From Pseudomonadota bacterium (GTDB lineage: Bacteria; Pseudomonadota; Alphaproteobacteria; Micropepsales; Micropepsaceae): 64,000 nucleotides of DNA. Position 1 is the first letter of the stretch; each line of letters starts with the position of its first letter. A model generated the notes under the pieces. That model worked only from the letters and a program-made list of their open reading frames with translations, was not told the origin of the DNA and did not search any database. The DNA lies in NCBI GenBank assembly GCA_016201105.1, contig JACQDN010000021.1, positions 1 through 64,000 on the forward strand. Reading direction: 5' to 3'. The translations under genes were made by a program, and so were the position numbers. Positions 1 to 64,000 of this stretch are shown here, one piece after another.

Positions 1-2
1 AT

Positions 3-119
3 CTGCGCAAAGCCGCAGAGCGCTCCATGCCCGCGCTCTGGGATCGCATCGGCTCGATCCTCGACACCTTCTCATCCGCCGAATGCGCAAACTTCCTCAG
101 CCACGCAGGCTATGCGTAA
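3..119 (+). CDS. IS630-family transposase, C-terminal end (cut by left edge)
   Basis: Only the last 38 codons are present. They read through ERSMPALWDRIGSILDTF to ECANFLSHAGYA and stop with TAA. The pattern of an acidic residue, Cys, a few residues and then a HAGY-like tail is the usual end of IS630/Tc1-mariner transposases. The frame is open to position 1, so the gene continues outside the window and its DDE catalytic domain cannot be seen. Whether the element is intact is unknown. It lies 28 bases from the stop of the neighbouring aldehyde dehydrogenase on the opposite strand. Confidence 0.8.
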   Translation: MRKAAERSMPALWDRIGSILDTFSSAECANFLSHAGYA

Positions 120-147
120 TCTCAAGACAAAATCGCTCTAGGTTCAG

Positions 148-1590
148 CTATTCGGCCGCTTTCGGCGCCTCGTAGCCGAGTACGGCTTTGATCTCGAGGA
201 ATTCCTCGAAGCCGAACTCGCCCCATTCACGCCCCGTGCCCGATTGCTTGTAGCCGCCGAACGGTGCGTTCAAATCCACGCCGGCGCCATTTAGATGCAC
301 ATTGCCGGTACGCAGCCGCGAAGCGACTTTGCGCGCGCGATTGATGTCGCCGGACTGCACATAGCCCGAAAGGCCATATACCGTGTCGTTCGCCATCTTG
401 ATCGCGTCTTCTTCGGATTCGTAAGGAAGAATCGACAGAACCGGCCCGAAGATTTCTTCGCGCGCGATCGTCATATCGTTGGTGACGTTGGCGAACACGG
501 TGGGGCGCACATAGTAGCCGCGGTTCAAGCCTTCCGGACGGCCGAGACCGCCGGTCACCAGGGTGGCGCCTTCGTCGATGCCCTTCTTGATGAGACCCTG
601 GATCTTGTTGAACTGGGCTTCGCTCACCACCGGCCCCAAAGCGGTGCCTTCGGCAAACGGATCGCCCACTTTCACCTTCTCGGCCGTCGCCTTGGCGATT
701 TGGGCAGCCTGATCGTGCTTGGATTTCGGCACGAACATGCGGCTCGGTGCGTTGCAGGACTGTCCCGAATTCGAGAACATGTTCATCACCCCGCCGACGA
801 CCGCCTTCTGCAGGTCGGCGTCTTCCAGGATGATGTTGGCGGACTTGCCGCCCAGTTCCTGCGCGACGCGCTTGACGGTATCGGCGCTGGCCTTCGCCAC
901 CGCGACGCCGGCGCGGGTCGAACCGGTGAACGACATCATGTCGATGCCGGGATGCGAGGACATCGCTTCGCCGACCGTCGGCCCGTCGCCATTGATGAGA
1001 TTGAAGACGCCGGGCGGCACGCCCGCTTCATCCATCACCTGGGCGAACAGCATCGCGTTCATCGGCGCGATTTCCGACGGTTTCAGGATCATGGTGCAGC
1101 CGGCGGCGATGGCAGGAGCCACCTTGCAGGCGATCTGATTGATCGGCCAGTTCCACGGCGTGATCATGCCGACGACGCCGACCGGCTCGCGCACGATGGC
1201 CGTCGTGCCTTCCACGGTTTCGAATTTGAATTCCTTCAGCACTTTCATTGCCTGGCTGAAGTGGGCGATGCCCATCGCGGCCTGCGCGTTCTTCGAAAGG
1301 CCTAGCGGCGCGCCCATTTCGGTGGAGATCGCTTCGACGATCTCGCCGTAGTGCTTCTGATAGACCTCGACGATCTTCTGCATCAGCGCGAGGCGCTCTT
1401 CTTTCGTGGTGCGCGAGAAGGTTTCGAAGGCGCGGCGCGCGGCGGCGACGGCCTTGTCCACATCGGCTTTGGAACCCAGGCTGATCCGGGCGAACGGCTC
1501 TTCATTCGCGGGATTGATGACCTCGAGCGTCTTCGGCGTGACCGGATCCACCCACTTTCCGTCGATGTAGAATTTCAGCTTGTCCTGCAT
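148..1590 (-). CDS. NAD(P)-dependent aldehyde dehydrogenase family protein
   Basis: This 480-residue protein has the full ALDH fold, and its length is typical of the family. ALDHs oxidise an aldehyde to an acid in the cytoplasm using NAD(P)+. Visible landmarks are TPWNWP (about 144-149), LKPSE (169-173), the ELGGKS motif with the general-base Glu at about 245, and GQSC with the catalytic Cys at about 279, followed by the EEIFGPVL and NAPFGGYKQSG motifs near the C terminus. The start is supported by GGGAG about 7 bases upstream. The gene lies downstream of the TonB receptor / luciferase-like run on the same strand, but 123 bases separate it from the previous stop, so it may have its own promoter. 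The aldehyde substrate cannot be deduced. Confidence 0.93.
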   Translation of the reverse strand: MQDKLKFYIDGKWVDPVTPKTLEVINPANEEPFARISLGSKADVDKAVAAARRAFETFSRTTKEERLALMQKIVEVYQKHYGEIVEAISTEMGAPLGLSKNAQAAMGIAHFSQAMKVLKEFKFETVEGTTAIVREPVGVVGMITPWNWPINQIACKVAPAIAAGCTMILKPSEIAPMNAMLFAQVMDEAGVPPGVFNLINGDGPTVGEAMSSHPGIDMMSFTGSTRAGVAVAKASADTVKRVAQELGGKSANIILEDADLQKAVVGGVMNMFSNSGQSCNAPSRMFVPKSKHDQAAQIAKATAEKVKVGDPFAEGTALGPVVSEAQFNKIQGLIKKGIDEGATLVTGGLGRPEGLNRGYYVRPTVFANVTNDMTIAREEIFGPVLSILPYESEEDAIKMANDTVYGLSGYVQSGDINRARKVASRLRTGNVHLNGAGVDLNAPFGGYKQSGTGREWGEFGFEEFLEIKAVLGYEAPKAAE

Positions 1591-1713
1591 GGTCGCTCCC
1601 GATTGAACAGTTGGTTTTTGGGGAATATTCCGCCGGCATTATAGCGGCAGCCGGCCTCGCTCGCGCAAGGCGGGTGAGCGATCAATTCCGGCGCAAATCG
1701 ATGCAGGCGAAGG

Positions 1714-2928
1714 CTATTCCGCGACGGCAGCCGTCTTTGGCACAAAGTATGGGATCAGGTGCTCGCCGGTGAGGCGGATGCTCCTTATCACGGCCTCGTG
1801 GGGAACACGGCCATATTGCATCAGGCACATCAGCCGGTCCGTGCCGATGCCGCGATATTTGTCCATCTTTTTGCGGCAGTGGCCGGGATCGCCGATGATG
1901 ACGGAATCGAGCTCCTCGCAGACCTCGTGGGCTTCCTCGTTGGAAACATGCTCCTCGCGGGCCATGCGCTTGAGCAGTCTGAGGACACGCGGATCGTCGG
2001 GCTCGTCGGCGATACTCGTGGGGTCCTGACCTTTGACCGCCGCCGAATTGTTGGCGGCATTGCGCGCCAGATGGTGATTGAGGCCGGCGCGGATCACGTC
2101 GTACCAGACCGCCCTCGGCACCGCGAAAGCGATCGCCGCGAAATGCACATACCAGAGCGCCGACCAGGCAGCGCCCGCATCGATCGCCTGTTTGCGCGAT
2201 TCCGCCACATGCACGAAGGTGAAGACGCCCTTCTGCTTGTTGACGAATTTGCCGACCGGAGATTTGCAGCCCGCGATCCCCTGTTCGTATTCGTCGAGCA
2301 GCGATTTCATGAAATCGACGGGGCTCAGAAGCGTCGTGCCCAGCACGCCGACCCCAAGCTCACCCGCCATGCGGAAAGATTCGGGGCTCGAAGCGGTTTG
2401 CCACAGTCGCGGATGCGGTTTTTGCAAGGGACGCGGAACGACTTCGCGCTCCGGCATCTGAAACAGTTTGGAATTCCAGCCGAACTTCTTCTGCGTCCAC
2501 ATTTTCGGAATCATGGTCAGCGCTTCGCGTAGCTCGTCGCGCGCGCTTTCCGGATTGCAGCCGAAAGTTTCCCATTCCTTGCCGCCGGTCTTGGCCAAGC
2601 CCAGTTCAAAGCGCCCGTTGCTGAGCACGTCGAGCGTCGCGCCGCGTTCGGCCACGCGCAAAGGACCATTGATGCGGAACGGCGCGAGTACGCCCGCGTG
2701 GCCCACATGCATGCGCCGCGTGTTGCAGGCGATGGCCGTCAAGACGACTTCCGGCGCCGCGCTGTAGCTGAATTGCGGCGCGCCGTGGTGCTCGACCTGC
2801 CACCACACTTCGAAACCGGCGCGGTCCGCGGCTTTCGCTTCCTCGATGGTGTCGAGCAGAAGCGTGCGCTCTTCCTCGGCGCTGGAAATATCGGCTCGCT
2901 GGATTTCGCAGAATATATCGAACTTCAC
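1714..2928 (-). CDS. LLM-class flavin-dependent oxidoreductase (luciferase-like)
   Basis: A bacterial-luciferase-like protein of 404 residues. I chose the GTG at 2926-2928 because AAGGA lies about 8 bases upstream and the protein begins at once with the first strand (VKFDIFCEIQ). A longer in-frame extension runs antisense-like through the upstream gene and is not credible. Motifs include WQVEHHG in the first third, HVGHAGVLAPF, RVAERGATLDVLSNGR (typical flavin/substrate-site sequence), and KPHPRLWQTASSPESF. LLM enzymes use reduced flavin and O2 to oxygenate aldehydes, ketones or other small organics. It is last in a minus-strand run with a cyclase-family protein 20 bases upstream, which suggests a shared catabolic job. 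The substrate is unknown. Confidence 0.88.
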   Translation of the reverse strand: MKFDIFCEIQRADISSAEEERTLLLDTIEEAKAADRAGFEVWWQVEHHGAPQFSYSAAPEVVLTAIACNTRRMHVGHAGVLAPFRINGPLRVAERGATLDVLSNGRFELGLAKTGGKEWETFGCNPESARDELREALTMIPKMWTQKKFGWNSKLFQMPEREVVPRPLQKPHPRLWQTASSPESFRMAGELGVGVLGTTLLSPVDFMKSLLDEYEQGIAGCKSPVGKFVNKQKGVFTFVHVAESRKQAIDAGAAWSALWYVHFAAIAFAVPRAVWYDVIRAGLNHHLARNAANNSAAVKGQDPTSIADEPDDPRVLRLLKRMAREEHVSNEEAHEVCEELDSVIIGDPGHCRKKMDKYRGIGTDRLMCLMQYGRVPHEAVIRSIRLTGEHLIPYFVPKTAAVAE

Positions 2929-2948
2929 GTGAGCATTCCTTCGTATCG

Positions 2949-3956
2949 CTAGAGGATGGCGATGGGATTGACGGGGGAGCCTGTGCCGCGCTCGATGCGC
3001 AGGGGGGCCAGCGCGAAAAAGAATTCCCAGCGATTTTGCGCGGCACAGGCTTTCTCGAGATCGGTGAAAGTAAGATTGTCGAGCAGGTGCAGGCCCATCG
3101 AGACCAGGCCGCACATGTGGACGGGGATCGGCCAGTCCTCGACCGGCGCGGGCGAGGGCGTGGGATCGTGCACCGCGTCCGACCCCAGCACCGAAATCTT
3201 GCGCGCATGCAGCCAGGGGATGCAGTCGGGGTCGAGGCCGGCCAGCAGCGGCGGTTCGCCCGGCTTGGGCGGCCTGTGCGCATTGTGCGCGTCGCGCCCG
3301 ACGGAGACGAGAAGAATGTCGCCTTCCATGACCCGGCAATCCTGCGCCTTCTCGGCCGCGGACAATTCGGAGATCGTCACCGGTTTCTTGGGATCGACGA
3401 AAGGCGTTCCGCGCAGCCGCGGGATGTCCAGCAGGACGCCGCGCCCGGCGATGCCGTCCTTCGCGCACATGATGGAGTTGCGGCGCGCGCCGGTGGAACG
3501 CACTTCCCGCGCGGGAATGCCGTTGTACATCAGTCCGTCGACGAAGACGTGGCAGAGCGCATCGATATGGCTGGAGGCAAGGCCGTGATAGGCGATGCCG
3601 ATGAAATCGAGCGAACACTCCAGGCCCGGCACGCCGTGGGCGCAGGGATCGTCTCCCCCCATCACCATGTGGTGCAGGGCAGGGGTGGGATTTTCGGGTC
3701 CCGGCGTGACGGGAAAATTGCGCGCGCAGCTGACGCGCTGGCCGGTCTTCACCAGTTTGGCGCCTGCCGCGACGCGGTCGGGCGTCAGATAGTTGAGTGT
3801 GCCGCTTTCGTCCTTGGGGCCCCATTTGCCCCAGTTCGAGACTTCCTCGAACAGACGGCGCATATCGGCCTTTGTGGTGTAACCCGGCAACGTGATCTCC
3901 AAAAATTGCCGCTTGGCGCGGTCTGCTTCTTCAGTGTTGTTTGAGCAGCGCTTCAT
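2949..3956 (-). CDS. Cyclase family protein (kynurenine-formamidase-like metal hydrolase)
   Basis: A 335-residue member of the cyclase/KynB-like family (Pfam PF04199 type). The family usually shows HxGTHxDxPxH. Here the centre reads SSHIDALCHVF at about 122-132, which keeps the metal-ligand spacing. These proteins are metal-dependent hydrolases acting on cyclic imides, lactones or N-formyl compounds. At 335 residues it belongs to the longer subgroup that has an N-terminal extension before the core, including WGKWGPKDESGTLNYL. Its start overlaps the end of the upstream VOC gene by 26 bases, and the luciferase-like gene follows after 20 bases, so translation is probably coupled. Ring opening of a product made by the flavin oxygenase is a plausible role, but that is inference. 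Confidence 0.85.
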   Translation of the reverse strand: MKRCSNNTEEADRAKRQFLEITLPGYTTKADMRRLFEEVSNWGKWGPKDESGTLNYLTPDRVAAGAKLVKTGQRVSCARNFPVTPGPENPTPALHHMVMGGDDPCAHGVPGLECSLDFIGIAYHGLASSHIDALCHVFVDGLMYNGIPAREVRSTGARRNSIMCAKDGIAGRGVLLDIPRLRGTPFVDPKKPVTISELSAAEKAQDCRVMEGDILLVSVGRDAHNAHRPPKPGEPPLLAGLDPDCIPWLHARKISVLGSDAVHDPTPSPAPVEDWPIPVHMCGLVSMGLHLLDNLTFTDLEKACAAQNRWEFFFALAPLRIERGTGSPVNPIAIL

Positions 3957-4443
3957 TCGCTTTCGAATGACGCTGACCCGGATTGAACTCGATCAGCTCG
4001 ATCAGGTTTCCATTGGGATCCCAGCAGCAGCAGCTTCCCACAATGCCGAGATCGGGATGCGGCCCGAAAATCTCCCAGGTGAACGTCACGCCCTTTTCCT
4101 TGAGTGCTTTGTAGGCCGCATGCACGCCTTTTGTGCGAAACGCGATGATGCGCGGCACAACCCCGTCGGGCAGCGGAACGGGGGGGATCTTGTCTCTTGG
4201 TTCCAGCCATTCGATCAGATCGATCATCGGGCCGTCGGGATCGCTGGGCAGCACCATCAGCACGCCACGGCCCTTGGCGCGCTTCATGCCGAAGATGTTG
4301 GCGACGAAGTCCGGCCACTCGACATGACGGCGATCGTTGAGGATTTCGAAGCCCAGCAGACGATAGAAGGCGATGGATTCGTCCAGGTCCTTCACGCTCA
4401 CCACGGTGTGGTAGAGATGCTGAAGAGTCCAGGGTTTCTCCAT
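3931..4443 (-). CDS. VOC family protein (glyoxalase/bleomycin-resistance/dioxygenase fold)
   Basis: A 170-residue protein with the vicinal-oxygen-chelate fold. It starts with LQHLYHTVVSVKDLDESIAFY, in which the His lies in the first-strand metal-ligand position, followed by GFEILNDRR. The second half has WDPNGNLIELIEF, where the Glu is the usual last ligand of the beta-alpha-beta-beta-beta module. VOC proteins include glyoxalases, extradiol dioxygenases and epimerases. The single-domain size excludes none of the small classes. The gene starts 16 bases after the TonB receptor stop and overlaps the cyclase gene. The specific reaction is unknown. Confidence 0.88.
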   Translation of the reverse strand: MEKPWTLQHLYHTVVSVKDLDESIAFYRLLGFEILNDRRHVEWPDFVANIFGMKRAKGRGVLMVLPSDPDGPMIDLIEWLEPRDKIPPVPLPDGVVPRIIAFRTKGVHAAYKALKEKGVTFTWEIFGPHPDLGIVGSCCCWDPNGNLIELIEFNPGQRHSKANEALLKQH

Positions 4444-4459
4444 CGCCTTGCTATTCCCC

Positions 4460-6718
4460 TCAGAGATGCACGCCGACGCGCAGACCGAAGGTGCGCGGCG
4501 CGTAGTAGGTGTAGTTGTCGATGCCGAAGCCGAGCCCGATGGTGGCCGATTGCAACCCGTCGTTCGAGATCACGTCCTTGTCGAAGGCGTTGTTGACGAA
4601 GGCGTCCGCCATCCATTTGCCGTTGGTCGAATTCCACGTCAGATGGAAGTTGGTGAGCGTGTAGGCGCTCTGGCGATCGCGCGGCGTGTTGGCCGAGAGG
4701 AAAAAGACGTCGCCGGAGAAGAACACGTCGGCGCGCGGGGTGATCGTGCCGATGGAAGTGTCGAAGGTGTACTCGCCGCCCAGATCGACGGTGTATTCCG
4801 GCGTCTGGATCAACCGATGTCCCTTGAAATCACAGATCGCGGCTGGATTGGTGAATGGGTCAAAGCATGGTGACAGGCCGGCGAAGAGGTAGCGGTTGTC
4901 GATCGTTTTGTATTCGTCGTATTTCGCCTCGGTGAGCGCAACCGATGCGTTCAGCCTCAGGTTGTCGACGGGAACTGCTGTCGCTTCGAGCTCGATGCCT
5001 TCGACATGAGCTTTGCCGGCGTTGTCGATACGCGAGCCCGTGATGTCTTGCACGAACACTTGCATGTCGCGAATGTTCGTGTAGTAGGCCGCTCCGTTCA
5101 ACTGTATGCGATCGCCGGCAAAGGTGGATTTGAATCCCGCTTCGTAGTTCATCACGGTCTCGGGATTGTAGACGCCGGGGAAATTCCCGACGAGTTCGCC
5201 GCCAGCGAGATATCCCCGCGAGACGTTGGCGTAGAGCATGGTGTTGTCGTTCGCCTGATAGGCCAGCCCGAGCTTGCCGGTGACCTGCGACCAGCTCTTC
5301 GAGATGTTTTTCGCCAGCGAGAACCCGCCGAAGAGTGAATTGAAATTGAGGAAATCGTCGATGTGCTTTTGGTCGTGGGAATAGCGTACTCCCGCGGTGA
5401 TCGTGAGCGGAATGGCCATCGAAGTCTTCGACAGGTCGAGATCGATTTGGCCGAACGGCGCCCATGACGTGGTCTTGATCGTGCCGCCATTGTCGAAATC
5501 GAAGGCAAAGAAAGCAGCGTTCACGCCGGTATCTTGATAGAAGAAGGTCTGCTTCACATCTTCATTGAGATAGAAGAAGCCGGCGATCCACCGCAGCGCC
5601 TTTTGATCGTCGTTGGAGGCAAGGCGGATTTCTTCGCTGTATTGCCGGCTATTCAGGGTCCAGAAATTGTTGTGCGCGAGATCGAGCGCCACACTGTCGG
5701 CATCGGTGCTCGCGTTCCACTTGCCGTCGGTGTAGGCCGTGATAGATGTCAATGTCGCTCCGCCGAGATTCCAGTTCAACGTCGCCGACAGGAAGTTGTT
5801 TTTCTGGTCGTAGACTTCCGGAAAGTCCTTGGTCACATGGCGCGGATCGGGATCGTAGGTTTGACCGATGAAGCGCCCCTGCGCAAAGGCGGGCGCCGTT
5901 CCCCAGGCCAGTTTGGTTGCGACCCCATCGCCGTTGTGCGTCGTAGTGCCGGACAGAAGCAGGTTCACGTTGTCCGAGAATTCGAAATAGACCTGGCCGC
6001 GCACCATGTAGAAATCCTGACCGTCGGCGTTATGCGTCGCAGTCGGTGCGGTGGAGAAATTCTTCTGATAGGGGTCGTGCTGCGACCACACGCCGGTGAC
6101 GCGTGCGTCGACTTCGGTGCCGCCGTCGCCATGGGTGAGCGGCAGGTTTGCCCAGCCGCGCAACGTCCAGGCGCTGTAGTTGCCAAACAGCGCATCGGCA
6201 TAGGCGCCGAATTCGTTGTCCGGTTTGTTGGTGATGATGTTGATCGCACCGCCCACCGAATTGCGGCCGTAGAGCGTGCCTTGGGGGCCGCGCAGAACTT
6301 CAATGCGGTTCACGTCGAAGAATTCCGGATCGACCGCCGTGGTGCGCGCCATGGTGACGCCGTCGACGCTATAGGCCACGGGCGAATCGCCGCCGCTGGT
6401 GGTGTTCTGGCTGGAAAAGCCGCGCAGCGTGATGACGTTCTCGCCCCCGGTCACGCCGCTGCCGAAGCGCAGCGACGGCACGTGCATGCCCAGATCCTGC
6501 GTGCCGATGATGCCGGAGGTATCGAGAGTGTCGCCGCTGATCGCGGAGATGGCGATGGGGACTTTTTGGACGTCCTCGGCGCGTTTTTCCGCCGTGACGG
6601 TGACGATCTCGATCGGGCCACTTGCCGCCGCGAGTGCCGATGTCGCGAGCAAGCTCGCGATTGCCATGCTCGCCAGCCAGATGCCGGTCTGAATCTTCGA
6701 CGTGTGAACCTTGCGCAT
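4460..6718 (-). CDS. TonB-dependent outer-membrane receptor
   Basis: A 752-residue outer-membrane transporter. The ATG at 6718 is preferred to an upstream in-frame start because GGAGG sits just ahead of it and the protein then begins with a clear signal peptide: basic residues, a hydrophobic stretch, and cleavage near ALAAASG. A TonB-box-like IEIVTVTA follows, then the plug domain (VITLRGFSSQN, VDGVTMAR, EVLRGPQGTLYGRNSVGGAINIIT) and a long beta barrel ending in an aromatic-rich strand (YYAPRTFGLRVGVHL). It resembles the family common in alphaproteobacterial catabolic clusters rather than a classical siderophore receptor. It is the first gene of the minus-strand run. Its promoter region contains two palindromes facing a divergent TetR gene, which is the likely regulator. 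The ligand is unknown. Confidence 0.92.
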   Translation of the reverse strand: MRKVHTSKIQTGIWLASMAIASLLATSALAAASGPIEIVTVTAEKRAEDVQKVPIAISAISGDTLDTSGIIGTQDLGMHVPSLRFGSGVTGGENVITLRGFSSQNTTSGGDSPVAYSVDGVTMARTTAVDPEFFDVNRIEVLRGPQGTLYGRNSVGGAINIITNKPDNEFGAYADALFGNYSAWTLRGWANLPLTHGDGGTEVDARVTGVWSQHDPYQKNFSTAPTATHNADGQDFYMVRGQVYFEFSDNVNLLLSGTTTHNGDGVATKLAWGTAPAFAQGRFIGQTYDPDPRHVTKDFPEVYDQKNNFLSATLNWNLGGATLTSITAYTDGKWNASTDADSVALDLAHNNFWTLNSRQYSEEIRLASNDDQKALRWIAGFFYLNEDVKQTFFYQDTGVNAAFFAFDFDNGGTIKTTSWAPFGQIDLDLSKTSMAIPLTITAGVRYSHDQKHIDDFLNFNSLFGGFSLAKNISKSWSQVTGKLGLAYQANDNTMLYANVSRGYLAGGELVGNFPGVYNPETVMNYEAGFKSTFAGDRIQLNGAAYYTNIRDMQVFVQDITGSRIDNAGKAHVEGIELEATAVPVDNLRLNASVALTEAKYDEYKTIDNRYLFAGLSPCFDPFTNPAAICDFKGHRLIQTPEYTVDLGGEYTFDTSIGTITPRADVFFSGDVFFLSANTPRDRQSAYTLTNFHLTWNSTNGKWMADAFVNNAFDKDVISNDGLQSATIGLGFGIDNYTYYAPRTFGLRVGVHL

Positions 6719-6821
6719 ATTTGCCTCCCCTTCGTCCCGCAATTGGTTCAGGTAGAACCCTCGCGAGATCACGCTCGTGTGCGCTTGCCGCCATGTTGCC
6801 CGTGTGGCGATCGAACGAAAC

Positions 6822-6869
6822 ATAACGCGTGTTATACAAAAGAGCAATTGTCCCGTAACAGCTGTTACG
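6822..6869. promoter_or_regulatory. Two palindromic operator candidates in the TetR / TonB-receptor divergent promoter
   Basis: Positions 6854-6869 form a perfect 16-bp palindrome, CGTAACAGCTGTTACG. Positions 6822-6835 read ATAACGCGTGTTAT, with ATAAC/GTTAT arms. The centres lie 33 bases apart. Both fall in the 300-base gap (6719-7018) between a TonB receptor gene and a divergent tetR-type gene, and the half-sites share a TAAC/GTTA core. This is what is expected for two binding sites of the local TetR protein. The rest of the gap shows no gene and no other repeat. Confidence 0.6.
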
Positions 6870-7018
6870 AAAACTTTCCTGTCTTGTATTTTTGTTGCCG
6901 CTTGCGCACCGCGGCATTAGGCGCGAAGTATGCCCGCCCAGGTGGTTGAAGTGACGCGGCGGCGCGGGCATTCTCCGCCGCGCAGCGTTCCTGCTGCGCT
7001 GCATCATGAAGCGCCGAT

Positions 7019-7687
7019 ATGCCCAAGAAAGTCGATCACAAACTTCGCCGCGAAGCCTTCATGGCCGCGGCTTACCGCATGATCAAAAAGCGGGGAATCA
7101 GTGGTGCCACCTTCCGGGCCGTCGCCAAGGAGGCGGGGTACACCACCGGCGCGCTCGTGCACTACGTCGATTCGATGGACAAGCTTCTGGTGGAGGCCTC
7201 CGAATTTTCGGCGCGCGAGGTGCGCGCCGACATGGAGAAGGCGGAGAATCTGCCGGACAAACTCGAGGCTCTGCGCCAGGTGCTCTATCTCGCGCTGCCC
7301 AGCGACGAAGACAAACGCGGCAACTGGAATTTCTTTCTGGGTTTCTGGGAGCGCTCTGCGCTCAGTGCCGACGTGCGTCATCTGACCCATCTGCGCTATG
7401 TGGAATGGCTCAAGCGCACCGCTCGGCTGATCAGGAACGCACGCAATGCCGGCGATCTGCCGAAAGATGTCGACATCAAGAAAGCCTCGCGCGCCTGCGT
7501 CGCCCTGATCGACGGCATCGCCACACAGACCTTGCGCTCGGGAAGTCCATTGACGCCGAAGGCGCAACGCGAATTGATCGATGCCTGGATCGCACTGTGG
7601 CTGAAACCTTTGCGCAAATTCGGCGCCAAGCGCGCTACGGCGCGCCGCGGCAAAGGCGACGGCGCGGCCCACGCGGCGCATTCCTGA
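7019..7687 (+). CDS. TetR/AcrR family transcriptional regulator
   Basis: A 222-residue one-domain TetR protein. The N-terminal helix-turn-helix spans roughly residues 10-55: FMAAAYRMIKKRGISGATFR, then VAKEAGYTTGALVHYVDSMDKLL. The remainder is a helical ligand-binding and dimerisation domain with no recognisable fingerprint, followed by a basic C-terminal tail (KRATARRGKGD). Proteins of this size usually repress transport or catabolic genes until a small ligand binds. The SDR gene starts 31 bases downstream on the same strand, and the TonB receptor is transcribed away from it across an intergenic region with two palindromes. Both arms are therefore the likely targets. Confidence 0.9.
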   Translation: MPKKVDHKLRREAFMAAAYRMIKKRGISGATFRAVAKEAGYTTGALVHYVDSMDKLLVEASEFSAREVRADMEKAENLPDKLEALRQVLYLALPSDEDKRGNWNFFLGFWERSALSADVRHLTHLRYVEWLKRTARLIRNARNAGDLPKDVDIKKASRACVALIDGIATQTLRSGSPLTPKAQRELIDAWIALWLKPLRKFGAKRATARRGKGDGAAHAAHS

Positions 7688-7718
7688 TCTTGGTTCAACT
7701 CTTTTTGGGGACAACAGC

Positions 7719-8519
7719 ATGAGCATTTCCAAATTGTTCGATATCAGCGGCAAGACCGCCTTGGTGACCGGCGGCTCGCGCGGCATCGGATTGATGATCG
7801 CGCGCGGCTTCGTGGAGGCCGGCGTGAAGACCTATATCTCCTCGCGCAAGGCCGAAGCCTGCGAACAGGCGGCGGCAGAGCTCAACAAAATCGGCACTTG
7901 CATTCCTTTGGCGCACGATCTCGGCAACATGGCCGAAGTGAAGAAGCTCGCGGATGAAGTGAAAGCGCGCGAGAAGAGGCTCGACATCCTCATCAACAAT
8001 GCGGGGGCAGCCTGGGCCGAACCGATCGACAAATATTCGGAAAGCGGCTGGGACAAGCTGATGAACGTCAATCTGAAGGCGATCTTCTTTTTGACCCAAG
8101 CGCTGCTCCCGCCGCTGCGCGCCGCCGCAAAAGAGGGCGATCCCGCGCGCATCGTGAACATCGGCTCGATCGACGGGTTGTTGGCGCCGTCGCTGGAGAG
8201 CTACGCGTATTCGGCGAGCAAAGCGGCGGTTCACCATCTGACGCGCAACCTCGCCAAGCATCTTGCCAAGGACAACATCACGGTGAACGCGATCGCGCCG
8301 GGACCGTTCGAGACCAAGATGCTGGCGCCGGTGCTGGCCGCGAACCGCAAACTGGTCGAAGGCGGCGTGCCGCTGGGGCGCATCGGCCAAGACGACGACA
8401 TGGTGGGCGCCGCGATCTTCTACTGCTCGAAGGCGTCGTCCTACGTGACGGGAACGGTGCTGCCGGTCGACGGGGGAATTTCCGGGACGCCTTATACGTC
8501 GACGACGTTTTCGCTGTAA
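7719..8519 (+). CDS. SDR family NAD(P)-dependent oxidoreductase
   Basis: A classical short-chain dehydrogenase/reductase of 266 residues. The TGGSRGIG nucleotide-binding motif is at 17-24, NNAG at 93-96, the catalytic Ser at about 150 (VNIGS), and Tyr164/Lys168 in YSASK. The PGPFET segment after the active site and the GTVLPVDGG near the end are typical. SSRK after the second strand suggests an NADPH preference, as basic residues there often do, but this is a guess. It probably shares a transcript with the upstream tetR gene and ends in a palindromic repeat. It likely interconverts an alcohol and a ketone in the pathway served by the divergent receptor operon. Confidence 0.92.
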   Translation: MSISKLFDISGKTALVTGGSRGIGLMIARGFVEAGVKTYISSRKAEACEQAAAELNKIGTCIPLAHDLGNMAEVKKLADEVKAREKRLDILINNAGAAWAEPIDKYSESGWDKLMNVNLKAIFFLTQALLPPLRAAAKEGDPARIVNIGSIDGLLAPSLESYAYSASKAAVHHLTRNLAKHLAKDNITVNAIAPGPFETKMLAPVLAANRKLVEGGVPLGRIGQDDDMVGAAIFYCSKASSYVTGTVLPVDGGISGTPYTSTTFSL

Positions 8520-8522
8520 GAA

Positions 8523-8658
8523 ACTACCCTCCCTCGGGAGGGTCGAATTTGCGAAGCAAATTCGGGGAGGATGTGCGAAGGCGATCTCCCTTCCGCGTCC
8601 TCCCCGAAAAATCCTGCGCTTCGCTCCGGATTTTTCGACCCTCCCAAGGGAGGGTAGT
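8523..8658. repeat. Palindromic intergenic repeat, copy A
   Basis: The copy is bounded by ACTACCCTCC and its complement GGAGGGTAGT. It contains, in order, a small hairpin (CCCTCCCTCGGGAGGG), a GCGAAGCAAATTCGGGGAGG module, a short spacer, CCTCCCCGAAAAATCC, a CGCTTCGCTCCGG hairpin, and a closing CCCTCCCAAGGGAGGG. The left and right halves are roughly inverted copies of each other. Copies B (12081-12264) and C (16698-16834) have the same layout. It fills the space between two convergent stops and can fold as a bidirectional transcription-ending structure. No coding content is credible. Confidence 0.85.
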
Positions 8659-8660
8659 AA

Positions 8661-11600
8661 TCACCACGCGTCAATCCACGGCAGTTTCTTGCCATCACGT
8701 TTCGGCGCGCGCGGCACGGCGCGCAATCCGGCCATAATCCATTTGCGGGTTTCGGCGGGATCGATCACTTCGTCGAATTCGAACAGTGTCGCGGCGGAAA
8801 GCGCTTTGCCGCGCTCGTACATCTGTGCCACCATCTCGTCGAACTTCTTCTTGCGTTCGGCGGGATCGGTGATGGCGGCGAGCTCGTTGCGATAACCGAG
8901 CTTTACCGCGCCTTCCAAACCCATGCCGCCGAATTCGCCGGTCGGCCAGGAGATGGTGAAGAACGGCGCCACGAAGCTCGCCCCCGCCATGCCCTGCGCG
9001 CCGAGGCCATAGCCTTTGCGCAGGATGATGGTGAACATCGGCACGCTGACATTGGCGCCAATGACGAAAAGACGCGAATTGTGGCGCACCATCGCGTCTT
9101 TTTCCGCTTCCGGTCCCACCATGTTGCCCGGCGTGTCGCACAGCATGACAATGGGAATGTCGTAGGCATCGCACACCTGCATGAAGCGGGCGGCCTTGTC
9201 GGAGCCGTCGCGGTCGATGGCGCCGCCCAGATGCTTGGGATTGTTGGCGATGATGCCGATGGGCCGGCCTTCGACGCGCGCGAATGCCGTCACCATGCCG
9301 ACTCCGAATTGCCGGCGCAATTCCAAGACCGAGCCCGTATCGGCGATCATCTCGATGACGTTGTGGATCTCGTAGACACGCAGGCGGTTTTCCGGAATTG
9401 CGCGGCGCAGCAGCCGCTGATCGGCGCAAGACCATTCCTTCACCTCTCCCTGGAAATAGGAGAGATATTTCTTCGCGACCGCGACGCCTTCGGCTTCGTC
9501 TTCCACCACGACGTCGATGACGCCGTTGGGACCTTGCACCGATACAGGTCCAACTTCGCTGGGATGAAACACGCCGAGCCCGCCGCCCTCGATCATCGCG
9601 GGGCCTCCCATGCCGATGGAGGAATTCTTCGTCGCGATGATGACGTCGCAGCAGCCGAGTAGCGCCGCGTTGCCGGCAAAGCAATAGCCCGAATTGATGC
9701 CGACGAGTGGTACCAGCCCAGAAAGTTTCGCGAATTGCTGGAAGGTTGTCGTGTTCAAGCCGCCGGCGCTGATCGCATCGGTGTCGCCGGGCCGCCCGCC
9801 GCCGCCTTCGGTGAAGAACACGATCGGCAGGCGCCATTTCTCCGCGATTTGGAGCAGGCGGTCCTTTTTCTGGTGATTGCGCAGGCCCTGGGTCCCTGCG
9901 AGCACCGTGTAGTCGTAAGCCATCGCCACGATGCGCGATTTCTCGTCGGAAAAATGCGCGCCGTTGACGCGGCCGAGCCCCATCACCAATCCGTCACCCG
10001 GCGTGCGCGCGATCAGTTCTTCCATCGAATTGCGGCGTAGGCGGCCCGCGACCACCACCGAGGCATATTCGGTGAAGGATTCCGGATCGCAGAGATCCTC
10101 GATGTTTTCGCGCACGGTGCGCTGGCCCGTCTTGCGCCGGCGCGCCACGGCGTCAGGGCGGGCGCGATCCAGCGTCGTCTCCCGGCGCTTGGTGAGCTCG
10201 GCCAAGTCCGGGCGAATGGCGTCGAGATCGGCCGCTTCCGACGTTGTGCTCGCGGCCCCGCCGACGTCGGCTTCTTCGATGTAAGCAAGCGTCGCCTCTT
10301 CGAACACGGTGTCGCCAGGAGCGACGGTAAGTCCGCGCACGATGCCGCCGGTTTCTGCCGCGATGACATGCTCCATCTTCATCGCTTCCATGACGAGCAC
10401 CGGTTCACCCGCCCGCACCAGATCGCCGACATTTGCGGAAATGCTCACGACGGTGCCCTGCAGTGGCGCCTTGAGCGGCACCGTACCGTCGGGCGCGTCC
10501 ATGTCGGCGATGGCGGACTTCTGCTCAGCCGCGGCTTTGCCATGCGCCAGCACCGCCAGCGGATCGCTCGCATCCACTTTCACGCCGGCCCGCGCCGTGT
10601 TGCGCGGCGGTTCGAAGAAAAGCTTCCGATGCTCGGCATCTTGCGGCATCAGCTCTTTCATATTCTCTTCGACGCTGCGGGTGTGGATATCGCCTTCGAT
10701 CACGCGCGGATGCAGCAATAGGTTTTGCAGAAAAGAAATGTTGGTCGGCACGCCCGCGATCTTGAATTCGCACAGCGCCCGATAGGCCTTGCTCTTGGCA
10801 TCGGCGAGCGCCTTGGTCGGCGAATGAACGATCAGCTTTGCCAGCAGCGAGTCGAAGCGCGCGCTCGTCTGATATCCCGCATAACCGAAGCCGTCGACGC
10901 GGATGCCGCGTCCCGAGGGAGGCTCATAGACCGAAAGCGTGCCGCCGGCCGGTCGCGCCGAACCGTCGCTCGCCATGGTCTCCATATTGATGCGCGTTTG
11001 CAGCGCGATGCCGCGCGGCTCCGGCACTTCAGCCTGCGTGAGATGCAACTGCTTCAGGGTCCGCCCACCCGCGATTTCCAGTTGCAGGCGCACCAGATCA
11101 AGCCCCGTCACTTCTTCGGTGACGGTGTGCTCCACTTGCAGGCGCGCATTGGCTTCGATGAAGGCGAAGCGCTCGCCTTTTTCCGCGTCGACGAGGAATT
11201 CGATGGTGCCGAGATTGAGGTAGTGCGCCGCCTTGGCGAGCGCGACGGCCGCACCCAGGAGATGATCGCGGGTTTTTTCCGGAATGCCGCAGGCCGGCGC
11301 GATCTCGACGATCTTCTGGCGCTGGCGCTGGATGGAGCATTCGCGGTCCCACAGATGGGCGACCGAGGATCCATCGCCTACAATTTGCACTTCGACGTGG
11401 CGCGCGCGGGAGAAAAACGCCTCGGCATAGACCTCACCGTTGCCGAATGCGGCTTTCGCTTCGGACTGGCAGCGCGCATAGGCCTGTTCGAGATCGGACG
11501 CCTCGTGCACCAGCCGCATGCCGCGTCCGCCGCCGCCGGCGACTGCCTTGAGCATGATCGCGTCGTGCTTTTTCAAGAAGGCCTGGATCTCTGAGAGGCT

Positions 11601-12011
11601 CGCGCCCGCTTTGGTGCCCGCGAGGACCGGCACGCCGGTCTTTTCCGCCAGCGCGCGCGCCGCCGCTTTGTCGCCGAAGAGTGCGAGCGTTTCTGGCGAC
11701 GGACCGACGAACACCAGCCCTGCCTTCTCGCAAGCGCGCGCGAAACCGGCATTCTCGCTCAGGAAGCCGTAGCCAGGATGAATCGCATCGCAGCCATTGT
11801 CCTTCGCCAGCGTCACGATCTGCTCGGTGTCGAGATAAGCTGCGACACCCGAGCCCTTGAGCCCGCGCGCTTGGTCGGTCTTGCGGGTGTGCAGCGACAG
11901 CGCGTCGTCCTCGGAAAAGACCGCCACCGTGACGATCCCCATCTCCGCCGCGCTGCGTGCGACACGGATGGCAATTTCGCCTCGGTTGGCGATAAGCAAT
12001 TTCTTGAGCAT
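8661..12011 (-). CDS. Single-chain acyl-CoA carboxylase (biotin carboxylase + BCCP + carboxyltransferase fusion)
   Basis: A 1116-residue multidomain enzyme. The ATG at 12011 gives the canonical LKKLLIANRGEIAIRV biotin-carboxylase start; longer frames run into a repeat. The order is as follows. Biotin carboxylase occupies about 1-445, with the GGGGRG ATP-grasp loop near 159-164 and NARLQVEH near 288-295. A linker region follows, then a biotinyl domain with EAMKMEHV (biotinyl Lys about 545). A complete carboxyltransferase (beta-type, N and C halves) spans about 620-1116, including the acyl-CoA-site GGGGRPGD and the late GGMGLEGAV. Most acyl-CoA carboxylases split these parts over two subunits. 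Order and length match the single-chain long-chain acyl-CoA carboxylases (LCC) described from Mycobacterium avium and Rhodopseudomonas palustris. The product would be a 2-carboxyacyl-CoA; the natural substrate is unknown. Confidence 0.92.
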   Translation of the reverse strand: MLKKLLIANRGEIAIRVARSAAEMGIVTVAVFSEDDALSLHTRKTDQARGLKGSGVAAYLDTEQIVTLAKDNGCDAIHPGYGFLSENAGFARACEKAGLVFVGPSPETLALFGDKAAARALAEKTGVPVLAGTKAGASLSEIQAFLKKHDAIMLKAVAGGGGRGMRLVHEASDLEQAYARCQSEAKAAFGNGEVYAEAFFSRARHVEVQIVGDGSSVAHLWDRECSIQRQRQKIVEIAPACGIPEKTRDHLLGAAVALAKAAHYLNLGTIEFLVDAEKGERFAFIEANARLQVEHTVTEEVTGLDLVRLQLEIAGGRTLKQLHLTQAEVPEPRGIALQTRINMETMASDGSARPAGGTLSVYEPPSGRGIRVDGFGYAGYQTSARFDSLLAKLIVHSPTKALADAKSKAYRALCEFKIAGVPTNISFLQNLLLHPRVIEGDIHTRSVEENMKELMPQDAEHRKLFFEPPRNTARAGVKVDASDPLAVLAHGKAAAEQKSAIADMDAPDGTVPLKAPLQGTVVSISANVGDLVRAGEPVLVMEAMKMEHVIAAETGGIVRGLTVAPGDTVFEEATLAYIEEADVGGAASTTSEAADLDAIRPDLAELTKRRETTLDRARPDAVARRRKTGQRTVRENIEDLCDPESFTEYASVVVAGRLRRNSMEELIARTPGDGLVMGLGRVNGAHFSDEKSRIVAMAYDYTVLAGTQGLRNHQKKDRLLQIAEKWRLPIVFFTEGGGGRPGDTDAISAGGLNTTTFQQFAKLSGLVPLVGINSGYCFAGNAALLGCCDVIIATKNSSIGMGGPAMIEGGGLGVFHPSEVGPVSVQGPNGVIDVVVEDEAEGVAVAKKYLSYFQGEVKEWSCADQRLLRRAIPENRLRVYEIHNVIEMIADTGSVLELRRQFGVGMVTAFARVEGRPIGIIANNPKHLGGAIDRDGSDKAARFMQVCDAYDIPIVMLCDTPGNMVGPEAEKDAMVRHNSRLFVIGANVSVPMFTIILRKGYGLGAQGMAGASFVAPFFTISWPTGEFGGMGLEGAVKLGYRNELAAITDPAERKKKFDEMVAQMYERGKALSAATLFEFDEVIDPAETRKWIMAGLRAVPRAPKRDGKKLPWIDAW

Positions 12012-12080
12012 TGGCCGTCCTGGAATGTCGAAAGGGGATCGAAGCGCGAGAATTGCCGCTAGCGCAAGAGGCACGCTCTT

Positions 12081-12264
12081 ACCCTCCCCTTGAGGGAGGG
12101 TCGAAATTTGCGAAGCAAATTTCGGGGAGGGGTCATGCCGCGGTCCCAAAGGGTGCGTTCGAATTGGGACAAGAGCTTCAACTCACATGTCTCGGCATGA
12201 CCCCTCCCCGAAAAATCCGCTCGCTCCGCTCGCGAATTTTTCGACCCTCCCTCAAGGGGAGGGT
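12081..12264. repeat. Palindromic intergenic repeat, copy B
   Basis: Same architecture as copies A and C: ACCCTCCCCTTGAGGGAGGG hairpin, TCGAAATTTGCGAAGCAAAT, CGGGGAGGGGTCATG, a spacer about 45 bases longer than in the other copies, then CCCTCCCCGAAAAATCC, CGCTCGCTCCGCTCGCG, and a closing CCCTCCCTCAAGGGGAGGG. The two ATGCCG/CGGCAT motifs flanking the spacer are also inverted copies. The right end overlaps the last codons and stop of the fucosidase gene (stop at 12252-12254). It sits upstream of the carboxylase gene. Confidence 0.85.
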
Positions 12265-13709
12265 TGGGGTCCGAGCCGAATGCAATGTGCAGGGGCACTC
12301 TCTAATGGCGCCGAGAGCTCGATGCGCAATCCACCGCTTTTGCTCACCTTCACTTCTATATATTCGCGGTTGAGGCAGATCGCGCCGCCGATTGTCGGCC
12401 AATCCTCGCCTTCGATGATAAAGCTCTGTGGCGGTGTCCCCAGCAGATGCGCATAGAGCGTGCCACCCTTCGCCGTGAACCGCACTTCAATCCCGCCATC
12501 TGTCTTTGCTTCGGCGCGCGTCCACGGCCGCGTGCCGTAGATGCCTTCGCCGTTGGCTTTCAGCCAGGCGCCGAAACCTTCCAGCCGCGACACCTGTTCT
12601 GACGGAATCTGCGCATCCTCGCCGCGCGGCCCGACGTTCAACAGCAGATTGCCGTTCTTGGAGACGGTATCGATGAAGCTGTGCACCAGCGTTTCGACGC
12701 TCTCGTAGTCGGCATCGGTATCGCGGCGGTTGAAGCCGAAGGAGTGGCTCATGCCGCGCGTGGCTTCCCACTTGCGCGGATTAATCTCCTTGAACGTGGT
12801 GTATTCGGGCGTGCGGAAGTCGCAATGTGGCGGCAGCGGTGGCGTGATGCCCTGCGGTCGGGTCTTCTTCATCAAGGGCTTAAGTTTTACATCCACCCGG
12901 CGCCGCATGAACCTGAAGCGCAGGAGCTTGGTGCGCAGACTTTGCGGCATCCAGCGGTCGTTCACCACGCCGTCCTTGATCGTGTTGTAGTAGTCGGCGA
13001 ATAGCCGGAGCATCGCCTTCAGCCCGGTCGGCCAGGAAATGTCGTTCCACAACACGTCGGGCTTGTAGCGCTCGATCAGTTCACGCGTCTGCGCTTCGGC
13101 ATAGGCTGGATAGTCGCCGCCAGGCACCGAGCCCATGAAGTCCGCCAGCGTGCGCAGCGGCTCGCGATTGAAGGTCCAATCGATCCCGCCCGAGTAGTAG
13201 ACGCCGAAGCGAAGCCCGCGTGCGCGCACAGCCTCGGCCAGCTCCCCCACGACGTCGCGCTCGGTGGTCCAGTTCGCCTGATGGCGGTTCTTCACTTTGC
13301 TGGGCCACAAGCAAAACCCGTCATGATGCTTGGTGACCAGCACCACGTAGCGCGCGCCGGCCGTAGCGAAGAGATCGGCCCATTCTCCGGGCTTCCATTG
13401 CGCCAGCCCCTTCAGGAACGGCTCGCGGAAGCTCTCATAGGGCGCGTTATTCCACACCTCGCGATGGTGTTTGGCGCTCTCGCTTTCGGGCACCTTGATC
13501 GCGTTCCAGTACCATTCGGTATAGGGCGTCAGCGCCACCGCGATGTCGTAATGCTCGCGAAAGGCATCCGAGATCGAGCCGGAACGCGAGGCGAAGCCGG
13601 GGATCGCGAACAACCCCCAATGGATGAAGATCCCGAATTTGGCGTCGTCGTACCACTGGGGCACCCAATGCGCGTTCAGGGAGGTGAGCGTCGCCTCGAA
13701 TTTGGTCAC
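12252..13709 (-). CDS. Alpha-L-fucosidase, glycoside hydrolase family 29
   Basis: This protein of about 485 residues hydrolyses terminal alpha-L-fucose. The GH29 signature is clear: WYDDAKFGIFIHWGLFAIPGF near the N terminus, VLVTKHHDGFCLWPSK, a conserved WTTERDVVGELAEAVRARG region, then YKPDVLWNDISWP, whose WND carries the expected nucleophile Asp. NGNLLLNVGPRGED follows, and the C-terminal part is a beta-sandwich. GTG at 13709 is preferred because GAGGGG lies 7 bases ahead; an in-frame TTG at 13736 would add nine residues. I see no signal peptide, so it may be cytoplasmic. It is divergent from a CoA-ligase gene, so a functional link to the surrounding acyl-CoA genes is not obvious. Its final codons lie inside repeat copy B. 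Confidence 0.88.
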   Translation of the reverse strand: MTKFEATLTSLNAHWVPQWYDDAKFGIFIHWGLFAIPGFASRSGSISDAFREHYDIAVALTPYTEWYWNAIKVPESESAKHHREVWNNAPYESFREPFLKGLAQWKPGEWADLFATAGARYVVLVTKHHDGFCLWPSKVKNRHQANWTTERDVVGELAEAVRARGLRFGVYYSGGIDWTFNREPLRTLADFMGSVPGGDYPAYAEAQTRELIERYKPDVLWNDISWPTGLKAMLRLFADYYNTIKDGVVNDRWMPQSLRTKLLRFRFMRRRVDVKLKPLMKKTRPQGITPPLPPHCDFRTPEYTTFKEINPRKWEATRGMSHSFGFNRRDTDADYESVETLVHSFIDTVSKNGNLLLNVGPRGEDAQIPSEQVSRLEGFGAWLKANGEGIYGTRPWTRAEAKTDGGIEVRFTAKGGTLYAHLLGTPPQSFIIEGEDWPTIGGAICLNREYIEVKVSKSGGLRIELSAPLESAPAHCIRLGPQPSP

Positions 13710-13782
13710 CGATTGCCCCTCGCCAAACCAGCCCAATGGCGGGATAGTAGCGCAAAGATATTCAAAAATTACGGGGAGTCGA

Positions 13783-15402
13783 ATGCCTTGGAATTACGGC
13801 GACATCTTGGATGCCGTTGCGGCAGCCGCGCGTCCTGACGCGCCGGCCTTCATTCACGAGGATCGCAAGATCACCTGGGGCGAAGCCCGTGGGCGGATGA
13901 ACAATCTGGCGCGCGCCTTTAAGAAACGCGGCGCTTCGCCCGGCGACAAGGTCGCCTTCTATCTGCGCAACGGCGTGGAATACACCGAAGCGACGGGCGC
14001 CTGCTTTCTCGGCCGTTACGTACATGTGAACGTGAACTACCGCTACAAACCGGAAGAGGTGCTCTACATCCTGGACAATTCGGACGCGGAGGTCCTGATC
14101 TACGCAAGCGAGTTCCGCGATGCGGTCGTCGAGATCAAAGACAAGCTCCTCAAGGTCAAGACGTTTGTCGAGGTCAGCGAAGACGGCAACATCGCCGAAT
14201 TTGCCGAAAACTATGAAGCGCTGGCTGAGGAAGGCGACGGCTCGTCTCTCGGTATCAAGCGCTCCCCCGAAGACATGCTCTTTATCTACACCGGCGGCAC
14301 CACCGGCATGCCCAAGGGCGTGATGTGGGAATGCGGCGAGCTCTGCCAGCTTTGGCATAACCGCGTTCTGCGTACGCTGGGGGTGAAGTTCGAATCGATC
14401 CCCCAATTTGCAGCCCTGTCGCTGGCGGCGGGGCAGGGCCCGGTAACGTTGGCGGCCTGCCCGTTGATGCACGGCACGGGATTCATCTCCGCCATCACGA
14501 CGATGCTCTCCGGCGGCTCTGTGGTGACGGTGGACAACCACCACTTCGATCCGCACGCGATCTGGGATGCAGTGCAAAAGTACAAGGTGCAAGGCATCGC
14601 CATTGTCGGTGATCCCTTCGCCAAGCCGCTGCTCGATGCGCTGGAGGAAAGCCCCGGTCGCTACGATCTTTCCTCGATGCTGACGATGTCGTCGTCGGGT
14701 GCGATGTGGAGCGTGGAAGTGAAGCGTGGATTGCTGAAGCACATTCCCCAACTCACCATGACGGATAGTTTCGCGTCCACCGAAGCGATGGGCATGGGTG
14801 CTTCAGTGATGACCAAGGACGGCGAAGTGCAGACGGCCGCTTTCATGCCGCTCGAAAACGCCATTGTCATCGACGAGAACGACAAGCCGATTCCGCCGGG
14901 CGCTGGCAAAGCCGGTGTCGTGGCGCTGGGCGGACCTTTGCCGCGCGGCTACTACAAGGATCCCGAGAAGACCGCGCGCACCTTCCGCACCATCGGCAAT
15001 CGCCGCTATTCCATTCCCGGCGATTTTGCGCGCGTGGAGGCCGACGGCTCGCTCACGCTGCTCGGCCGCGGTTCGAACTGCATCAACACCGCCGGCGAAA
15101 AGGTCTACCCCGAAGAAGTGGAAGAGGTGCTGAAGAAGCATCCTGCCATCGAAGACGCGCTGGTGCTGGGCGTGCCCGATCCCAAATGGGGCCAGGCGGT
15201 CACCGGCGTGGTGAAACTCGCGCAAGGGGCGGAGTTCGACGAAGCGAACATCCGCGAACATGTCCGCGCGCATCTGGCCGGCTACAAGACGCCTAAGCGT
15301 GTGATCGCAGCCAACGGCGTCAACCTGCGCGCGCCCAACGGCAAGGCCGATTACAAGAGCGCGTCCGAATATGCGCGCCGCGAGCTCGGCCTCGCCGGCT
15401 GA
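13783..15402 (+). CDS. Acyl-CoA synthetase, AMP-forming (FadD19/FadD3-like subgroup)
   Basis: A 539-residue ANL-superfamily adenylating enzyme that activates a carboxylic acid with ATP and CoA. ATG 13783 has GGGGAG just upstream and begins with PWNYGDILDAVA, as in homologues; longer frames run antisense into the fucosidase. The ATP loop reads FIYTGGTTGMPKGVMWE. This 'YTGGTTGMPKGVMW' form is typical of the FadD19/FadD3-like ligases that activate steroid side chains and ring fragments, although related enzymes use other lipids. TDSFASTEAMGMG, the RRYSIPGDFARVEADG hinge region, and the C-terminal AxNGKADYK segment with the adenylation Lys are all present. A luciferase-like gene follows after 26 bases, so they are probably co-transcribed. 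Confidence 0.9.
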   Translation: MPWNYGDILDAVAAAARPDAPAFIHEDRKITWGEARGRMNNLARAFKKRGASPGDKVAFYLRNGVEYTEATGACFLGRYVHVNVNYRYKPEEVLYILDNSDAEVLIYASEFRDAVVEIKDKLLKVKTFVEVSEDGNIAEFAENYEALAEEGDGSSLGIKRSPEDMLFIYTGGTTGMPKGVMWECGELCQLWHNRVLRTLGVKFESIPQFAALSLAAGQGPVTLAACPLMHGTGFISAITTMLSGGSVVTVDNHHFDPHAIWDAVQKYKVQGIAIVGDPFAKPLLDALEESPGRYDLSSMLTMSSSGAMWSVEVKRGLLKHIPQLTMTDSFASTEAMGMGASVMTKDGEVQTAAFMPLENAIVIDENDKPIPPGAGKAGVVALGGPLPRGYYKDPEKTARTFRTIGNRRYSIPGDFARVEADGSLTLLGRGSNCINTAGEKVYPEEVEEVLKKHPAIEDALVLGVPDPKWGQAVTGVVKLAQGAEFDEANIREHVRAHLAGYKTPKRVIAANGVNLRAPNGKADYKSASEYARRELGLAG

Positions 15403-15428
15403 ACCGATTTCGCAACCGGAGAACGACG

Positions 15429-16688
15429 ATGAAATTCACCTGGTTCAACCTGATGCCGTGGCCGCATCTGCCCGACGATTTCCGCGAGAAGAACCATTCG
15501 GTGTGGGTCGATATCGATTCGCGCCTGTTCGATCCGGTGAAGAGCCACGAGGTCTACAACACCTATCTCGATCTTCTGGAATATGCATCCACGCTCGGCT
15601 TCGACGGCATTGGCGTCAACGAGCATCACCAGAACGGTTACGGCATCATGCCGTCGCCCAACATCATCGCAGCATCGCTGGCGCGTCGTACCAAAGACGT
15701 GGCACTGGTCGTGCTCGGCAATTCCATCGCGCTTTACAATCCGCCGGTGCGCGTTGCCGAAGAATTCGCGATGCTGGATTGCATTTCCGGCGGGCGGCTG
15801 GTGGCGGGTTTCCCCGTCGGTACCTCGATGGACACCAATTATTGCTATGGCCAGATCCCGGCGCTCACGCGCGAAAAATATCAGGAAGCCCACGATCTCA
15901 TCATGAAAGCGTGGCACGATCCCGATCCCTTCGCCTGGAACGGGCGCTACACCAAGCTGCGCCATGTGAATATCTGGCCGCGGCCGATTCAGAAACCCAA
16001 TCCGCCAGTTCACATCCCGGGCGGCGGATCGGTCGAGACTTACGATTTCTGTCTCGACAACACCTACTCGTATTCGTACCTCTCGTTCTCCGGCTACATC
16101 CGCGCCAAGGCGCTGATGGAGGGCTATTGGGACCGCGTCGCCAAGCGCAACACGGCCGACATGTCGCCCTATCGCGCCGGCTTCGCGCAGACGATCTGCG
16201 TCGCCGACACCGACGAAGAAGCGCAGCGGCTCTACGAAAAGCACGTGCTCTATTTCTATAACCGCTGCCTGCACGTCTATCCGGGTTTTGCCGATGCCCC
16301 GGGCTACCGCACCATCAAGACCATCCAGACCGGCGCGCTATCGCAATACGCGCCGCCCAAAGGCTATGCCGATGTCACGTGGAAGGAATTGACCGAGGGC
16401 GGCCACGTTATCGCGGGATCGCCCGAAACCGTGCGCCAGCGCATGGAAGAACTGATCAAGAGTCTCAATGTCGGAAACATCTTCTGCCTGATGCATGTCG
16501 GAGACATGCCGAGGGAAAAGTGCATGTATTCGACCAGGTTGTTTGCCGACAAAGTGATGCCCAAGCTGCGCAACATGTTCCCGGACTATGCCAATGACGA
16601 CCGCTTCTGGTGTCACCCCGTCGAACAAGTGAAGCCGGGCAGCCTGCCCACAGAGCGCGATGCGTTCGCCGTGGCGGGGCACGCATAG
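15429..16688 (+). CDS. LLM-class flavin-dependent oxidoreductase (luciferase-like)
   Basis: A 419-residue protein with the bacterial-luciferase fold, not close to the other LLM gene in this window. Diagnostic stretches are FDGIGVNEHHQNGYGIMPSPN, RVAEEFAMLDCISGGRL, a GFPVGTSMD loop, the NGRYTKLRHVNIWPRP segment and IPGGGSVETYDF. The NEHH motif is the usual flavin-side His pair of alkanal-monooxygenase-like enzymes. It follows the CoA ligase by 26 bases with an ACGGAGAACGACG leader, which implies a shared operon. It is followed by repeat copy C. It probably oxygenates an intermediate of the same pathway; the substrate is unknown. Confidence 0.9.
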   Translation: MKFTWFNLMPWPHLPDDFREKNHSVWVDIDSRLFDPVKSHEVYNTYLDLLEYASTLGFDGIGVNEHHQNGYGIMPSPNIIAASLARRTKDVALVVLGNSIALYNPPVRVAEEFAMLDCISGGRLVAGFPVGTSMDTNYCYGQIPALTREKYQEAHDLIMKAWHDPDPFAWNGRYTKLRHVNIWPRPIQKPNPPVHIPGGGSVETYDFCLDNTYSYSYLSFSGYIRAKALMEGYWDRVAKRNTADMSPYRAGFAQTICVADTDEEAQRLYEKHVLYFYNRCLHVYPGFADAPGYRTIKTIQTGALSQYAPPKGYADVTWKELTEGGHVIAGSPETVRQRMEELIKSLNVGNIFCLMHVGDMPREKCMYSTRLFADKVMPKLRNMFPDYANDDRFWCHPVEQVKPGSLPTERDAFAVAGHA

Positions 16689-16697
16689 ACGCGAACG

Positions 16698-16834
16698 ACC
16701 CTCCTTCGGGAGGGTACGAAATCTCCTGCGAACGAAGTGAGCAGGAGATTTCGGGGAGGATGTACGAGGGTGTCCTGATCCTCCCCGAAAAACTCTCGCT
16801 TCGCTCGATTTTTTCGACCCTCCCAAGGGAGGGT
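16698..16834. repeat. Palindromic intergenic repeat, copy C
   Basis: Starts ACCCTCCTTCGGGAGGGT and ends CCCTCCCAAGGGAGGGT. Between them are an ATCTCCTGCGAACGAAG hairpin module, TTCGGGGAGG, a short spacer, CCTCCCCGAAAAACT and a CTCGCTTCGCTCGA module. Module order equals copies A and B, but the inner hairpin sequences differ. It separates the luciferase-like gene from the hydrolase gene, both on the plus strand. Confidence 0.85.
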
Positions 16835-16853
16835 GGACTAAAGGTCAAACCTC

Positions 16854-17636
16854 ATGTCTCTCCAACTAAAAACCATCGCCGCTCCGCACGTGCCCGTGCG
16901 TTATCATGAAGGCGGCAGCGGCCAGCCGCTGGTGTTTCTGCACGGTGCCGGCGGCGCGATGCCGAACGATCCGTTCCTGGAAAAGCTCGCGAGCAAATAT
17001 CACGTCTATGCACCGCTGCTTCCCGGCTATGGCGACAGCGAGGAATGCCCTTCGCTGCGCGACATGCTCGATTTCACGCTGCACAGCTGGGATGTCGTCG
17101 AAGCGCTGGGTTTGAAAAACCCGATTCTGGCCGGCCATTCCATGGGCGGCATGATCGCGGCCGAGATGGCGGCGATTGCGCCAAACGACGTCACGCGGCT
17201 CGGCCTCATCTGTCCCGCGGGGCTATGGCTCGACGATCATCCCATCCCCGATCTCTTTGCGACCATGCCTTACGAATATCCGCAGCTGCTCTTCCACAAT
17301 GTGGAAGCGGGCGCTGCCTTGTTCACGGCCGGTGCGCAGGTCGACGATCCCGAATGGCTCAAGGCCTTCCTCGTCACCAATGCGCGCCAGCTCGGCATGG
17401 CGGGAAAGATCCTCTTCCCGGTGCCCGATCGCGGGCTCTCTTCGCGGCTCTACCGCATCAAGGCGAAAACAATTCTGGTGTGGGGCGACAGCGATAAGTT
17501 GATCTCGCCGGTTTACGCGCAGGCTTTCAAGAAAGGCATCCGCGGCGCTGAACTCGTCGCCATCCCCGAAGCTGGCCATATGGTGACGCTGGAAAAGCCG
17601 GATCAGGTCGTATCGGCGCTGGCGCGGTTGGGCTGA
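16854..17636 (+). CDS. Alpha/beta-fold hydrolase
   Basis: A 260-residue alpha/beta hydrolase. The oxyanion-hole segment is FLHGAGG (about 24-30). The nucleophile elbow is GHSMGG with its Ser near residue 95. The acid is in VWGDSDKLISP and the His in EAGHMVTLE. Such enzymes hydrolyse esters, thioesters or C-C bonds (MhpC-like) in the cytoplasm. AAAGGT about 8 bases upstream supports the ATG. It comes just after repeat C, so it may be weakly coupled to the CoA-ligase/LLM pair. Sequence alone does not tell an esterase from a C-C hydrolase. Confidence 0.9.
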   Translation: MSLQLKTIAAPHVPVRYHEGGSGQPLVFLHGAGGAMPNDPFLEKLASKYHVYAPLLPGYGDSEECPSLRDMLDFTLHSWDVVEALGLKNPILAGHSMGGMIAAEMAAIAPNDVTRLGLICPAGLWLDDHPIPDLFATMPYEYPQLLFHNVEAGAALFTAGAQVDDPEWLKAFLVTNARQLGMAGKILFPVPDRGLSSRLYRIKAKTILVWGDSDKLISPVYAQAFKKGIRGAELVAIPEAGHMVTLEKPDQVVSALARLG

Positions 17637-17639
17637 TGC

Positions 17640-17819
17640 GCTTCCTCCCCCGCCATTGGGAGGTGGACGGCGATGCGCAGCATCGCTGGACGGAGGGAGG
17701 CGGCGGCAAATGCGCGCGATTCTATGTCTTGTTTCTCGCCACCCCCTCTGTCATCCGCGCGCTGTCGCGCGCGTCTGCCACCTCCCCCGTAACGACGTCG
17801 TAACGACGGGGGAGGAAGC
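17640..17819. repeat. Palindromic intergenic element, second family
   Basis: Bounded by GCTTCCTCCCCCG and its complement CGGGGGAGGAAGC. Inside lie GGAGGTGG ... CCACCTCC arms, a GCGATGCGCAGCATCGC hairpin, GGAGGGAGGCGG opposite CCACCCCCTCTG, and a GCGCGCTGTCGCGCGC hairpin. A near-tandem GTAACGACGTCGTAACGACG lies next to the right arm. It shares no modules with copies A-C. It occupies the first part of the 464-base gap between the hydrolase and ubiT; the remainder holds a kinase-gene fragment and an FNR box. Confidence 0.75.
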
Positions 17820-17842
17820 TTGAGTGGATGTCGTCTGCTTAT

Positions 17843-17986
17843 CTATCGCGCCGCCACATCCACCGGCGGACCTTCCGACGCCTTCGTGAACGCGATCCGG
17901 CAACGCAATCCATCCGTCTCGTAGTCGATGTCGACAGAGCTGTCTTTCTCGCTCGCCACCACAAAGCGAATGACGCGGCTGCCGAA
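17843..17986 (-). pseudogene. 3' fragment of an HWE histidine kinase gene
   Basis: Read on the minus strand, this stretch encodes 47 residues from FGSRVIRFV through SVDIDYETDGLRCRIAFTKA to PPVDVAAR and a TAG stop. That is the exact C-terminal tail of the intact kinase at 31335-32771, with only a few changed residues (VASEKDSS versus TARERDGS). By eye the DNA matches over about 145 bases with roughly 18 differences, mostly at third codon positions. Homology ends abruptly near 17987, where unrelated DNA leading to the FNR box begins. No H-box or ATPase core remains, so it is non-functional. It marks the left edge of the anaerobic island. Confidence 0.8.
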
Positions 17987-18026
17987 GTCCCGTCGTCGAT
18001 CCTTGGCGCTTCGCAAGTGTCGCAGC

Positions 18027-18040
18027 TTGATCCGGATCAA
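18027..18040. promoter_or_regulatory. FNR/Anr box upstream of ubiTUV
   Basis: TTGATCCGGATCAA is a perfect match to TTGAT-N4-ATCAA and is fully self-complementary, extending to 16 bp with the outer C/G. If the box is centred at -41.5, transcription would begin near 18075. That is upstream of the TTG start and GGAGG site chosen for ubiT, and downstream of the two nearer ATGs. O2-limited activation of this operon by the FNR-type protein encoded at 27391 is the natural reading. Confidence 0.85.
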
Positions 18041-18100
18041 GGTATGGCGCTCTTGATTGCCCGAACATGCGGGATGGAGCAGTTCCTGGAGGTCCCGGTT

Positions 18101-18616
18101 TTGCCCGGCTGGGCAAGACTCGGAGCCGGCCTTCTGCCGGCATCTCTGTTGGAGTCCGTCGTCGCACGCATCGCAAAATCGACGCTGCGACGGCATCCTG
18201 GACTGCTGGACCGTCTCGATTCTTACGCCGCCACAACAGTTCTGATCGATCCCACGGATCTGCCGTTTGGATTCTATCTGACGCCTTCCTGCGATGTACC
18301 GGTCACTGTTCTGCGCCGCCCGCTTTGCCGCGATCACGCCGCATCTATCGCCGGGCCTTTTGCCGCACTTGTGGCCATGCTCCATGGCAGGCTCGACGGC
18401 GATGCCCTGTTCTTCTCGAGAGACATCGCAATCGAGGGTGACACCAGCGCGATTCTCGCGCTCCGAAATGCCCTTGACGATGCCGAAATCGATCTGGCTC
18501 GCGAATTCGCCGCACTGTTCGGACCGATGAGCGCATTCGCGGAAATTCCGATACGGGCGGTCGTGCCCTTGGTCGAACGCTTCACCGGTGCGGTTTTGTC
18601 TCGCCGGGAGATATAG
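18101..18616 (+). CDS. ubiT: UbiT, SCP2-domain accessory factor for O2-independent ubiquinone biosynthesis
   Basis: A 171-residue protein (the E. coli form is 174) that starts the ubiT-ubiU-ubiV operon. UbiT is thought to bind the lipid intermediates that UbiU-UbiV hydroxylate without oxygen. LPGWARLGAGLLPASLLESV aligns with the N-terminal helix of UbiT, and the SCP2 core includes HGRLDGDALFFSRDIAIEGD, equal to the family's 'DTLFFQRRLVIEGD'-type segment. Start choice matters. ATGs at 18044 and 18074 lack ribosome sites and lie at or before the transcript start predicted from the FNR box. TTG 18101 has GGAGG with 8-base spacing, so I use it. UbiU follows after 4 bases. Confidence 0.85.
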   Translation: MPGWARLGAGLLPASLLESVVARIAKSTLRRHPGLLDRLDSYAATTVLIDPTDLPFGFYLTPSCDVPVTVLRRPLCRDHAASIAGPFAALVAMLHGRLDGDALFFSRDIAIEGDTSAILALRNALDDAEIDLAREFAALFGPMSAFAEIPIRAVVPLVERFTGAVLSRREI

Positions 18617-18620
18617 AGAA

Positions 18621-19616
18621 ATGAGCAACCATCCGCGCTTGGAGCTCGTGTGTCCCGCGGGCACGCCGGCGGGGCTTCGCGCGGCAATCGATGCGGGCGC
18701 CGACGCCGTCTATTGCGGCTTTCGCGATGAAACCAACGCACGGAATTTTCCGGGCCTTAATTTTTCGCGCGCAGAGCTGGAGGAATGCGTCGCTTATGCG
18801 CACGCCCGCGAAACGAAGGTTCTCGTCGCCATCAACACCTTTCCCCACGCAGGCAATGCCGGCCCGTGGCATCGCGCTGTCGATGACAGCGCAAGCCTCG
18901 GAGCCGACGCAGTCATTCTCGCCGATATTGGCCTCTTGAGCTACACCGCCGAGCGGCATCCGCGGCTGAGACGCCACTTATCGGTGCAGGCGGCTGCGGC
19001 CAATGCCGACGCGATCGGCTTCTACGTGCGCGAATTTGACGTGCGGCGCGTCGTGCTGCCGCGCGTTCTGAGTGTGCAGGAGATCGCGGCCATCAACGCG
19101 GAAGTGGAGTGCGAGACTGAAGCCTTCGTTTTCGGAGGGTTGTGCGTGATGGCGGAAGGGCGCTGTTCGCTGTCGTCCTATGTCACCGGAAAGTCGCCCA
19201 ATCTGAACGGCGTGTGCTCACCGCCGAGCCATGTCGTCTATCGCAAGGAAGGCGATGAGCTTCTGTCCCTATTGGGCGACTTCACCATTCACCGCTTGGG
19301 CGCTGGTGTTGCCGAACCGTATCCCACGGTGTGCAAGGGATGTTTCGACGCCGGAGATTTTCACGGTCACGTGTTTGAGAGCCCCGCAAGCCTCGATGCG
19401 TCGGCGCTGATCCCACAATTGGCCGCGGCCGGGGTGGCGGCGCTCAAGGTGGAAGGGCGACAACGTAGCCGGGCGTATGTGAGCAGCGCTGTTCGCAGCC
19501 TTCGCTGTGCCATAGACAACTATGCTGCCGGATTGCCTATCGCCGCTCGCGCGCTTTCTCGCCTGAGCGAGGGGCAGGCTTCCACACAGGGCGCTTATCG
19601 AAAGACATGGCGCTAG
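18621..19616 (+). CDS. ubiU: UbiU, U32-family [4Fe-4S] protein of the O2-independent ubiquinone hydroxylase
   Basis: A 331-residue peptidase-U32-family protein. It begins LELVCPAGTPAGLRAAIDAG, GADAVYCGF, the family hallmark. UbiU and UbiV form a heterodimer that hydroxylates ubiquinone precursors without O2, with prephenate as oxygen donor in E. coli. The four cluster-binding cysteines known in E. coli UbiU (169, 176, 193, 232) map here to 175, 182, 199 and 238, with exactly the same spacings (7, 17, 39). The motif region reads GLCVMAEGRCSLSSY ... NGVCSP ... VCKGC. The gene sits 4 bases after ubiT and abuts ubiV, so it is one operon behind the FNR box. Confidence 0.96.
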   Translation: MSNHPRLELVCPAGTPAGLRAAIDAGADAVYCGFRDETNARNFPGLNFSRAELEECVAYAHARETKVLVAINTFPHAGNAGPWHRAVDDSASLGADAVILADIGLLSYTAERHPRLRRHLSVQAAAANADAIGFYVREFDVRRVVLPRVLSVQEIAAINAEVECETEAFVFGGLCVMAEGRCSLSSYVTGKSPNLNGVCSPPSHVVYRKEGDELLSLLGDFTIHRLGAGVAEPYPTVCKGCFDAGDFHGHVFESPASLDASALIPQLAAAGVAALKVEGRQRSRAYVSSAVRSLRCAIDNYAAGLPIAARALSRLSEGQASTQGAYRKTWR

Positions 19617-19624
19617 GGAACGGC

Positions 19625-20563
19625 ATGCCTGATCGCACCGCCAAGGCGTCAACTGCCGGGAATAGAGCCGCTCTGACCTTGGGGCCGCTGCTCTTCAACT
19701 GGCCGGTGGAGAAGTGGAAGGACTTTTATGCGCGCGTAGCTGACGAAGCGCCTGTCGATGTGGTCTGTCTTGGCGAAGTTGTCTGCTCCAAACGGCTTGC
19801 GTTCTATGTCGACGTTATCTACGAGGCCGCTGAACGGCTTCGCGCAGCAGGCAAGACTGTCGTTCTGAGCACGCTTGCGCTGATCACCTTGCCGCGCGAG
19901 CGCAAGGAATGCGCAGAACTCGTGCGTAGCGCAGAGTTTGACATCGAGCTGAACGACCTGACGGCCTTGTCCTACCTCGAGAAAACCCGACCCTTCCGCG
20001 TCGGTCCCTTCGTCAATGTCTACAACGAAGGAACGCTGCAATTCCTGGCGCGCCGAGGCGCCGTGAGCGTGTGCTTTCCACCGGAGCTTTCGCTGGGCGC
20101 GGTTGAGGCGCTGTCGCGGGCCGCAGCTTCAATGGGCATTGAAGCCGAGGTCTGGTCATTCGGACGCATCCCGTTGGCGATCGCCGGGCGCTGCTACCAC
20201 GCGCGAGTAGAAGGCCTGACTAAGGATTCTTGCCAATTTGTGTGCGCACGCGACAGCGACGGGTTGGATGTCAAGACGTTGGACGGAAATCCGTTCCTGG
20301 CTATCAACGGTGTTCAGACACTCTCACACACGTATTGCAATCTTGCCGCGGATTTGGACCGGTTACGAGAGGCCGGTGTCGCTTCCTTTCGCCTGTCTCC
20401 TCACAGCGGCGATATGGCGGCAGTCGCACAAGCTTTTCGCGATAGGCTCGATGGACGCATCGCCAAGGACGAAGCATGGGCAAAGATCTCCGGGGCAAGC
20501 GGGGCCACCGCTTTCTCGAACGGATTTCTGTTCGGCAAATCCGGCGTCGAAATGGTTCGTTAG
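19625..20563 (+). CDS. ubiV: UbiV, U32-family [4Fe-4S] partner of UbiU
   Basis: A 312-residue partner of UbiU. Starting at ATG 19625 (AGGGA upstream), Cys54 lies in LGEVVCSKR, and Cys190, Cys203 and Cys207 lie in GRCYHARVEGLTKDSCQFVC. The last three have the same 13- and 4-residue spacings as E. coli UbiV Cys180/193/197, so the [4Fe-4S] site is complete. VVLSTLAL and LAINGVQTLS are other family stretches. An in-frame ATG at 19607, overlapping ubiU by 10 bases, is an alternative start. The stop overlaps the stop of the convergent channel gene by 4 bases. ubiTUV together let the cell make ubiquinone for anaerobic respiration, e.g. on nitrogen oxides. Confidence 0.95.
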   Translation: MPDRTAKASTAGNRAALTLGPLLFNWPVEKWKDFYARVADEAPVDVVCLGEVVCSKRLAFYVDVIYEAAERLRAAGKTVVLSTLALITLPRERKECAELVRSAEFDIELNDLTALSYLEKTRPFRVGPFVNVYNEGTLQFLARRGAVSVCFPPELSLGAVEALSRAAASMGIEAEVWSFGRIPLAIAGRCYHARVEGLTKDSCQFVCARDSDGLDVKTLDGNPFLAINGVQTLSHTYCNLAADLDRLREAGVASFRLSPHSGDMAAVAQAFRDRLDGRIAKDEAWAKISGASGATAFSNGFLFGKSGVEMVR

Positions 20564-21642
20564 GCGCGTGCAGTCTGAGGCGCAAAATTCTTGAAGAATC
20601 TGAAATTGGAGACGACCAGCGCCGTCATCACGCAGAGCCACACTGCGGCCGCTACCCACACAAAGCTACGTCCCAGGCTTTGCAGAAACGGAAACTGGGC
20701 GGCGAGAGAAAAGCGGAAGGTTGCAACCGAATACATACCGAGAGGGAAGACGAGGCTCCATAGCGCCGGCGTATAGCTGAGAGGAACGCGGCAAATCACG
20801 TGCTTCCAGATTCCAAAACAAACAAGCAGCGGAATCCACCATGTCCCCCAAGCCCAGATCATCATCGTTGTCCCGTCGATGAACGGCTTCATGTCGGCGA
20901 GGAAGGAGATATGCGGCTTGCTCAGAATCAGGCTGGTGCCTGCGTTCGCGCTGATTGCAGCCGCCCCCATGACGACCCACAGCAGAGGCGAAAGGTCTTC
21001 GGCCGCTAGTCTGAAGAAGAAGATTCGGTAGCTGAAAAGCGTAACGAATATGGCGTAGAGCGCGAGCCCGATGCCCCACAGCATGTGGGCGAGGACGATG
21101 AGGCCCGGACCGGAGGCCGAGAGATGATCCGCCACGCGCACGCCGAGCAACACGAGAGACTGCGTACCGACGATCGCAATCAGCCAGCCGCCGTGTACGA
21201 CATTGGCGTTCTGCGCGGAGTTGAGAAATGTGAGCACCGCGAAGCTGAAATAGAGGAGCAGAAACCACAGCCCTAGCGCCAGCAACCATAGCGCAATGGC
21301 CAGCGAGGCAAACCCGCGTAGATCGAGTTGAATACCCAGAACATCGCTGGCGGCTACGATCGTAAAGAAGGAAAAAACCAGCTTGGGGTCCAACAGATCT
21401 TTCCATAACGCCGGCGTGTGGCGGACGAGCCTGGTGAGAATTACAAAGATTATGAGCGGATAGGCGATAAGATTCACGAAGAAGAGGATTTGCGAGAGGC
21501 CGAACCAACCCGTGAAATAAAAGGCGTTCGAAATAATTCCAGTCGCCATGACCAGTGCACCGTAGCCTGGATAGAAATCGCGGACGCCGCTGTCCAGCCG
21601 TGTGAAGATGCTTCCGGGTAGGGATATCGTGCCTGTTGCCAC
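20560..21642 (-). CDS. TDT-family transporter / SLAC1-TehA-like channel
   Basis: About 360 residues with ten predicted hydrophobic segments, the TehA/Mae1/SLAC1 fold. Recognisable parts are YGALVMATGIISNAF, the conserved first helix, WLLALGLWFLLLYFS, and WGTWWIPLLVCFGIWKH. Members are anion or C4-dicarboxylate channels, or tellurite-resistance proteins. No N- or C-terminal accessory domain is present. The start is uncertain. GTG 21642 gives a short leader before helix 1 and lies just downstream of the transcript start expected from an FNR-like box at 21698-21711. Longer in-frame starts up to 21786 would begin inside that regulatory DNA. Export or uptake of an organic or nitrogen-oxide anion under low oxygen is plausible. 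Confidence 0.82.
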   Translation of the reverse strand: MATGTISLPGSIFTRLDSGVRDFYPGYGALVMATGIISNAFYFTGWFGLSQILFFVNLIAYPLIIFVILTRLVRHTPALWKDLLDPKLVFSFFTIVAASDVLGIQLDLRGFASLAIALWLLALGLWFLLLYFSFAVLTFLNSAQNANVVHGGWLIAIVGTQSLVLLGVRVADHLSASGPGLIVLAHMLWGIGLALYAIFVTLFSYRIFFFRLAAEDLSPLLWVVMGAAAISANAGTSLILSKPHISFLADMKPFIDGTTMMIWAWGTWWIPLLVCFGIWKHVICRVPLSYTPALWSLVFPLGMYSVATFRFSLAAQFPFLQSLGRSFVWVAAAVWLCVMTALVVSNFRFFKNFAPQTARA

Positions 21643-21697
21643 GGCGGTGAATTCGTTCTGCCCACAAAAAATCCTACGGCAACTACGATCAAGAACA

Positions 21698-21711
21698 TTG
21701 ATCAAGATCAG
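21698..21711. promoter_or_regulatory. FNR-like box facing the TehA/SLAC1-like gene
   Basis: TTGATCAAGATCAG matches TTGAT-N4-ATCAA at 9 of 10 defined bases (final A is G). Its centre at 21704.5 would place a minus-strand start near 21663 if used at -41.5, about 20 bases before the GTG of the channel gene. Confidence 0.65.
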
Positions 21712-21772
21712 TAAGCCGCTTGACGGGCGACGCTCGCAAAGCGCACGGAAATGCTGCGGCAGTCCATTGTCT

Positions 21773-21786
21773 TTGATGCGGATCAA
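21773..21786. promoter_or_regulatory. FNR/Anr box facing the five-gene CoA operon
   Basis: TTGATGCGGATCAA is a perfect FNR box, and flanking bases extend the arms to TCTTTGAT and ATCAAAGA. Used at -41.5 on the plus strand it gives a start near 21821, about 68 bases before the acyl-CoA dehydrogenase ATG. A further half site (TTGATCTAG) lies at about 21818. It could also act on the divergent channel gene. Confidence 0.8.
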
Positions 21787-21888
21787 AGATGAGCTGGCCC
21801 CCGAGGGTTCAAAAAGATTGATCTAGCGCAACGACGCGCCCGCAACGCTCTCTCATTGTGAACGGAGCATGATGGCGGAGGACTTGGC

Positions 21889-23094
21889 ATGGCGATGCTC
21901 GCGCTTGATCTGGATCCGGAATACACGGACGCAGAACGTGCTTCATGGGAGACCGCGCATCGTTTCGCTCGGGACGTGCTGCGCCCGTCGGGCGAGAAGC
22001 TCGACAAACTGGCGGCGAGCGACGTCATTGCCCGCGAATCGATCCTCTGGGATGTCTTCCGGAAATACCGCGGACTTGGTCTTGGAATGTTCGAAGAGGA
22101 TTCTCAGCTCTCACTCCACGAGCAGGCCAGCATCCGCTGCATCGTGGGTGAGGAGATGGGATGGGGCGACACCGGCCTGGCGATCAGCCTGGGCGTCGCA
22201 AACTTTCCCACCATGTTCGCGCGGATGTCGAACAATCCGGCGCTGATCGAACGGTTTCCCGTCGGAACTCTGGGCTGCTGGGCCATTACCGAACCCGATC
22301 ACGGCTCCGACCTGATCAATTTCGACGGTACGCTCAATCATCCCGGCGGCCATGCGCGCCGGCCCAATTGCCTGGCGCGCCGCGACGGAAATCAATTTGT
22401 GATCTCCGGACAGAAATCCGCCTGGGTTTCCAACGGCACGATCGCGGAGGCCGCGGCGCTGTTCTGCTCGGTCGACATGGGCGACGGCCGCCTTGGCGGC
22501 GGCGTCTTCGTCGTGCCGCTGAACGAGGACGGGGTCAAAAAAGGAAAACCGACCGACAAGATCGGCCAACGCGCTTTGAATCAGGGCGAGATTTTCTTTG
22601 ACGGTCTGAAGGTCCCCGCCGACTCGCTCGTCGTGCCGCCGGAAGGATACCGCGCAGCAGCCGACAGGGTTTTGTGTCTGGCCAATGGGGGCATGGGAAC
22701 CACGTTCGTCGGCTGCGCCCGTGCCGCCCTCGAACTCGCCATTGACTATGCCAAGACGCGGGTCCAGGGCGACGTTCCGATCTTCATGCATCAGAGCGTG
22801 AAGTCGCGTCTGTTCAAGATGTACCAGAAGGTCGAGGCAGCCCGGGCGCTGAACCAGCGGGTCGTGCGCATCAACATGACGCGCGAGGTTCCTCTGCTGG
22901 AAATGGCGATCGCCTCGAAGGTGACGTCGACGCAAGCCGCGTTCGATGTCGCCAGCGACGCGCTGCAGGTGTTCGGCGGCGCCGGAATCTCGCGGGACTG
23001 CCCGATCGAAAAGATATTCCGCGATGCCCGCATCTCGATGATCGAAGACGGCTGCAACGAAGTTCTCGGCATGGTGGCTGCCGCCCGTTTCTGA
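21889..23094 (+). CDS. Acyl-CoA dehydrogenase family protein (first gene of FNR-box operon)
   Basis: A 401-residue FAD-dependent acyl-CoA dehydrogenase. GCWAITEPDHGSDL is the conserved flavin/acyl site; GQKSAWVSNG follows; and the C-terminal end has DALQVFGGAGISRDCPIEKI and MIEDGCNEVLG. The last Glu occupies roughly the place of the catalytic base, in an unusual EDGCNEV context instead of the common YEGT. A GGAGG site lies 7-8 bases before the ATG. The gene is followed at close spacing by thiolase, CoA ligase, nitroreductase and ferredoxin genes. It probably oxidises (or, run in reverse, reduces) an acyl-CoA at C2-C3 within an O2-independent pathway. The substrate is unknown. Confidence 0.9.
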   Translation: MAMLALDLDPEYTDAERASWETAHRFARDVLRPSGEKLDKLAASDVIARESILWDVFRKYRGLGLGMFEEDSQLSLHEQASIRCIVGEEMGWGDTGLAISLGVANFPTMFARMSNNPALIERFPVGTLGCWAITEPDHGSDLINFDGTLNHPGGHARRPNCLARRDGNQFVISGQKSAWVSNGTIAEAAALFCSVDMGDGRLGGGVFVVPLNEDGVKKGKPTDKIGQRALNQGEIFFDGLKVPADSLVVPPEGYRAAADRVLCLANGGMGTTFVGCARAALELAIDYAKTRVQGDVPIFMHQSVKSRLFKMYQKVEAARALNQRVVRINMTREVPLLEMAIASKVTSTQAAFDVASDALQVFGGAGISRDCPIEKIFRDARISMIEDGCNEVLGMVAAARF

Positions 23095-23126
23095 GGAAAC
23101 TTCGCCGGCCTGATGGAGTCGGACGC

Positions 23127-24362
23127 ATGAAGATGAATGCCTATGTGGCGGGCGTCGGCATGACACGGTTCAGCCGGATGATGGACCGTGGCCTCAAGTC
23201 CATCGGCGGCGAAGCGATCGTGGCGGCCTTGGCGGATGCGGGGCTCGAGAAAAAGGACGTGCAGGCGGCATGGATGTCCAATGCCGCCGCTGGAGTTCTC
23301 ACCGGTCAGGAATGCATCCGCGGCGAAGTGGTTCTGCGCGGAATCGGAATGGGCGGATTGCCCGTGATCAATGTGGAGAACGCCTGCGCCAGCGCCTCGA
23401 CCGCGTTCAACCAGGCTTGCGCCATGGTGAGCGCCGGTCTCTATGACGTGGTGCTCGCCTGCGGCGTCGAGAAAATGTATCTCGCGGACAGGGCTAAAGT
23501 CTTCGGCGCCTTTATGGGCGCGGTCGATGTCGAACAGCTGCAGACAATTCTCGAAGGCCTGCAGAAATCGGCCGCTGCGAGCGGGGCAACGGAAGCCTCG
23601 AAAAGCGCTGGCCAGAACCGGTCCATGTTCATGGACATCTACGCCGCTGCGGCGCGCGCGCACATGGCGCGTTACGGAACCACGGCCGAACAGTTTGCCA
23701 TGATATCGGCGAAGAACTCTTTCCACGGCTCGCTCAATCCGCGCGCCCAATTCCGCGAAGCGATGAGCGTCGAGGAGGTCCTTGCTTCACCGATGATTGC
23801 CGAACCTCTGACCCGGCCCATGTGCTCGCCGATCGGCGCTGGCGCGGCGGCGGTGGTGATTGTCGGCGAACGCAAGATGCGAGAACTCGCCCCTGCGAAA
23901 CCGGTCCGCGTGGCCACCAGTGTTCTGAGGTCGGGTTGGGACCACGCCGCCGGCAGCGAGGGGCTGTCCGAAGTTTGCGCCAGGGATGCCTATAACGAGG
24001 CCGGCATCGGTCCGGACGATCTCAGTCTGGTCGAACTTCACGATGCCTCGGCGCCTGCGGAATTGATGGGCTATGAATCGATCGGCCTTTGCCCAAAGGG
24101 CGAAGGCGGACGTCTGGTGGCGGACGGCGCGACCCGGCTTGGCGGACGCATTCCCGTCAGCACCTCGGGCGGTCTTTTGCGCAAGGGCCATCCCATCGGC
24201 GCCACCGGTCTCGCCCAGGTGGTGGAGATCGCCGAACAGCTTCAGGGCCGGGCCGGCGCGCGTCAGGTGACGAACGCGAGGATTGGCCTCTGCCACAACG
24301 GCGGCGGAAACATCGGCTCCGATGCCGCCGCCCAATGCGTCACCATTCTGACGAGCGGATAG
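23127..24362 (+). CDS. Thiolase family protein (SCP2-thiolase-like)
   Basis: A 411-residue thiolase of the sterol-carrier-protein-type subgroup. The acylated Cys is in NACASAS (Cys87), the active-site His is in GHPIGATG, and the second Cys is in LCHNGGG. The start is MNAYVAGVGMTRFS. Members cleave 3-ketoacyl-CoAs, often with branched or bulky chains, or catalyse aldol-type C-C bond changes. The internal insert (LQKSAAASGATEASKSAGQNRS) is typical of this subgroup. It lies 32 bases after the acyl-CoA dehydrogenase, and the CoA ligase follows after 5 bases. A beta-oxidation or chain-shortening step in the FNR-linked operon is likely, although no hydratase or 3-hydroxyacyl-CoA dehydrogenase is encoded with it. 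Confidence 0.9.
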   Translation: MKMNAYVAGVGMTRFSRMMDRGLKSIGGEAIVAALADAGLEKKDVQAAWMSNAAAGVLTGQECIRGEVVLRGIGMGGLPVINVENACASASTAFNQACAMVSAGLYDVVLACGVEKMYLADRAKVFGAFMGAVDVEQLQTILEGLQKSAAASGATEASKSAGQNRSMFMDIYAAAARAHMARYGTTAEQFAMISAKNSFHGSLNPRAQFREAMSVEEVLASPMIAEPLTRPMCSPIGAGAAAVVIVGERKMRELAPAKPVRVATSVLRSGWDHAAGSEGLSEVCARDAYNEAGIGPDDLSLVELHDASAPAELMGYESIGLCPKGEGGRLVADGATRLGGRIPVSTSGGLLRKGHPIGATGLAQVVEIAEQLQGRAGARQVTNARIGLCHNGGGNIGSDAAAQCVTILTSG

Positions 24363-24367
24363 GCGAT

Positions 24368-26092
24368 ATGGCGCGCGCGCTGAACGAGATGGTTCTTGCC
24401 GATCTGATCGCCGCGCGGGCGCAATCCAGGCCCGATCTCGACGTGGTGACATTCGAGGGCGGCCCAACCGGTGTGGACGAAGTTCGCACCTACGCCGATC
24501 TGTGGGCCAACGCCAACCGGCTCGCCGCGGGACTGATCGCTCGGGGCATGAACTACGGCGATCGCTTCGCCATCCTCATGCGAAACCATCCTGAGTTCAT
24601 CGAACTGATGATCGCCGCGTCGCTGACCGGCTTGGTGTTCGTTCCGATCGATCCCAGAACGCGCGGCAGGAAGCTGGCCTACACGCTCAACCATTCGGGA
24701 TGCCGCGGCGTGGTGTGCGCCGACTACACCTTGGCGCAGGTGGCCGAAGTGCGCGGCGAACTTGCGTCGCTGGACTGGATCTGGGTTCTGGAGAGCCGCG
24801 ACGAGCCGCACGCGATGGCAACTGCGGACATTGCGGCGGCGATCGATTTGAAGGACGTCCTCGCGCAGCCGCAGACTTGGGTCGACATGCGATTGCGCGA
24901 TCCCGACGATCCGCTGCAGATCATCTACACCTCGGGCACGACCGGCGATCCCAAAGGCGTCGTGTTCGGCAATTCCCGTTACGGCGGCGCCGCCATGCTC
25001 TCGGCGCTGCTTGGCATAAGTGCGGACGAGCGGCCTTATACTGGGCTCTCGCTCACGCATGGAAACGCCCAGCTGATGACACTGGCGTCCGCCTTGCGGG
25101 TGGGACAGCGCGCCGTGTTCAGCCGCAAGTTCACCAAGTCGCGCCTGTGGGACATCACGCGCAAATACGGATGCACCTTCTTCAATCTGCTGGGTGGCAT
25201 GGCGACCGCCATCTACAGCGAGCCGGTCAAGCCCGACGACGCCGACAACCCGGTACGCTTCGTCCTCAGCGCCGGGATGCCTGCGGCCATCTGGGAGAAT
25301 TTCGAGCGGCGCTTCGATCTGAAAGTGCTGGAGGCCTACGGCGCGATCGAGGGGGGCATGGCGTTCAAGCCGATCGGCGTCGGTCCGATCGGCAGCTTCG
25401 GCAAGCCGCCGGCCAATCTCGACATGAAGGTCGTGGACGAAGCCGGCAACGAATGCGCGCCGGGCGAACTCGGCGAACTGATCTGCCGCTCGGCGAACGG
25501 CGCCGCGTCGGTCGTTACCTATTTCAACAATCCGGCCGCATCGGATCGAAAGACCGTCGGCGGCTGGCTGCGCAGCGGCGATATCTGTCATCGCGATGCC
25601 GAAGGCTGGCTGTTTTTCGACTATCGCAAGGGTGGCGGCATCCGGCGCAACGGCGACTTCGTCAATCCGGGCTTCGTCGAAGCCGCCCTGGCGGAGATCC
25701 CCCAGATCACCGACGTCTATGTCTACGGCATTCCCTCTTCGAACGGCGCGCCCGGCGAGAAGGAAGTCGTCGCCGCAATCGTGGTCGACCGGTCGAGCTT
25801 CGATCCCGACGTCATTTTCGCCGGCTGTCGGCAAAAGCTCGAAGCCAACTTCATTCCGAGCTTCCTTCAGGTCGTGGCCGAGATTCCCAAGACCGCATCC
25901 GAGAAGCCGCAGGACCGCTTCCTGATCGAAGCGTTGCGCACCGATGGGGCGGAGATTTACGAAACTCGAAACGGCCAGGCGCGGCTTGTGGCACCGGCCA
26001 CGTTCGGGGCGACGGAGCAAGCCCGCACAACTGGCGTGCCGTCGGCGCGGCCTCAGATGGTAAGCGCGGCGATGGTGATGAGCGGAGAGTGA
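24368..26092 (+). CDS. AMP-dependent CoA ligase (CaiC/acyl-CoA synthetase-like)
   Basis: A 574-residue ANL-superfamily ligase. ATG 24368 follows the thiolase stop by five bases. Motifs are IIYTSGTTGDPKGVVFG (ATP loop), LEAYGAIEGGMAF (A5 region, with an unusual IEGG), and GGWLRSGDICHRDAEGWLFFDYRKGGGIRRNGDFVNP (read as separate segments around the hinge). The C-terminal PKTASEKPQDRFL segment holds the catalytic Lys position. It should activate a carboxylic acid entering the pathway. The protein runs about 40 residues beyond the usual end, rich in Ala/Thr/Arg, with no known motif. Fourth-position context between thiolase and nitroreductase suggests it supplies the CoA thioester on which the rest of the operon acts. 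Confidence 0.9.
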   Translation: MARALNEMVLADLIAARAQSRPDLDVVTFEGGPTGVDEVRTYADLWANANRLAAGLIARGMNYGDRFAILMRNHPEFIELMIAASLTGLVFVPIDPRTRGRKLAYTLNHSGCRGVVCADYTLAQVAEVRGELASLDWIWVLESRDEPHAMATADIAAAIDLKDVLAQPQTWVDMRLRDPDDPLQIIYTSGTTGDPKGVVFGNSRYGGAAMLSALLGISADERPYTGLSLTHGNAQLMTLASALRVGQRAVFSRKFTKSRLWDITRKYGCTFFNLLGGMATAIYSEPVKPDDADNPVRFVLSAGMPAAIWENFERRFDLKVLEAYGAIEGGMAFKPIGVGPIGSFGKPPANLDMKVVDEAGNECAPGELGELICRSANGAASVVTYFNNPAASDRKTVGGWLRSGDICHRDAEGWLFFDYRKGGGIRRNGDFVNPGFVEAALAEIPQITDVYVYGIPSSNGAPGEKEVVAAIVVDRSSFDPDVIFAGCRQKLEANFIPSFLQVVAEIPKTASEKPQDRFLIEALRTDGAEIYETRNGQARLVAPATFGATEQARTTGVPSARPQMVSAAMVMSGE

Positions 26093-26094
26093 AG

Positions 26095-26910
26095 ATGAGC
26101 GACGTCCTTGAACTTGAAGACCTTGAAGATCTGGAGTGCGAACTGGAGGCAGCCGATGCCAAGGCAGGTCGGACCGCGCGCCGCCGCACCGCCATTCACG
26201 ACATCGAGCCGGGCGCCGCATGGAACGACGTCGAGCACGCAATCTTGACCCGTCGCAGCATCCGCAAATTCAAGGGACGCCAGGTTCCGGCCCACATGAT
26301 CCGCCGCATCCTGGAGATGGGCCGCTTCGCGCCCTCGCAAGGCAATTGTCAGCCCTGGTCGTTCGTCGTCGTGCGCGACAAAGCGATGATTGCGGAGATG
26401 GAGCAGTATTGTGTCGCGGTCTGCAAGAACATGACGGCGAGCGTCGACTACACCAACTACCCGCCGGGCAGTGAACAGCGCGCCGCCATCATGGAAAATA
26501 CGCAGAAGCTCAATCGCGCCAGCCCCAATTCTTTTCACCCGGTGCCGATGACGGCGATCAAGTCGATCGCCAACGGCAGGTTTGCCGTCTTCCACAAGGC
26601 GCCGACCGTGATCTTGATCCTGGTGGAAGAGCGCGGCGTCGGCGTTCCGGAGGTCGACATTGGCGTCACGGGCACCAACATCGTGCTCGCCGCGCAGAGC
26701 CTGGGACTGGGGACCTGCTGGGTCGGCTTTTCCAGACTGCTCAGCAGCAACGCCGCCCTGTTGGAGAAACTGGGCGTCGCCCCGCCGTTCGAGATCGCCG
26801 AGGCGATTTGCGTCGGTTATCCGATCGGCAATCCCACGCAGCAAACCGTGTCCCGTCAAACCCATCAGATCGTCTGGTGGGAAGGCGGAGAAAAACAGAT
26901 TCTGTACTAG
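26095..26910 (+). CDS. Nitroreductase family flavoprotein with acidic N-terminal extension
   Basis: A 271-residue FMN-dependent nitroreductase-fold protein. ILTRRSIRKFKGRQVP and GRFAPSQGNCQPWSFVVV are the conserved FMN-binding segments; DIGVTGTNIVLAAQSLGLGTCWVG is the second. The first 40 residues are an added acidic, Leu/Glu/Asp-rich tail (LELEDLEDLECELEA), possibly a protein-contact segment. The stop of the ligase lies two bases upstream, and a ferredoxin gene follows after 11 bases. This arrangement suggests that electrons reach the FMN from the ferredoxin rather than from NAD(P)H. Possible roles include reducing a double bond or ring of a CoA ester, or oxidoreductive removal of a substituent. 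These are inferences from context. Confidence 0.88.
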   Translation: MSDVLELEDLEDLECELEAADAKAGRTARRRTAIHDIEPGAAWNDVEHAILTRRSIRKFKGRQVPAHMIRRILEMGRFAPSQGNCQPWSFVVVRDKAMIAEMEQYCVAVCKNMTASVDYTNYPPGSEQRAAIMENTQKLNRASPNSFHPVPMTAIKSIANGRFAVFHKAPTVILILVEERGVGVPEVDIGVTGTNIVLAAQSLGLGTCWVGFSRLLSSNAALLEKLGVAPPFEIAEAICVGYPIGNPTQQTVSRQTHQIVWWEGGEKQILY

Positions 26911-26921
26911 GAGAGCGCGCC

Positions 26922-27263
26922 ATGAACGACGCGATCGTGAAAAAGGCCGTCGTCGACGCCGACCATCTTCCCATCTGGGACGATCCTCGCGAGGCGATTT
27001 ATCGCAAGGTGACCATCGACCTCGACAAGTGCGACGGCTGCAAGCTGTGCGTGGTGGTGTGCCCGGCCAATATCCTCGAACTCTTCGGCCCGAAGGACAA
27101 TTTGAAAGCCCGCCTCAAGACCGACTTCACCGGCTGCATGAGTTGCAACAACTGCTACGCGGTGTGCGCGGGGCAGGGGATCTTCGCTACCGAGCCTTAC
27201 GATTTCGCGGGCTACTACGAACAGAAGCGGATCAGCGAGTTCGCCTTCCCGCGAAATTTCTAA
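26922..27263 (+). CDS. 2[4Fe-4S] ferredoxin-like protein
   Basis: A 113-residue iron-sulfur protein. Two complete cluster motifs are visible: CDGCKLCVVVCP (Cys 37, 40, 43, 47) and CMSCNNCYAVC (Cys 72, 75, 78, 82). The 24-residue spacer between them and N- and C-terminal extensions make it longer than minimal bacterial ferredoxins. It should carry low-potential electrons in the cytoplasm. As the last gene of the operon, 11 bases after the nitroreductase, it is the obvious redox partner of that flavoprotein or of the acyl-CoA dehydrogenase. An inverted repeat spans its stop codon. Confidence 0.93.
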   Translation: MNDAIVKKAVVDADHLPIWDDPREAIYRKVTIDLDKCDGCKLCVVVCPANILELFGPKDNLKARLKTDFTGCMSCNNCYAVCAGQGIFATEPYDFAGYYEQKRISEFAFPRNF

Positions 27264-27280
27264 AACCGTAGCGGGAAGGC
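27243..27280 (+). terminator. Inverted repeat spanning the ferredoxin stop codon
   Basis: GCCTTCCCGC (27243-27252) and GCGGGAAGGC (27271-27280) can form a perfect 10-bp stem with an 18-base AT-rich loop that contains the stop codon. No U-tract follows, so it may protect the 3' end of the operon mRNA or attenuate rather than terminate. Confidence 0.4.
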
Positions 27281-27354
27281 AATAAGGGCATCGAAATCGA
27301 TCTTTCGTCGGGTGAGTCATCTGCCCGTCCCACGGCAGCCCCCGATCACGAATA

Positions 27355-27368
27355 TTGATCCAGATCAA
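27355..27368. promoter_or_regulatory. FNR/Anr box upstream of the fnr-type gene
   Basis: TTGATCCAGATCAA is a perfect box. TATAAC at 27421-27426 would give a start near 27433, which places the box at about -71.5, an allowed activator position. The box also lies only 23 bases before the first in-frame ATG (27391), so autoregulation, positive or negative, is likely. Confidence 0.8.
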
Positions 27369-27390
27369 GAATCCCAATGACGACGCGACA

Positions 27391-28185
27391 ATGTTCGCAG
27401 CGCGAGCCGCTTTCAAATCGTATAACTTCGCTTGCGTAGTTCGGTACGCAACCACTTTGACACACGCGACGAAAGCAGAGTCGAGCGCATCGCGCCCTAG
27501 GTTGGAGTGTGCGGCTTGTCCCGCGCGTGCGGTCAGCTTTTGCGATGGCGTGCCGAACTGCGATCTCGATGTTCTTGCGAACAGCCGACGGCTCGTTGTG
27601 TTCGAGCGCCGGCAGACAATTGCATGCGAGAACGAAGCGGCATCTGTCTTCTTCAATGTTGTGTCCGGGCTGGTGAAACTCTCTCGCGGGTCACAGGATG
27701 GCCGCACCCAGATTGTGGGTTTCCGCGGTCCGGGCGAGTTCTTCGCCGCAGCGGAAACCGGGCGCCTTACGGCGACGGTCGAGGCAGTCGGGCGTGTCGT
27801 ACTTTGCAAATTCTCCGGGGCGCGGTTCAAACGTCTGATGCGGGTCTATCCGCAATTGTCGGCGCGCCTCTTCAGCATCAACCGTCGCCGGCTTGAAACT
27901 CTGGAAAATCAGCTTTTCCTTCTCGGGCGCATGACTGCCCGCGAAAAGGTGACAAACTTTCTTCTGCAGCACGGGTTCGACTCGATACCGGCAGGAGCGC
28001 CGCACGCACATTGCGTGCGCTTGCCCGTTACGCGTGCGGAAATTGCGGATTTTCTCGGATTGACGACGGAGACAGTTTCGCGCGTGCTGGCGAGTCTGGT
28101 ACGCGAGCGCGTGATTACCGTCGGCAAATCCCGCGCCATCCATTTGATCGACGTGGAGCGCCTGCAGCGCGAATCCGGGCGCTGA
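27391..28185 (+). CDS. FNR-type (FnrN/FnrL-like) Crp-family O2-sensing regulator
   Basis: A Crp/Fnr-family activator of up to 264 residues. An N-terminal CAACPARAVSFC motif (Cys-X2-Cys-X7-Cys, residues 40, 43, 51) and a fourth Cys at 139 in VVLCKFS are the ligands expected for an O2-labile [4Fe-4S] cluster. The X7 spacing is that of FnrN/FnrL rather than E. coli FNR. A cyclic-nucleotide-type beta-roll and long dimer helix follow. The recognition helix reads LTTETVSRVL, and the E-x2-SR residues contact TTGAT half-sites in FNR proteins. All five boxes in the neighbourhood fit this specificity. The start is unsure: ATG 27391 lacks a good ribosome site, and TTG 27457 would give about 242 residues. 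Confidence 0.92.
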   Translation: MFAARAAFKSYNFACVVRYATTLTHATKAESSASRPRLECAACPARAVSFCDGVPNCDLDVLANSRRLVVFERRQTIACENEAASVFFNVVSGLVKLSRGSQDGRTQIVGFRGPGEFFAAAETGRLTATVEAVGRVVLCKFSGARFKRLMRVYPQLSARLFSINRRRLETLENQLFLLGRMTAREKVTNFLLQHGFDSIPAGAPHAHCVRLPVTRAEIADFLGLTTETVSRVLASLVRERVITVGKSRAIHLIDVERLQRESGR

Positions 28186-28203
28186 CGGCAGGAGGAGCGG
28201 TCG

Positions 28204-29418
28204 ATGCAGTCCGGTGCCAGGGCAGGAACGTCCGCGCAAAGGCGCAAGTTCGAAGGGCCGGCGCTCTTTTCGTTCGGCTTCAGGCCGTTCTTCCTCGGTG
28301 CCGCCGCGTTTGCCGGAATCGCCGTTCCGGTATGGCTTGCAGTTTTCTCCGGCGCGATCCCTTCGGGCTCCTCGCAGTTGGACCCGCTCGCCTGGCACGC
28401 ACATGAGATGATCTTCGGCTATCTCGCTGCCGTCGTGGCGGGATTTCTGCTGACCGCAATCCCAAACTGGACCGGGCGCCTTCCTATTATGGGACTGAGG
28501 CTTGCCGGTCTGTTCACGCTCTGGCTCGCCGGGCGCATCGCGATGGCGCTTGCGCTTGGCGGTGCGCTCTCTCCTCTCGCGGCAAAGCTTGCCGACGGCT
28601 TTTTTCTAGTCGTGCTGGCTGCGGCGTTGGCGCGCGAGATCGTCGTGGGACGCAATTGGCGCAATCTTCCCGTCGTCGGTCTGGTGAGTTTGATGGCAGC
28701 GGCCAATCTCATCATGCATTTCGCGGAAAACATCGGTCTCGATCGCATGTTCGCGGAAAGATTGGCACTTGGCGCCGCCGCAATGTTGATCGCGTTGATC
28801 GGCGGACGGGTTACGCCCAGCTTCACGCGCAATTGGCTCGCGGCGCGCGGCGAGAAACGTCTTCCGGAGCCGTTCCAAAACATGGACCGGGCGGCGCTCG
28901 CCGTTACGGCCGCCGGCATTCTGTTGTGGATCGTCTTACCCGATCAGTGGGTGACCGGGATCGTTCTACTTCTGGCAAGCCTCGCCAATGCCGTTCGATT
29001 GTCGCGTTGGCGTATGCTCGCAACCCTGAACGAACCGCTCGTGACGATCCTGCACGTGGGCTACGGCTGGCTGTGTTTTGCCCTTGGGCTGCTCGGCGCC
29101 TCGATCTTGTTTGCCGATTGGGTGCCGTTGGCTGCTGCGCTGCACGCGCTCACGGCCGGCGCCATCGGTACGATGACGCTCGCTATGATGACGCGGGCCA
29201 GCCTTGGCCATACAGGATGGCCGCTCGCAAGCACTCTTGCGATCGACGCGATTTACATGTCGGTCAATGCGGGCGCGGTGTTGCGGGTCGCGGCGCCTTG
29301 GAGCGGTGACGCTTATCTCCCTGTGCTTGTCGCCGGCGGAGTGCTTTGGGCGGCCGCGTTTGCCGGTTTCGCGGCGGCATTCGCGCGTGCCCTGACAGCG
29401 CACGCCGTCCGTCCGTGA
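28204..29418 (+). CDS. nnrS: NnrS family membrane protein
   Basis: A 404-residue polytopic membrane protein with about twelve hydrophobic segments. Family hallmarks are FSFGFRPFFLGAAAFAG at the N terminus, WHAHEMIFGYLAAVVAGFLL, and TAIPNWTGRLP. NnrS is a haem- and copper-containing inner-membrane protein, described in Rhodobacter and Vibrio as part of the nitric-oxide stress response and often controlled by FNR/NNR-type regulators. AGGAGG lies just before the ATG, 18 bases after the fnr-type stop, so it is most likely co-transcribed with the regulator. Its presence implies exposure to NO, e.g. during nitrate or nitrite respiration, although no denitrification reductase is encoded in the window. 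Confidence 0.93.
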   Translation: MQSGARAGTSAQRRKFEGPALFSFGFRPFFLGAAAFAGIAVPVWLAVFSGAIPSGSSQLDPLAWHAHEMIFGYLAAVVAGFLLTAIPNWTGRLPIMGLRLAGLFTLWLAGRIAMALALGGALSPLAAKLADGFFLVVLAAALAREIVVGRNWRNLPVVGLVSLMAAANLIMHFAENIGLDRMFAERLALGAAAMLIALIGGRVTPSFTRNWLAARGEKRLPEPFQNMDRAALAVTAAGILLWIVLPDQWVTGIVLLLASLANAVRLSRWRMLATLNEPLVTILHVGYGWLCFALGLLGASILFADWVPLAAALHALTAGAIGTMTLAMMTRASLGHTGWPLASTLAIDAIYMSVNAGAVLRVAAPWSGDAYLPVLVAGGVLWAAAFAGFAAAFARALTAHAVRP

Positions 29419-29440
29419 CATAAGCGACTTTGATTGGTAG

Positions 29441-29472
29441 AAAAAAACTCCCGGGTGCAATGCATCCGGGAG
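29441..29472 (-). terminator. Rho-independent terminator on the minus strand
   Basis: On the minus strand, CTCCCGG pairs with CCGGGAG (29466-29472 with 29448-29454), extended by a few inner pairs, and is followed at once by seven U residues (29447-29441). On the plus strand no U-tract follows, so it does not serve nnrS. No minus-strand gene is credible just upstream, which is the basis for the small-RNA call. Confidence 0.75.
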
Positions 29473-29512
29473 AAGGAGTCGAATACTCAACGCCGGGGAG
29501 GCGAACGAGTAG
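29441..29512 (-). ncRNA. Candidate FNR-activated small RNA
   Basis: A leftward transcript of about 72 nt is predicted between an FNR box (29547-29560) and an intrinsic terminator (29441-29472). With the box at -41.5, the start falls near 29512, and TGTGAT (4 of 6 to TATAAT) lies where a -10 should be. The RNA would carry two pyrimidine-rich anti-Shine-Dalgarno stretches, CCTCCCC and CTCCTTCTCCC, the kind of seed used by many alphaproteobacterial sRNAs to block translation. There is no open reading frame of note in it. The call rests on signal arrangement only. Confidence 0.4.
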
Positions 29513-29546
29513 CGCGCATCACAATTGAGTCCGGCATGGCATGACA

Positions 29547-29560
29547 TTGATCTGAATCAA
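29547..29560. promoter_or_regulatory. FNR/Anr box between nnrS and the exporter gene
   Basis: TTGATCTGAATCAA is a perfect box. Leftward use fits the candidate sRNA. Rightward use would start near 29595 and reach the exporter gene at 29705 through a 22-bp palindrome. Confidence 0.8.
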
Positions 29561-29646
29561 TCTGCGGCAACGCCGGCGTGTCTGGTCGAGGGCGGTGCGG
29601 AGCACGGGCTGACAAATTGTCATTGTCTGTTTCTTATCGGGCCAAT

Positions 29647-29668
29647 AAGATGACGCATGCGTCATCTT
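29647..29668. promoter_or_regulatory. Perfect 22-bp palindrome upstream of the EmrB-like exporter
   Basis: The left half is AAGATGACGCA and the right half is its exact complement, TGCGTCATCTT. A short second palindrome, TCTTTAAAGA, overlaps its right end. Lacking a U-tract and lying 37 bases before the exporter start, it looks like an operator for a dimeric repressor such as a MarR or TetR protein, whose gene is not adjacent. Confidence 0.6.
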
Positions 29669-29704
29669 TAAAGATGCGCGAACCCAAAAGCCCGGGATTT
29701 GCCG

Positions 29705-31318
29705 ATGGGCGTGGCCGAATTTCCGCGAAGTGCAGATTGGAATGGGGCGCAAGGCATTGCCGCCGTGCCAATGCAGCTCTCGCAACCTCGCGGCGAATCC
29801 ACATTGGGTTTTCGTATCGCGATCGTCTGCGTGATGCTCGGGACCTTCATGCAGACGCTCGACTCCACGATCGCGAACGTGGCCTTGCCCTATATGCAAG
29901 GCGGTTTGCAGGCCTCACGCGATCAAGTCACGTGGATTTTGACCTCCTATATCGTCACGACTGCAGTGATGACGGCGCCCGTGGGGTGGTTGTCGATCCG
30001 CTTTGGGCGCAAGAACTATCTCGCAATCAGCCTGGCAGGCTTCACGCTTGCTTCGATGATGTGCGGCGCGGCGCAGACGCTTCAGGAAATGGTGCTGTTT
30101 CGCGCGCTGCAGGGCATGTTCGGCGCAGCGCTCTCGCCCTTGAGCCAATCCATCATCCTCGACAAATACCCGCTTCACCAGCGCGGAAGAATCGTTGCGA
30201 TCTGGGGCATTGTCGTGATGCTGGGTCCCATCATGGGGCCGACCTTGGGCGGCTTTCTCACCGATCACTATAGTTGGCGCTGGGTGTTCTACGTCAACGT
30301 GCCGTTCGGGATTGCGGCGACGGCGGGCATTCTCATCTTCTTGCGCGACGAGGTGCGAATAACGGCTACGCGGTTTGACTGGTTGGGTTTCGTTTTCCTG
30401 GCGCTCGGCTTGGGAGCGCTGCAATTCCTGCTCGATCGCGGCGCCTCGAACAACTGGTTCGACTCCACAGAGACGATCGTAGAAGCAACGCTCGCGGGAC
30501 TGGGCCTCTATCTGTTCCTTGTGCACATTCTGACGTCCAAGCTTCCGTTCATCCCGCGCTCGGTGTTTCGCGACCGGAACTATGTCTCCGCACTTGGCGT
30601 GATGTTCTTCCTGGGCATCATTCTGCTCGCCACCTCCGCGTTGCTGCCGCCCTATCTCGAAAACCTGAGCGGCCATTCCGTTATGGACACCGGGCTGATG
30701 CTCGCGCCGCGGGGAATTGGCACCATGCTGGCCATGCCATTGGTAGGTCGCGCGGTCGCCAAGTGGGATATGCGCGTGCTGATGGGGTTGGGTGCCGTCA
30801 TTCTTTTATGGTCGAGTTGGGAGATGACGCACTGGACACCCGACGTCAGCGCTTCGACGCTGGCCTGGACCACATTCTTCCAAGGCGTCGCGATGGCATT
30901 TGTATTCGTGCCCTGCAACGTAGCGGCTTTTGCCACCTTGCCCGATGAGAACCGCACCGATGGCGCCGCCGTCATGAATCTCGTGCGTAGCATCGGTTCG
31001 GCGGTAGGCGTATCCGCCTCCACGACCGTGCTGATGACGAGCGCCCAGACCATGCATGCGCAGCTTGCCGAGCATGCGTCGGGCTTCAACCGCGCGCTTC
31101 TCACCAACGCGCCAGGCCTCGTCTTCAACCCCCATTCTGCATTCGGTTTGCGAAATCTCGACTTGTTCATCGAGCGCGGCGCGCAAGCCGCCGCCTATAC
31201 CAACGTGTTCGTATTCATGCTCTATCTGTGTTTGCCCGTCCTTCTCATCATTCTCTTAATGCCAAAACCGGTTGCAGATGTTGAAACAGCTGCAAAATCG
31301 ATTCATCCTGATTGCTGA
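29705..31318 (+). CDS. DHA2-family MFS multidrug exporter (EmrB/QacA-like)
   Basis: About 537 residues with fourteen predicted membrane helices. MLGTFMQTLDSTIANVALP in helix 1 and WILTSYIVTTAVMTAPVGWL are the DHA2 hallmark (motif D1/B region), followed by RFGRKNYL, equivalent to motif A. These pumps use the proton gradient to expel hydrophobic drugs. EmrB normally works with an EmrA-type membrane-fusion protein, and none is encoded here. ATG 29705 has GGGA about 8 bases upstream; an in-frame ATG at 29771 would remove the hydrophilic leader. It is the first gene right of the FNR-box island, and a perfect palindrome lies in its leader. Confidence 0.9.
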   Translation: MGVAEFPRSADWNGAQGIAAVPMQLSQPRGESTLGFRIAIVCVMLGTFMQTLDSTIANVALPYMQGGLQASRDQVTWILTSYIVTTAVMTAPVGWLSIRFGRKNYLAISLAGFTLASMMCGAAQTLQEMVLFRALQGMFGAALSPLSQSIILDKYPLHQRGRIVAIWGIVVMLGPIMGPTLGGFLTDHYSWRWVFYVNVPFGIAATAGILIFLRDEVRITATRFDWLGFVFLALGLGALQFLLDRGASNNWFDSTETIVEATLAGLGLYLFLVHILTSKLPFIPRSVFRDRNYVSALGVMFFLGIILLATSALLPPYLENLSGHSVMDTGLMLAPRGIGTMLAMPLVGRAVAKWDMRVLMGLGAVILLWSSWEMTHWTPDVSASTLAWTTFFQGVAMAFVFVPCNVAAFATLPDENRTDGAAVMNLVRSIGSAVGVSASTTVLMTSAQTMHAQLAEHASGFNRALLTNAPGLVFNPHSAFGLRNLDLFIERGAQAAAYTNVFVFMLYLCLPVLLIILLMPKPVADVETAAKSIHPDC

Positions 31319-31334
31319 GGGTTCGATATTCGGA

Positions 31335-32771
31335 TTACCGCGCGGCCACATCCACCGGCGGTCCCTCCGAGGCCTTGGTGAACGCAATCCGACAACGCAA
31401 TCCATCCGTCTCGTAGTCGATGTCCACAGAGCCGTCTCTTTCGCGCGCCGTGACGAAGCGGATGACGCGGCTGCCGAAGCCTTCCTTGTTCGGCGGCAGC
31501 GGCGTGGGCCCGCCGCGCTCTTTCCATTCGATCGCGATCCGTTCGCCGTTTTCGACGGGCGTTCGCGACCATGTCAGAGACACGCGCCCCTCAAGCACCG
31601 AGAGCGCACCATATTTGATGGCATTGGTGGCGAGTTCGTGTACCGCGAAAGCCAGTGCGCCGCCGGTTTCTTCGGAAAGCTGCACCACGGGCCCGGCGAT
31701 ATAGAAGCGCGCGGACTTGTCTTCCATGAAAGGCGCGAGCGTGGCACGCACCACCGCGCCGCACTCGATCGCCACGCGCTGGCCCACCAGCACCAGATCG
31801 CCCGCCGCGCCCAGCGCGTGCAAACGGCCGAGAAATTTCTTCAGGAACCGATCGACCGCGGGTTCGTCCGGAATCTTGGAGTTCTTGGCCAGCGCATCGA
31901 TGATCGTGACCAGGTTCTTCAGCCGATGCCGCAGCTCTCCCACCATGAGATCGCGCTTGTCGCGCGCCAGCTTCTGGTCGTGCACGTCGCGCAGCGCCGC
32001 GATCCATTCGTCGCTGTCGCCGCTGCGTTTGGGAATTAGAGCGGCGCGCGATTGATACCAGCGCCAATCGCCCGCCGCCGCCGACCACAGCCTGATCTCG
32101 ATATTGTGCGTGTCGTTGCGGTTGCCGGTGGGATTTTCCGGCCGCAGTCGCGCATGATCGTCGGGATGAATGGCTTTGAGCCAGCCATACTCGCGGTAGT
32201 CCTGCCACGGCATGCCGGTCAGCTGACTCCATTCTTGTTGCGGGGTGAGCGCGCGGCCGTCTTCGTCGGTGATCCACACGACACCGGAGGCGACGTTGAG
32301 AAGCTTGCGGTATCGCGCTTCGCTGTGGAAGGCCCGGCGCAAGGCGTCGCGCAGAATCTGCGTGATCGCCACCTGCACGACGGCAACTAGCGCCCACGAG
32401 ACATAACTTGTTCCTTGCGCCCAGTTGGGCAGCTGAAAACTCAGCGGCGGCGGCGTGAAGAGCAGCCATGACAGCAGCAGGCTGACGAGCACCGCGGCCA
32501 GCCCATAGACCCATCCCGCGATCAGGGTCACCACGAAGATGGCGGGCAGATAAAAGACGAGCGGCGGTCCAAGCGGCGACCAGCCCAACACCACGCGCAA
32601 CCAGCTCGCAATGCTGGCGACTGCGAGCGCCCCGATCAGCCAGGCCATGCGAGTGGCGGGCGGATAGTCTTCGACGATCGCGCCAACCAGCAGTTCGGCG
32701 CGCGATTCTTCGCGGCCATCGAGGCGCCCTTCGGGTTTGGGTTCGGCCAGACGTGTCTCGCTATCGTTCAA
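31335..32771 (-). CDS. HWE-family sensor histidine kinase (DUF4118-like membrane region + PAS)
   Basis: About 478 residues. Four hydrophobic segments near residues 45-145 form a KdpD-type DUF4118-like sensor region, followed by a PAS domain (about 155-270) ending in DWRWYQSRAALIP and RDVHDQK. The kinase core then has ELRHRLKNLVTII with the phospho-accepting His (about 282-286), VHELATNAIKYGAL as the N box, and the IEWKERGG (HWE) motif. These kinases usually phosphorylate single-domain response regulators or act in general stress signalling. TTG 32771 has GAGGG five bases upstream; TTG 32783 is the outer alternative. No response regulator is adjacent. The last 47 codons have a degenerate copy at 17843-17986. 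Confidence 0.9.
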   Translation of the reverse strand: MNDSETRLAEPKPEGRLDGREESRAELLVGAIVEDYPPATRMAWLIGALAVASIASWLRVVLGWSPLGPPLVFYLPAIFVVTLIAGWVYGLAAVLVSLLLSWLLFTPPPLSFQLPNWAQGTSYVSWALVAVVQVAITQILRDALRRAFHSEARYRKLLNVASGVVWITDEDGRALTPQQEWSQLTGMPWQDYREYGWLKAIHPDDHARLRPENPTGNRNDTHNIEIRLWSAAAGDWRWYQSRAALIPKRSGDSDEWIAALRDVHDQKLARDKRDLMVGELRHRLKNLVTIIDALAKNSKIPDEPAVDRFLKKFLGRLHALGAAGDLVLVGQRVAIECGAVVRATLAPFMEDKSARFYIAGPVVQLSEETGGALAFAVHELATNAIKYGALSVLEGRVSLTWSRTPVENGERIAIEWKERGGPTPLPPNKEGFGSRVIRFVTARERDGSVDIDYETDGLRCRIAFTKASEGPPVDVAAR

Positions 32772-32936
32772 TTCAGCCCTCAAGTTTCGTGACGCCCCTT
32801 CGCGGCGGCCTTGTTCGGCTCCTGCGGGATGTTACGAGGGTTCCGCAACGCCGGCTTGCCATCTCGCCCAACCTGTCCTTGACAAGGGCGCGCGGGAGGC
32901 AAACCGTTTCAAGATTGACATATTATCGAGGCCCCA

Positions 32937-34658
32937 ATGGCGACCGAATTCGATCTGGTAATCCGAGGCGGCACCCTGGCCGACGGACTGGGCGGGGAAC
33001 TTCGCGATGCCGACGTGGCCGTTCGCGAGGGCACCATCGTAGCGGTGGGCAGAGTCTCCGGCAAAGGAAAAGAAGAGATCGATGCCAGGGACCGCATCGT
33101 CACGCCCGGCTTCGTGGACATTCACACCCATTACGACGGACAGGCGACGTGGGATTCCCGCCTGCAGCCGTCGAGCTGGCATGGCGTGACCACGGTGGTG
33201 ATGGGCAATTGCGGCGTTGGCTTCGCGCCGGTGCGCACATCCGATCACGATCGGCTCATCGAATTGATGGAAGGGGTGGAGGATATTCCCGGCGCCGCTC
33301 TTCACGAAGGCCTTTCCTGGAATTGGGAAAGCTTCGGCGACTATCTGGGTGCGCTGGAGAAGAAACCTCACGACGTGGATGTTTGCGCCCAGCTTCCGCA
33401 CGGCGCCTTGCGCGTCTATGTGATGGGCGAACGCGGCGCCAAGCTTGAAGCGGCGACGCAAGGCGATATCGCGCAAATGCGGGCGCTGACGGCAGAAGCC
33501 ATGCGCGCCGGCGCGCTCGGCTTTACCACTTCGCGCACGCTCAACCACCGCACCGTCAAAGGCGATCCTACCCCATCGCTGCGCGCCACCCATGAAGAGC
33601 TGCTCGGCATTGCCAAGGGCATGAAGGACGCCGGAAGCGGCGTCTTCGAATTGATCTCGGATTTCGACAATCCCGATCCCGTCACCGAATTCGGCATGAT
33701 CCGCAGGCTGGTGCAGGAAAGCGGCCGCCCGCTGTCGCTCTCGCTGGCACAGGCGGGAAATCCAGATGGCTGGCGCGGGCTTCTGGCCATGATCGAACAG
33801 GCTTCGCGCGATGGCCTCGCGATCCGCGGCCAAGTGGCGCCGCGGCCCATCGGAATTCTTCTGGGCCTGCAGGGCACGCTCAATCCGTTCTCGGCGCACG
33901 AGACTTTCGCGGAAATCAAAGACAAAAGCCTCGCCGAGAAAGTCCGCATCATGCGCGATCCCGCCTTCAAGGCGCGGATGCTCGCGGAAACCGGCGCGCG
34001 GCAGACCCATCCCTTGGCGCGGCGCGTCATGGCATTCGACCGCATCTTCCCGCTGGGCGATCCTCCGAACTATGAACCGCCGAAAGAAACCGCGCTTGCG
34101 GCCATCGCGAAACGCGAGGGCAGGCCGGCGCAGGACGTCGCCTACGACATGCTGCTGCAAGACGCAGGCAAAGCGTTCCTCTTCATGCCGTTCGCCAACT
34201 ACGCGAATTTCAATCTCGACGTCTGCGGCGAGATGATCGCGCACAAGGATTGCGTGATGGGCCTGGGCGACGGCGGCGCCCATGTCGGCATTATTTCCGA
34301 CGGCAGCTATCCCACCTATCTGCTGACCCATTGGGGCCGCGACCGTAGTCACGGCCGCTTCGATCTCGGCTATCTGGTCAAGCGGCAGACGGCGGACACC
34401 GCGCGCGCGGTGGGGCTTCTGGACCGCGGCGTCGTCGCGCCCGGCATGAAGGCCGATATCAACGTCATCGATTTCGCTTCCTTGCGTGTCGAAGCGCCGA
34501 AGATGGCGTTCGATCTTCCCGCCGGCGGCAAACGCTTGCTGCAAGGCGCCAGCGGCTACGACGCAACGATCGTCTCGGGCGAAATCACCTATCGCAAGGG
34601 CGAAGCGACGACGGCGCTTCCCGGCAAACTCGTGCGCGGTCCGCAAGCCGCACCCTGA
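32937..34658 (+). CDS. N-acyl-D-amino-acid deacylase-like amidohydrolase
   Basis: A 573-residue metal-dependent amidohydrolase of the D-aminoacylase/dihydroorotase-like superfamily. FDLVIRGGTLADGLGG starts the small beta domain, and TPGFVDIHTHYDGQATWD has the HxH metal motif. VVMGNCGVGFAP holds the Cys that bridges metals in D-aminoacylases. The DGGAHVGI segment with its Asp and the closing small domain (GVVAPGMKADINVIDF) are also present. Such enzymes remove N-acyl groups from D-amino acids or act on related amides in the cytoplasm. A TauD-type dioxygenase gene follows after 21 bases and is probably co-transcribed. The substrate is not resolved. Confidence 0.88.
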   Translation: MATEFDLVIRGGTLADGLGGELRDADVAVREGTIVAVGRVSGKGKEEIDARDRIVTPGFVDIHTHYDGQATWDSRLQPSSWHGVTTVVMGNCGVGFAPVRTSDHDRLIELMEGVEDIPGAALHEGLSWNWESFGDYLGALEKKPHDVDVCAQLPHGALRVYVMGERGAKLEAATQGDIAQMRALTAEAMRAGALGFTTSRTLNHRTVKGDPTPSLRATHEELLGIAKGMKDAGSGVFELISDFDNPDPVTEFGMIRRLVQESGRPLSLSLAQAGNPDGWRGLLAMIEQASRDGLAIRGQVAPRPIGILLGLQGTLNPFSAHETFAEIKDKSLAEKVRIMRDPAFKARMLAETGARQTHPLARRVMAFDRIFPLGDPPNYEPPKETALAAIAKREGRPAQDVAYDMLLQDAGKAFLFMPFANYANFNLDVCGEMIAHKDCVMGLGDGGAHVGIISDGSYPTYLLTHWGRDRSHGRFDLGYLVKRQTADTARAVGLLDRGVVAPGMKADINVIDFASLRVEAPKMAFDLPAGGKRLLQGASGYDATIVSGEITYRKGEATTALPGKLVRGPQAAP

Positions 34659-34679
34659 TCCGGCGAGAGGAAGACACGC

Positions 34680-35723
34680 ATGGATGTGAAGCTGAAACCC
34701 CGCCCGCTGGAAACCCATGTCGATTGGCTGCACGACGATGTGCAGGACGAGAGCCGTTGGACTCTGGAGTTGACGGACGACGATCACCGCGAATTGGACC
34801 GCGCGCTGAAAGTCGCCAAGTCGCATTCCGACAGTTTGCTCGACATCGGACTGGCGCAGTTTCCATTGGAGAATTTCGCAATCAAACTGAAAGCGATCGA
34901 GTGCGATCTCATGGAAGGCCGCGGCTTCGTGCGCATCCGCGCGCTCGATTCCGGCAGATACTCCGACGACGATCTGACGATGCTCTATTGGGGCATCGGC
35001 ATTCATCTGGGCGATCCCTGGCCGCAGAACCACTACGGTCACGTGATGGGCGACGTGACGGATCAGGGCAAGGCGCTCGACGATCCCACCATTCGCGGCA
35101 ACGAGATCGGGCAGGTCGGTCTCGACTACCACACCGACGGCGCCGATCTGATTGGGCTGATGTGCCTGCGCAGCGCGAAATCCGGCGGACTTTCCTGCGT
35201 CGCCAACGTGGTGGCGATCTACAACGAGCTGGTGAAGACGCGGCCCGATCTGGTGGCCGCGCTCTACGAGCCGCTACCTTACGATCTGCGCGGCGAACAG
35301 GCGCCGGGTGCGAAACCGTTCTACACCTTTCCGGTCTTCACCGAACACGCCGACCGGCTCTTCGTCCGCTTCATTCCGCAATACATCTATGCCTCGCAGC
35401 GCCATGCCGAAGCACCGCGCGTCACGCCGGTTGTTCGCGAAGCGCTCGATACCGTAAACGCGATGGCGCGCGATCCGCGCTACAACGTCTACATGGATCT
35501 GCAGCCGGGCGAGATGCAGTTCATCAACAATTATCATGTGCTGCATGGCCGCTCGGACTATCGCGACGATCCCGCCACCGGCCACAAGCGGCATTTGAAG
35601 CGGCTATGGCTGGCGACCCGTTATCTGAAAGACAGGCCCGAGCGTTTTCAGCGCCGCGTCCAGTCGCACTGGAACAACACCCTCAGCGTCAGCAAGATCA
35701 AACCGGCGGACCGGCCGCATTAG
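34680..35723 (+). CDS. TauD/TfdA-family Fe(II)/2-oxoglutarate dioxygenase
   Basis: A 347-residue non-haem iron dioxygenase. The HxD part of the iron site is in LDYHTDGADLIGLMCL, the distal His is in NNYHVLHGRSDY, and a 2-oxoglutarate-binding Arg lies in RLWLATRYL. The N-terminal region of about 100 residues, including DDVQDESRWTLELTDDDHRE, is typical of the larger TauD-like subgroup (gamma-butyrobetaine-hydroxylase-like length). It would hydroxylate an organic substrate using O2 and 2-oxoglutarate. GAGAGGAAG precedes the start. It shares a run with the deacylase-like gene and converges on a TonB receptor, so uptake and breakdown of one compound is plausible. Confidence 0.9.
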   Translation: MDVKLKPRPLETHVDWLHDDVQDESRWTLELTDDDHRELDRALKVAKSHSDSLLDIGLAQFPLENFAIKLKAIECDLMEGRGFVRIRALDSGRYSDDDLTMLYWGIGIHLGDPWPQNHYGHVMGDVTDQGKALDDPTIRGNEIGQVGLDYHTDGADLIGLMCLRSAKSGGLSCVANVVAIYNELVKTRPDLVAALYEPLPYDLRGEQAPGAKPFYTFPVFTEHADRLFVRFIPQYIYASQRHAEAPRVTPVVREALDTVNAMARDPRYNVYMDLQPGEMQFINNYHVLHGRSDYRDDPATGHKRHLKRLWLATRYLKDRPERFQRRVQSHWNNTLSVSKIKPADRPH

Positions 35724-35747
35724 CCTCACCCAAAAAAAGAGAAATCT

Positions 35748-35777
35748 CCCTCTCCCCCGCTGAAGCGGGGCAGAGGG
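35748..35777. terminator. Hairpin between convergent dioxygenase and TonB-receptor genes
   Basis: CCCTCTCCCCCGC and GCGGGGCAGAGGG form a long GC-rich stem around TGAA. On the minus strand it is followed by a T-rich tract (TTTCTCTTTTTTT), giving a good intrinsic terminator for the receptor gene. It probably works in both directions. Confidence 0.7.
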
Positions 35778-35785
35778 AAAAGGTA

Positions 35786-38020
35786 TCAGTCAAACTTATG
35801 CGTCAACTCCACCCCAAACGTCCGCGGGGCGTTGAAGATGCGATAGCCCATGCCGACGCCGTCGTCGGTCGCCTGTACGACGTGGCGTTCGTCGAACAGG
35901 TTCTTGGCCCACAGCGCCAGTTCCCAATTGCCGTCGGAGGTGGTGAGGGACGCCCGCGCGTTGTAAACCCAATAGGCGCCGCCCACGAGATAGGGCGTGT
36001 TGAGTGCTTCCTTGAAGACCTTGCCGCCGTACTCGGCGCTGAACTGCACCGCGCCGACATAGTCGCCGAACACGGGATGTTCGTAACTCACCGAACCGTT
36101 GAACGAAACGTTGGGCGCGTCCGGCAGCTTGTTGCCCGCAGGCACGGGCACGCCGACCGAGAAGGCGCCGAGCCTGGTGTGCAGCAAGCCCAGGCCGGCG
36201 CGCAGCATCAGCCCATCCACCGGCACCCAGGTCGCATCGAGATCGAGGCCGTAGATGGTGGCGCGGTGGATATTGCCGAGCTTGATCAGCGATACCGCGC
36301 CGACGCTGGTGAAGGTCTGAGCCTGCAGATCGGTATAATCGTAGTAGAAGACACTTGAATCGACGAGCAGTGTGTGATGGGCGAGGTTCGCCTTGATGCC
36401 CGCTTCGTAGTCGGTCAGCTCTTCGGGCTTGTAGGGCGCCAGCGCGAAGCTGTTCGTCGTGATGCCGTTGAAGAAGCCGCCGCTCTTGGTGCCGCGCGAG
36501 ATGCTGAGATACAGCAGCGTGTCTTCGTCCGGATTCCAGTTTAGCGCCGTGCGCCATGACCAGTTGGTGTCGTGGATCGAGGCGTTTTCATGTGAGAGGG
36601 CGAACGGTCCCGGCGTACCGAACGGGCAACCCGGCGTGAAAAAGCACAGGAAGCTGAAACCGGTGGGATTCTCGTCCGTCGTGCCGCCGACATAGCTGCG
36701 CCGCTCGTTGGTGTAGCGCAAGCCGCCGGTGAGCGCGACTTGATTGTTGAAGTGATATTTGGCCTGACCGAACAGGGCGGCGGATGTCGTCTTCTGGTCG
36801 GCTTCGATCAGGACTTCGGTGCCGAAGAGGTCGTTGAGAAAACCAGGCGTGTGGGTTTGCACGTGGTCGAACGAATAGTAGGCGCCGGTGAGCCAGTCCC
36901 AGGCGCCGGAAGTTCCGGCCAGCCGCAATTCTTCGCTGAATTGGCGCACTTTGTCGTTCTGGTCGAACTCGGCGTCGGTGGTGGGTGCCGCATCCGCGTC
37001 GATATAGAAGCCGCGCTTGAAATCGATGTAGCCGGTGACCGAGGTCAGCGTCGCCCACCCCAGATCGTCGTCGATCTTCAGCGTCGTTCCCCAGCGATCC
37101 ACACGATTGGGCGCCTTGTGGTTCCAGTCGCCGCGGAACGGATTCTTTGTCGTGTCCGTATAGAGATGCGCGTTCACGCAGTGCGACGGATCGCTGAAAT
37201 CGGGACAGGACGCCGGCGTCAGCGGAATGGTGCCGAAGAATTTGCCGACGCCGAGTTCGGAGCGGCTGCGTTCGCCTTCCAGCTTCAAAAGCACGCTCAA
37301 GGTGGATGTCGGATTCCACAAGGCCTGGGCGCGGCCGAGCAGGATATCCTGCCGTCCCAGATCGCGATGCTGCGTGCGACTGAACCAGTATCCTTCGCCT
37401 TGCTGGATCGTGCGCGCGGAGAAGCGCAGCGCCAACGTATCGCTCACAGGCACGTTGACGTAGCCGTTGGCGTCGAAGGTCTGGAAATTGCCGTAGCCGG
37501 CCGCGATTAGTCCGGACGTGCCGTCGAAATTGGGCTTGGCGGAGATCACGTTGATGGCACCCGCCGTGGAGTTACGCCCATAAAGCGTTCCCTGCGGGCC
37601 CTTGAGAACTTCGATCCGGTCGAGATCGAAGAAGTTGAAATCCATTTCCGCGAACGAGGTCAGGAACACATCGTCGATATAGACGCCGACACTGGAATTG
37701 TTGGTGGAGGAGAAATCGTCGAGGCCGACGCCGCGGATGGTGATGATTTGCTGTGCGCCGGGAATGTTCGACTTGACGTCGACATTGGGGACCATGGTGG
37801 GAAGGTCGGTGGCGGTGTCGATACGCCCGATGCGGAGGTCTTCCGAATCGATCGAAGTCACATTGATGCCGACCTTGAGGATGCTTTCCGAGGTCTTTTC
37901 CGCCGTCACCTGGACGGTTTCGATGGTGTCCGCGGCCAGCGCCGGCGCGGCGAGCGCCAGAACAAAGCTCGAGGCAAGAAGGAATTGGGGCCCAAAAGCC
38001 CGCGTGCGGCGGCTCAACAT
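35786..38020 (-). CDS. TonB-dependent outer-membrane receptor
   Basis: A 744-residue outer-membrane transporter. A signal peptide ends near ALAADTIE, and a TonB-box-like IETVQVTA follows. The plug has ITIRGVGLDDFSS, VYIDDVFL and EVLKGPQGTLYGRNSTAGAIN, and the barrel ends FNAPRTFGVELTHKF with terminal Phe-Asp. It is paralogous in style to the first receptor of the window but clearly distinct. GGGAGG lies before the ATG. The gene faces a divergent regulator with two TetR units across a 150-base gap, and the deacylase/dioxygenase pair converges on it. The ligand may be the substrate of those enzymes. Confidence 0.92.
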   Translation of the reverse strand: MLSRRTRAFGPQFLLASSFVLALAAPALAADTIETVQVTAEKTSESILKVGINVTSIDSEDLRIGRIDTATDLPTMVPNVDVKSNIPGAQQIITIRGVGLDDFSSTNNSSVGVYIDDVFLTSFAEMDFNFFDLDRIEVLKGPQGTLYGRNSTAGAINVISAKPNFDGTSGLIAAGYGNFQTFDANGYVNVPVSDTLALRFSARTIQQGEGYWFSRTQHRDLGRQDILLGRAQALWNPTSTLSVLLKLEGERSRSELGVGKFFGTIPLTPASCPDFSDPSHCVNAHLYTDTTKNPFRGDWNHKAPNRVDRWGTTLKIDDDLGWATLTSVTGYIDFKRGFYIDADAAPTTDAEFDQNDKVRQFSEELRLAGTSGAWDWLTGAYYSFDHVQTHTPGFLNDLFGTEVLIEADQKTTSAALFGQAKYHFNNQVALTGGLRYTNERRSYVGGTTDENPTGFSFLCFFTPGCPFGTPGPFALSHENASIHDTNWSWRTALNWNPDEDTLLYLSISRGTKSGGFFNGITTNSFALAPYKPEELTDYEAGIKANLAHHTLLVDSSVFYYDYTDLQAQTFTSVGAVSLIKLGNIHRATIYGLDLDATWVPVDGLMLRAGLGLLHTRLGAFSVGVPVPAGNKLPDAPNVSFNGSVSYEHPVFGDYVGAVQFSAEYGGKVFKEALNTPYLVGGAYWVYNARASLTTSDGNWELALWAKNLFDERHVVQATDDGVGMGYRIFNAPRTFGVELTHKFD

Positions 38021-38062
38021 GACGGCGACCTCCCCAGATCGATGATCGGCTCTCGGGCCGAT

Positions 38063-38090
38063 TTGACACTAAAGTATGTTATCGTAACTA
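38063..38090 (+). promoter_or_regulatory. Candidate promoter and small inverted repeat for the double-TetR gene
   Basis: TTGACA (38063-38068), a 16-base spacer and TAACTA (38085-38090) form a plausible sigma-70-like promoter reading toward the regulator gene. The spacer/-10 region holds GTTATCGTAAC (38078-38088), an inverted repeat with GTTA/TAAC arms that could be an autoregulatory operator shared with the divergent receptor gene. Confidence 0.45.
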
Positions 38091-38170
38091 CACGTCTACA
38101 CCTCTTGTCAACCGGTTTGACGCTTGGGTATGCTTTGGCAAGCCTGCGTTAAGGGCGATTTGGAAGCGAT

Positions 38171-39454
38171 GTGACCGCAATGCTGCAGCCCAATGCCAGG
38201 ACTTCGACCGTTCCGCCCAAGCGGGAAGACCTCGTTGCGGCACGTGCGGCCAAAAAGGCGGTGCTGCTGGAGGAGGCGGCGCAGGAGTTCAACGCGCGCG
38301 GCATCTCGGGCGCCTCGATTGGGCGCATCGCGCGGCGCATGGGTCTGACACGCGCCGCGGTCTACTACTACGTGAAAGAACGCGACGAGTTGGCGGCCCA
38401 ATGTTACCGCCGAACTTGTGCGCTGATGCAGGATGATCTCGAAGCGGCGCAAGCGTTGAAGGCCGATGGGCTGGTGAAGGTGCTCGCGTTCTTGCGGCTC
38501 TCGCTCGATCCCAAGCGCGCACCGGTCGCGGCTTTGAGCGAACTCGACTACCTGGAAGGCCCTACGCGCAGCGCCATCACAGCCGCGCATGCCAAGAACG
38601 TCGCCGTTTTGCGCGCCTTGATCCGCGGCGGGATCGAAGATGGCAGTATCCGATTGTGCGACGATGAAATTATCACGCAGACATTAATCGGAACGATCAC
38701 CTGGATTCCGCTGTCGGTGGACTGGGTCGAAGGCACCGACGAGACCTTTCGCGCCCGCACGGTGGATGCGCTCGCCGATATCATTGTCAACGGCCATGCG
38801 AGCGATCGTGATTTCCGCTTCACCTCGCCGATCGCCATCGAATCGTTTTTTCCCGAACCGCCGAATGCTTTCGATCGTCGCGCCAACTCCGCCGCGAAGA
38901 TCGAACGATTGCTGATGACCGCGTCGCAGCTTTTCAATCGGCGCGGCATCGACGGCACGTCGCTGGACGACATCACCAACGCGCTCGGCGCCACCAAGGG
39001 CGCGCTCTATCACTATCTCGACAACAAGACCGATCTCGTGGTGCGCTGCTACAAGCGCGCCTTCGCGCTCTACGAACGCTTCGCGGATGCCAGCGACGCC
39101 AAAGGCCGCAGCGGGTTTGAACGCGCGCTCATCGGCGTCTATCTCAACGTGCAAGCCCACACTTGCGGACTTTCACCGCTCATTCAGATGGTGGGTTCGG
39201 CCGCGCTACCGCCGGGCGCACGGCGCGACATCACCCGCCGCGCCCGCGCGCTGCAGCGCCGGTTTGAAGGTTTCGGCAAGCAGGGTTTAGCCGATAAGTC
39301 CTTCCGGGCGTTGGATTTTGACGCAGTGGCTCAGTTGGGCGCCGGCACCTTCCAATGGCTGCCCAAATGGTTCTCGACTGACGATCCGCGTGCGAGCGGC
39401 GCGCTCGCATCGGAGGTGGTCGATCTCTTCATCAAGGGACTGCGCCCGCGATGA
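38171..39454 (+). CDS. Tandem TetR regulator (two TetR units in one chain)
   Basis: A 427-residue protein, twice the normal TetR length. Unit one (about 25-215) has an HTH in LEEAAQEFNARGISGASIG, RIARRMGLTRAAVYYYVKERDEL. Unit two (about 235-427) has LLMTASQLFNRRGIDGTSLD, DITNALGATKGALYHYLDNKTDLV. Each HTH is followed by its own helical ligand/dimer domain, and there is no stop or frameshift between them. A single chain could bind DNA as an intramolecular pseudo-dimer. GTG 38171 (GGAAG upstream) is used; ATG 38180 is possible. It is divergent from the TonB receptor and overlaps the serine-hydrolase gene by four bases, so both are likely targets. Confidence 0.9.
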   Translation: MTAMLQPNARTSTVPPKREDLVAARAAKKAVLLEEAAQEFNARGISGASIGRIARRMGLTRAAVYYYVKERDELAAQCYRRTCALMQDDLEAAQALKADGLVKVLAFLRLSLDPKRAPVAALSELDYLEGPTRSAITAAHAKNVAVLRALIRGGIEDGSIRLCDDEIITQTLIGTITWIPLSVDWVEGTDETFRARTVDALADIIVNGHASDRDFRFTSPIAIESFFPEPPNAFDRRANSAAKIERLLMTASQLFNRRGIDGTSLDDITNALGATKGALYHYLDNKTDLVVRCYKRAFALYERFADASDAKGRSGFERALIGVYLNVQAHTCGLSPLIQMVGSAALPPGARRDITRRARALQRRFEGFGKQGLADKSFRALDFDAVAQLGAGTFQWLPKWFSTDDPRASGALASEVVDLFIKGLRPR

Positions 39455-40602
39455 GCTGTTACGAGATTGAGGGAACGGTCGCCCCCGGTTTTGAAAAAGC
39501 CCGCGAAGCGTTTGCTGCAAACTTTGTGCATGAGGGCGACTATCAAGAGGTCGGTGCTTCCTTCGCCGCGTTCCATCGTGGACGCTGCGTCGTCGATCTG
39601 TGGGGTGGATACAAGGATCGTGGTCGTACCACACCTTGGGCGCGCGACACGCTGGTCAATGTCTGGTCGAGCACCAAGGGTGTCATAGCGCTCGCGCTCG
39701 CTATGCTGGTGGATCGCGGTGCGCTCCGCTACGAAGACAAAGTGTCTTCGCACTGGCCTGAATTCGCGCAAAACGGCAAAGAGAACATCACTGTCGCGCA
39801 GGTGCTTTCGCACCAAGCGGGATTGCCGGGCTTCGTCGAGCCCACAACCGTTGAAGATCAGTGCGATTGGAACGGCTGTTGCGGAAAACTCGCGCGCCAG
39901 AAGCCGGCGTGGGCGCCCGGCACGGCGACGTCTTATCATGCGATGACCTATGGCTGGCTCGCGGGTGAGATTGTTCGCCGCGTGGCGGGAAAATCCATCG
40001 GCCGGTTCGTGCAGGAAGAGATCGCAAAGCCGCTCGATGCCGATTTTCATATCGGCCTTTCGCAACGCCAGGATGTGCGTGCCGCCGAAATGATCGGTCC
40101 CAAACGCACGGCGCCGGTGCCGCCTTTGTCCGATGCTGCGATGATGGCGCTCACCAACCCGCAGCAAAATCCGCAGAGTCCGAACAGCCGCGCCTGGCGC
40201 GCCGCGGAAATTCCGGCGGCGAACGGGCAGGCCAGCGCGATGGGACTTGCGCGTATCTATGCGGCGATGATCAAGGGGACGCTCGATGGCGCGAAGCTGC
40301 TGTCACCGACAACGATCGCGCGCATGACGACGCCGGCCACATCCGCCGGCCGCGCGGACATGTTCCTGGGATTTGTTGATGCTTGGGGCATGGGTGTGGC
40401 CCTCAATCGTCCCGGCATCTATGGACCGAACCCACGCGCCTTCGGCCACTCCGGTTGGGGTGGCTCTTTTGGTTGCGCCGATCCCGGCGCGCACCTTGCG
40501 ATCGGTTATGTCTGCAACCAGATGGGGCCGGAATTGGTGGGCGATCCACGCACCCAAGGTCTCTGCAGCGCAGTCATCGAAGCGGCTTCCGCCATCGTCT
40601 GA
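39451..40602 (+). CDS. Serine hydrolase, beta-lactamase class C / EstB-like esterase
   Basis: A 383-residue penicillin-binding-protein-like serine hydrolase. The SxxK motif is WSSTKG near residue 73, and the Tyr motif region is GTATSYHAMTYGWLAGEIV, with YHAM in place of the YxN of true beta-lactamases, as is common in EstB-type esterases. GHSGWGGS near the end takes the place of the KTG box. No signal peptide is present, so a cytoplasmic esterase or lactonase role is more likely than antibiotic resistance. The ATGA overlap with the double-TetR gene shows translational coupling, which ties it to that regulator's pathway. Confidence 0.9.
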   Translation: MSCYEIEGTVAPGFEKAREAFAANFVHEGDYQEVGASFAAFHRGRCVVDLWGGYKDRGRTTPWARDTLVNVWSSTKGVIALALAMLVDRGALRYEDKVSSHWPEFAQNGKENITVAQVLSHQAGLPGFVEPTTVEDQCDWNGCCGKLARQKPAWAPGTATSYHAMTYGWLAGEIVRRVAGKSIGRFVQEEIAKPLDADFHIGLSQRQDVRAAEMIGPKRTAPVPPLSDAAMMALTNPQQNPQSPNSRAWRAAEIPAANGQASAMGLARIYAAMIKGTLDGAKLLSPTTIARMTTPATSAGRADMFLGFVDAWGMGVALNRPGIYGPNPRAFGHSGWGGSFGCADPGAHLAIGYVCNQMGPELVGDPRTQGLCSAVIEAASAIV

Positions 40603-40670
40603 GGCTGTGCGCCGCAGTTCCCTCAGGTATAAGGCGGCGTAATTTGCTCCTCCGCTGTTGGGAGCCGTCA

Positions 40671-41015
40671 ATGTCGCGACTATCTATCCTCTTCGCCGCC
40701 ATACTTGTCGCCGCTTCGCCCACCTTTGCGCATGGACTGATGCAGCGCGCCACGCCGATGGCGGGCGAAGCGCTGAAGCAAGGTCCTGCCGCGATCGTCC
40801 TGGAGTTCAGCGAACCGCTCGCGGCGGGCAGCGACATTGCGGTGACCGACCAGAAGGGCCGCCTCGTGCCGGCCGGCAAAGCGGTCTTTTCCGGCAAGAC
40901 GTTGACGCTGAAATTGCCGCCGCTGCAGCCCGGGATCTATCGCGTGCGCTGGCATGCGGTTTCGGTGGATACGCACAAGACCCAGGGGAGTTATCCCTTC
41001 CGAATCGTGCCTTGA
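40671..41015 (+). CDS. copC: CopC-domain periplasmic copper-binding protein
   Basis: A 114-residue exported protein. The signal peptide ends at TFA, and the mature chain would start with His (HGLMQRATP), the N-terminal Cu(II) ligand of CopC proteins. The C-terminal part has HAVSVDTHKTQGSYPF, with the conserved Asp and His that complete the site. CopC binds copper in the periplasm and usually hands it to the CopD membrane protein, which is not encoded next to it; this is an orphan copC. GGGAG precedes the ATG. It lies upstream of the homogentisate operon, with a palindrome and probable promoter between. Confidence 0.88.
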   Translation: MSRLSILFAAILVAASPTFAHGLMQRATPMAGEALKQGPAAIVLEFSEPLAAGSDIAVTDQKGRLVPAGKAVFSGKTLTLKLPPLQPGIYRVRWHAVSVDTHKTQGSYPFRIVP

Positions 41016-41034
41016 CGGGAAGCGGAGGCTTGCG

Positions 41035-41056
41035 GATAGTTTCAATTGAAACTATC
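41035..41056. promoter_or_regulatory. Perfect 22-bp palindrome upstream of hppD
   Basis: Halves GATAGTTTCAA and TTGAAACTATC are exact complements. The site lies 37 bases before the hppD ATG and has the AT-rich, fully symmetric form favoured by MarR-family repressors. The operon's last gene encodes such a protein, which is the natural candidate ligand-responsive repressor. Confidence 0.7.
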
Positions 41057-41093
41057 TTCCCAGCCTAAGAAAACCCTTCGTGAGGAGGCCGAA

Positions 41094-42185
41094 ATGGCGG
41101 CCCTTTGGGACAATCCGATCGGAACCGACGGTTTCGAATTCGTCGAATATACCGCGCCCGATGTCGATCAGCTGCGCAAGCTGTTCGAGACGATGGGCTT
41201 TCGCGCCGTCGCGCGCCACCGTTCCAAGGACGTGACGCTTTATCGGCAGGGCGATGTGAACTTTGTCGTCAACGCGGAACCGGACAGCCACGGCTCGCGC
41301 TTTGCCAAGGCGCACGGGCCGAGCGCTTGCGCCATGGCGTTTCGCGTCAAGGATGCACCCGCGGCTTTGAAGAAACTCACGGCCCTCGGCGCCAAGCCAT
41401 TCCACAATCACGTCGGTCCGATGGAGCTGAATATCCCCGCCATCGAAGGCATCGGCGGCAGTGTGATCTATCTGGTGGACCGTTACGGACCGCATTCGAT
41501 CTACGATGTCGATTTCGTGCCGAGCGATCCGGCGAAGGGCTTCGTTCACGAAGGCGACGGTCTGACCTATATCGATCACGTCACGCACAATGTGTTTCGC
41601 GGCAACATGGACCAATGGGCCGGCTTCTATGAGCGGCTCTTCAACTTCCGCGAGATTCGCTACTTCGACATTGAAGGAAAACTCACCGGCCTCAAGTCGC
41701 GCGCGATGACGAGCCCGGACGGAAAAATCCGCATTCCGATCAACGAATCATCGGACGACAAATCCCAGATCGCCGAATATCTGAACGACTACAAAGGCGA
41801 GGGCATCCAGCACATCGCGCTCGGCACCAACAACATTTACAAGGTGGTAGAGTCGCTCAAGGCTCGCCACGTCGCATTCCAGGACACGCCGGAGACCTAT
41901 TACGAACGGCTCGACAATCGCATCAAAGGCCATGGCGAAGATACCGAGCGCCTGAAGCGCGACCGCATCTTGATGGACGGCGCGCCGACGGAGGAACAGG
42001 GCCTGCTGCTGCAGATTTTTACGCAGAACGCCATTGGCCCGATCTTCTTCGAGATCATCCAGCGTAAGGGCAACGAAGGCTTCGGCGAAGGCAATTTCCG
42101 CGCGCTGTTCGAAAGCATCGAAGCCGATCAGATCAAGCGAGGCGTGTTGGAAGATCCGAGCGAAGCGAAAGATGCACGCTCATGA
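41094..42185 (+). CDS. hppD: 4-hydroxyphenylpyruvate dioxygenase
   Basis: A 363-residue non-haem Fe(II) enzyme converting 4-hydroxyphenylpyruvate to homogentisate, the entry step of tyrosine breakdown. The iron ligands are His162 (DHVTHNV), His240 (GIQHIALG) and Glu320 (FFEIIQRKG), in the two-VOC-module arrangement of the family. The C-terminal GNFRALFESIEADQ helix that gates the active site is present. ATG 41094 is preferred for its GAGGAGG ribosome site; a TTG at 41046 would include the operator palindrome. It is the first gene of a tightly packed operon and overlaps hmgA by four bases. Confidence 0.97.
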   Translation: MAALWDNPIGTDGFEFVEYTAPDVDQLRKLFETMGFRAVARHRSKDVTLYRQGDVNFVVNAEPDSHGSRFAKAHGPSACAMAFRVKDAPAALKKLTALGAKPFHNHVGPMELNIPAIEGIGGSVIYLVDRYGPHSIYDVDFVPSDPAKGFVHEGDGLTYIDHVTHNVFRGNMDQWAGFYERLFNFREIRYFDIEGKLTGLKSRAMTSPDGKIRIPINESSDDKSQIAEYLNDYKGEGIQHIALGTNNIYKVVESLKARHVAFQDTPETYYERLDNRIKGHGEDTERLKRDRILMDGAPTEEQGLLLQIFTQNAIGPIFFEIIQRKGNEGFGEGNFRALFESIEADQIKRGVLEDPSEAKDARS

Positions 42186-43315
42186 GCACGCGCAACTGGA
42201 TCGAATTTCCGCGCATCGAGGGAGAAACCTCGCGTCAGGCCCATGCGGATCTACCGAACGGCACCTACGAGCGCGAAATCGGCCGCGACGGTTTTTTTGG
42301 CCCGGCCGCACACATCTATCACAAGCACCCACCCACAGGCTGGAGCGCTTTCGAAGGCCCGCTGAAGCCGCGCGCGTTCGATGCGGTGAAAGCCGCGGAA
42401 GCCTCCAACGAGCCTTTCAAAGCGGTGCCGCTCCTTTCCAATGCCTCGTGCCAACTTGCGATCTGGCAATGCCCTCAGGCGATGCCACATCTGGTGCGCA
42501 ATTCCGACGGCGATCTTCTGCTCTTCGTCCATAAGGGCGAGGGCGATCTGTTCTGCGATTTCGGCCATCTGGCCTATCGCGATGGCGATTACATCCTTCT
42601 GCCGCGCGGAACGATGTGGCGGCTGGAGCCTTCCTCAAACACCGTTTCGCTGCTGATCGAAGCCACCAACGGCGCCTTCAAATTGCCGGAGCGCGGATTG
42701 CTCGGCCCGCATGCTCTGTTCGATCCGGCAGCCCTCGATACGCCCAAGCTCGACGAAAAATTCCACACCCAGGCCAATGCCACGCGCGAGTGGGAAGTGC
42801 GGGTGAAGCGGCGCGGCGAAATCAGCACCATCACCTATCCTTACAGTCCGCTCGATGCCGTGGGCTGGAAGGGCAATCTCGCGCCGGTGAAGCTGAACTG
42901 GCGCGACATTCGTCCGGTGATGAGCCACCGCTACCACATTCCGCCCAGCGTGCATTCGACGTTCGTGGCGGATCGTTTCGTGGTCTGCACCTTCGTGCCG
43001 CGCCCGATCGAGAGCGATCCCGGCGCTCTCAAAGTGCCGTTCTTCCATTCCAACGACGATTTCGATGAAGTGATCTTCTATCACCAGGGCGAATTCTTCA
43101 GCCGCGACAATATCCATCCCGGCATGGTCACGTTCCACCCGTGCGGCTTTACCCATGGTCCGCACCCCAAAGCCTTCGCGGCCGGCGCCAAGGCCGCCAA
43201 GACCATGACCGACGAGGTCGCGGTGATGATCGACACCCGCGATCCTCTGGACATGAGTTCGGCTGCAACTGCGTTTGAAGACCGGCACTACGCGCAAAGT
43301 TGGCAGCCGAAATGA
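42182..43315 (+). CDS. hmgA: Homogentisate 1,2-dioxygenase (short clade)
   Basis: A 377-residue cupin-fold ring-cleaving dioxygenase that opens homogentisate to maleylacetoacetate. The iron-site region is visible in NDDFDEVIFYHQGEFFSRDNIHPG (Glu and His ligands) and the following FHPCGFTHGPHPKA. It is about 60 residues shorter than the human-like and Pseudomonas enzymes (near 430-440), which is a known feature of one bacterial clade. The start overlaps the hppD stop by four bases, and the next gene starts at its stop (ATGA). Position in the operon between hppD and fah supports the assignment. Confidence 0.94.
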   Translation: MSTRNWIEFPRIEGETSRQAHADLPNGTYEREIGRDGFFGPAAHIYHKHPPTGWSAFEGPLKPRAFDAVKAAEASNEPFKAVPLLSNASCQLAIWQCPQAMPHLVRNSDGDLLLFVHKGEGDLFCDFGHLAYRDGDYILLPRGTMWRLEPSSNTVSLLIEATNGAFKLPERGLLGPHALFDPAALDTPKLDEKFHTQANATREWEVRVKRRGEISTITYPYSPLDAVGWKGNLAPVKLNWRDIRPVMSHRYHIPPSVHSTFVADRFVVCTFVPRPIESDPGALKVPFFHSNDDFDEVIFYHQGEFFSRDNIHPGMVTFHPCGFTHGPHPKAFAAGAKAAKTMTDEVAVMIDTRDPLDMSSAATAFEDRHYAQSWQPK

Positions 43316-44295
43316 AACTCGCGTCGCTCAAGCACGGCCGCGACGGGATGCTCGTCGTGGTCAGCCGCGATCTTTCGCGTTGCGTCGCCGTCCCGCACAT
43401 CGCCCATACACTGCAGCAGGTGATGGACGATTGGGCGCACACCGCGCCGCGGCTGATGCGCGTCTACGATCTCCTCAACGAGGGCCCGGTCGCGGGCGAG
43501 AAAGCATTTCGCCCCAGCGAGTGCGATTCGCCTTTGCCGCGCGCCTATCAATGGGCGGACGGCTCAGCCTATGTCACGCACGTCGAATTGGTGCGCAAAG
43601 CGCGCGGCGCGGAGATGCCGCCGAGCTTCTGGAGCGATCCGCTGATGTATCAAGGCGGTTCGGACAGTTTCCTCGGTCCCACCGATCCCATTCTGGCCGC
43701 CGACGAAGCCTGGGGGATTGATTTCGAAGCCGAGATTGCCGTCATCACCGACGATGTGCCGATGGGCACGGCCGCGTCGGATGCCGAGCATCACATCAAG
43801 CTGTTGATGCTGGTGAACGACGTTTCGCTGCGCAATCTCATTCCGGGCGAGCTGTCCAAGAATTTCGGTTTCTTCCAGTCCAAGCCTGCCAGCGCGTTTT
43901 CGCCTGTTGCCATCACGCCCGATGAATTGAGCGAAGCCTGGAGTGGGGGCAGAGCACACCTGCCGCTGCATATCGAACTGAACGGCACGCGCTTCGGCGA
44001 CCCCAACGCCGGCGAGGATATGACTTTTTCCTTTCCACAATTGATCGCGCACGCCGCTAAAACGCGCGCGCTGGTTGCCGGTTCGATCATCGGTTCTGGC
44101 ACAGTCTCCAACAAAGACCGCTCGCGCGGATCGGCCTGCCTCGCCGAACGGCGTACCTTGGAGCAGATCGAACACGGCGCCCCGAAAACGCCATTCATGA
44201 AATTCGGCGATCGCGTCAAAATCGAAATGCTGGATCCAGATGGCCGTTCGTTGTTCGGCGCCATAGATCAGAAGGTGAAACGCTATGAGCGATGA
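43312..44295 (+). CDS. Fumarylacetoacetate hydrolase family protein
   Basis: A 327-residue FAH-family enzyme that cleaves fumarylacetoacetate to fumarate and acetoacetate, the last step of the pathway. The metal site includes the acidic residues of WGIDFEAEIAVITDDVP and the Asp of LMLVNDVSLRNL. RALVAGSIIGSGTVSN is the conserved C-terminal signature. Shorter than eukaryotic FAH (about 420), it is the usual size of the bacterial form in hmgA operons. It overlaps hmgA by four bases and maiA by eleven. Confidence 0.94.
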   Translation: MKLASLKHGRDGMLVVVSRDLSRCVAVPHIAHTLQQVMDDWAHTAPRLMRVYDLLNEGPVAGEKAFRPSECDSPLPRAYQWADGSAYVTHVELVRKARGAEMPPSFWSDPLMYQGGSDSFLGPTDPILAADEAWGIDFEAEIAVITDDVPMGTAASDAEHHIKLLMLVNDVSLRNLIPGELSKNFGFFQSKPASAFSPVAITPDELSEAWSGGRAHLPLHIELNGTRFGDPNAGEDMTFSFPQLIAHAAKTRALVAGSIIGSGTVSNKDRSRGSACLAERRTLEQIEHGAPKTPFMKFGDRVKIEMLDPDGRSLFGAIDQKVKRYER

Positions 44296-44941
44296 TGTGA
44301 CGCTCTATACCTATTTCCGCTCGTCCGCCGCCTTCCGCGTGCGCATCGCGCTGAACCTCAAGGGCATCAAGCCGGTCAACTGGTACATTCATTTGCTCAA
44401 GGATGGCGGCCAACAGTTTGCGGAAGACTATAAGAAGATCAATCCGCAAGGCCTCGTGCCGACCTTGGTGGACCACGGCAACCCCATTCAACAGTCGCTC
44501 GCCATCATCGAGTTTCTGGACGAAGCCTATACCGAGCCGCCGCTGCTGCCGGCGGACAAATACGGCCGCGCGCGGGTGCGCGCACTGGCCTATGCCATCG
44601 CCTGCGACATTCACCCGATCAACAATCTTCGGGTCCGCAAATATCTGCTCAACGACATGCATCGCAGCGAGGCGGAAGTCCTCGAATGGCAGAAGCATTG
44701 GATGCGCATCGGATTCGAAGCGATCGAGACCATGCTTGCCGGCGACAAACGCACAGGAACGTTTTGTCATGGCGACAAACCGACACTGGCCGACGTTTGC
44801 CTGATCCCGCAGATGGCGAACGCCCGCGGTGCGGAACTCGATCTTTCGCCCTATCCCACGCTGAAGCGCATCGAGAAAGCGGCGTATGACCTTTCCGCCT
44901 TCCTGGATGCCTTGCCCAAGAACCAGCCCGATGCCGAGTGA
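44285..44941 (+). CDS. maiA: Maleylacetoacetate isomerase (zeta-class glutathione transferase)
   Basis: A 218-residue zeta-GST. LYTYFRSSAAFRVRIALNLKG contains the SSxxxRVRI active-site motif (split here as RSSAAFRVRI). KINPQGLVPTLVD and the QSLAIIEFLDE glutathione-binding segment follow, with the all-helical C-terminal domain after. It isomerises maleylacetoacetate to fumarylacetoacetate with glutathione as cofactor, between the hmgA and fah steps. It overlaps the fah-type gene by 11 bases and the marR gene by 11 bases, so the operon is translated as a coupled unit. Confidence 0.96.
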   Translation: MSDDVTLYTYFRSSAAFRVRIALNLKGIKPVNWYIHLLKDGGQQFAEDYKKINPQGLVPTLVDHGNPIQQSLAIIEFLDEAYTEPPLLPADKYGRARVRALAYAIACDIHPINNLRVRKYLLNDMHRSEAEVLEWQKHWMRIGFEAIETMLAGDKRTGTFCHGDKPTLADVCLIPQMANARGAELDLSPYPTLKRIEKAAYDLSAFLDALPKNQPDAE

Positions 44942-45413
44942 ACCCACGAGGCTCGAACATCGGCGGCTCGATCTCGACCGCTTCCTGCCCTACCGCCTGT
45001 CGGTCTTGTCCAACCGGGTGTCGAGCGAGATTGCCAGGCACTACTCCGACCGTTTTGGGCTCACCATCCCCGAATGGCGCGTGATGGCCGTGCTGGGCCA
45101 GACCCCGCATCTGTCGGCGCGCGACGTCGCCGCCCGCACGGCGATGGACAAAGTGCAGGTGAGCCGCGCCGTCGCTTCCCTGGTGGAGGGGCGCCGTGTG
45201 CAGCGCCGCGACGATGCTGGCGACGGACGCGTTACGCGGCTTTCGCTCACCGCCAAGGGCCGCGCCATCTACGACCAAATCGTGCCGCTGGCGCTCAATC
45301 TGGAGGCGGTGTTTCTCTCTACGCTGACCCGCGAAGAGCGCGAAACGTTGGACCGCTTGATGCGCAAGCTCTCCGAACGCGTTGGATCACTGATTACGCT
45401 ACCCCTCGAATAG
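44931..45413 (+). CDS. MarR-family transcriptional regulator of the homogentisate operon
   Basis: A 160-residue winged-helix protein. RFLPYRLSVLSNRVSSEIAR is the first dimer helix, and GLTIPEWRVMAVLGQTPHLS, ARDVAARTAMDKVQVSRAVA is the DNA-binding helix-turn-helix. RRDDAGDGRVTRLSLT is the conserved wing (DxRDGR-like). It ends the hppD-hmgA-fah-maiA operon and overlaps maiA. Repression from the perfect palindrome ahead of hppD, relieved by an aromatic intermediate, is the likely mode; the effector is unknown. Confidence 0.92.
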   Translation: MPSEPTRLEHRRLDLDRFLPYRLSVLSNRVSSEIARHYSDRFGLTIPEWRVMAVLGQTPHLSARDVAARTAMDKVQVSRAVASLVEGRRVQRRDDAGDGRVTRLSLTAKGRAIYDQIVPLALNLEAVFLSTLTREERETLDRLMRKLSERVGSLITLPLE

Positions 45414-45467
45414 TTGGGTTTGCTGCGAACTTTGCCTTGACTGTCTAATAGTGACTAGCATGCGTAC

Positions 45468-45998
45468 ATGAGTCGGTTTCCGTATCTTATAGTGCTAGCT
45501 GTCGTGGGAACGGCCTCCATCACGACCGCAAGACAGTTGGATCAATTTGATCTGGTGTGCCGTGGCACGCAGAAGATGCTCGGTACCGACTATTGTGTTG
45601 AATACCCGGACCAGCCTGGACGCCCACCGGGTTGCACACACAACGACGGCACTTCGCCATACGCTGTCCGTTTGCGCATCGATCTGAAAGAAAAGCGATT
45701 TTGCAGAGACAACTGCGGTTACATTTTCCCGATCACTCACTTGGATCGCCGAAGACTTGAATACTTGTACGATGTTGATAGGCGGGGTCCGGACCATGCA
45801 GCAGACACTTACCGCGATGACTCCAGTTTATACTACGAACCTCAGAAGGAGCGCATTGAGATCTATCGCAATAGCCTCCGTTACTATGATCTTCTGCAAG
45901 TTGTCGTTGGTGATGTTGCCGCGCACGATGAGACGCGCGAATATTCGGCCAAGTGCGTGATTGCCCCATTTAGTGGCATCAAGCTTCCTCAACAATAA
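45468..45998 (+). CDS. Hypothetical secreted protein with seven cysteines
   Basis: I do not recognise this 176-residue protein. A short N-terminal hydrophobic stretch (YLIVLAVVGTASITTA) looks like a signal peptide. The mature part has Cys in LVCRGTQ, DYCVEY, PGCTHN, KRFCRDNCGYIFPIT and SAKC, so disulfides are likely outside the cytoplasm, and several Tyr-rich stretches. Base composition is visibly less GC-rich than its neighbours, and codons such as TAT, AAT and AGT are common, so it may be acquired. Its 3' end overlaps the convergent lutC gene by 20 bases. No partner gene is evident. Confidence 0.7.
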   Translation: MSRFPYLIVLAVVGTASITTARQLDQFDLVCRGTQKMLGTDYCVEYPDQPGRPPGCTHNDGTSPYAVRLRIDLKEKRFCRDNCGYIFPITHLDRRRLEYLYDVDRRGPDHAADTYRDDSSLYYEPQKERIEIYRNSLRYYDLLQVVVGDVAAHDETREYSAKCVIAPFSGIKLPQQ

Positions 45999-46593
45999 GA
46001 ATCGCCAGAGCCTTCGGGCCATGGGCGCCGAGTTCGAGCGTTTGCTCGATGTCACCGGTGCGCGAGGGGCCGCTGACGAAGTTGATCGTGTGGGGCAGGG
46101 CGCCGCTCTGCTTGATGCGGGCGAATACGTTCTCCATATGTGGGAGAATATCCCTGGTGTGGATCACCGCGATTTCAAGACCTGGGCGGAAGTGCCAAGA
46201 GGCAGGCGCGCTATCGCGCGCCGGATTTACCAACGTTCCTGTTTCCGCAATACCGAACGGCACAAGAGCGAGGGCAGCATCGTCGGGACCAGGAGATTTG
46301 CTCTCAAGCGAAAGCCCAGGGGCGGTCTTCCAATCGAGCGCCGCGAACGGCGAGTGCGGCGGCAGATGAATCGCGGCTTCCATGTTTTTGCCGCGCAGGA
46401 TATCGGCGACGGCTGCGGGCACATCCGATAAGTCGTTCAGAATCTGTACTTCCGCGGCCGTGCGGCGCGCCCGGTCGGCGAACTGCTTGACGAGGTCGCT
46501 TTCCGGCGGCGGCGGCGCGTAGCGCGCAGGCCGCGGCGCATTCTTCACGCGGCGCGTGCGGATGGCGGAAAGGATTTCGTCGCGGGCGCTCAT
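45979..46593 (-). CDS. lutC: LutC, LUD-domain lactate-utilisation protein
   Basis: A 204-residue LUD-domain protein. GIAETGTLVN and FVSGPSRTGDIEQTLELGAHGPKAL are the family signatures (read as two segments). LutABC oxidises L-lactate to pyruvate with iron-sulfur electron transfer; LutC is the smallest and least understood subunit. It is the last gene of the lutA-lutB-lutC run, and its start overlaps the lutB stop by four bases. Its stop overlaps an orphan gene on the other strand. No lactate permease is present beside it. Confidence 0.93.
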   Translation of the reverse strand: MSARDEILSAIRTRRVKNAPRPARYAPPPPESDLVKQFADRARRTAAEVQILNDLSDVPAAVADILRGKNMEAAIHLPPHSPFAALDWKTAPGLSLESKSPGPDDAALALVPFGIAETGTLVNPARDSAPASWHFRPGLEIAVIHTRDILPHMENVFARIKQSGALPHTINFVSGPSRTGDIEQTLELGAHGPKALAILIVEEA

Positions 46594-48005
46594 TTGCGGT
46601 GCGCCCAGAGATGATGAAAGGATTTACCTTGCGGTGCCGGAAAATCTCGCACCGCAAACCAGCCGTTCATGATCGGCAACGCGTGGACGTGTCCCTTTTT
46701 CCCGCCGAGTTTTCTCAAGGTCCAGGCAACCGTTGCACTGAAAAAACGGTATAGCGCGGGCCGCTTTGCCGCGAAGGCCCAGAGGCCCAGTCCGAACGTC
46801 ATCGCCTTTGGCGCGAGACCGCTCGCATATTCGCGCGCGCGCCAGTATCGCATGATCTTCGGCAGAGGAATTTTCACCGGGCACACTTCGGCGCAACGTC
46901 CGCAAAAAGTGGAGGCGTTGGTGTGGTGGCGCGCCGCACTGACGCCCAGAAGATTGGGATTGAGGGCCGCACCAATAGGCCCCGAATAGGTTGCCCCATA
47001 GGAATGTCCGCCCACCGCACCGTAGATCGGGCAATGATTGAGACAGGCGGCGCAACGAATGCAGCGCAAGACGTCTTCGGCTTCGGTGCCGATCAGCCGC
47101 GAGCGTCCGTTGTCCAGCAGCACGATGTGGAAGTTTTCCGGTCCGTCGGCTTCTTTCGCGTTGCGAGGACCCAGCATCACGGTGACATAGGAGGAAATAT
47201 CTTGTCCCGTCGCCGAACGCGTCAGCAGTCGCAGCAGCACGGACACGTCGTCGAGATCGGCGACGACTTTTTCGATTCCCGTCAGCACGATGTGCGTCTT
47301 CGGCAGCAACCGCGTCAGATCGCCGTTGCCTTCGTTGGTGACGATGACGGCTGCGCCTTCTTCCGCGGAAAGAAAGTTCGCACCGGTAATGCCGGCATCC
47401 GCCGCTTCGAACTGCGCCCGCAACATCCGGCGCGCCTCCAAAACCAGCGTGGTGCGTTCCTCCAGCGAGCGCCTGGGGTCGAGTTCGGTGTGCGATTCGC
47501 GAAAAGTCTCGGCGACCTGTTCCTTGCTCAAGTGAAAAGCCGGCGCAATGATGTGGCTTGGCGGTTCCTTGCGCAGCTGGATGATGTATTCGCCGAGATC
47601 GGTCTCCACCGGATGCATGCCGTTCGCTTCCAGAAACGGGTTCAGCGCGATCTCTTCGCTCACCATGGATTTGCCCTTGGTGACGGTCTTGGCGCCGGTC
47701 TCGCGCAGGATTTTCAGGATGATGTCGCGCGCTTCTTTCGCGTCGCGCGCCCAGTGCACCTGACCGCCGCGTGACTTAACCTGGCGTTCGAAAGATTCCA
47801 GCAAGCTGTCAAGCCGTGAAAGCGCGTAGTCGCGAATGGCGCGCCCCTGCTCGCGCAAGGCCTCCATGTCGCCGTAGCGCGTGAACGCGAGTTGCCGTCC
47901 CAGGGCGAAATGCGTCTTGAGGCGGCGCAACGCCACTTTGAGCGTCTCGTCCGAAAGTGCCGCGTGGGCTTCGGCGGGAAATTCCTGGGGGGTCGACGCC
48001 GTCAT
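46590..48005 (-). CDS. lutB: LutB, iron-sulfur LUD-domain subunit of lactate utilisation
   Basis: A 471-residue protein. An N-terminal LUD domain (TVTKGKSMVSEEI, VIVTNEGNGDLTRLLPKTHI) is followed by two ferredoxin-type [4Fe-4S] motifs, CIRCAACLNHCPIYG and TFCGRCAEVCPVKIP, and a C-terminal helical part with two conserved Trp/Leu-rich segments. ATG 48005 is chosen since longer frames run antisense through lutA. It sits between lutA (overlap of four bases) and lutC (overlap of four bases), the normal order in many proteobacteria. It channels electrons from lactate oxidation toward the quinone pool. Confidence 0.95.
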   Translation of the reverse strand: MTASTPQEFPAEAHAALSDETLKVALRRLKTHFALGRQLAFTRYGDMEALREQGRAIRDYALSRLDSLLESFERQVKSRGGQVHWARDAKEARDIILKILRETGAKTVTKGKSMVSEEIALNPFLEANGMHPVETDLGEYIIQLRKEPPSHIIAPAFHLSKEQVAETFRESHTELDPRRSLEERTTLVLEARRMLRAQFEAADAGITGANFLSAEEGAAVIVTNEGNGDLTRLLPKTHIVLTGIEKVVADLDDVSVLLRLLTRSATGQDISSYVTVMLGPRNAKEADGPENFHIVLLDNGRSRLIGTEAEDVLRCIRCAACLNHCPIYGAVGGHSYGATYSGPIGAALNPNLLGVSAARHHTNASTFCGRCAEVCPVKIPLPKIMRYWRAREYASGLAPKAMTFGLGLWAFAAKRPALYRFFSATVAWTLRKLGGKKGHVHALPIMNGWFAVRDFPAPQGKSFHHLWAHRK

Positions 48006-48754
48006 CGCGGCTCGCCAAGCGCGGGCCCGTGAATGTCCGCCAGCACTTCGGCGACGTGGCGCACTTTCATGGCTTTGCCTTGCTTCTCCATGCAGCCGGC
48101 CAAATGCAGAAGGCAACCGAGATCGGCGCCGAGCAGCGTGTCGGCGCCGGTCGCTTGCGCGTCCGCGATCTTGTCGTTGGCCAAGCGCTCGGAGATTTCG
48201 GGATATTTGACTGAGAACAGTCCTCCGAAACCGCAACAGACTTCCGGTTCCTTCAGCTCGGAGAGTTCAAGTCCGTTCACCGATGCCAGCAGCGTTCGAG
48301 GTTCCGTTTTCACGCCGTTCTCGCGCAGTGACGAGCAGCTGTCGTGATAGCAGGCGCGGACGTTGCTGCGGGCGGCAACGTCCTTCATGCCGCGCACACG
48401 AACAAGGAACGAGATCAGCTCATGGCTCTTTGCCGCTAGGCTTCGCGCGCGGGTAGCGTAGGCGTCGTCGTTCTTCAAGAGTTCGGGATAGTGTATCCGC
48501 AGCATCCCGGCGCAGGACCCGGACGGCGCCACCACATAGTCGAAGCTCTCGAAGGCATCCACCACCTGCCGCGCGATGTCGGCGGCGTGTTTGTCGGCGC
48601 CGGAATTCCACGCCGGCTGTCCGCAACAGGTTTGCGTCGCGGGCACTTCGATGTCGCATCCCGCGAGCTCTATCAACTTCACCGCCGCAAATCCCACTTG
48701 CGGGCGAACAAGATCGACGAGGCAGGTCACGAATAGTCCGACGCGCGGCTTCAT
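48002..48754 (-). CDS. lutA: LutA, cysteine-rich CCG-domain subunit of lactate utilisation
   Basis: A 250-residue cysteine-rich protein with two CCG domains. The first ends TQTCCGQPAWNSG near residue 42-54, the second PEVCCGFGGLFSVKYPEIS near 186-204; each CX30-40CCGX35-40CXXC unit binds iron-sulfur. The start VGLFVTCLVDLVRPQVG is typical of LutA/GlpC-like proteins. It begins the lut run and is preceded by an acyltransferase gene whose stop it overlaps by four bases, so all four genes are probably on one transcript. Confidence 0.95.
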   Translation of the reverse strand: MKPRVGLFVTCLVDLVRPQVGFAAVKLIELAGCDIEVPATQTCCGQPAWNSGADKHAADIARQVVDAFESFDYVVAPSGSCAGMLRIHYPELLKNDDAYATRARSLAAKSHELISFLVRVRGMKDVAARSNVRACYHDSCSSLRENGVKTEPRTLLASVNGLELSELKEPEVCCGFGGLFSVKYPEISERLANDKIADAQATGADTLLGADLGCLLHLAGCMEKQGKAMKVRHVAEVLADIHGPALGEPR

Positions 48755-49677
48755 CGCGCGGTCAGATCGGCTGGGGGCGGAATCCAGCGCGCCTGTTTCG
48801 GCGTGCCGCGGGGGCGCTTCACGCGCGTCTTGGGCGGGGTGGGCACGTTCGCGCCCAGCGCATAGGTCATGGTTCGCAAATGATCCATGAAGGCCTGACG
48901 ATCATTGATCGCCGCGAGCTTCTGGTACGGAACTGCTTCTCCGACGCGCACATGGATCTCGCTGCCGATGCGGTCGTGCACTTCCTTGAACAGCAGCGAG
49001 AGCCTCAGCGTCATGCTCATATGGCTGACGATCTGAAACAGGCGGCTATTCTGGCCGGCGAAGAAGAACGGCACTACGGGCGCTTTGGCTTGAATGACCA
49101 AGCGGCCGGTAAACTTCTTCCATTCCGCATCGATGGCGCGTTTGTCCCATACGCTTGGCGTTGTGGAAACGCCACCGGCCGGAAAGATGATCAGGCAACC
49201 GCCGTGCATCAAATGATGTTTGGCGAGCGCGCGGGACTTGAGGTTCGTCTCCAGCGCCTCCTTGGTTTCCGCGAAATCGATCGGCAGCAGCCAGGGGCGG
49301 ATTTCCTCCGCCCGCGTCAACACCTCGTTGGTGAGTACGCGAAAATCGTGGCGCACGCGCGCCACCAGATGGCTGATCACGACGCCGTCCAAGACGCCGA
49401 ACGGGTGGTTTGCAACAACGACCAACGGCCCCGTCTTGGGCAAGCGTGCCAGTGCGTCTTGGTTGCAGACGACCCTCAGCTCGAGCCGCTTGATGGCTGC
49501 GTCCCAAAAGCTTTCATCGACGGGACGATGGGCGTGAAAATCCTCATAGAGCCATTTGAGGTAGGGCTGGCCGGTGGCGCGCTCGATCATGCGGATGACA
49601 AAGCGCTTGAGCCAGGGATCTTCCGGCCCGGCGTAGGAGAAATTCAGTGGCGCGTCTTGGGTTGCCGCTTCAGCCAT
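48751..49677 (-). CDS. Lysophospholipid acyltransferase family protein (PlsC-like)
   Basis: A 308-residue membrane-associated acyltransferase. VVVANHPFGVLDGVV holds the catalytic His and Asp with five residues between them (the HX5D form), and CLIIFPAGGVSTTPS is the acceptor/phosphate-binding block. The C-terminal tail is basic and Pro-rich (KTRVKRPRGTPKQ). It may acylate lysophospholipids or ornithine lipids at the inner membrane. Overlap with lutA by four bases makes it the first gene of that transcript; the reason for the pairing is unclear. The start has no strong ribosome site in view. Confidence 0.85.
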   Translation of the reverse strand: MAEAATQDAPLNFSYAGPEDPWLKRFVIRMIERATGQPYLKWLYEDFHAHRPVDESFWDAAIKRLELRVVCNQDALARLPKTGPLVVVANHPFGVLDGVVISHLVARVRHDFRVLTNEVLTRAEEIRPWLLPIDFAETKEALETNLKSRALAKHHLMHGGCLIIFPAGGVSTTPSVWDKRAIDAEWKKFTGRLVIQAKAPVVPFFFAGQNSRLFQIVSHMSMTLRLSLLFKEVHDRIGSEIHVRVGEAVPYQKLAAINDRQAFMDHLRTMTYALGANVPTPPKTRVKRPRGTPKQARWIPPPADLTAR

Positions 49678-49734
49678 GATTCCCGCAGAATACAGCCTCT
49701 TGCGGCGGAATGAAGTCTGGTTGCGGGCCTGAAT

Positions 49735-50187
49735 TCAGGTCTCGGACAGCGAGAGTCCGCCCTTGCCCAGGGCCGCCCTGAGCAGCAGGTACAGCATCAA
49801 TCCTATGGGCCCCACCATCAGCGTCACCACCAGACAAACGATCAAAAGCCAGTGCGGAAAGCCGCGCCGCGTGGCATCCCGCGTTTCCCAGGCGCCGACG
49901 AAGAGATCGAACACCAGGTAGTGAATCCAGCCGGCGGTCAAAGCGACTGGCGATTGGAAAAGCGTCATGACACCGGTGAGCGAGAAGAAGCTGCCGCCTT
50001 CGGGCAATGGCGGGCCCATGATGAAGGGAGAAGCAAACAGCCAGAAATAAGTGAGGCCCAAAATCAGCGGAATGGCGATGGAATGCACAAGCAACTGCGT
50101 ACCGCGCCAGCCGGGCGCCACGATCAACAGCAGCCAGAACGGTATAATGCCGGCATTGGCTATTGAGAAAATCAGACCGACGTTCAT
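49735..50187 (-). CDS. ABA4-like family membrane protein (DUF4281)
   Basis: A 150-residue integral membrane protein with four hydrophobic segments. WIHYLVFDLFVGAWETRDA is the hallmark of the ABA4-like family, named after a plant neoxanthin-synthesis protein; bacterial members have no settled function. MNVGLIFSIANAGIIPFWLLL starts the first helix, and the last ends LLLRAAL. It stands alone, 58 bases from the acyltransferase gene and 26 bases downstream of the hydrolase gene on the same strand. Confidence 0.88.
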   Translation of the reverse strand: MNVGLIFSIANAGIIPFWLLLIVAPGWRGTQLLVHSIAIPLILGLTYFWLFASPFIMGPPLPEGGSFFSLTGVMTLFQSPVALTAGWIHYLVFDLFVGAWETRDATRRGFPHWLLIVCLVVTLMVGPIGLMLYLLLRAALGKGGLSLSET

Positions 50188-50212
50188 GGTTATCCCCGAA
50201 ACAAAGGCCGAG

Positions 50213-51181
50213 TCATGAAATGAATCGGCGCTTCAACCAATCGATCATAGCACGGTTCGTTTCGTCCGGGTGTTCCTGCTGAGTCCAATGTCCGCAATGT
50301 CTGATCAGCACTTTTTCCAGATCGGGCACATATTGTTCCATGCCTTCGGCCATGGCCGGTGACAGCACGACGTCGTCTTCGGCCATGATCATGAGACCCG
50401 GCGTCGTCACCTTGTATTCGACCGATTCCATGAGTTGCCAATTGCGGGTGAAATTGCGGTACCAATTGATGCCGCCGGTGAAGCCGGTGCGGGTGAAGGT
50501 GTCGACGAAGAATTTCATTTCCTCGGTCTTGAGCAAGGGTTGACCGCTCCAGGTGCTTTCGTCTGTCTGCAGCGCGTGCACCAGCGCCAGATTGCGCTGC
50601 TCTTGCGGCAGCTTGGCGTATTGCGCCGCCGTTATGCCGTTCTTGCGCATGAAGAACCGGAAAGCCTTGCCGACATCTTTCGCCAGCAAAGCATCGGCCA
50701 AGCCGGGTCTCTGGAAATAGACGATATACATGTCTTCGCCGAACATCATGCGCATCGCCGCGATCGGATCGACGGGTGAACGCGGCAGAAAGGGCGTATT
50801 CACGCCGATATTGCCGGCCACGCGCTTGGCATGCAGAAGCGGCACCATCCAGGTGACGAGCCCGCCCCAATCGTGACCGACGAACACCGCCGTTTCGATT
50901 CCGAAATGATCCAGCATGCCGACCAGATCGGCGGTGAGATGGGTGATGTCGTAGTCCTCGATCTTTGCGGGGCGCGAGCTCAGACCGTAGCCGCGCTGAT
51001 CGGGCGCCAACACGCGATAACCCGCTGCCGCCAGTGCGGGAAGCTGGTGCCGCCAGGAATAAGCGAGTTCTGGAAAACCGTGGCACAGCACGATCGGGAA
51101 TCCGTTCTTCGGTCCCGCTTCGTAGACGGCCATGTCGATACCGTTGGTCTTGATCATGGTGGGCGTGGGAAAGGACACCAT
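50213..51181 (-). CDS. Alpha/beta hydrolase, epoxide-hydrolase-like
   Basis: A 322-residue alpha/beta hydrolase of the soluble-epoxide-hydrolase group. LCHGFPELAYSWRHQ is the HGFP oxyanion motif, and GHDWGGLVTW has Asp as the nucleophile, which marks epoxide hydrolases and dehalogenases rather than esterases. RHCGHWTQQEHP carries the catalytic His. The cap domain includes YFQRPGLADALLAKD. GGAG lies about 8 bases before the ATG. Epoxide hydrolase is the better guess over fluoroacetate dehalogenase, because a cap Tyr/Trp pattern is present and no RRxxR motif is seen. It lies between the ABA4-like and FAD-monooxygenase genes. Confidence 0.88.
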   Translation of the reverse strand: MVSFPTPTMIKTNGIDMAVYEAGPKNGFPIVLCHGFPELAYSWRHQLPALAAAGYRVLAPDQRGYGLSSRPAKIEDYDITHLTADLVGMLDHFGIETAVFVGHDWGGLVTWMVPLLHAKRVAGNIGVNTPFLPRSPVDPIAAMRMMFGEDMYIVYFQRPGLADALLAKDVGKAFRFFMRKNGITAAQYAKLPQEQRNLALVHALQTDESTWSGQPLLKTEEMKFFVDTFTRTGFTGGINWYRNFTRNWQLMESVEYKVTTPGLMIMAEDDVVLSPAMAEGMEQYVPDLEKVLIRHCGHWTQQEHPDETNRAMIDWLKRRFIS

Positions 51182-51207
51182 ATTGCATCTCCGGTTTGCG
51201 AAATGAC

Positions 51208-52689
51208 CTAAGCGGCGAGGCCAATGCGCGCTAACATTTCTTTGCGTTCGGGCCCGAATTTCGGCGGATAGAATCCGAGTTCTTCCTTCATCTTCTTGGA
51301 CATGGCCCAGACCTTGAAAATGCGCCCCACGATTTCGGGACGTTTCAAGAACGCGGTCGGTTCGTCCAGCATGTGGAAGACGCGCGATATGGCGCGGCCG
51401 ACCTCCAGATCGCCGCGCGCGGCGGGCGCGATCGCGTCTTCTGCAAAGCTTTTCATCATTCTGGCGCGCAGCCCCGGCTTGTAAGCGGGATCGCGCTCGT
51501 GTTCAGCACGCCGGATCGCCTGCAGATCGAGCCTCACCATGGAATCGAAGTAAGGCCTGATGGCTTTGCGCATTTCATGTGCGTAGAGCCGCGCCCGCTT
51601 CGCGGGATCCTTCATCGCATCCAGTGTATCGCGCAGGATATGCGCTTCCACCACACCCGAAGCGCAGCCACGGCCGTAGAGCGGATTGGTGCGCACGGCC
51701 GCGTCGCCCAGCGCAAAGAAGCCCAAGACCTGCGGCTCGTCGTCCTTGAGGAAATGCCGCCAGACGTTTTGCAGATTGCCCATCGAAAACACCCGGCTGA
51801 CCGGCTCGGCCCGCGCAGGATTCATCCAACGTTCCGCACCAGGCAGTTCCAGGCAGACGGCATCGAAGATTTCGGGCTTCACCACAGCCAGGCGCATTTC
51901 GGTTTCGATTTCGGGCGTTGCGAGCGTCACCGAGAAATGCCGATTGTCGGCGATGAACACGCCATACTTGATGTAACCGAGATCGCCGCCGCCCGGCGTG
52001 CCGTCGCGCGGCGGTTCGTCTTGCCCTTCACGCAGGCGGTAGTGCCGGGTGAAATAGAGAATTCCGCACGGGCTTTCTTCTTCGCGCACGGTGGCGCCTT
52101 CCTGGCGCAGCCAATCGGGAAAGGCGGTGTTGCGTCCCGTGGCATCCACCACGATATCGGCGCGCATCTCCTCGATGTGACCGCCGCACTCCACCTTGAG
52201 CCCATCGACGACAATGCGGCCGTGCTCACGGCGCGCGATCAATCCGCGCACGCCGGCGTTGTTGACGAACGAAACTCCTGGAAGTCGCGACGCGTACCGG
52301 CGCATCACAAGCTCCAGCGTCGTGCGGCGGCTGAACAGCAGCATCAAATCGTCGTCACCGGCGACTGGCGTATATTTGTCCATCAGAGGCGGAGTAAGCG
52401 CGTCGGAGAACCCGAAGAGCCGTGTGCCTTCGTTCAACAACTCCTGCAGCAGATCGGGATAGCGATCGCGGATCAGGGACGTGAGACGGCCGATGAATGC
52501 GTGACTGTGGCGAAGCTGCGTCGCGCCCCTGCGTTCCCAGCGATAGAACGCCTCGTCCGGCGACAGTTCGGGCGGCGGAGGATCGCGATCGAGTATCGTC
52601 ACTTCGCGCTCGCCGCCTCCAAGCGCGAGAGCGGCACCCAGCCCGGCGATGCCGGCGCCAGCCACCAAGACGCGCTCCTTCGTGCTCAT
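51208..52689 (-). CDS. FAD-dependent monooxygenase family protein
   Basis: A 493-residue flavoprotein. RVLVAGAGIAGLGAALALGG is the FAD-binding GxGxxG segment, VDATGRNTAFPDW the middle flavin motif, and FFALGDAAVRTNPLYGRGCA the third (GD motif). Length and the extra YLRHY-type central sheet fit aromatic or tetracyclic hydroxylase-like members, but the closest functional class is not clear. ATG 52689 overlaps the DUF423 gene by four bases. The hydrolase gene lies 26 bases downstream. It may feed an epoxide to that hydrolase, an attractive but unproved pairing. Confidence 0.85.
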   Translation of the reverse strand: MSTKERVLVAGAGIAGLGAALALGGGEREVTILDRDPPPPELSPDEAFYRWERRGATQLRHSHAFIGRLTSLIRDRYPDLLQELLNEGTRLFGFSDALTPPLMDKYTPVAGDDDLMLLFSRRTTLELVMRRYASRLPGVSFVNNAGVRGLIARREHGRIVVDGLKVECGGHIEEMRADIVVDATGRNTAFPDWLRQEGATVREEESPCGILYFTRHYRLREGQDEPPRDGTPGGGDLGYIKYGVFIADNRHFSVTLATPEIETEMRLAVVKPEIFDAVCLELPGAERWMNPARAEPVSRVFSMGNLQNVWRHFLKDDEPQVLGFFALGDAAVRTNPLYGRGCASGVVEAHILRDTLDAMKDPAKRARLYAHEMRKAIRPYFDSMVRLDLQAIRRAEHERDPAYKPGLRARMMKSFAEDAIAPAARGDLEVGRAISRVFHMLDEPTAFLKRPEIVGRIFKVWAMSKKMKEELGFYPPKFGPERKEMLARIGLAA

Positions 52690-53060
52690 GTCTGTAACTT
52701 CGTGGCGGACCATGCGAGCGCAACCCATCCCGCCAAAAACGCAAGCCCTCCGAATGGCGTCACGATGCCCAACCCTTTAATGCCCGTCAGCGAAAGAAGA
52801 TAAAGCGAACCGCAAAAGAGCACGATGCCTGCGAGAAAAAAGCCTGATGCGGCATTCGCGGCCGTTGACGCAGCGGCAGAGCGGGATGCGAACGCGGCCA
52901 ATCCGATCGCGAGTCCATGATACATCTGATAGCGCGCTGCCGTCTCGAAAATCTGCAGAGCGTGCGCGTCCAGCTTGCCTTGTAGACCGTGCGCCCCAAA
53001 TGCACCGGCCGCGACGGCTATCAAGCCGTTGATGGCAGCGATGAAGAGCCAGACATTCAT
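52686..53060 (-). CDS. DUF423 family small membrane protein
   Basis: A 124-residue protein with four hydrophobic helices. AAGAFGAHGLQ in the first third and TPFGGLAFLAGWVALAW in the last are hallmarks of the DUF423 (YgdD) family of inner-membrane proteins without a known role. ATG 53060 overlaps the stop of the amidohydrolase gene by four bases; an in-frame start at 53072 is possible. It also overlaps the monooxygenase start, so it is translated as part of a run of three genes. Confidence 0.9.
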   Translation of the reverse strand: MNVWLFIAAINGLIAVAAGAFGAHGLQGKLDAHALQIFETAARYQMYHGLAIGLAAFASRSAAASTAANAASGFFLAGIVLFCGSLYLLSLTGIKGLGIVTPFGGLAFLAGWVALAWSATKLQT

Positions 53061-54334
53061 GCGCAACCGCATCCGCCCCGAGCGTGATCGTGTGCGTGAT
53101 CGTGGGTGCGTTTGGCGCTCTCAGCGAGCTTGGCGAGTGCGGCTTTGGAAATATCCGCCGTCGCCTCGAAATCCTTTTTGACGGTTTCCAGCAACCGACT
53201 ATCCGTCATCAGGTCGAGGGCGGTCTGCGCCAGCGCTTTTGCTCCCTCGGTCACAGCCTGATCGCCTTTGTCCGAAACTGCCCAGCGTGCGAACTCGGCG
53301 TTGTGGATGATGACGTCGGAAGGCGCCACCGCCATCATGGGATGGATCGACGGCACGCGGTGGCTCACATTGCCCATGTCGGTCGAGCCGGCGAAGCCGG
53401 CCGGTATTTCCTTCACCGGATAAAATTCGCGTCCCAATGCGCTCGCATTCTTCTCAAACGCGTCCGCCATCGGCCAATTGGTCTTGAGGTCGAGATAATC
53501 GTGCTCACCCCAACGGATATCGGCTTTGCATCCGGTCGCCAGCGCGGCCGCCTCAAAGCAGGCATGCACGCGCTTCTTCAACATCGCCAGTTCGTGCACG
53601 TCCGCCGCGCGCACATAGTAACGGCAGCTCGCGCGCTCCGGCACGATGTTCGGCGCCAGGCCGCCCTCGGTGATGATGCCGTGAATGCGTTCGGTCTGCT
53701 TGATGTGCTGGCGCAGCTGGGCGATGGATTGGTAGGCGTTCACCACCGCATCCAGCGCATTCAATCCGCGATAGGGCATGGCGGCGGCGTGTGCCGCGCG
53801 GCCGTGATAGGTCACCTCCACTTCGGAGATGGCGATGCAAGGCATGGTGACGAGGTTGAGGCTGGAGGGATGAATCATCATCGCCGCGTCGGCGCGATCG
53901 AACGCGCCTTCCTCCGCCATGATTTCCTTGCCGCCGAAGCGCTCTTCCGCCGGCGTGCCGAGATAGCGGACTTTGCCTGGAAGCCGCGCGCCGAGTTTGG
54001 AAAGCGCAATGGCTGCGCCGTATCCGGCTGTTGCAATGATGTTGTGGCCGCAGGCATGGCCGATACCCGGTAGCGCATCGTATTCCGAAAGGATCGCGAC
54101 GGTGGGTCCAGAATCTTTTCCAAACTCCGCGACATAACTCGTCCGCAGGCCGAAGGCTTCACGCTGCGCGGTGATTCCGTGCGTTTCCACGGCATCGCTC
54201 AAACGCTTTGCCGCCTTGAATTCCTCCAATGCGAGTTCCGGTTCGCCATGGATCGCGTGACTGAGGCCCAGCAATTCGTCGCGCATGGAATCGATGGCGG
54301 CGGCAACGTCTTTTTTCAGCAATTCCAGGGACAT
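53057..54334 (-). CDS. M20-family amidohydrolase with His-rich C-terminal tail
   Basis: A 425-residue metallo-amidohydrolase of the M20D type (AbgB/amidase-like). HGEPELALEEFKAAKRL is the start of the catalytic domain, and GIGHACGHNIIATAGYG is the metal-binding CGHN motif. EVTYHGRAAHAAAMPYRG is the dimerisation/lid domain, and FAGSTDMGNVSHRVPS the second metal segment. The family removes acyl or aminoacyl groups from small amides, e.g. p-aminobenzoyl-glutamate. The last 15 residues are HDHAHDHARGGCGCA, a metal-chelating tail unusual for the family. ATG 54334 removes an N-terminal extension that has no family match. Confidence 0.9.
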   Translation of the reverse strand: MSLELLKKDVAAAIDSMRDELLGLSHAIHGEPELALEEFKAAKRLSDAVETHGITAQREAFGLRTSYVAEFGKDSGPTVAILSEYDALPGIGHACGHNIIATAGYGAAIALSKLGARLPGKVRYLGTPAEERFGGKEIMAEEGAFDRADAAMMIHPSSLNLVTMPCIAISEVEVTYHGRAAHAAAMPYRGLNALDAVVNAYQSIAQLRQHIKQTERIHGIITEGGLAPNIVPERASCRYYVRAADVHELAMLKKRVHACFEAAALATGCKADIRWGEHDYLDLKTNWPMADAFEKNASALGREFYPVKEIPAGFAGSTDMGNVSHRVPSIHPMMAVAPSDVIIHNAEFARWAVSDKGDQAVTEGAKALAQTALDLMTDSRLLETVKKDFEATADISKAALAKLAESAKRTHDHAHDHARGGCGCA

Positions 54335-54431
54335 GAAGCGATCTCGGAGTGGCGCGTTGTCATCATAGACAGTCCCCTCATGCTTTGCGAAGGTCGTTCG
54401 GAAATCCGGGGTCGAAAGAATTGGAAGGCCC

Positions 54432-55232
54432 ATGACCCGATTCGTGACGGCGCCGGACGGCGTGCGCATCGCTTACGAAATCGCTGGCCCAAGTTCCGGT
54501 GAATCCATCTCCGGCGCGTCCATCGTGCTGGTACACGGCTTCGCCGCCAGCCGCGTGCAGAATTGGCGCGCGCCCGGCTGGTACGACACGCTGAGCAACG
54601 CCGGCTATCGCGTCATTGCGCTGGATTGCCGCGGCCATGGCGAAAGCGATAAGCCGCATGACCCCAAGATGTACGGCCACGATGTCATGGCGCTTGATGT
54701 CATCGCGGTGATGGACGCCGCTGGTCTCGATCGGCCATTTCTCATGGGCTATTCCATGGGCGGCTTCATCGGCATGCATGTGATGATGGATCACGCCGAA
54801 CGCGTGCAGAAGCTTGTCATCGGCGGCGTGGGCGGAAGTTACCTGCAACCCTTGGCGGTCGATGATGCCATCGCCGATCCCGCACGGCGCAACATGATCG
54901 CCGAGGCGCTGCTTGCTGACGACAAGAACACGATCGCCAACCCCACAGCAAGAGCCTTTCGGGAATTCGCCGAGCAGGACGGCAAAGACCGTCTTGCACT
55001 CGCCGCTTGCATGCGCGCCGAGCGCAAAGCCTTCACCGCGGTCCAGCTTTCGCGTTCGACGCGTCCGGTGCTCGTCGTCTGCGGCGAGCGCGACAATCTC
55101 ACCGGCCGACCCGAACCGCTGGCCAAGGCGTTTGCCAACGGCCGCGCCGTCATGGTGCCCAAGCGTGACCATATGACCACGGTGGGCGACAAAGTGTACA
55201 AGGCGGCTGTGCTCAAATTCCTGGTGGAATAG
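54432..55232 (+). CDS. Alpha/beta hydrolase
   Basis: A 266-residue alpha/beta hydrolase. IVLVHGFAASRVQNWRAPGW holds the oxyanion motif, and MGYSMGGFIGMH the nucleophile Ser elbow. VVCGERDNLTGRPE holds the acid, and the last His lies in VPKRDHMTTVGDK. It begins at MTRFVTAPDGVRIAYEIAG, close to the usual start of this class. It is divergent from the M20 gene across 97 bases and may be regulated with it. Substrate unknown: an esterase, lipase or C-C hydrolase are all possible. Confidence 0.9.
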   Translation: MTRFVTAPDGVRIAYEIAGPSSGESISGASIVLVHGFAASRVQNWRAPGWYDTLSNAGYRVIALDCRGHGESDKPHDPKMYGHDVMALDVIAVMDAAGLDRPFLMGYSMGGFIGMHVMMDHAERVQKLVIGGVGGSYLQPLAVDDAIADPARRNMIAEALLADDKNTIANPTARAFREFAEQDGKDRLALAACMRAERKAFTAVQLSRSTRPVLVVCGERDNLTGRPEPLAKAFANGRAVMVPKRDHMTTVGDKVYKAAVLKFLVE

Positions 55233-55330
55233 CGTCACCTACGGTTGCACGCGTCAAAACAAAACGAATTTCGCTCTGGCGCTCTGCTTCGCGCCCGCTA
55301 ATATTCGCACGTCAGGGGTTGGGGGGTTTT

Positions 55331-57316
55331 ATGCGCTTGGTCAAACAAGCGGCGCAGGCTGCGAGCTTTGCCGCAATTTTGCTGTCGTTCGCCGCATTGC
55401 CTGCATTCAGCGCGCCGCCGGTGGAAGCATTCGGCAAACTGCCGTTCATTTCGGGGCTGAGCATTTCGCCCGACGGCAAGCATTTCTCGTCGATTCAGGC
55501 CGTGAACGGCCGTGCTTCGGCCGTGGTCTATCCCGTTGATGCACAGCCAAACGTTCCGCCGAAAATTTGCGAGCTTACCGACGGCATCGCGACCGGTTCT
55601 GTCTGGGTCAACAACGATCGCGTCATCTGCATTCTAAGCGGAGCTTTCAACTACCATGGTTTTTCTCCGAGGTACTACGAGATTGCTCGAGCCGTATCTG
55701 TCAGTGTGAGCGGGCAGCCGGCCCAAATACTGATGAAAGGTTCCATCGTCTACAGTTACAACTCCGGCACGCATCGCATTGATGGATTAAATCTTGATGA
55801 TCCCAATGTTGTTTATTTGAACGCTTACTACGCAACTGTAGATACTCAGCAAAACACGCATTTGAACCGGGTCGAATGGGTGCCGACACTCTACAAGGTA
55901 GATATAAACTCCGGTCATGGTTCGACTTACGAGGCTGGCAACCGCGATACAGTACAGTTTGTTATGGACGGTCACGGGAATGTGGTCGGCCGCCTGGATG
56001 AAATCACCCGCGAGTTGAAGGACCACCTCTTCATTAAAGAATCCGGATCATGGAACGACGCGGCAACGTTCGATGCGTCGCATGGTTGGGAGGCGCATGT
56101 CTATGGCCTCACCGCCAACGGCAACAATCTCGTGATAGGGCGTTATGGAGATAACCAAATTTTGGGACTCGACAGCTTCAATCTCAAAACGAAAGCATTT
56201 GACGCGCCACTGTTTCGGGATGGCACCTACGACGCATTCCCGCTTTATGACGAGTGGACGGGGCGCGTTATCGGCGCCGGCTATGTTTCAGACATGACGC
56301 ACTATGTCTGGTTCGATCCTGCGCGGCAGAAAATTCAAAAATCACTCGAAGCCGCAGTTCCTGGCCAAGCCGTTCGCATCATCAGCGTAGACAAAGCAGG
56401 CGCCACGTATCTCGCAGAGTCCGATGGGCCGAAAGATCCGCCCACGTACTATGTCTATCGGCCAGCGACCCAGCAGATGGCCATCCTGGCAACCGAATAT
56501 CCGAATCTGCAGTCGTCCGATCTGGGCGATGTGAAGCGCTACGATTATTCCGCACGTGATGGCCTGAACATTCCGGCTTATCTCACGCTGCCACCGGGCA
56601 AATCCGGCAAGAATCTTCCAACGGTCATACTGCCGCATGGCGGGCCACAAGGCCGAGACGACCTCGGATTCGACTGGCTCTCGCAATTCCTGACGACCCG
56701 CGGATATGCAGTTTTACGCCCAAACTTCCGCGGGTCAGCGGGATACGGTTACAAGTTTCAGTCGGCCGGCTACGGCGAATGGGGCCGCAAGATGCAGGAC
56801 GACGTCAGTGACGGCGTGAAGAAGTTGATCGCCGACGGAATCGCCGATCCCAAGCGCATTTGCATTGTTGGATGGGACTATGGCGGTTACGCCGCTCTTG
56901 CGGGCGTAACCTTCACGCCAGAACTTTATGCATGCGGTGTCAGCCTAGCCGGGGTTGGCAATGTCGAAGATCTTGTCACCAGAGAGACAAGCGACGAGGA
57001 AAGGGACTCTAGTTTCGTCAAGTACCTGAATCTTACGATCGGGAGTAATGAGACGGATCAGGTGAAGCTCCGTGAAGTTTCTCCCAGCTTGCATCCTGAA
57101 AACGTCCGAGCTCCTGTTCTCCTTTTGCACGCGGACAAAGACATGAACGTGACTATTCGGCAAAGTGAGGCCGAAGACGTCGCGTTGAGAAACGCAGGCC
57201 GCCATGTCGAATTCGTGCATTTGGACGGCGACGATCACGATCTACAAGTCGAACAAACACGGCTGATGTTTGCAAAAGAAATCGAGCGATTTCTGGCGAC
57301 CTATATCGGCAATTGA
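55331..57316 (+). CDS. S9 prolyl-oligopeptidase-family protein with Asp in place of the catalytic Ser
   Basis: A 661-residue protein with a signal peptide (ASFAAILLSFAALPAFSA) and a beta-propeller N-terminal half. The C-terminal alpha/beta-hydrolase domain carries PHGGPQGRDD, RPNFRGSAGYGYKF and KRICIVGWDYGGYAALAG. The nucleophile elbow, normally GxSxGGY, here reads GWDYGGY: Asp at residue 516 (codon GAC at 56876-56878). Going from any Ser codon to GAC needs at least two changes, so a one-base error is unlikely. HADKDMN and DGDDHDL hold the usual Asp and His. It is probably periplasmic. It may be an inactive binding protein, or may use Asp as a nucleophile. ATG 55331 has GGGGG upstream. Confidence 0.88.
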   Translation: MRLVKQAAQAASFAAILLSFAALPAFSAPPVEAFGKLPFISGLSISPDGKHFSSIQAVNGRASAVVYPVDAQPNVPPKICELTDGIATGSVWVNNDRVICILSGAFNYHGFSPRYYEIARAVSVSVSGQPAQILMKGSIVYSYNSGTHRIDGLNLDDPNVVYLNAYYATVDTQQNTHLNRVEWVPTLYKVDINSGHGSTYEAGNRDTVQFVMDGHGNVVGRLDEITRELKDHLFIKESGSWNDAATFDASHGWEAHVYGLTANGNNLVIGRYGDNQILGLDSFNLKTKAFDAPLFRDGTYDAFPLYDEWTGRVIGAGYVSDMTHYVWFDPARQKIQKSLEAAVPGQAVRIISVDKAGATYLAESDGPKDPPTYYVYRPATQQMAILATEYPNLQSSDLGDVKRYDYSARDGLNIPAYLTLPPGKSGKNLPTVILPHGGPQGRDDLGFDWLSQFLTTRGYAVLRPNFRGSAGYGYKFQSAGYGEWGRKMQDDVSDGVKKLIADGIADPKRICIVGWDYGGYAALAGVTFTPELYACGVSLAGVGNVEDLVTRETSDEERDSSFVKYLNLTIGSNETDQVKLREVSPSLHPENVRAPVLLLHADKDMNVTIRQSEAEDVALRNAGRHVEFVHLDGDDHDLQVEQTRLMFAKEIERFLATYIGN

Positions 57317-57382
57317 GCCCTCGCGGCGGATGACTATGATCGCGGGCGGCTGGGCACTTGGCCCACCACCCGTGAGGATCCC

Positions 57383-58597
57383 ATGAGCGCCGCCGCCGAG
57401 ACTTCGCATAAGCCTGCCAAACTTGAATCCAACCCCTTCGACTGGGCGGATCCGTTGCTGCTCGACGCGGAGCTGACAGCCGACGAGCGCATGGTGCGCG
57501 ACAGCGCGCGAGTCTATTGCCAGGATAAGCTCGCCTCGCGGGTGCGCGAAAGTTTTCGCCACGAGACGTTTGATCGCGCCATCATGACCGAGATGGGTGC
57601 GCTCGGTCTGCTCGGATCGACTCTGCCGGAAGAATATGGTTGCGCTGGCCTGAACTACGTCTGCTACGGACTTGTCGCGCGCGAAGTGGAACGCATCGAC
57701 AGCGGTTATCGCTCGGCAATGAGTGTGCAGTCCTCACTCGTCATGCATCCGATCTATGCCTACGGCACCGAGGAGCAGCGACGCAAATATCTGCCGAAGC
57801 TGGCGAGCGGAGAGTTCATCGGGTGCTTCGGCCTCACCGAACCCGATTTTGGCTCCGATCCCGGCGGCATGAAGACGCGCGCGGTCAAAGTCGCGGGCGG
57901 TTACGTGCTTTCTGGGGCAAAGATGTGGATCACCAATTCGCCGATCGCCGACGTCGCGGTGGTATGGGCGAAGCTCGATGGCGCAATCCGCGGGTTCATC
58001 GTGGAGCGCGGTACGAAGGGGTTTTCCACGCCCAAGATCGAAGGCAAGTTTTCGCTGCGCGCCAGCGTCACCGGCGAAATCGTGCTCGATGATTGCAAAA
58101 TCGGCGACGATGCGCTGCTGCCCGAGGGGCAGGGCCTTTCCGGGCCCTTCGGTTGCCTCAATCGCGCGCGCTATGGAATTTCCTGGGGCGCGATGGGCGC
58201 GGCGGAAGCCTGCTGGCATGCGGCGCGGCAATACGCGCTCGACAGAAAACAGTTCGGCCGACCGCTCGCCGCCAACCAGCTCATTCAGAAGAAGTTGGCG
58301 GACATGCAGACCGAAATTACGCTCGGCCTCTTAGGAGCGCTGCGCCTCGGCCGCTTGATGGACGAAGGCAAGGCCGCTCCGCCCGCGATTTCGCTGATGA
58401 AACGCAACAATTGCGGCAAGGCGCTGGCGATCGCGCGCGAGGCCCGCGACATGCACGGCGGCAACGGCGTGTCGGACGAATATCCCGTCATCCGGCACAT
58501 GCTGAATCTGGAAGCGGTGAATACCTATGAGGGCACGCATGACGTCCATGCGCTGATCCTCGGGCGGGCGCAGACGGGCATTCAGGCGTTTAGCTGA
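57383..58597 (+). CDS. gcdH: Glutaryl-CoA dehydrogenase
   Basis: A 404-residue acyl-CoA dehydrogenase of the glutaryl-CoA type, which both dehydrogenates and decarboxylates glutaryl-CoA to crotonyl-CoA in lysine and aromatic-acid breakdown. [17 protein letters not shown] is the acyl/flavin motif, [14 protein letters not shown] the next, and the catalytic Glu lies in [34 protein letters not shown] near residue 105 is the glutaryl-CoA-specific segment, which includes the substrate-carboxylate Arg. It stands near a CaiB-type CoA-transferase gene (60104), which could make glutaryl-CoA. Confidence 0.93.
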
Positions 58598-58766
58598 ACG
58601 CCGTTGGTGTGCGGCGTCGTCCTCGACTTCGAGGATGAGGCTTGGCGCATGGCCGGCGTTTCGTTGGAGTGGGTTGCATGGGGCGTGCAAACTGCTCGCC
58701 GGACGCTAGAACCTCCATCCTGTGCTAAGTTGTTGTACCCAAGATTATGAAAGACGCGAGGCGCTT

Positions 58767-59237
58767 GTGAGCCGTTCTGTCTATATGGATCGCTATTTTG
58801 AAGTCATTGCGCCGGAACGCCCGCTCAACTGCCGGGACGATGGCGGGCATCTGATCTTGATCAAGAATGAACCGGTGACCGATCGCTCCGATTTGAGCTT
58901 TCAGGAAGCCGTCGATTTCATGCGGATTTCCATGGCGGTCGGGCGCGCCATGTACGAGGTCTTGAAAATTGAGCGGATGAACTATGAAGATCTCGGCAAT
59001 TGGGGCTTAGACGAACCGGGCGGACCAAAGCTGCACCTTCATTTTTTCGGTCGCGCCAAGGAGCAGATTCATCAAGTCCGCGGCCAGCACATCGCGCTGT
59101 TTCCGAAAGATCACCCGATCTACAGGGGGCATCTCAAGCCGATCGGCGACAGCGAGCTTGCGCAGCTGAAAGCTCGCATTGCGGCCATCCTGGGCGAAAC
59201 GAAATATGCAAGGATGGCGGAACTGGCCGAGCTTTAA
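58767..59237 (+). CDS. HIT-like (histidine triad) domain protein
   Basis: A 156-residue small protein. GPKLHLHFFGRA is the triad region: the last two His of the HxHxHxx motif are kept, including the nucleophilic one, while the first is Lys. HIT proteins hydrolyse or transfer nucleotidyl groups, e.g. AMP-lysine or AMP-NH2. FEVIAPERPLNCRDDGGHLIL starts the beta sheet. GTG 58767 has GAGG ahead of it; ATG 58785 is the alternative. It sits between gcdH and a convergent methyltransferase gene, with a stop overlap of four bases. Confidence 0.75.
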   Translation: MSRSVYMDRYFEVIAPERPLNCRDDGGHLILIKNEPVTDRSDLSFQEAVDFMRISMAVGRAMYEVLKIERMNYEDLGNWGLDEPGGPKLHLHFFGRAKEQIHQVRGQHIALFPKDHPIYRGHLKPIGDSELAQLKARIAAILGETKYARMAELAEL

Positions 59238-59941
59238 GTTCTTTGCGCCAGGCAGATCCAATCCCATGGCCTGTGCCCGCGCCTGGATTTGGTTTCGCGC
59301 ATACCTTCCTTGTTCCACGGATAATGAGCCCGACCGATGCGCTTTGGCGTAAAGCCGTTTGCGATGAAGATTTCATCCAATTCGGCGCGCGTGAAATGCT
59401 TTTGCAAGGCATCGTCGCGTTCCACCAGACCGTCGGCATGGATGACCGAGTCCACCGTCCTATGGCCGCCATTCGCCACCCGCTCGACCATGCGGGCCGC
59501 TTCCAGCGACGGGACGACGACGAGGACGTGACCGCCACGTTTGGTCACGGACGCCAGGCTCGCCCATAGAATCGCGCGGCGCTGTTCGTTTTCCTGCGTG
59601 ATGACGTTCAGACAGACGGTGAAATCGCTGCGCCGGCCGATCTTCGCCGCCGCGCGCGGAATTTCCATGGTCAGCCAGTGCACATTCGACATCTTGGCGC
59701 AGCGCTGCTTGGCGCGCGCGATGATCTTGGGCGCGAATTCCACACCCACGATCTCGCCGAAGGGACCGCCGAACTTTCTGATGAAGCTGCCCACGCCGCA
59801 GCCCATATCCACCAGCACGCCGCCTGGACTGGTGCCCGCGCGCACAAAGTGTTTCACCCGATCGTTGGTTTCTTCCCGTGCGATGTCGCAGACTTCGTTC
59901 TGGAAATCGGCGGCCAAAGCGTTCCACTGAGAACGGTTCAC
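59234..59941 (-). CDS. Class I SAM-dependent methyltransferase
   Basis: A 235-residue Rossmann-fold methyltransferase. VLVDMGCGVGSFIRKFG is the AdoMet-binding motif I, GVEFAPKIIARAK motif II with Glu52-type ribose contact, and DFTVCLNVITQE motif IV. No substrate-binding extension is diagnostic. It converges on the HIT gene with a four-base stop overlap and is divergent from the CaiB gene. Substrate unknown. Confidence 0.88.
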   Translation of the reverse strand: MNRSQWNALAADFQNEVCDIAREETNDRVKHFVRAGTSPGGVLVDMGCGVGSFIRKFGGPFGEIVGVEFAPKIIARAKQRCAKMSNVHWLTMEIPRAAAKIGRRSDFTVCLNVITQENEQRRAILWASLASVTKRGGHVLVVVPSLEAARMVERVANGGHRTVDSVIHADGLVERDDALQKHFTRAELDEIFIANGFTPKRIGRAHYPWNKEGMRETKSRRGHRPWDWICLAQRT

Positions 59942-60103
59942 GAAACCACCCCGAACTGTGCCCGAGACAAGTGGCCCATGATTCTGGCTATTCCGGCAAA
60001 TCCACAGGCTTTAAGCGGCTTTTTCCGATAGGCTGCGCGCCAGTCAAAGCCGGTTCGCAGAATCGGAAGGCACATGGAAATCCTCTGAAGGACTCTGCGT
60101 ACA

Positions 60104-61216
60104 ATGAAACTTTCAGGCGTCAAGGTGCTCGATCTTTCCCAGTTTCTTCCCGGTCCGCATCTCACCATGGCCATGGCCGATCACGGCGCCGACGTGATCA
60201 TGGTCGAACCGGCCAACGGCGTGGGCGAGCCGACGCGTGTCATGGGGGCACGGGCAAAAGACGGCGTCAGCGTATGGTTTCGCAACATCGCGCGCGGCAA
60301 GCGTAGCCTCAAGCTCGATCTGAAGAACGAACTTGATCGTGCGCAGTTTTTCAAACTTGCCGACGAGGCCGACGTGATCGTGGAAGCGTTCCGGCCCGGC
60401 GTGGTCAGGCGTCTGGGCATCGACTACGAGACGATCGCGGCGCGCAATCCGCGCATCGTCTATTGCGCGATCTCGGCCTTCGGCCAGAACGGTCCCTATC
60501 GTGACAAGCCGGCTCATGATCTTGCCGTGCAGGCCCTGATCGGAACGGCGGATCTTGCGCGCGGCAACGACGACGAGCCGGCGATGCCCAATCTCGTGGC
60601 CGCCGACATGGCCGCGTCGCTGACCGCGCTCTCGGCCATTCTCATGGCACTGCTGGTGCGCGAGAAGAGCGATAGGGGCGATTATATCGATATCGCGATG
60701 TATGACTCGCTGTTGGCATGGACACCCAATATATCGGGAAGCGTCCTCGGTCAGGATCGCGCGCCGCTGCCGAAGGAAATGCGCAACTATGGCGGACAGG
60801 CGATGAATCGGCTCTACGAGACGAAAGACGGCGGGTTCATCGCTCTCGCGGGCAATGAAGCGAAGTTCTGCGAAAATTTGCTGGGCGCGTTGGGCCGCTT
60901 GGACTTTATGAGCATCGCGAAAGGCGAGCCAGGCCCATCTCAAAAACCGTTGATCGATTTTTTCGCCGAAACCTTCAAATCGCGCACGCGCAGCGAATGG
61001 GAAGCGTTCCTCTGCAAGATCGATCTGTGCTGGGCGCCGTTGCGCACGTTGAAGGACGCGTTTGACGATTCCCATACGCTGGCGCGCGGCATGGTGCTGA
61101 AGGACGACGGCGGCAATCGCCACATCGGTCCGGCGATCAAATTCAGCGACGAACCGGCCGAACCGGATTTCTCGCTTCCCGATTACGGTTCGACGACAAT
61201 TGATTGGAAGCGATAA
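60104..61216 (+). CDS. CaiB/BaiF family CoA-transferase
   Basis: A 370-residue family III CoA-transferase. LSGVKVLDLSQFLPGPHLTM is the N-terminal signature, ADVIVEAFRPGVVRRLGIDY and NPRIVYCAISAFGQNGPY are the CoA-binding segments, and PAHDLAVQALIG holds the catalytic Asp. MAASLTALSAILMALLVREKSDRGDYIDI is the linked helix pair of the interlocked dimer. The family moves CoA between carboxylic acids. Two genes upstream lies gcdH, so a succinyl-CoA:glutarate exchange is possible. Confidence 0.92.
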   Translation: MKLSGVKVLDLSQFLPGPHLTMAMADHGADVIMVEPANGVGEPTRVMGARAKDGVSVWFRNIARGKRSLKLDLKNELDRAQFFKLADEADVIVEAFRPGVVRRLGIDYETIAARNPRIVYCAISAFGQNGPYRDKPAHDLAVQALIGTADLARGNDDEPAMPNLVAADMAASLTALSAILMALLVREKSDRGDYIDIAMYDSLLAWTPNISGSVLGQDRAPLPKEMRNYGGQAMNRLYETKDGGFIALAGNEAKFCENLLGALGRLDFMSIAKGEPGPSQKPLIDFFAETFKSRTRSEWEAFLCKIDLCWAPLRTLKDAFDDSHTLARGMVLKDDGGNRHIGPAIKFSDEPAEPDFSLPDYGSTTIDWKR

Positions 61217-61317
61217 ACCGAACTGTCATGGCCCACAAAATGGGGGCCACCTCGGTAAGTTCCCAGCCGAAGGCGAACTTCAGATCGCTTTCAACCAGAT
61301 GGCGATGACAACCGATT

Positions 61318-62208
61318 TCAGACAGCCCTCTGAGCCTTGTCTTTCTCGTTCGCGCCGCGGATTTCCGTTCGGATGCGTTCCCAGTCGGAATCGGTGAGCC
61401 GCGACAGTGCCGCGAAATTTCCACCCGAAGCAAGATGCAGCCCGCCATCGATGGCGATGGTCTGACCCGTCAGGTAGTCGCAGCCGTCGGACATCAGGAA
61501 GACGGCGAGGTTCGCCAGCTCTGCCATCTCACCGTTGCGGCCCATCGGAATGCTGGCCTGCGAGCCGTCGCCGCGATTGGCCGATTGGGGCGAAAGCCGC
61601 TCCCAAGCGCCCTTGGTAGGGAAGGGACCGGGCGCGATGGCGTTGAGACGAATCCCGTAGGGGCCCCATTCCGCGGCCAGCGATTTGGTCATGATGTTGA
61701 CGCCGGCTTTCGACATGGCGGAAGGCACGGTGAACGGTCCACCGTTCCAGATCCACGTCGTCAGAATCGAAATCACACTCCCCTTGTGGCCGCCTTCGAT
61801 CCAGCGTTTGCCGGCGGCGTGGGTCACATAGAACGAACCGCGGAACACGATATCGGCGATCGCATTGAAGCCCTTGGGCGTGAGATCCTTGGTGCGGCTG
61901 ATGAAATTACCGGCCGCATTGTTCACAACGCCGGTCAACGCGCCGCCATCGGCCCAGATTTGCGCGACCATGTCGTCAACCGCCTCGGCGACGCGGATGT
62001 CGCAAGCGATGCCTTTCACTTTCGAGCCGGTCTTGTCTGCGAGTTTCTTGGCCGTTTCATCGAGCACGGCACCGCGCCGGCCGCAGATGTAAACCGTCGC
62101 GCCGAGCTGTGCGTAGGCTTCGCTCATCACCTCACCCAGGCCCGTGCCGCCGCCCGTCACCAGGATGCGCTTTGCCTTGAGCAAATCGTTCTTGAACATC
62201 AATTCCAT
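61318..62208 (-). CDS. SDR of the 2,4-dienoyl-CoA reductase type
   Basis: A 296-residue short-chain reductase. LVTGGGTGLGEVMSEAYAQLG carries the nucleotide motif (TGGGTGLG at 18-25), VVNNAAGNFIS the NNAxG segment. In place of the usual YxxxK it has VPSAMSKAG, with Ser163 and Lys167. This Ser-x3-Lys pair, along with SLAAEWGPYGIRLNAIAPGP, is the signature of 2,4-dienoyl-CoA reductase (as in human DECR1). It would reduce 2,4-dienoyl-CoA with NADPH during breakdown of unsaturated acyl chains. AAAGGACC precedes the ATG. It probably shares a pathway with the CoA genes beside it. Confidence 0.9.
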   Translation of the reverse strand: MELMFKNDLLKAKRILVTGGGTGLGEVMSEAYAQLGATVYICGRRGAVLDETAKKLADKTGSKVKGIACDIRVAEAVDDMVAQIWADGGALTGVVNNAAGNFISRTKDLTPKGFNAIADIVFRGSFYVTHAAGKRWIEGGHKGSVISILTTWIWNGGPFTVPSAMSKAGVNIMTKSLAAEWGPYGIRLNAIAPGPFPTKGAWERLSPQSANRGDGSQASIPMGRNGEMAELANLAVFLMSDGCDYLTGQTIAIDGGLHLASGGNFAALSRLTDSDWERIRTEIRGANEKDKAQRAV

Positions 62209-62242
62209 GACGCAGGTCCTTTGATTGCGATTGCCGGCGAAC

Positions 62243-62905
62243 TCACCCAGCCCACATGCGATGCAGGCTGGAGCTCACGTAATTCAATTTGGTGCGGTTT
62301 TCCCAACTGATATTGAAGCCTTCCAGTGCGTTCACTTCGTTTAGCGTCCAGAGAACCTCACGCTGGGTCTGGTCTGGAATGAAACTTTCGATGAAGGTGA
62401 TCATCACGAGCCGCTGGCCAGATCTCACGGGCACTACTTCGTGCAAGGTGGTGGAGGGATAGACCACCATCGATCCGGGCTCACCTTTGACCGTGACGCT
62501 TTCCGAACCGAGATGGATGCGCAGCTCGCCGCCTTCGTAAGTGGAGGGATCGGCCAGCCACAGCGTGCCCGAGACATCGGAACGCAGCGGTCCCGCGGGC
62601 AACGGGAGATAGGCGGAGTCGGCATGTACACCGTAGGTCATGCCAACCTCGTAGCGGGCGAGCAAAGGCGAGGCCATGCGTTTGGGAAAAACGAAGTTGC
62701 GAATCTGTTCATTGCGGGTAATGGCGGTGCCAGCGATTTGCGCGGCGCGGTTGGCCTCGGGCAGCGAGGTGTCGACCTGAAGATTGTTTTTGGCCTGGTT
62801 GTGAGGGTTGGAGATTTTTCCATCCACAAATTTCGCATTCTTGGCGATGAGCCGAAGCTGCTCGAGCTCGCCCGGCGTCAGAACGTCTTTCACCATCAAA
62901 AACAT
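62243..62905 (-). CDS. PKHD-type Fe(II)/2-oxoglutarate dioxygenase (PiuC-like)
   Basis: A 220-residue iron dioxygenase of the PKHD-type hydroxylase family. The HxD iron ligands are in YGVHADSAYL, the distal His in TTLHEVVPVRSGQR along with a 2-oxoglutarate Arg, and LTPGELEQLRLIAKNAKFVDG and KMISNPHNQAKNN-like segments fit the family start. GGGGAGGA lies before the ATG. In other bacteria the family (PiuC/YbiX) is next to TonB-dependent siderophore receptors and iron-regulated, but here the neighbours are an SDR and a helicase gene. Confidence 0.9.
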   Translation of the reverse strand: MFLMVKDVLTPGELEQLRLIAKNAKFVDGKISNPHNQAKNNLQVDTSLPEANRAAQIAGTAITRNEQIRNFVFPKRMASPLLARYEVGMTYGVHADSAYLPLPAGPLRSDVSGTLWLADPSTYEGGELRIHLGSESVTVKGEPGSMVVYPSTTLHEVVPVRSGQRLVMITFIESFIPDQTQREVLWTLNEVNALEGFNISWENRTKLNYVSSSLHRMWAG

Positions 62906-63037
62906 ATCGGTCCTCCCCGCGCCGCGGGCCTTCAACACGGCTGGACGCTAGCAAATGCTTCTGCCGCTTGCACCTTTTCGCTTCCTGCCTGCTAGAGTTG
63001 CCGCATGCTGGCAACGACCGAGCGCAGCGGGGCTGCG

Positions 63038-64000
63038 ATGAGCGGCCTCCCCGACATCTTTGAGCGCTGGTTTACGGCGCGCGGCTGGGTACCTCGGCCG
63101 CATCAGCTCGCGCTGGTGGAGCATGCCGGCAAAGGGGAGTCCGTTCTGTTGGTCGCTCCGACCGGCGGTGGCAAGACGCTGGCCGGATTCCTGCCCAGCC
63201 TGATCGAGCTTTCCGGGGCGCATCCGCGCTCGCGCCGCCGCGCCATCCACACGCTCTACATTTCCCCGCTCAAGGCCCTGGCGGTGGACGTAGCACGCAA
63301 TCTGGAAACGCCTGTCGCGGAAATGGGATTGCCGGTCCGCGTGGAAACGCGCACCGGCGACACACCTGTCTCGCGCCGCCAACGTCAACGGCACAGCCCG
63401 CCGGATATTCTGCTGACGACTCCGGAACAATTCGCACTTATGCTTTCGTCGAAGGATGCACCGCGCTTCTTCGCGCATGTGAAGGCGGTGGTGTTGGACG
63501 AGCTTCACGCGCTTTCCAATTCCAAGCGCGGCGACCTTCTTGCGCTTGGGCTGTCGCGTTTGCAAGCGATGGCGCCGGAGCATCGCCGGATCGGACTTTC
63601 TGCAACCGTCGCCGACACGGTCCCCCTGCAGCGCTATCTTGTGCCGCAACCGCCGACAGGCGAGACACGTTCCGCACTGGTCGTGGGTCAGGCCGGTGCA
63701 AAGCCCGAAATCGCCATTGTTGCTTCGGAAGCCTATGTGCCCTGGACGGGTCACCTGGCGCGCCATGCGATGCCCGATGTGATGAACGCGATCCGCGCCA
63801 GCAAGACCGCGCTGGTGTTCGTCAATACACGCAGCCAGGCCGAACGGACGTTCAACGAACTCTGGCGTATCAACGACGACAACCTGCCCATCGCACTTCA
63901 CCACGGCTCATTGGCGCAGGAGCAACGCCGCAAGGTGGAAGCGGCGATGACGCGGGGCGATCTGCGCGCCGTGGTTTGTACCTCGACGCTCGATCTCGGC
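63038..64000 (+). CDS. Lhr-like DEXH-box helicase, probably DNA-ligase-associated (cut by right edge)
   Basis: The first 321 residues of a large helicase; the frame is open to the last base. PRPHQLALVEHAG is the Q-motif region, LLVAPTGGGKTLAGF the Walker A (motif I), LDELHALSNSKRG motif II (DEXH), and GLSATVAD motif III (SAT). VFVNTRSQAERTFNELW and LHHGSLAQEQRRKVE begin the second RecA domain. ATG 63038 gives the usual SGLPDIFERWFTARGW start; ATG 63005 in frame is an alternative. This type often sits next to an ATP-dependent DNA ligase and a metallophosphatase in DNA-repair operons, which would lie beyond the window. Confidence 0.9.
   Translation, partial: MSGLPDIFERWFTARGWVPRPHQLALVEHAGKGESVLLVAPTGGGKTLAGFLPSLIELSGAHPRSRRRAIHTLYISPLKALAVDVARNLETPVAEMGLPVRVETRTGDTPVSRRQRQRHSPPDILLTTPEQFALMLSSKDAPRFFAHVKAVVLDELHALSNSKRGDLLALGLSRLQAMAPEHRRIGLSATVADTVPLQRYLVPQPPTGETRSALVVGQAGAKPEIAIVASEAYVPWTGHLARHAMPDVMNAIRASKTALVFVNTRSQAERTFNELWRINDDNLPIALHHGSLAQEQRRKVEAAMTRGDLRAVVCTSTLDLG

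Follow-up and report, generated by a model that had tools for sequence, protein, structure and literature searches.

A putative nitroreductase-ferredoxin pair encoded with CoA-thioester genes behind FNR boxes in uncultured bacteria

Why would a nitroreductase-fold protein and a ferredoxin be encoded at the end of an operon for acyl-CoA chemistry that lies behind an FNR box? This question is raised by a locus of a Micropepsaceae genome (assembly GCA_016201105.1), which we analysed in a window of 64,000 nucleotides (contig JACQDN010000021.1, positions 1 to 64,000). The sequence-only reading had described an operon of five genes, and this description was borne out: acd, thl, lig, ntr and fdx form a genuine bacterial operon of open reading frames that are all located on the + strand, all start with ATG and are separated by gaps of 32, 5, 2 and 11 bases. 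Pfam domains above the gathering score are found for each gene, namely PF00441 (acd), PF22691/PF00108 (thl), PF00501 AMP-binding (lig), PF00881 (ntr) and PF00037 4Fe-4S (fdx). The operon and its surroundings comprise the following features.

18588-20563, + strand: ubiU and ubiV, preceded by ubiT, in the same FNR-box island (FNR box at 18027)
20560-21786, - strand: SLAC1/TehA-type transporter gene, divergent from acd
21773-21786, strand not given: perfect FNR box TTGATGCGGATCAA, between the divergent SLAC1/tehA-type gene and acd
21818-21831, strand not given: FNR-like box TTGATCTAGCGCAA, two mismatches to the consensus, recurs upstream of acd in orthologous operons
21889-23094, + strand: acd, acyl-CoA dehydrogenase of the 'EDG' subfamily
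23127-24362, + strand: thl, SCP2-type thiolase
24368-26092, + strand: lig, AMP-forming acyl-CoA ligase
26095-26910, + strand: ntr, nitroreductase-fold protein, FMN expected from the family
26922-27263, + strand: fdx, 2[4Fe-4S] ferredoxin
27355-27368, strand not given: perfect FNR box, at the start of the Crp/Fnr-type regulator ORF
27355-28185, + strand: Crp/Fnr-type regulator ORF, first in-frame ATG at 27391
28204-29418, + strand: ORF that we take to be an nnrS-like gene

A search of other genomes for the five-gene order returned it in seven further loci (L010, L011, L012, L013, L015, L016 and L017); in L009 and L014, the order is interrupted by contig ends. The perfect FNR box claimed ahead of the operon is present, 116 bp 5' of the acd ATG, and may also serve the divergent SLAC1/tehA-type gene. 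Perfect FNR boxes are rare: genome-wide, we found 14 in 3.85 Mb and none for the pattern read backward, with about 0.75 expected from the base composition of the window; four of the 14 lie within 11.5 kb at this locus (18027, 21773, 27355 and 29547). When the 300 bp upstream of acd were compared among eight operons, the TTGATCTAGCGCAA-type box emerged as the one clearly shared block. It has the form TTGATCTA[GCT]CGCAA in seven of the eight operons, with a perfect FNR box instead in L011, against a background of 255 out of 1679 windows with a site at up to two mismatches. FNR-type boxes also accompany acd-thl-lig trios without ntr (no mismatch in G093, one each in G089 and G088). An FNR-type box thus recurs upstream, as in an FNR regulon. 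The operon is probably switched on without oxygen, and from these boxes we predict an anoxia-time pathway.

The genes ubiT, ubiU and ubiV that flank the operon reach the NCBIfam equivalog cut-offs. The suggested association with ubiTUV is not conserved: no ubiU match was found in the examined flanks of L009-L069, and a conserved linkage is thus rejected. In the draft genomes G040, G049 and G050, ubiU and ntr are located on different contigs. Among the genomes of the family, ubiU is present in four of the five with ntr versus 21 of the 91 others (one-sided Fisher 0.016, uncorrected for kinship) and nirK in three of the five versus 11 of the 91 (0.021, likewise uncorrected); the window's own genome has no nirK match at E up to 1e-60. 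A 45% homologue of the nnrS-like gene lies near the acd-thl-lig trio of L133.

The proposal that the nitroreductase and the ferredoxin form a pair is supported, as ntr and fdx are adjacent in all 61 loci and three natural fusions exist (NTR-Fdx in L057 and L061, Fdx-NTR in L066). FDX is thus very likely the partner of NTR, judging from gene order and fusion. The pair is spread over uncultured Alpha-, Beta- and Gammaproteobacteria, Deltaproteobacteria-type lineages, Actinomycetota and others. NTR belongs to the nitroreductase superfamily (101.4 bits against PF00881, gathering score 23.5), and its structure model (pLDDT 88.4) matches 3pxv with a Z of 20.9 and an rmsd of 2.5 over 185 aligned residues. 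NAD(P)H enzymes have this fold too. NTR also shares it with BluB, iodotyrosine deiodinase and the C-terminal domain of FbiB, which are not known to use a ferredoxin and which act on other substrates. NTR scores below the NCBIfam cut-offs of BluB (TIGR02476, 61.9 bits against a curated cut-off of 150) and FbiB. FDX has the two CxxCxxCxxxC motifs of a 2[4Fe-4S] ferredoxin. In an alignment of the window with all of the 61 loci except L009, eight cysteines are present in 61/61 rows, and a family-wide C-terminal Pro-Arg is seen with Pro in 61/61 and Arg in 58/61.

The acidic N-terminal tail ascribed to NTR is real here; as a family feature we reject it, since strong acidity (EDLEDLE-like) is confined to the alphaproteobacterial rows. 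Most readable relatives have a shorter and often mildly acidic N-terminus, and outside the alphaproteobacterial rows the acidity is mild or absent (some rows are unreadable there). Plasmid carriage of ntr was rejected as well, with no plasmid match at E up to 1e-20. Within the literature that was available in part to our search, we found no described function for the NTR-FDX pair and no characterised pathway assigned to the five-gene set, in agreement with the sequence-only reading.

ACD is an acyl-CoA dehydrogenase by domain content (PF00441, 103.2 bits; PF02770, 57.2 bits). Its 'EDGCNEV' context, previously noted as odd, is real and marks a subfamily, with EDG common to the window-type enzymes and placed at the YEG position of mitochondrial short-chain acyl-CoA dehydrogenase (SCAD). 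The Glu of this position is catalytic in acyl-CoA dehydrogenases; in ACD, it is Asp387 that aligns there. Because Asp replaces Glu at the usual base, the catalysis of ACD is uncertain. A phage search gave weak matches to acyl-CoA dehydrogenases.

THL has the catalytic residues of an SCP2-type thiolase: in an alignment with 6hsj and 7pxp, Cys87, His305 and His355 (counted by hand) match the Cys, HDxx and GHP motifs. The Cys in HDCF, a feature of type 1, is lacking in THL, which reads HDAS instead. Among the NCBIfam models listed, up to 25 for each protein, ACD, THL and LIG reach no cut-off; THL obtains 249.5 bits against benzoylsuccinyl-CoA thiolase BbsB (NF053628, cut-off 750), and LIG, with PRK06155 as the nearest model and crotonobetaine/carnitine-CoA ligase CaiC as the fifth, obtains 194.1 bits against the latter (NF005947, cut-off 651). 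In a thl tree of 68 rows, a clade of 43 (100/98) holds 36 of the 39 ntr-linked rows, three trio rows and four labelled unlinked (L079, L060, L136 and L137), and the ntr-linked L020, L021 and L068 fall outside. Over 337 genomes of the class, with the first five to seven candidates per genome scored, thl-like genes (E up to 1e-85) are present in at least 28, of which 27 are without ntr (E up to 1e-40), and ntr is present in at least one. The 43-row clade is therefore biased by sampling through ntr, and we reject the idea of a thl clade dedicated to ntr, as thl-like genes occur mostly in genomes without it.

The genes acd, thl and lig are also found without ntr-fdx, as parts of a wider module in which other redox proteins can take part. 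The set of EDG dehydrogenase, SCP2-type thiolase and AMP-forming ligase is present again in cultured Pseudomonas and, in less similar form, in Azoarcus and Burkholderia (named here from plasmid records). The fourth, redox protein is NTR with its ferredoxin, another nitroreductase without ferredoxin, or an NADP-binding DUF5938 protein. The nitroreductase of the other subfamily (24% identity over 177 residues) is encoded directly before thl in G210, G280 and G121. In L133-L135 and Pseudomonas sp. MPC6, the DUF5938 gene comes after acd-thl-lig, whereas Azoarcus KH32C and P. aeruginosa H15 have it between acd and lig; all 11 plasmid records with an acd match (E up to 1e-60) have a DUF5938 match within 6 kb on the same strand. 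Such plasmid modules (MPC6, KH32C, H15 and Burkholderia cenocepacia 842) resemble the operon in dehydrogenase, thiolase and ligase and differ from it in using DUF5938 in place of ntr-fdx. Identity to the MPC6 module is 48.1% for the dehydrogenase, 58.9% for the thiolase and 53.6% for the ligase. In KH32C, H15 and 842, ligase identity drops to 23-24% and the genes are arranged differently. The plasmid module is annotated; we found no functional description of it in the literature.

A ferredoxin-free nitroreductase or a DUF5938 protein in the same slot suggests that the step is probably the same and that the variants differ in electron donor alone. Occupation of the slot is not mutually exclusive in every case: L079 has both DUF5938 and fdx, by which we reject a strict replacement, and L048 encodes a distant saccharopine-DH protein near ntr-fdx. 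The single-sequence model of DUF5938 (pLDDT 44) is unusable for fold assignment, and no solved structure gave a convincing match (best E 0.021). The ferredoxin-free version is also not an aerobic version, since in G280 an FNR box with one mismatch lies 105 bp ahead of acd.

The suggestion of CoA-ester chemistry on a probably bulky or hydrophobic acid is supported by the SCP2-type thiolase and by Ame-type transporter genes beside relatives. DUF1302-DUF1329-YCF48-RND genes, which are AmeABCD in monoterpene metabolism (PMC6394551), follow ntr-fdx in L018 (ORFs by reading, MMPL/RND alone by Pfam); in MPC6 they are found upstream of the trio, and in KH32C some 16 kb separate them from it. In L019-L021, a gene for an EbdA-like molybdoenzyme is located upstream of ntr. 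Some relatives have TetR or sigma-54 regulators nearby. ThDP enzymes beside L009/L010/L012, L133-L135, L013 and L079 suggest a further step; the best match to that of L010 in the window's genome reaches only 28%. The reported lack of a hydratase and a 3-hydroxyacyl-CoA dehydrogenase holds inside the window operon and not for relatives, which have ECH or SDR genes beside the same set, and in some of which ECH, SDR and ETF genes occur near ntr.

Two described systems are comparable. The monoterpene island of Castellaniella defragrans (mrc, ame and geo genes; PMC4109377, PMC6394551) belongs to a denitrifier and combines acyl-CoA dehydrogenases, a CoA ligase, ETF and AmeABCD-type transport, of which some module relatives carry the genes. 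In the text, however, 'nitroreductase' has 0 occurrences and a reduction is assigned to 2,4-dienoyl-CoA reductases; the likeness is one of description. The type III (old-yellow-enzyme, OYE) aryl-CoA reductases of anaerobic naphthalene degradation reduce CoA esters independently of ATP at FMN via a [4Fe-4S] centre (PMC12016498) and are a model for how NTR-FDX might work. Unlike NTR-FDX, they are of another family, have FeS, FAD and FMN in one chain and act on known substrates; Pfam gives only nitroreductase domains for NTR, and its ferredoxin is separate.

We thus see an even chance that the operon is an anoxic edition of the wider CoA-thioester catabolic module, in which NTR-FDX reduces a CoA-ester intermediate of a hydrophobic acid. 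LIG would form the CoA ester of a hydrophobic carboxylic acid, probably a cyclic or branched one, and ACD would put in an alpha,beta double bond, with electrons passing to ETF and quinone; UbiTUV could keep the quinone supplied without O2. Hydration and 3-hydroxyacyl oxidation would depend on enzymes encoded elsewhere, in some relatives next door, before THL would cleave the 3-oxoacyl-CoA. FDX would deliver low-potential electrons to the FMN of NTR, and NTR would use them on a CoA-ester intermediate at which beta-oxidation is blocked; the group reduced would be a C=C or a conjugated carbonyl. Such a ferredoxin-driven reduction is plausible.

NTR-FDX might instead be a self-standing redox pair (for detoxification, flavin reduction or as an anoxic electron sink) that is merely carried on an FNR-controlled transcript, with acd-thl-lig as a separate beta-oxidation set. 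A thl homologue lies within 6 kb of ntr-fdx in 38 of the 61 loci (a few distant or on the opposite strand) and is lacking in the other 23 (some contigs are short), the trio is also found without ntr-fdx, and ntr is rare in the class, all of which would fit. We nevertheless consider this unlikely, as ntr-fdx closes the five-gene order in eight loci including the window, in several phyla has genes for a thiolase, a ligase or an acyl-CoA dehydrogenase nearby, and has a counterpart from another subfamily beside the same thl-lig in three further genomes. The proteins of the operon all come from common superfamilies, as would be expected if ordinary fatty-acid beta-oxidation genes had come under FNR control together with an NAD(P)H nitroreductase. 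The EDG subfamily of ACD, the NCBIfam scores of ACD, THL and LIG below the cut-offs among the models listed and the constant ferredoxin beside ntr make this very improbable.

The direction of the chemistry could also be different. Cyclodipeptide oxidases have the nitroreductase fold (9exv, 8uc3), so that NTR could be a dehydrogenase from which FDX carries the electrons off; this is improbable, since ACD is already there for oxidation and the reduction of a low-potential ferredoxin from an acyl-CoA would be uphill. As thiolase chemistry is reversible, and as the operon has a reductase and lacks a hydratase and a 3-hydroxyacyl-CoA dehydrogenase, THL might condense acyl-CoAs and NTR-FDX reduce the enoyl product, so that a lipid or acid specific to anoxia is made. 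The presence of an AMP-forming ligase together with a dehydrogenase in one operon looks catabolic, however, and so do the TetR or sigma-54 regulators, the ETF genes and the transporters of Ame type that some relatives have nearby; we hold a biosynthetic operon to be quite unlikely.

Returning to the catabolic reading, we tentatively raise the possibility that NTR-FDX represents a new class among the CoA-ester reductases that work independently of O2, which would combine an FMN nitroreductase fold with a dedicated 2[4Fe-4S] ferredoxin, occur in several phyla of uncultured bacteria and plug into beta-oxidation-like modules of hydrophobic acids, as the nitroreductase counterpart of the OYE-type aryl-CoA and dienoyl-CoA reductases. 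An uncharacterised ferredoxin-nitroreductase pair is now tied to one concrete module, whose ligase, dehydrogenase and thiolase define the substrate, and the three alternative redox proteins provide a natural comparison of electron donors. If true, the ways in which hydrophobic acids are degraded in soils, bogs and sediments would include a further, oxygen-free reductive step, and DUF5938 and the EDG acyl-CoA dehydrogenases would gain a shared pathway.

The sequence-only reading had proposed a five-gene operon at 21889-27263 with intergenic gaps of 32, 5, 2 and 11 bases; this was borne out, and every ORF begins with ATG. The five ORFs belong to the Pfam families acyl-CoA dehydrogenase (acd), thiolase (thl), AMP-binding ligase (lig), nitroreductase (ntr, encoding NTR) and 4Fe-4S ferredoxin (fdx). 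The dehydrogenase, thiolase, ligase and nitroreductase all score below the cut-offs of the NCBIfam models listed for them (the best 25 each for thiolase and ligase). Near the operon, ubiT, ubiU and ubiV score above NCBIfam equivalog cut-offs; a SLAC1-type transporter and a Crp/Fnr regulator are also encoded nearby, as is a protein whose gene we take to be nnrS-like.

We scanned genome contigs with six NTR peptide patterns, a search that is not exhaustive, and detected 79 loci. The ferredoxin adjoins ntr in 61/61 loci (L009-L069, with the weaker matches L070-L087 left out of the count), and the record titles of these loci denote MAGs or uncultured organisms. NTR and ferredoxin form a single protein in two loci (L057 and L061), both MAG sequences in which a stop may have been lost, and a third MAG sequence (L066) has the fusion in the opposite order, ferredoxin then NTR. 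Throughout the ferredoxin family alignment, eight cysteines are present (61/61 rows), and the C-terminus has a proline (61/61) and an arginine (58/61) outside the cluster motifs. The predicted structure of NTR (pLDDT 88.4) resembles nitroreductases, IYD and BluB-like proteins; its helices 96-117, 127-142 and 149-159 could, as a guess from the model, be a substrate lid. The acidic N-terminal tail noticed earlier holds in its strong form for the alphaproteobacterial rows but not as a family-wide feature.

Other oxidoreductases were observed beside the pair. In Desulfobacteraceae MAGs, a second nitroreductase precedes ntr-fdx near ETF genes (L052, 9048-9905; L060, about 7791-8618), and the one in L052 is fused to ferredoxin domains. 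Three gammaproteobacterial loci carry a luciferase-like oxidoreductase gene (family named in L022, assigned by clustering in L025 and L026) upstream, in the alphaproteobacterial acd position, where it precedes thl-lig-ntr-fdx, lig-ntr-fdx or ntr-fdx.

The trio acd-thl-lig also occurs with other redox partners. Three genomes from another genus of the family (G093, G089, G088) encode a trio 50-59% identical to that of the window, followed by an NADP-binding-domain DUF5938 protein and a ThDP enzyme that replace ntr-fdx; no NTR match was found in these genomes. A different nitroreductase lies between acd and thl in G210 and G280 and immediately before thl in G121, and the module stretches of these three genomes contain no ferredoxin match. 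Among plasmids, Pseudomonas sp. MPC6 has the order acd-thl-lig-DUF5938, Azoarcus KH32C and P. aeruginosa H15 have acd-DUF5938-lig-thl, and in B. cenocepacia 842 the set is enlarged and includes genes for a hydratase, an SDR and ETF. Only the MPC6 ligase is clearly close to that of the window (53.6% identity), whereas the KH32C, H15 and 842 ligases are 23-24% identical. A DUF5938 match lies at most 6 kb from the acd match in 11/11 plasmid records with an acd match. The simplest reading of these gene contents is that one reductive step would be served by three donors across module versions. One locus (L079) contains fdx, an ntr remnant and a DUF5938 gene, and fdx/ntr and DUF5938 are therefore able to coexist. 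In this MAG, lig and ntr are reduced to one short in-frame ORF (1686-1946) that thl and fdx flank; either sequence has truly been lost there or the assembly is wrong.

In an alignment to mitochondrial SCAD, acd has I-E386-D387-G at the position of I-Y-E-G, and Asp387 or Glu386 may be its catalytic base. EDG is found in the window-type dehydrogenases near NTR, in G210 and G280 and in four plasmid homologues; IYEG is found in larger dehydrogenases (~500 residues) of Actinomycetota and Deltaproteobacteria loci.

SCP2-type thiolases, to which thl belongs, act on bulky or branched acyl-CoAs. Ame-type genes adjoin ntr-fdx in a Sterolibacterium MAG (L018; DUF names read from ORFs by eye, except for the MMPL protein), and in MPC6 and KH32C they are found near acd-thl-lig; an ethylbenzene-dehydrogenase-like molybdoenzyme is encoded upstream of ntr in three loci (L019-L021). 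According to PMC6394551, Ame-type genes are part of monoterpene metabolism in Castellaniella. The thiolase type and these neighbours of relatives provide a lead towards hydrophobic, perhaps terpenoid, acids as substrate. ThDP enzymes of differing kinds occur near the module in several lineages (L009, L010, L012, L013, L079, L133-L135), including acetolactate-synthase-like enzymes and an E1-type pair in L079. Their presence in four alphaproteobacterial contexts hints at an alpha-hydroxyketone or 2-hydroxyacyl step.

Two FNR-type sites precede the operon:

21773, perfect FNR box, upstream of acd
21818, second FNR-type site TTGATCTAGCGCAA, upstream of acd

The perfect box, TTGATN4ATCAA, has 14 copies genome-wide, compared to about 0.75 expected from base composition and 0 occurrences of the backward control pattern in the same genome; 4/14 fall within 18027-29560. 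The 21818-type site lies upstream of acd in 6/7 orthologous operons (L010, L012, L013, L015, L016, L017), and the seventh (L011) has a perfect box in its place. When the 300 bp upstream of acd are aligned, no block other than this one is clearly shared; its distance to the assumed acd start varies. A single site with at most two mismatches is weak evidence, because 255/1679 background windows have one; recurrence with near-identical letters across orthologous operons is, as a sequence comparison, not weak. The adjoining Crp/Fnr regulator has six cysteines within residues 1-80 (15, 40, 43, 51, 57 and 79), which we take to be in keeping with a candidate oxygen-sensing FNR. Within 29547-31318, an EmrB-type MFS efflux gene also lies downstream of a perfect box.

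The FNR-box island as a whole lies between the two copies of a 144-nt direct repeat (17844-17987 and 31336-31479, 87.5-88% identity). A sensor-kinase-like gene (31335-32783, minus strand) has the right-hand copy as its 3' end, and the left-hand one is a detached copy of that end; the island of 13.5 kb may have been acquired in one piece at the end of this gene. At 17828-18083, the ubiT ORF seems over-extended at its 5' end into the detached fragment; its UbiT domain does not start until residue 102, and position 18027 has an FNR box.

The complete five-gene order occurs in seven loci in addition to the window. NTR is a patchy, accessory trait, because it was found in 5/96 genomes of the Micropepsaceae and 1/337 of an even sample of the Alphaproteobacteria. 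No function for these gene combinations was found in the literature matches listed, whose scope mostly excluded subscription journals, or in the accessible parts of PMC12016498, PMC12583861, PMC6208644, PMC6394551, PMC4109377 and PMC6747719. The most fitting description of the operon is a new version of CoA-dependent acid catabolism, in which the novel part would be the ferredoxin-nitroreductase as a candidate reductase.
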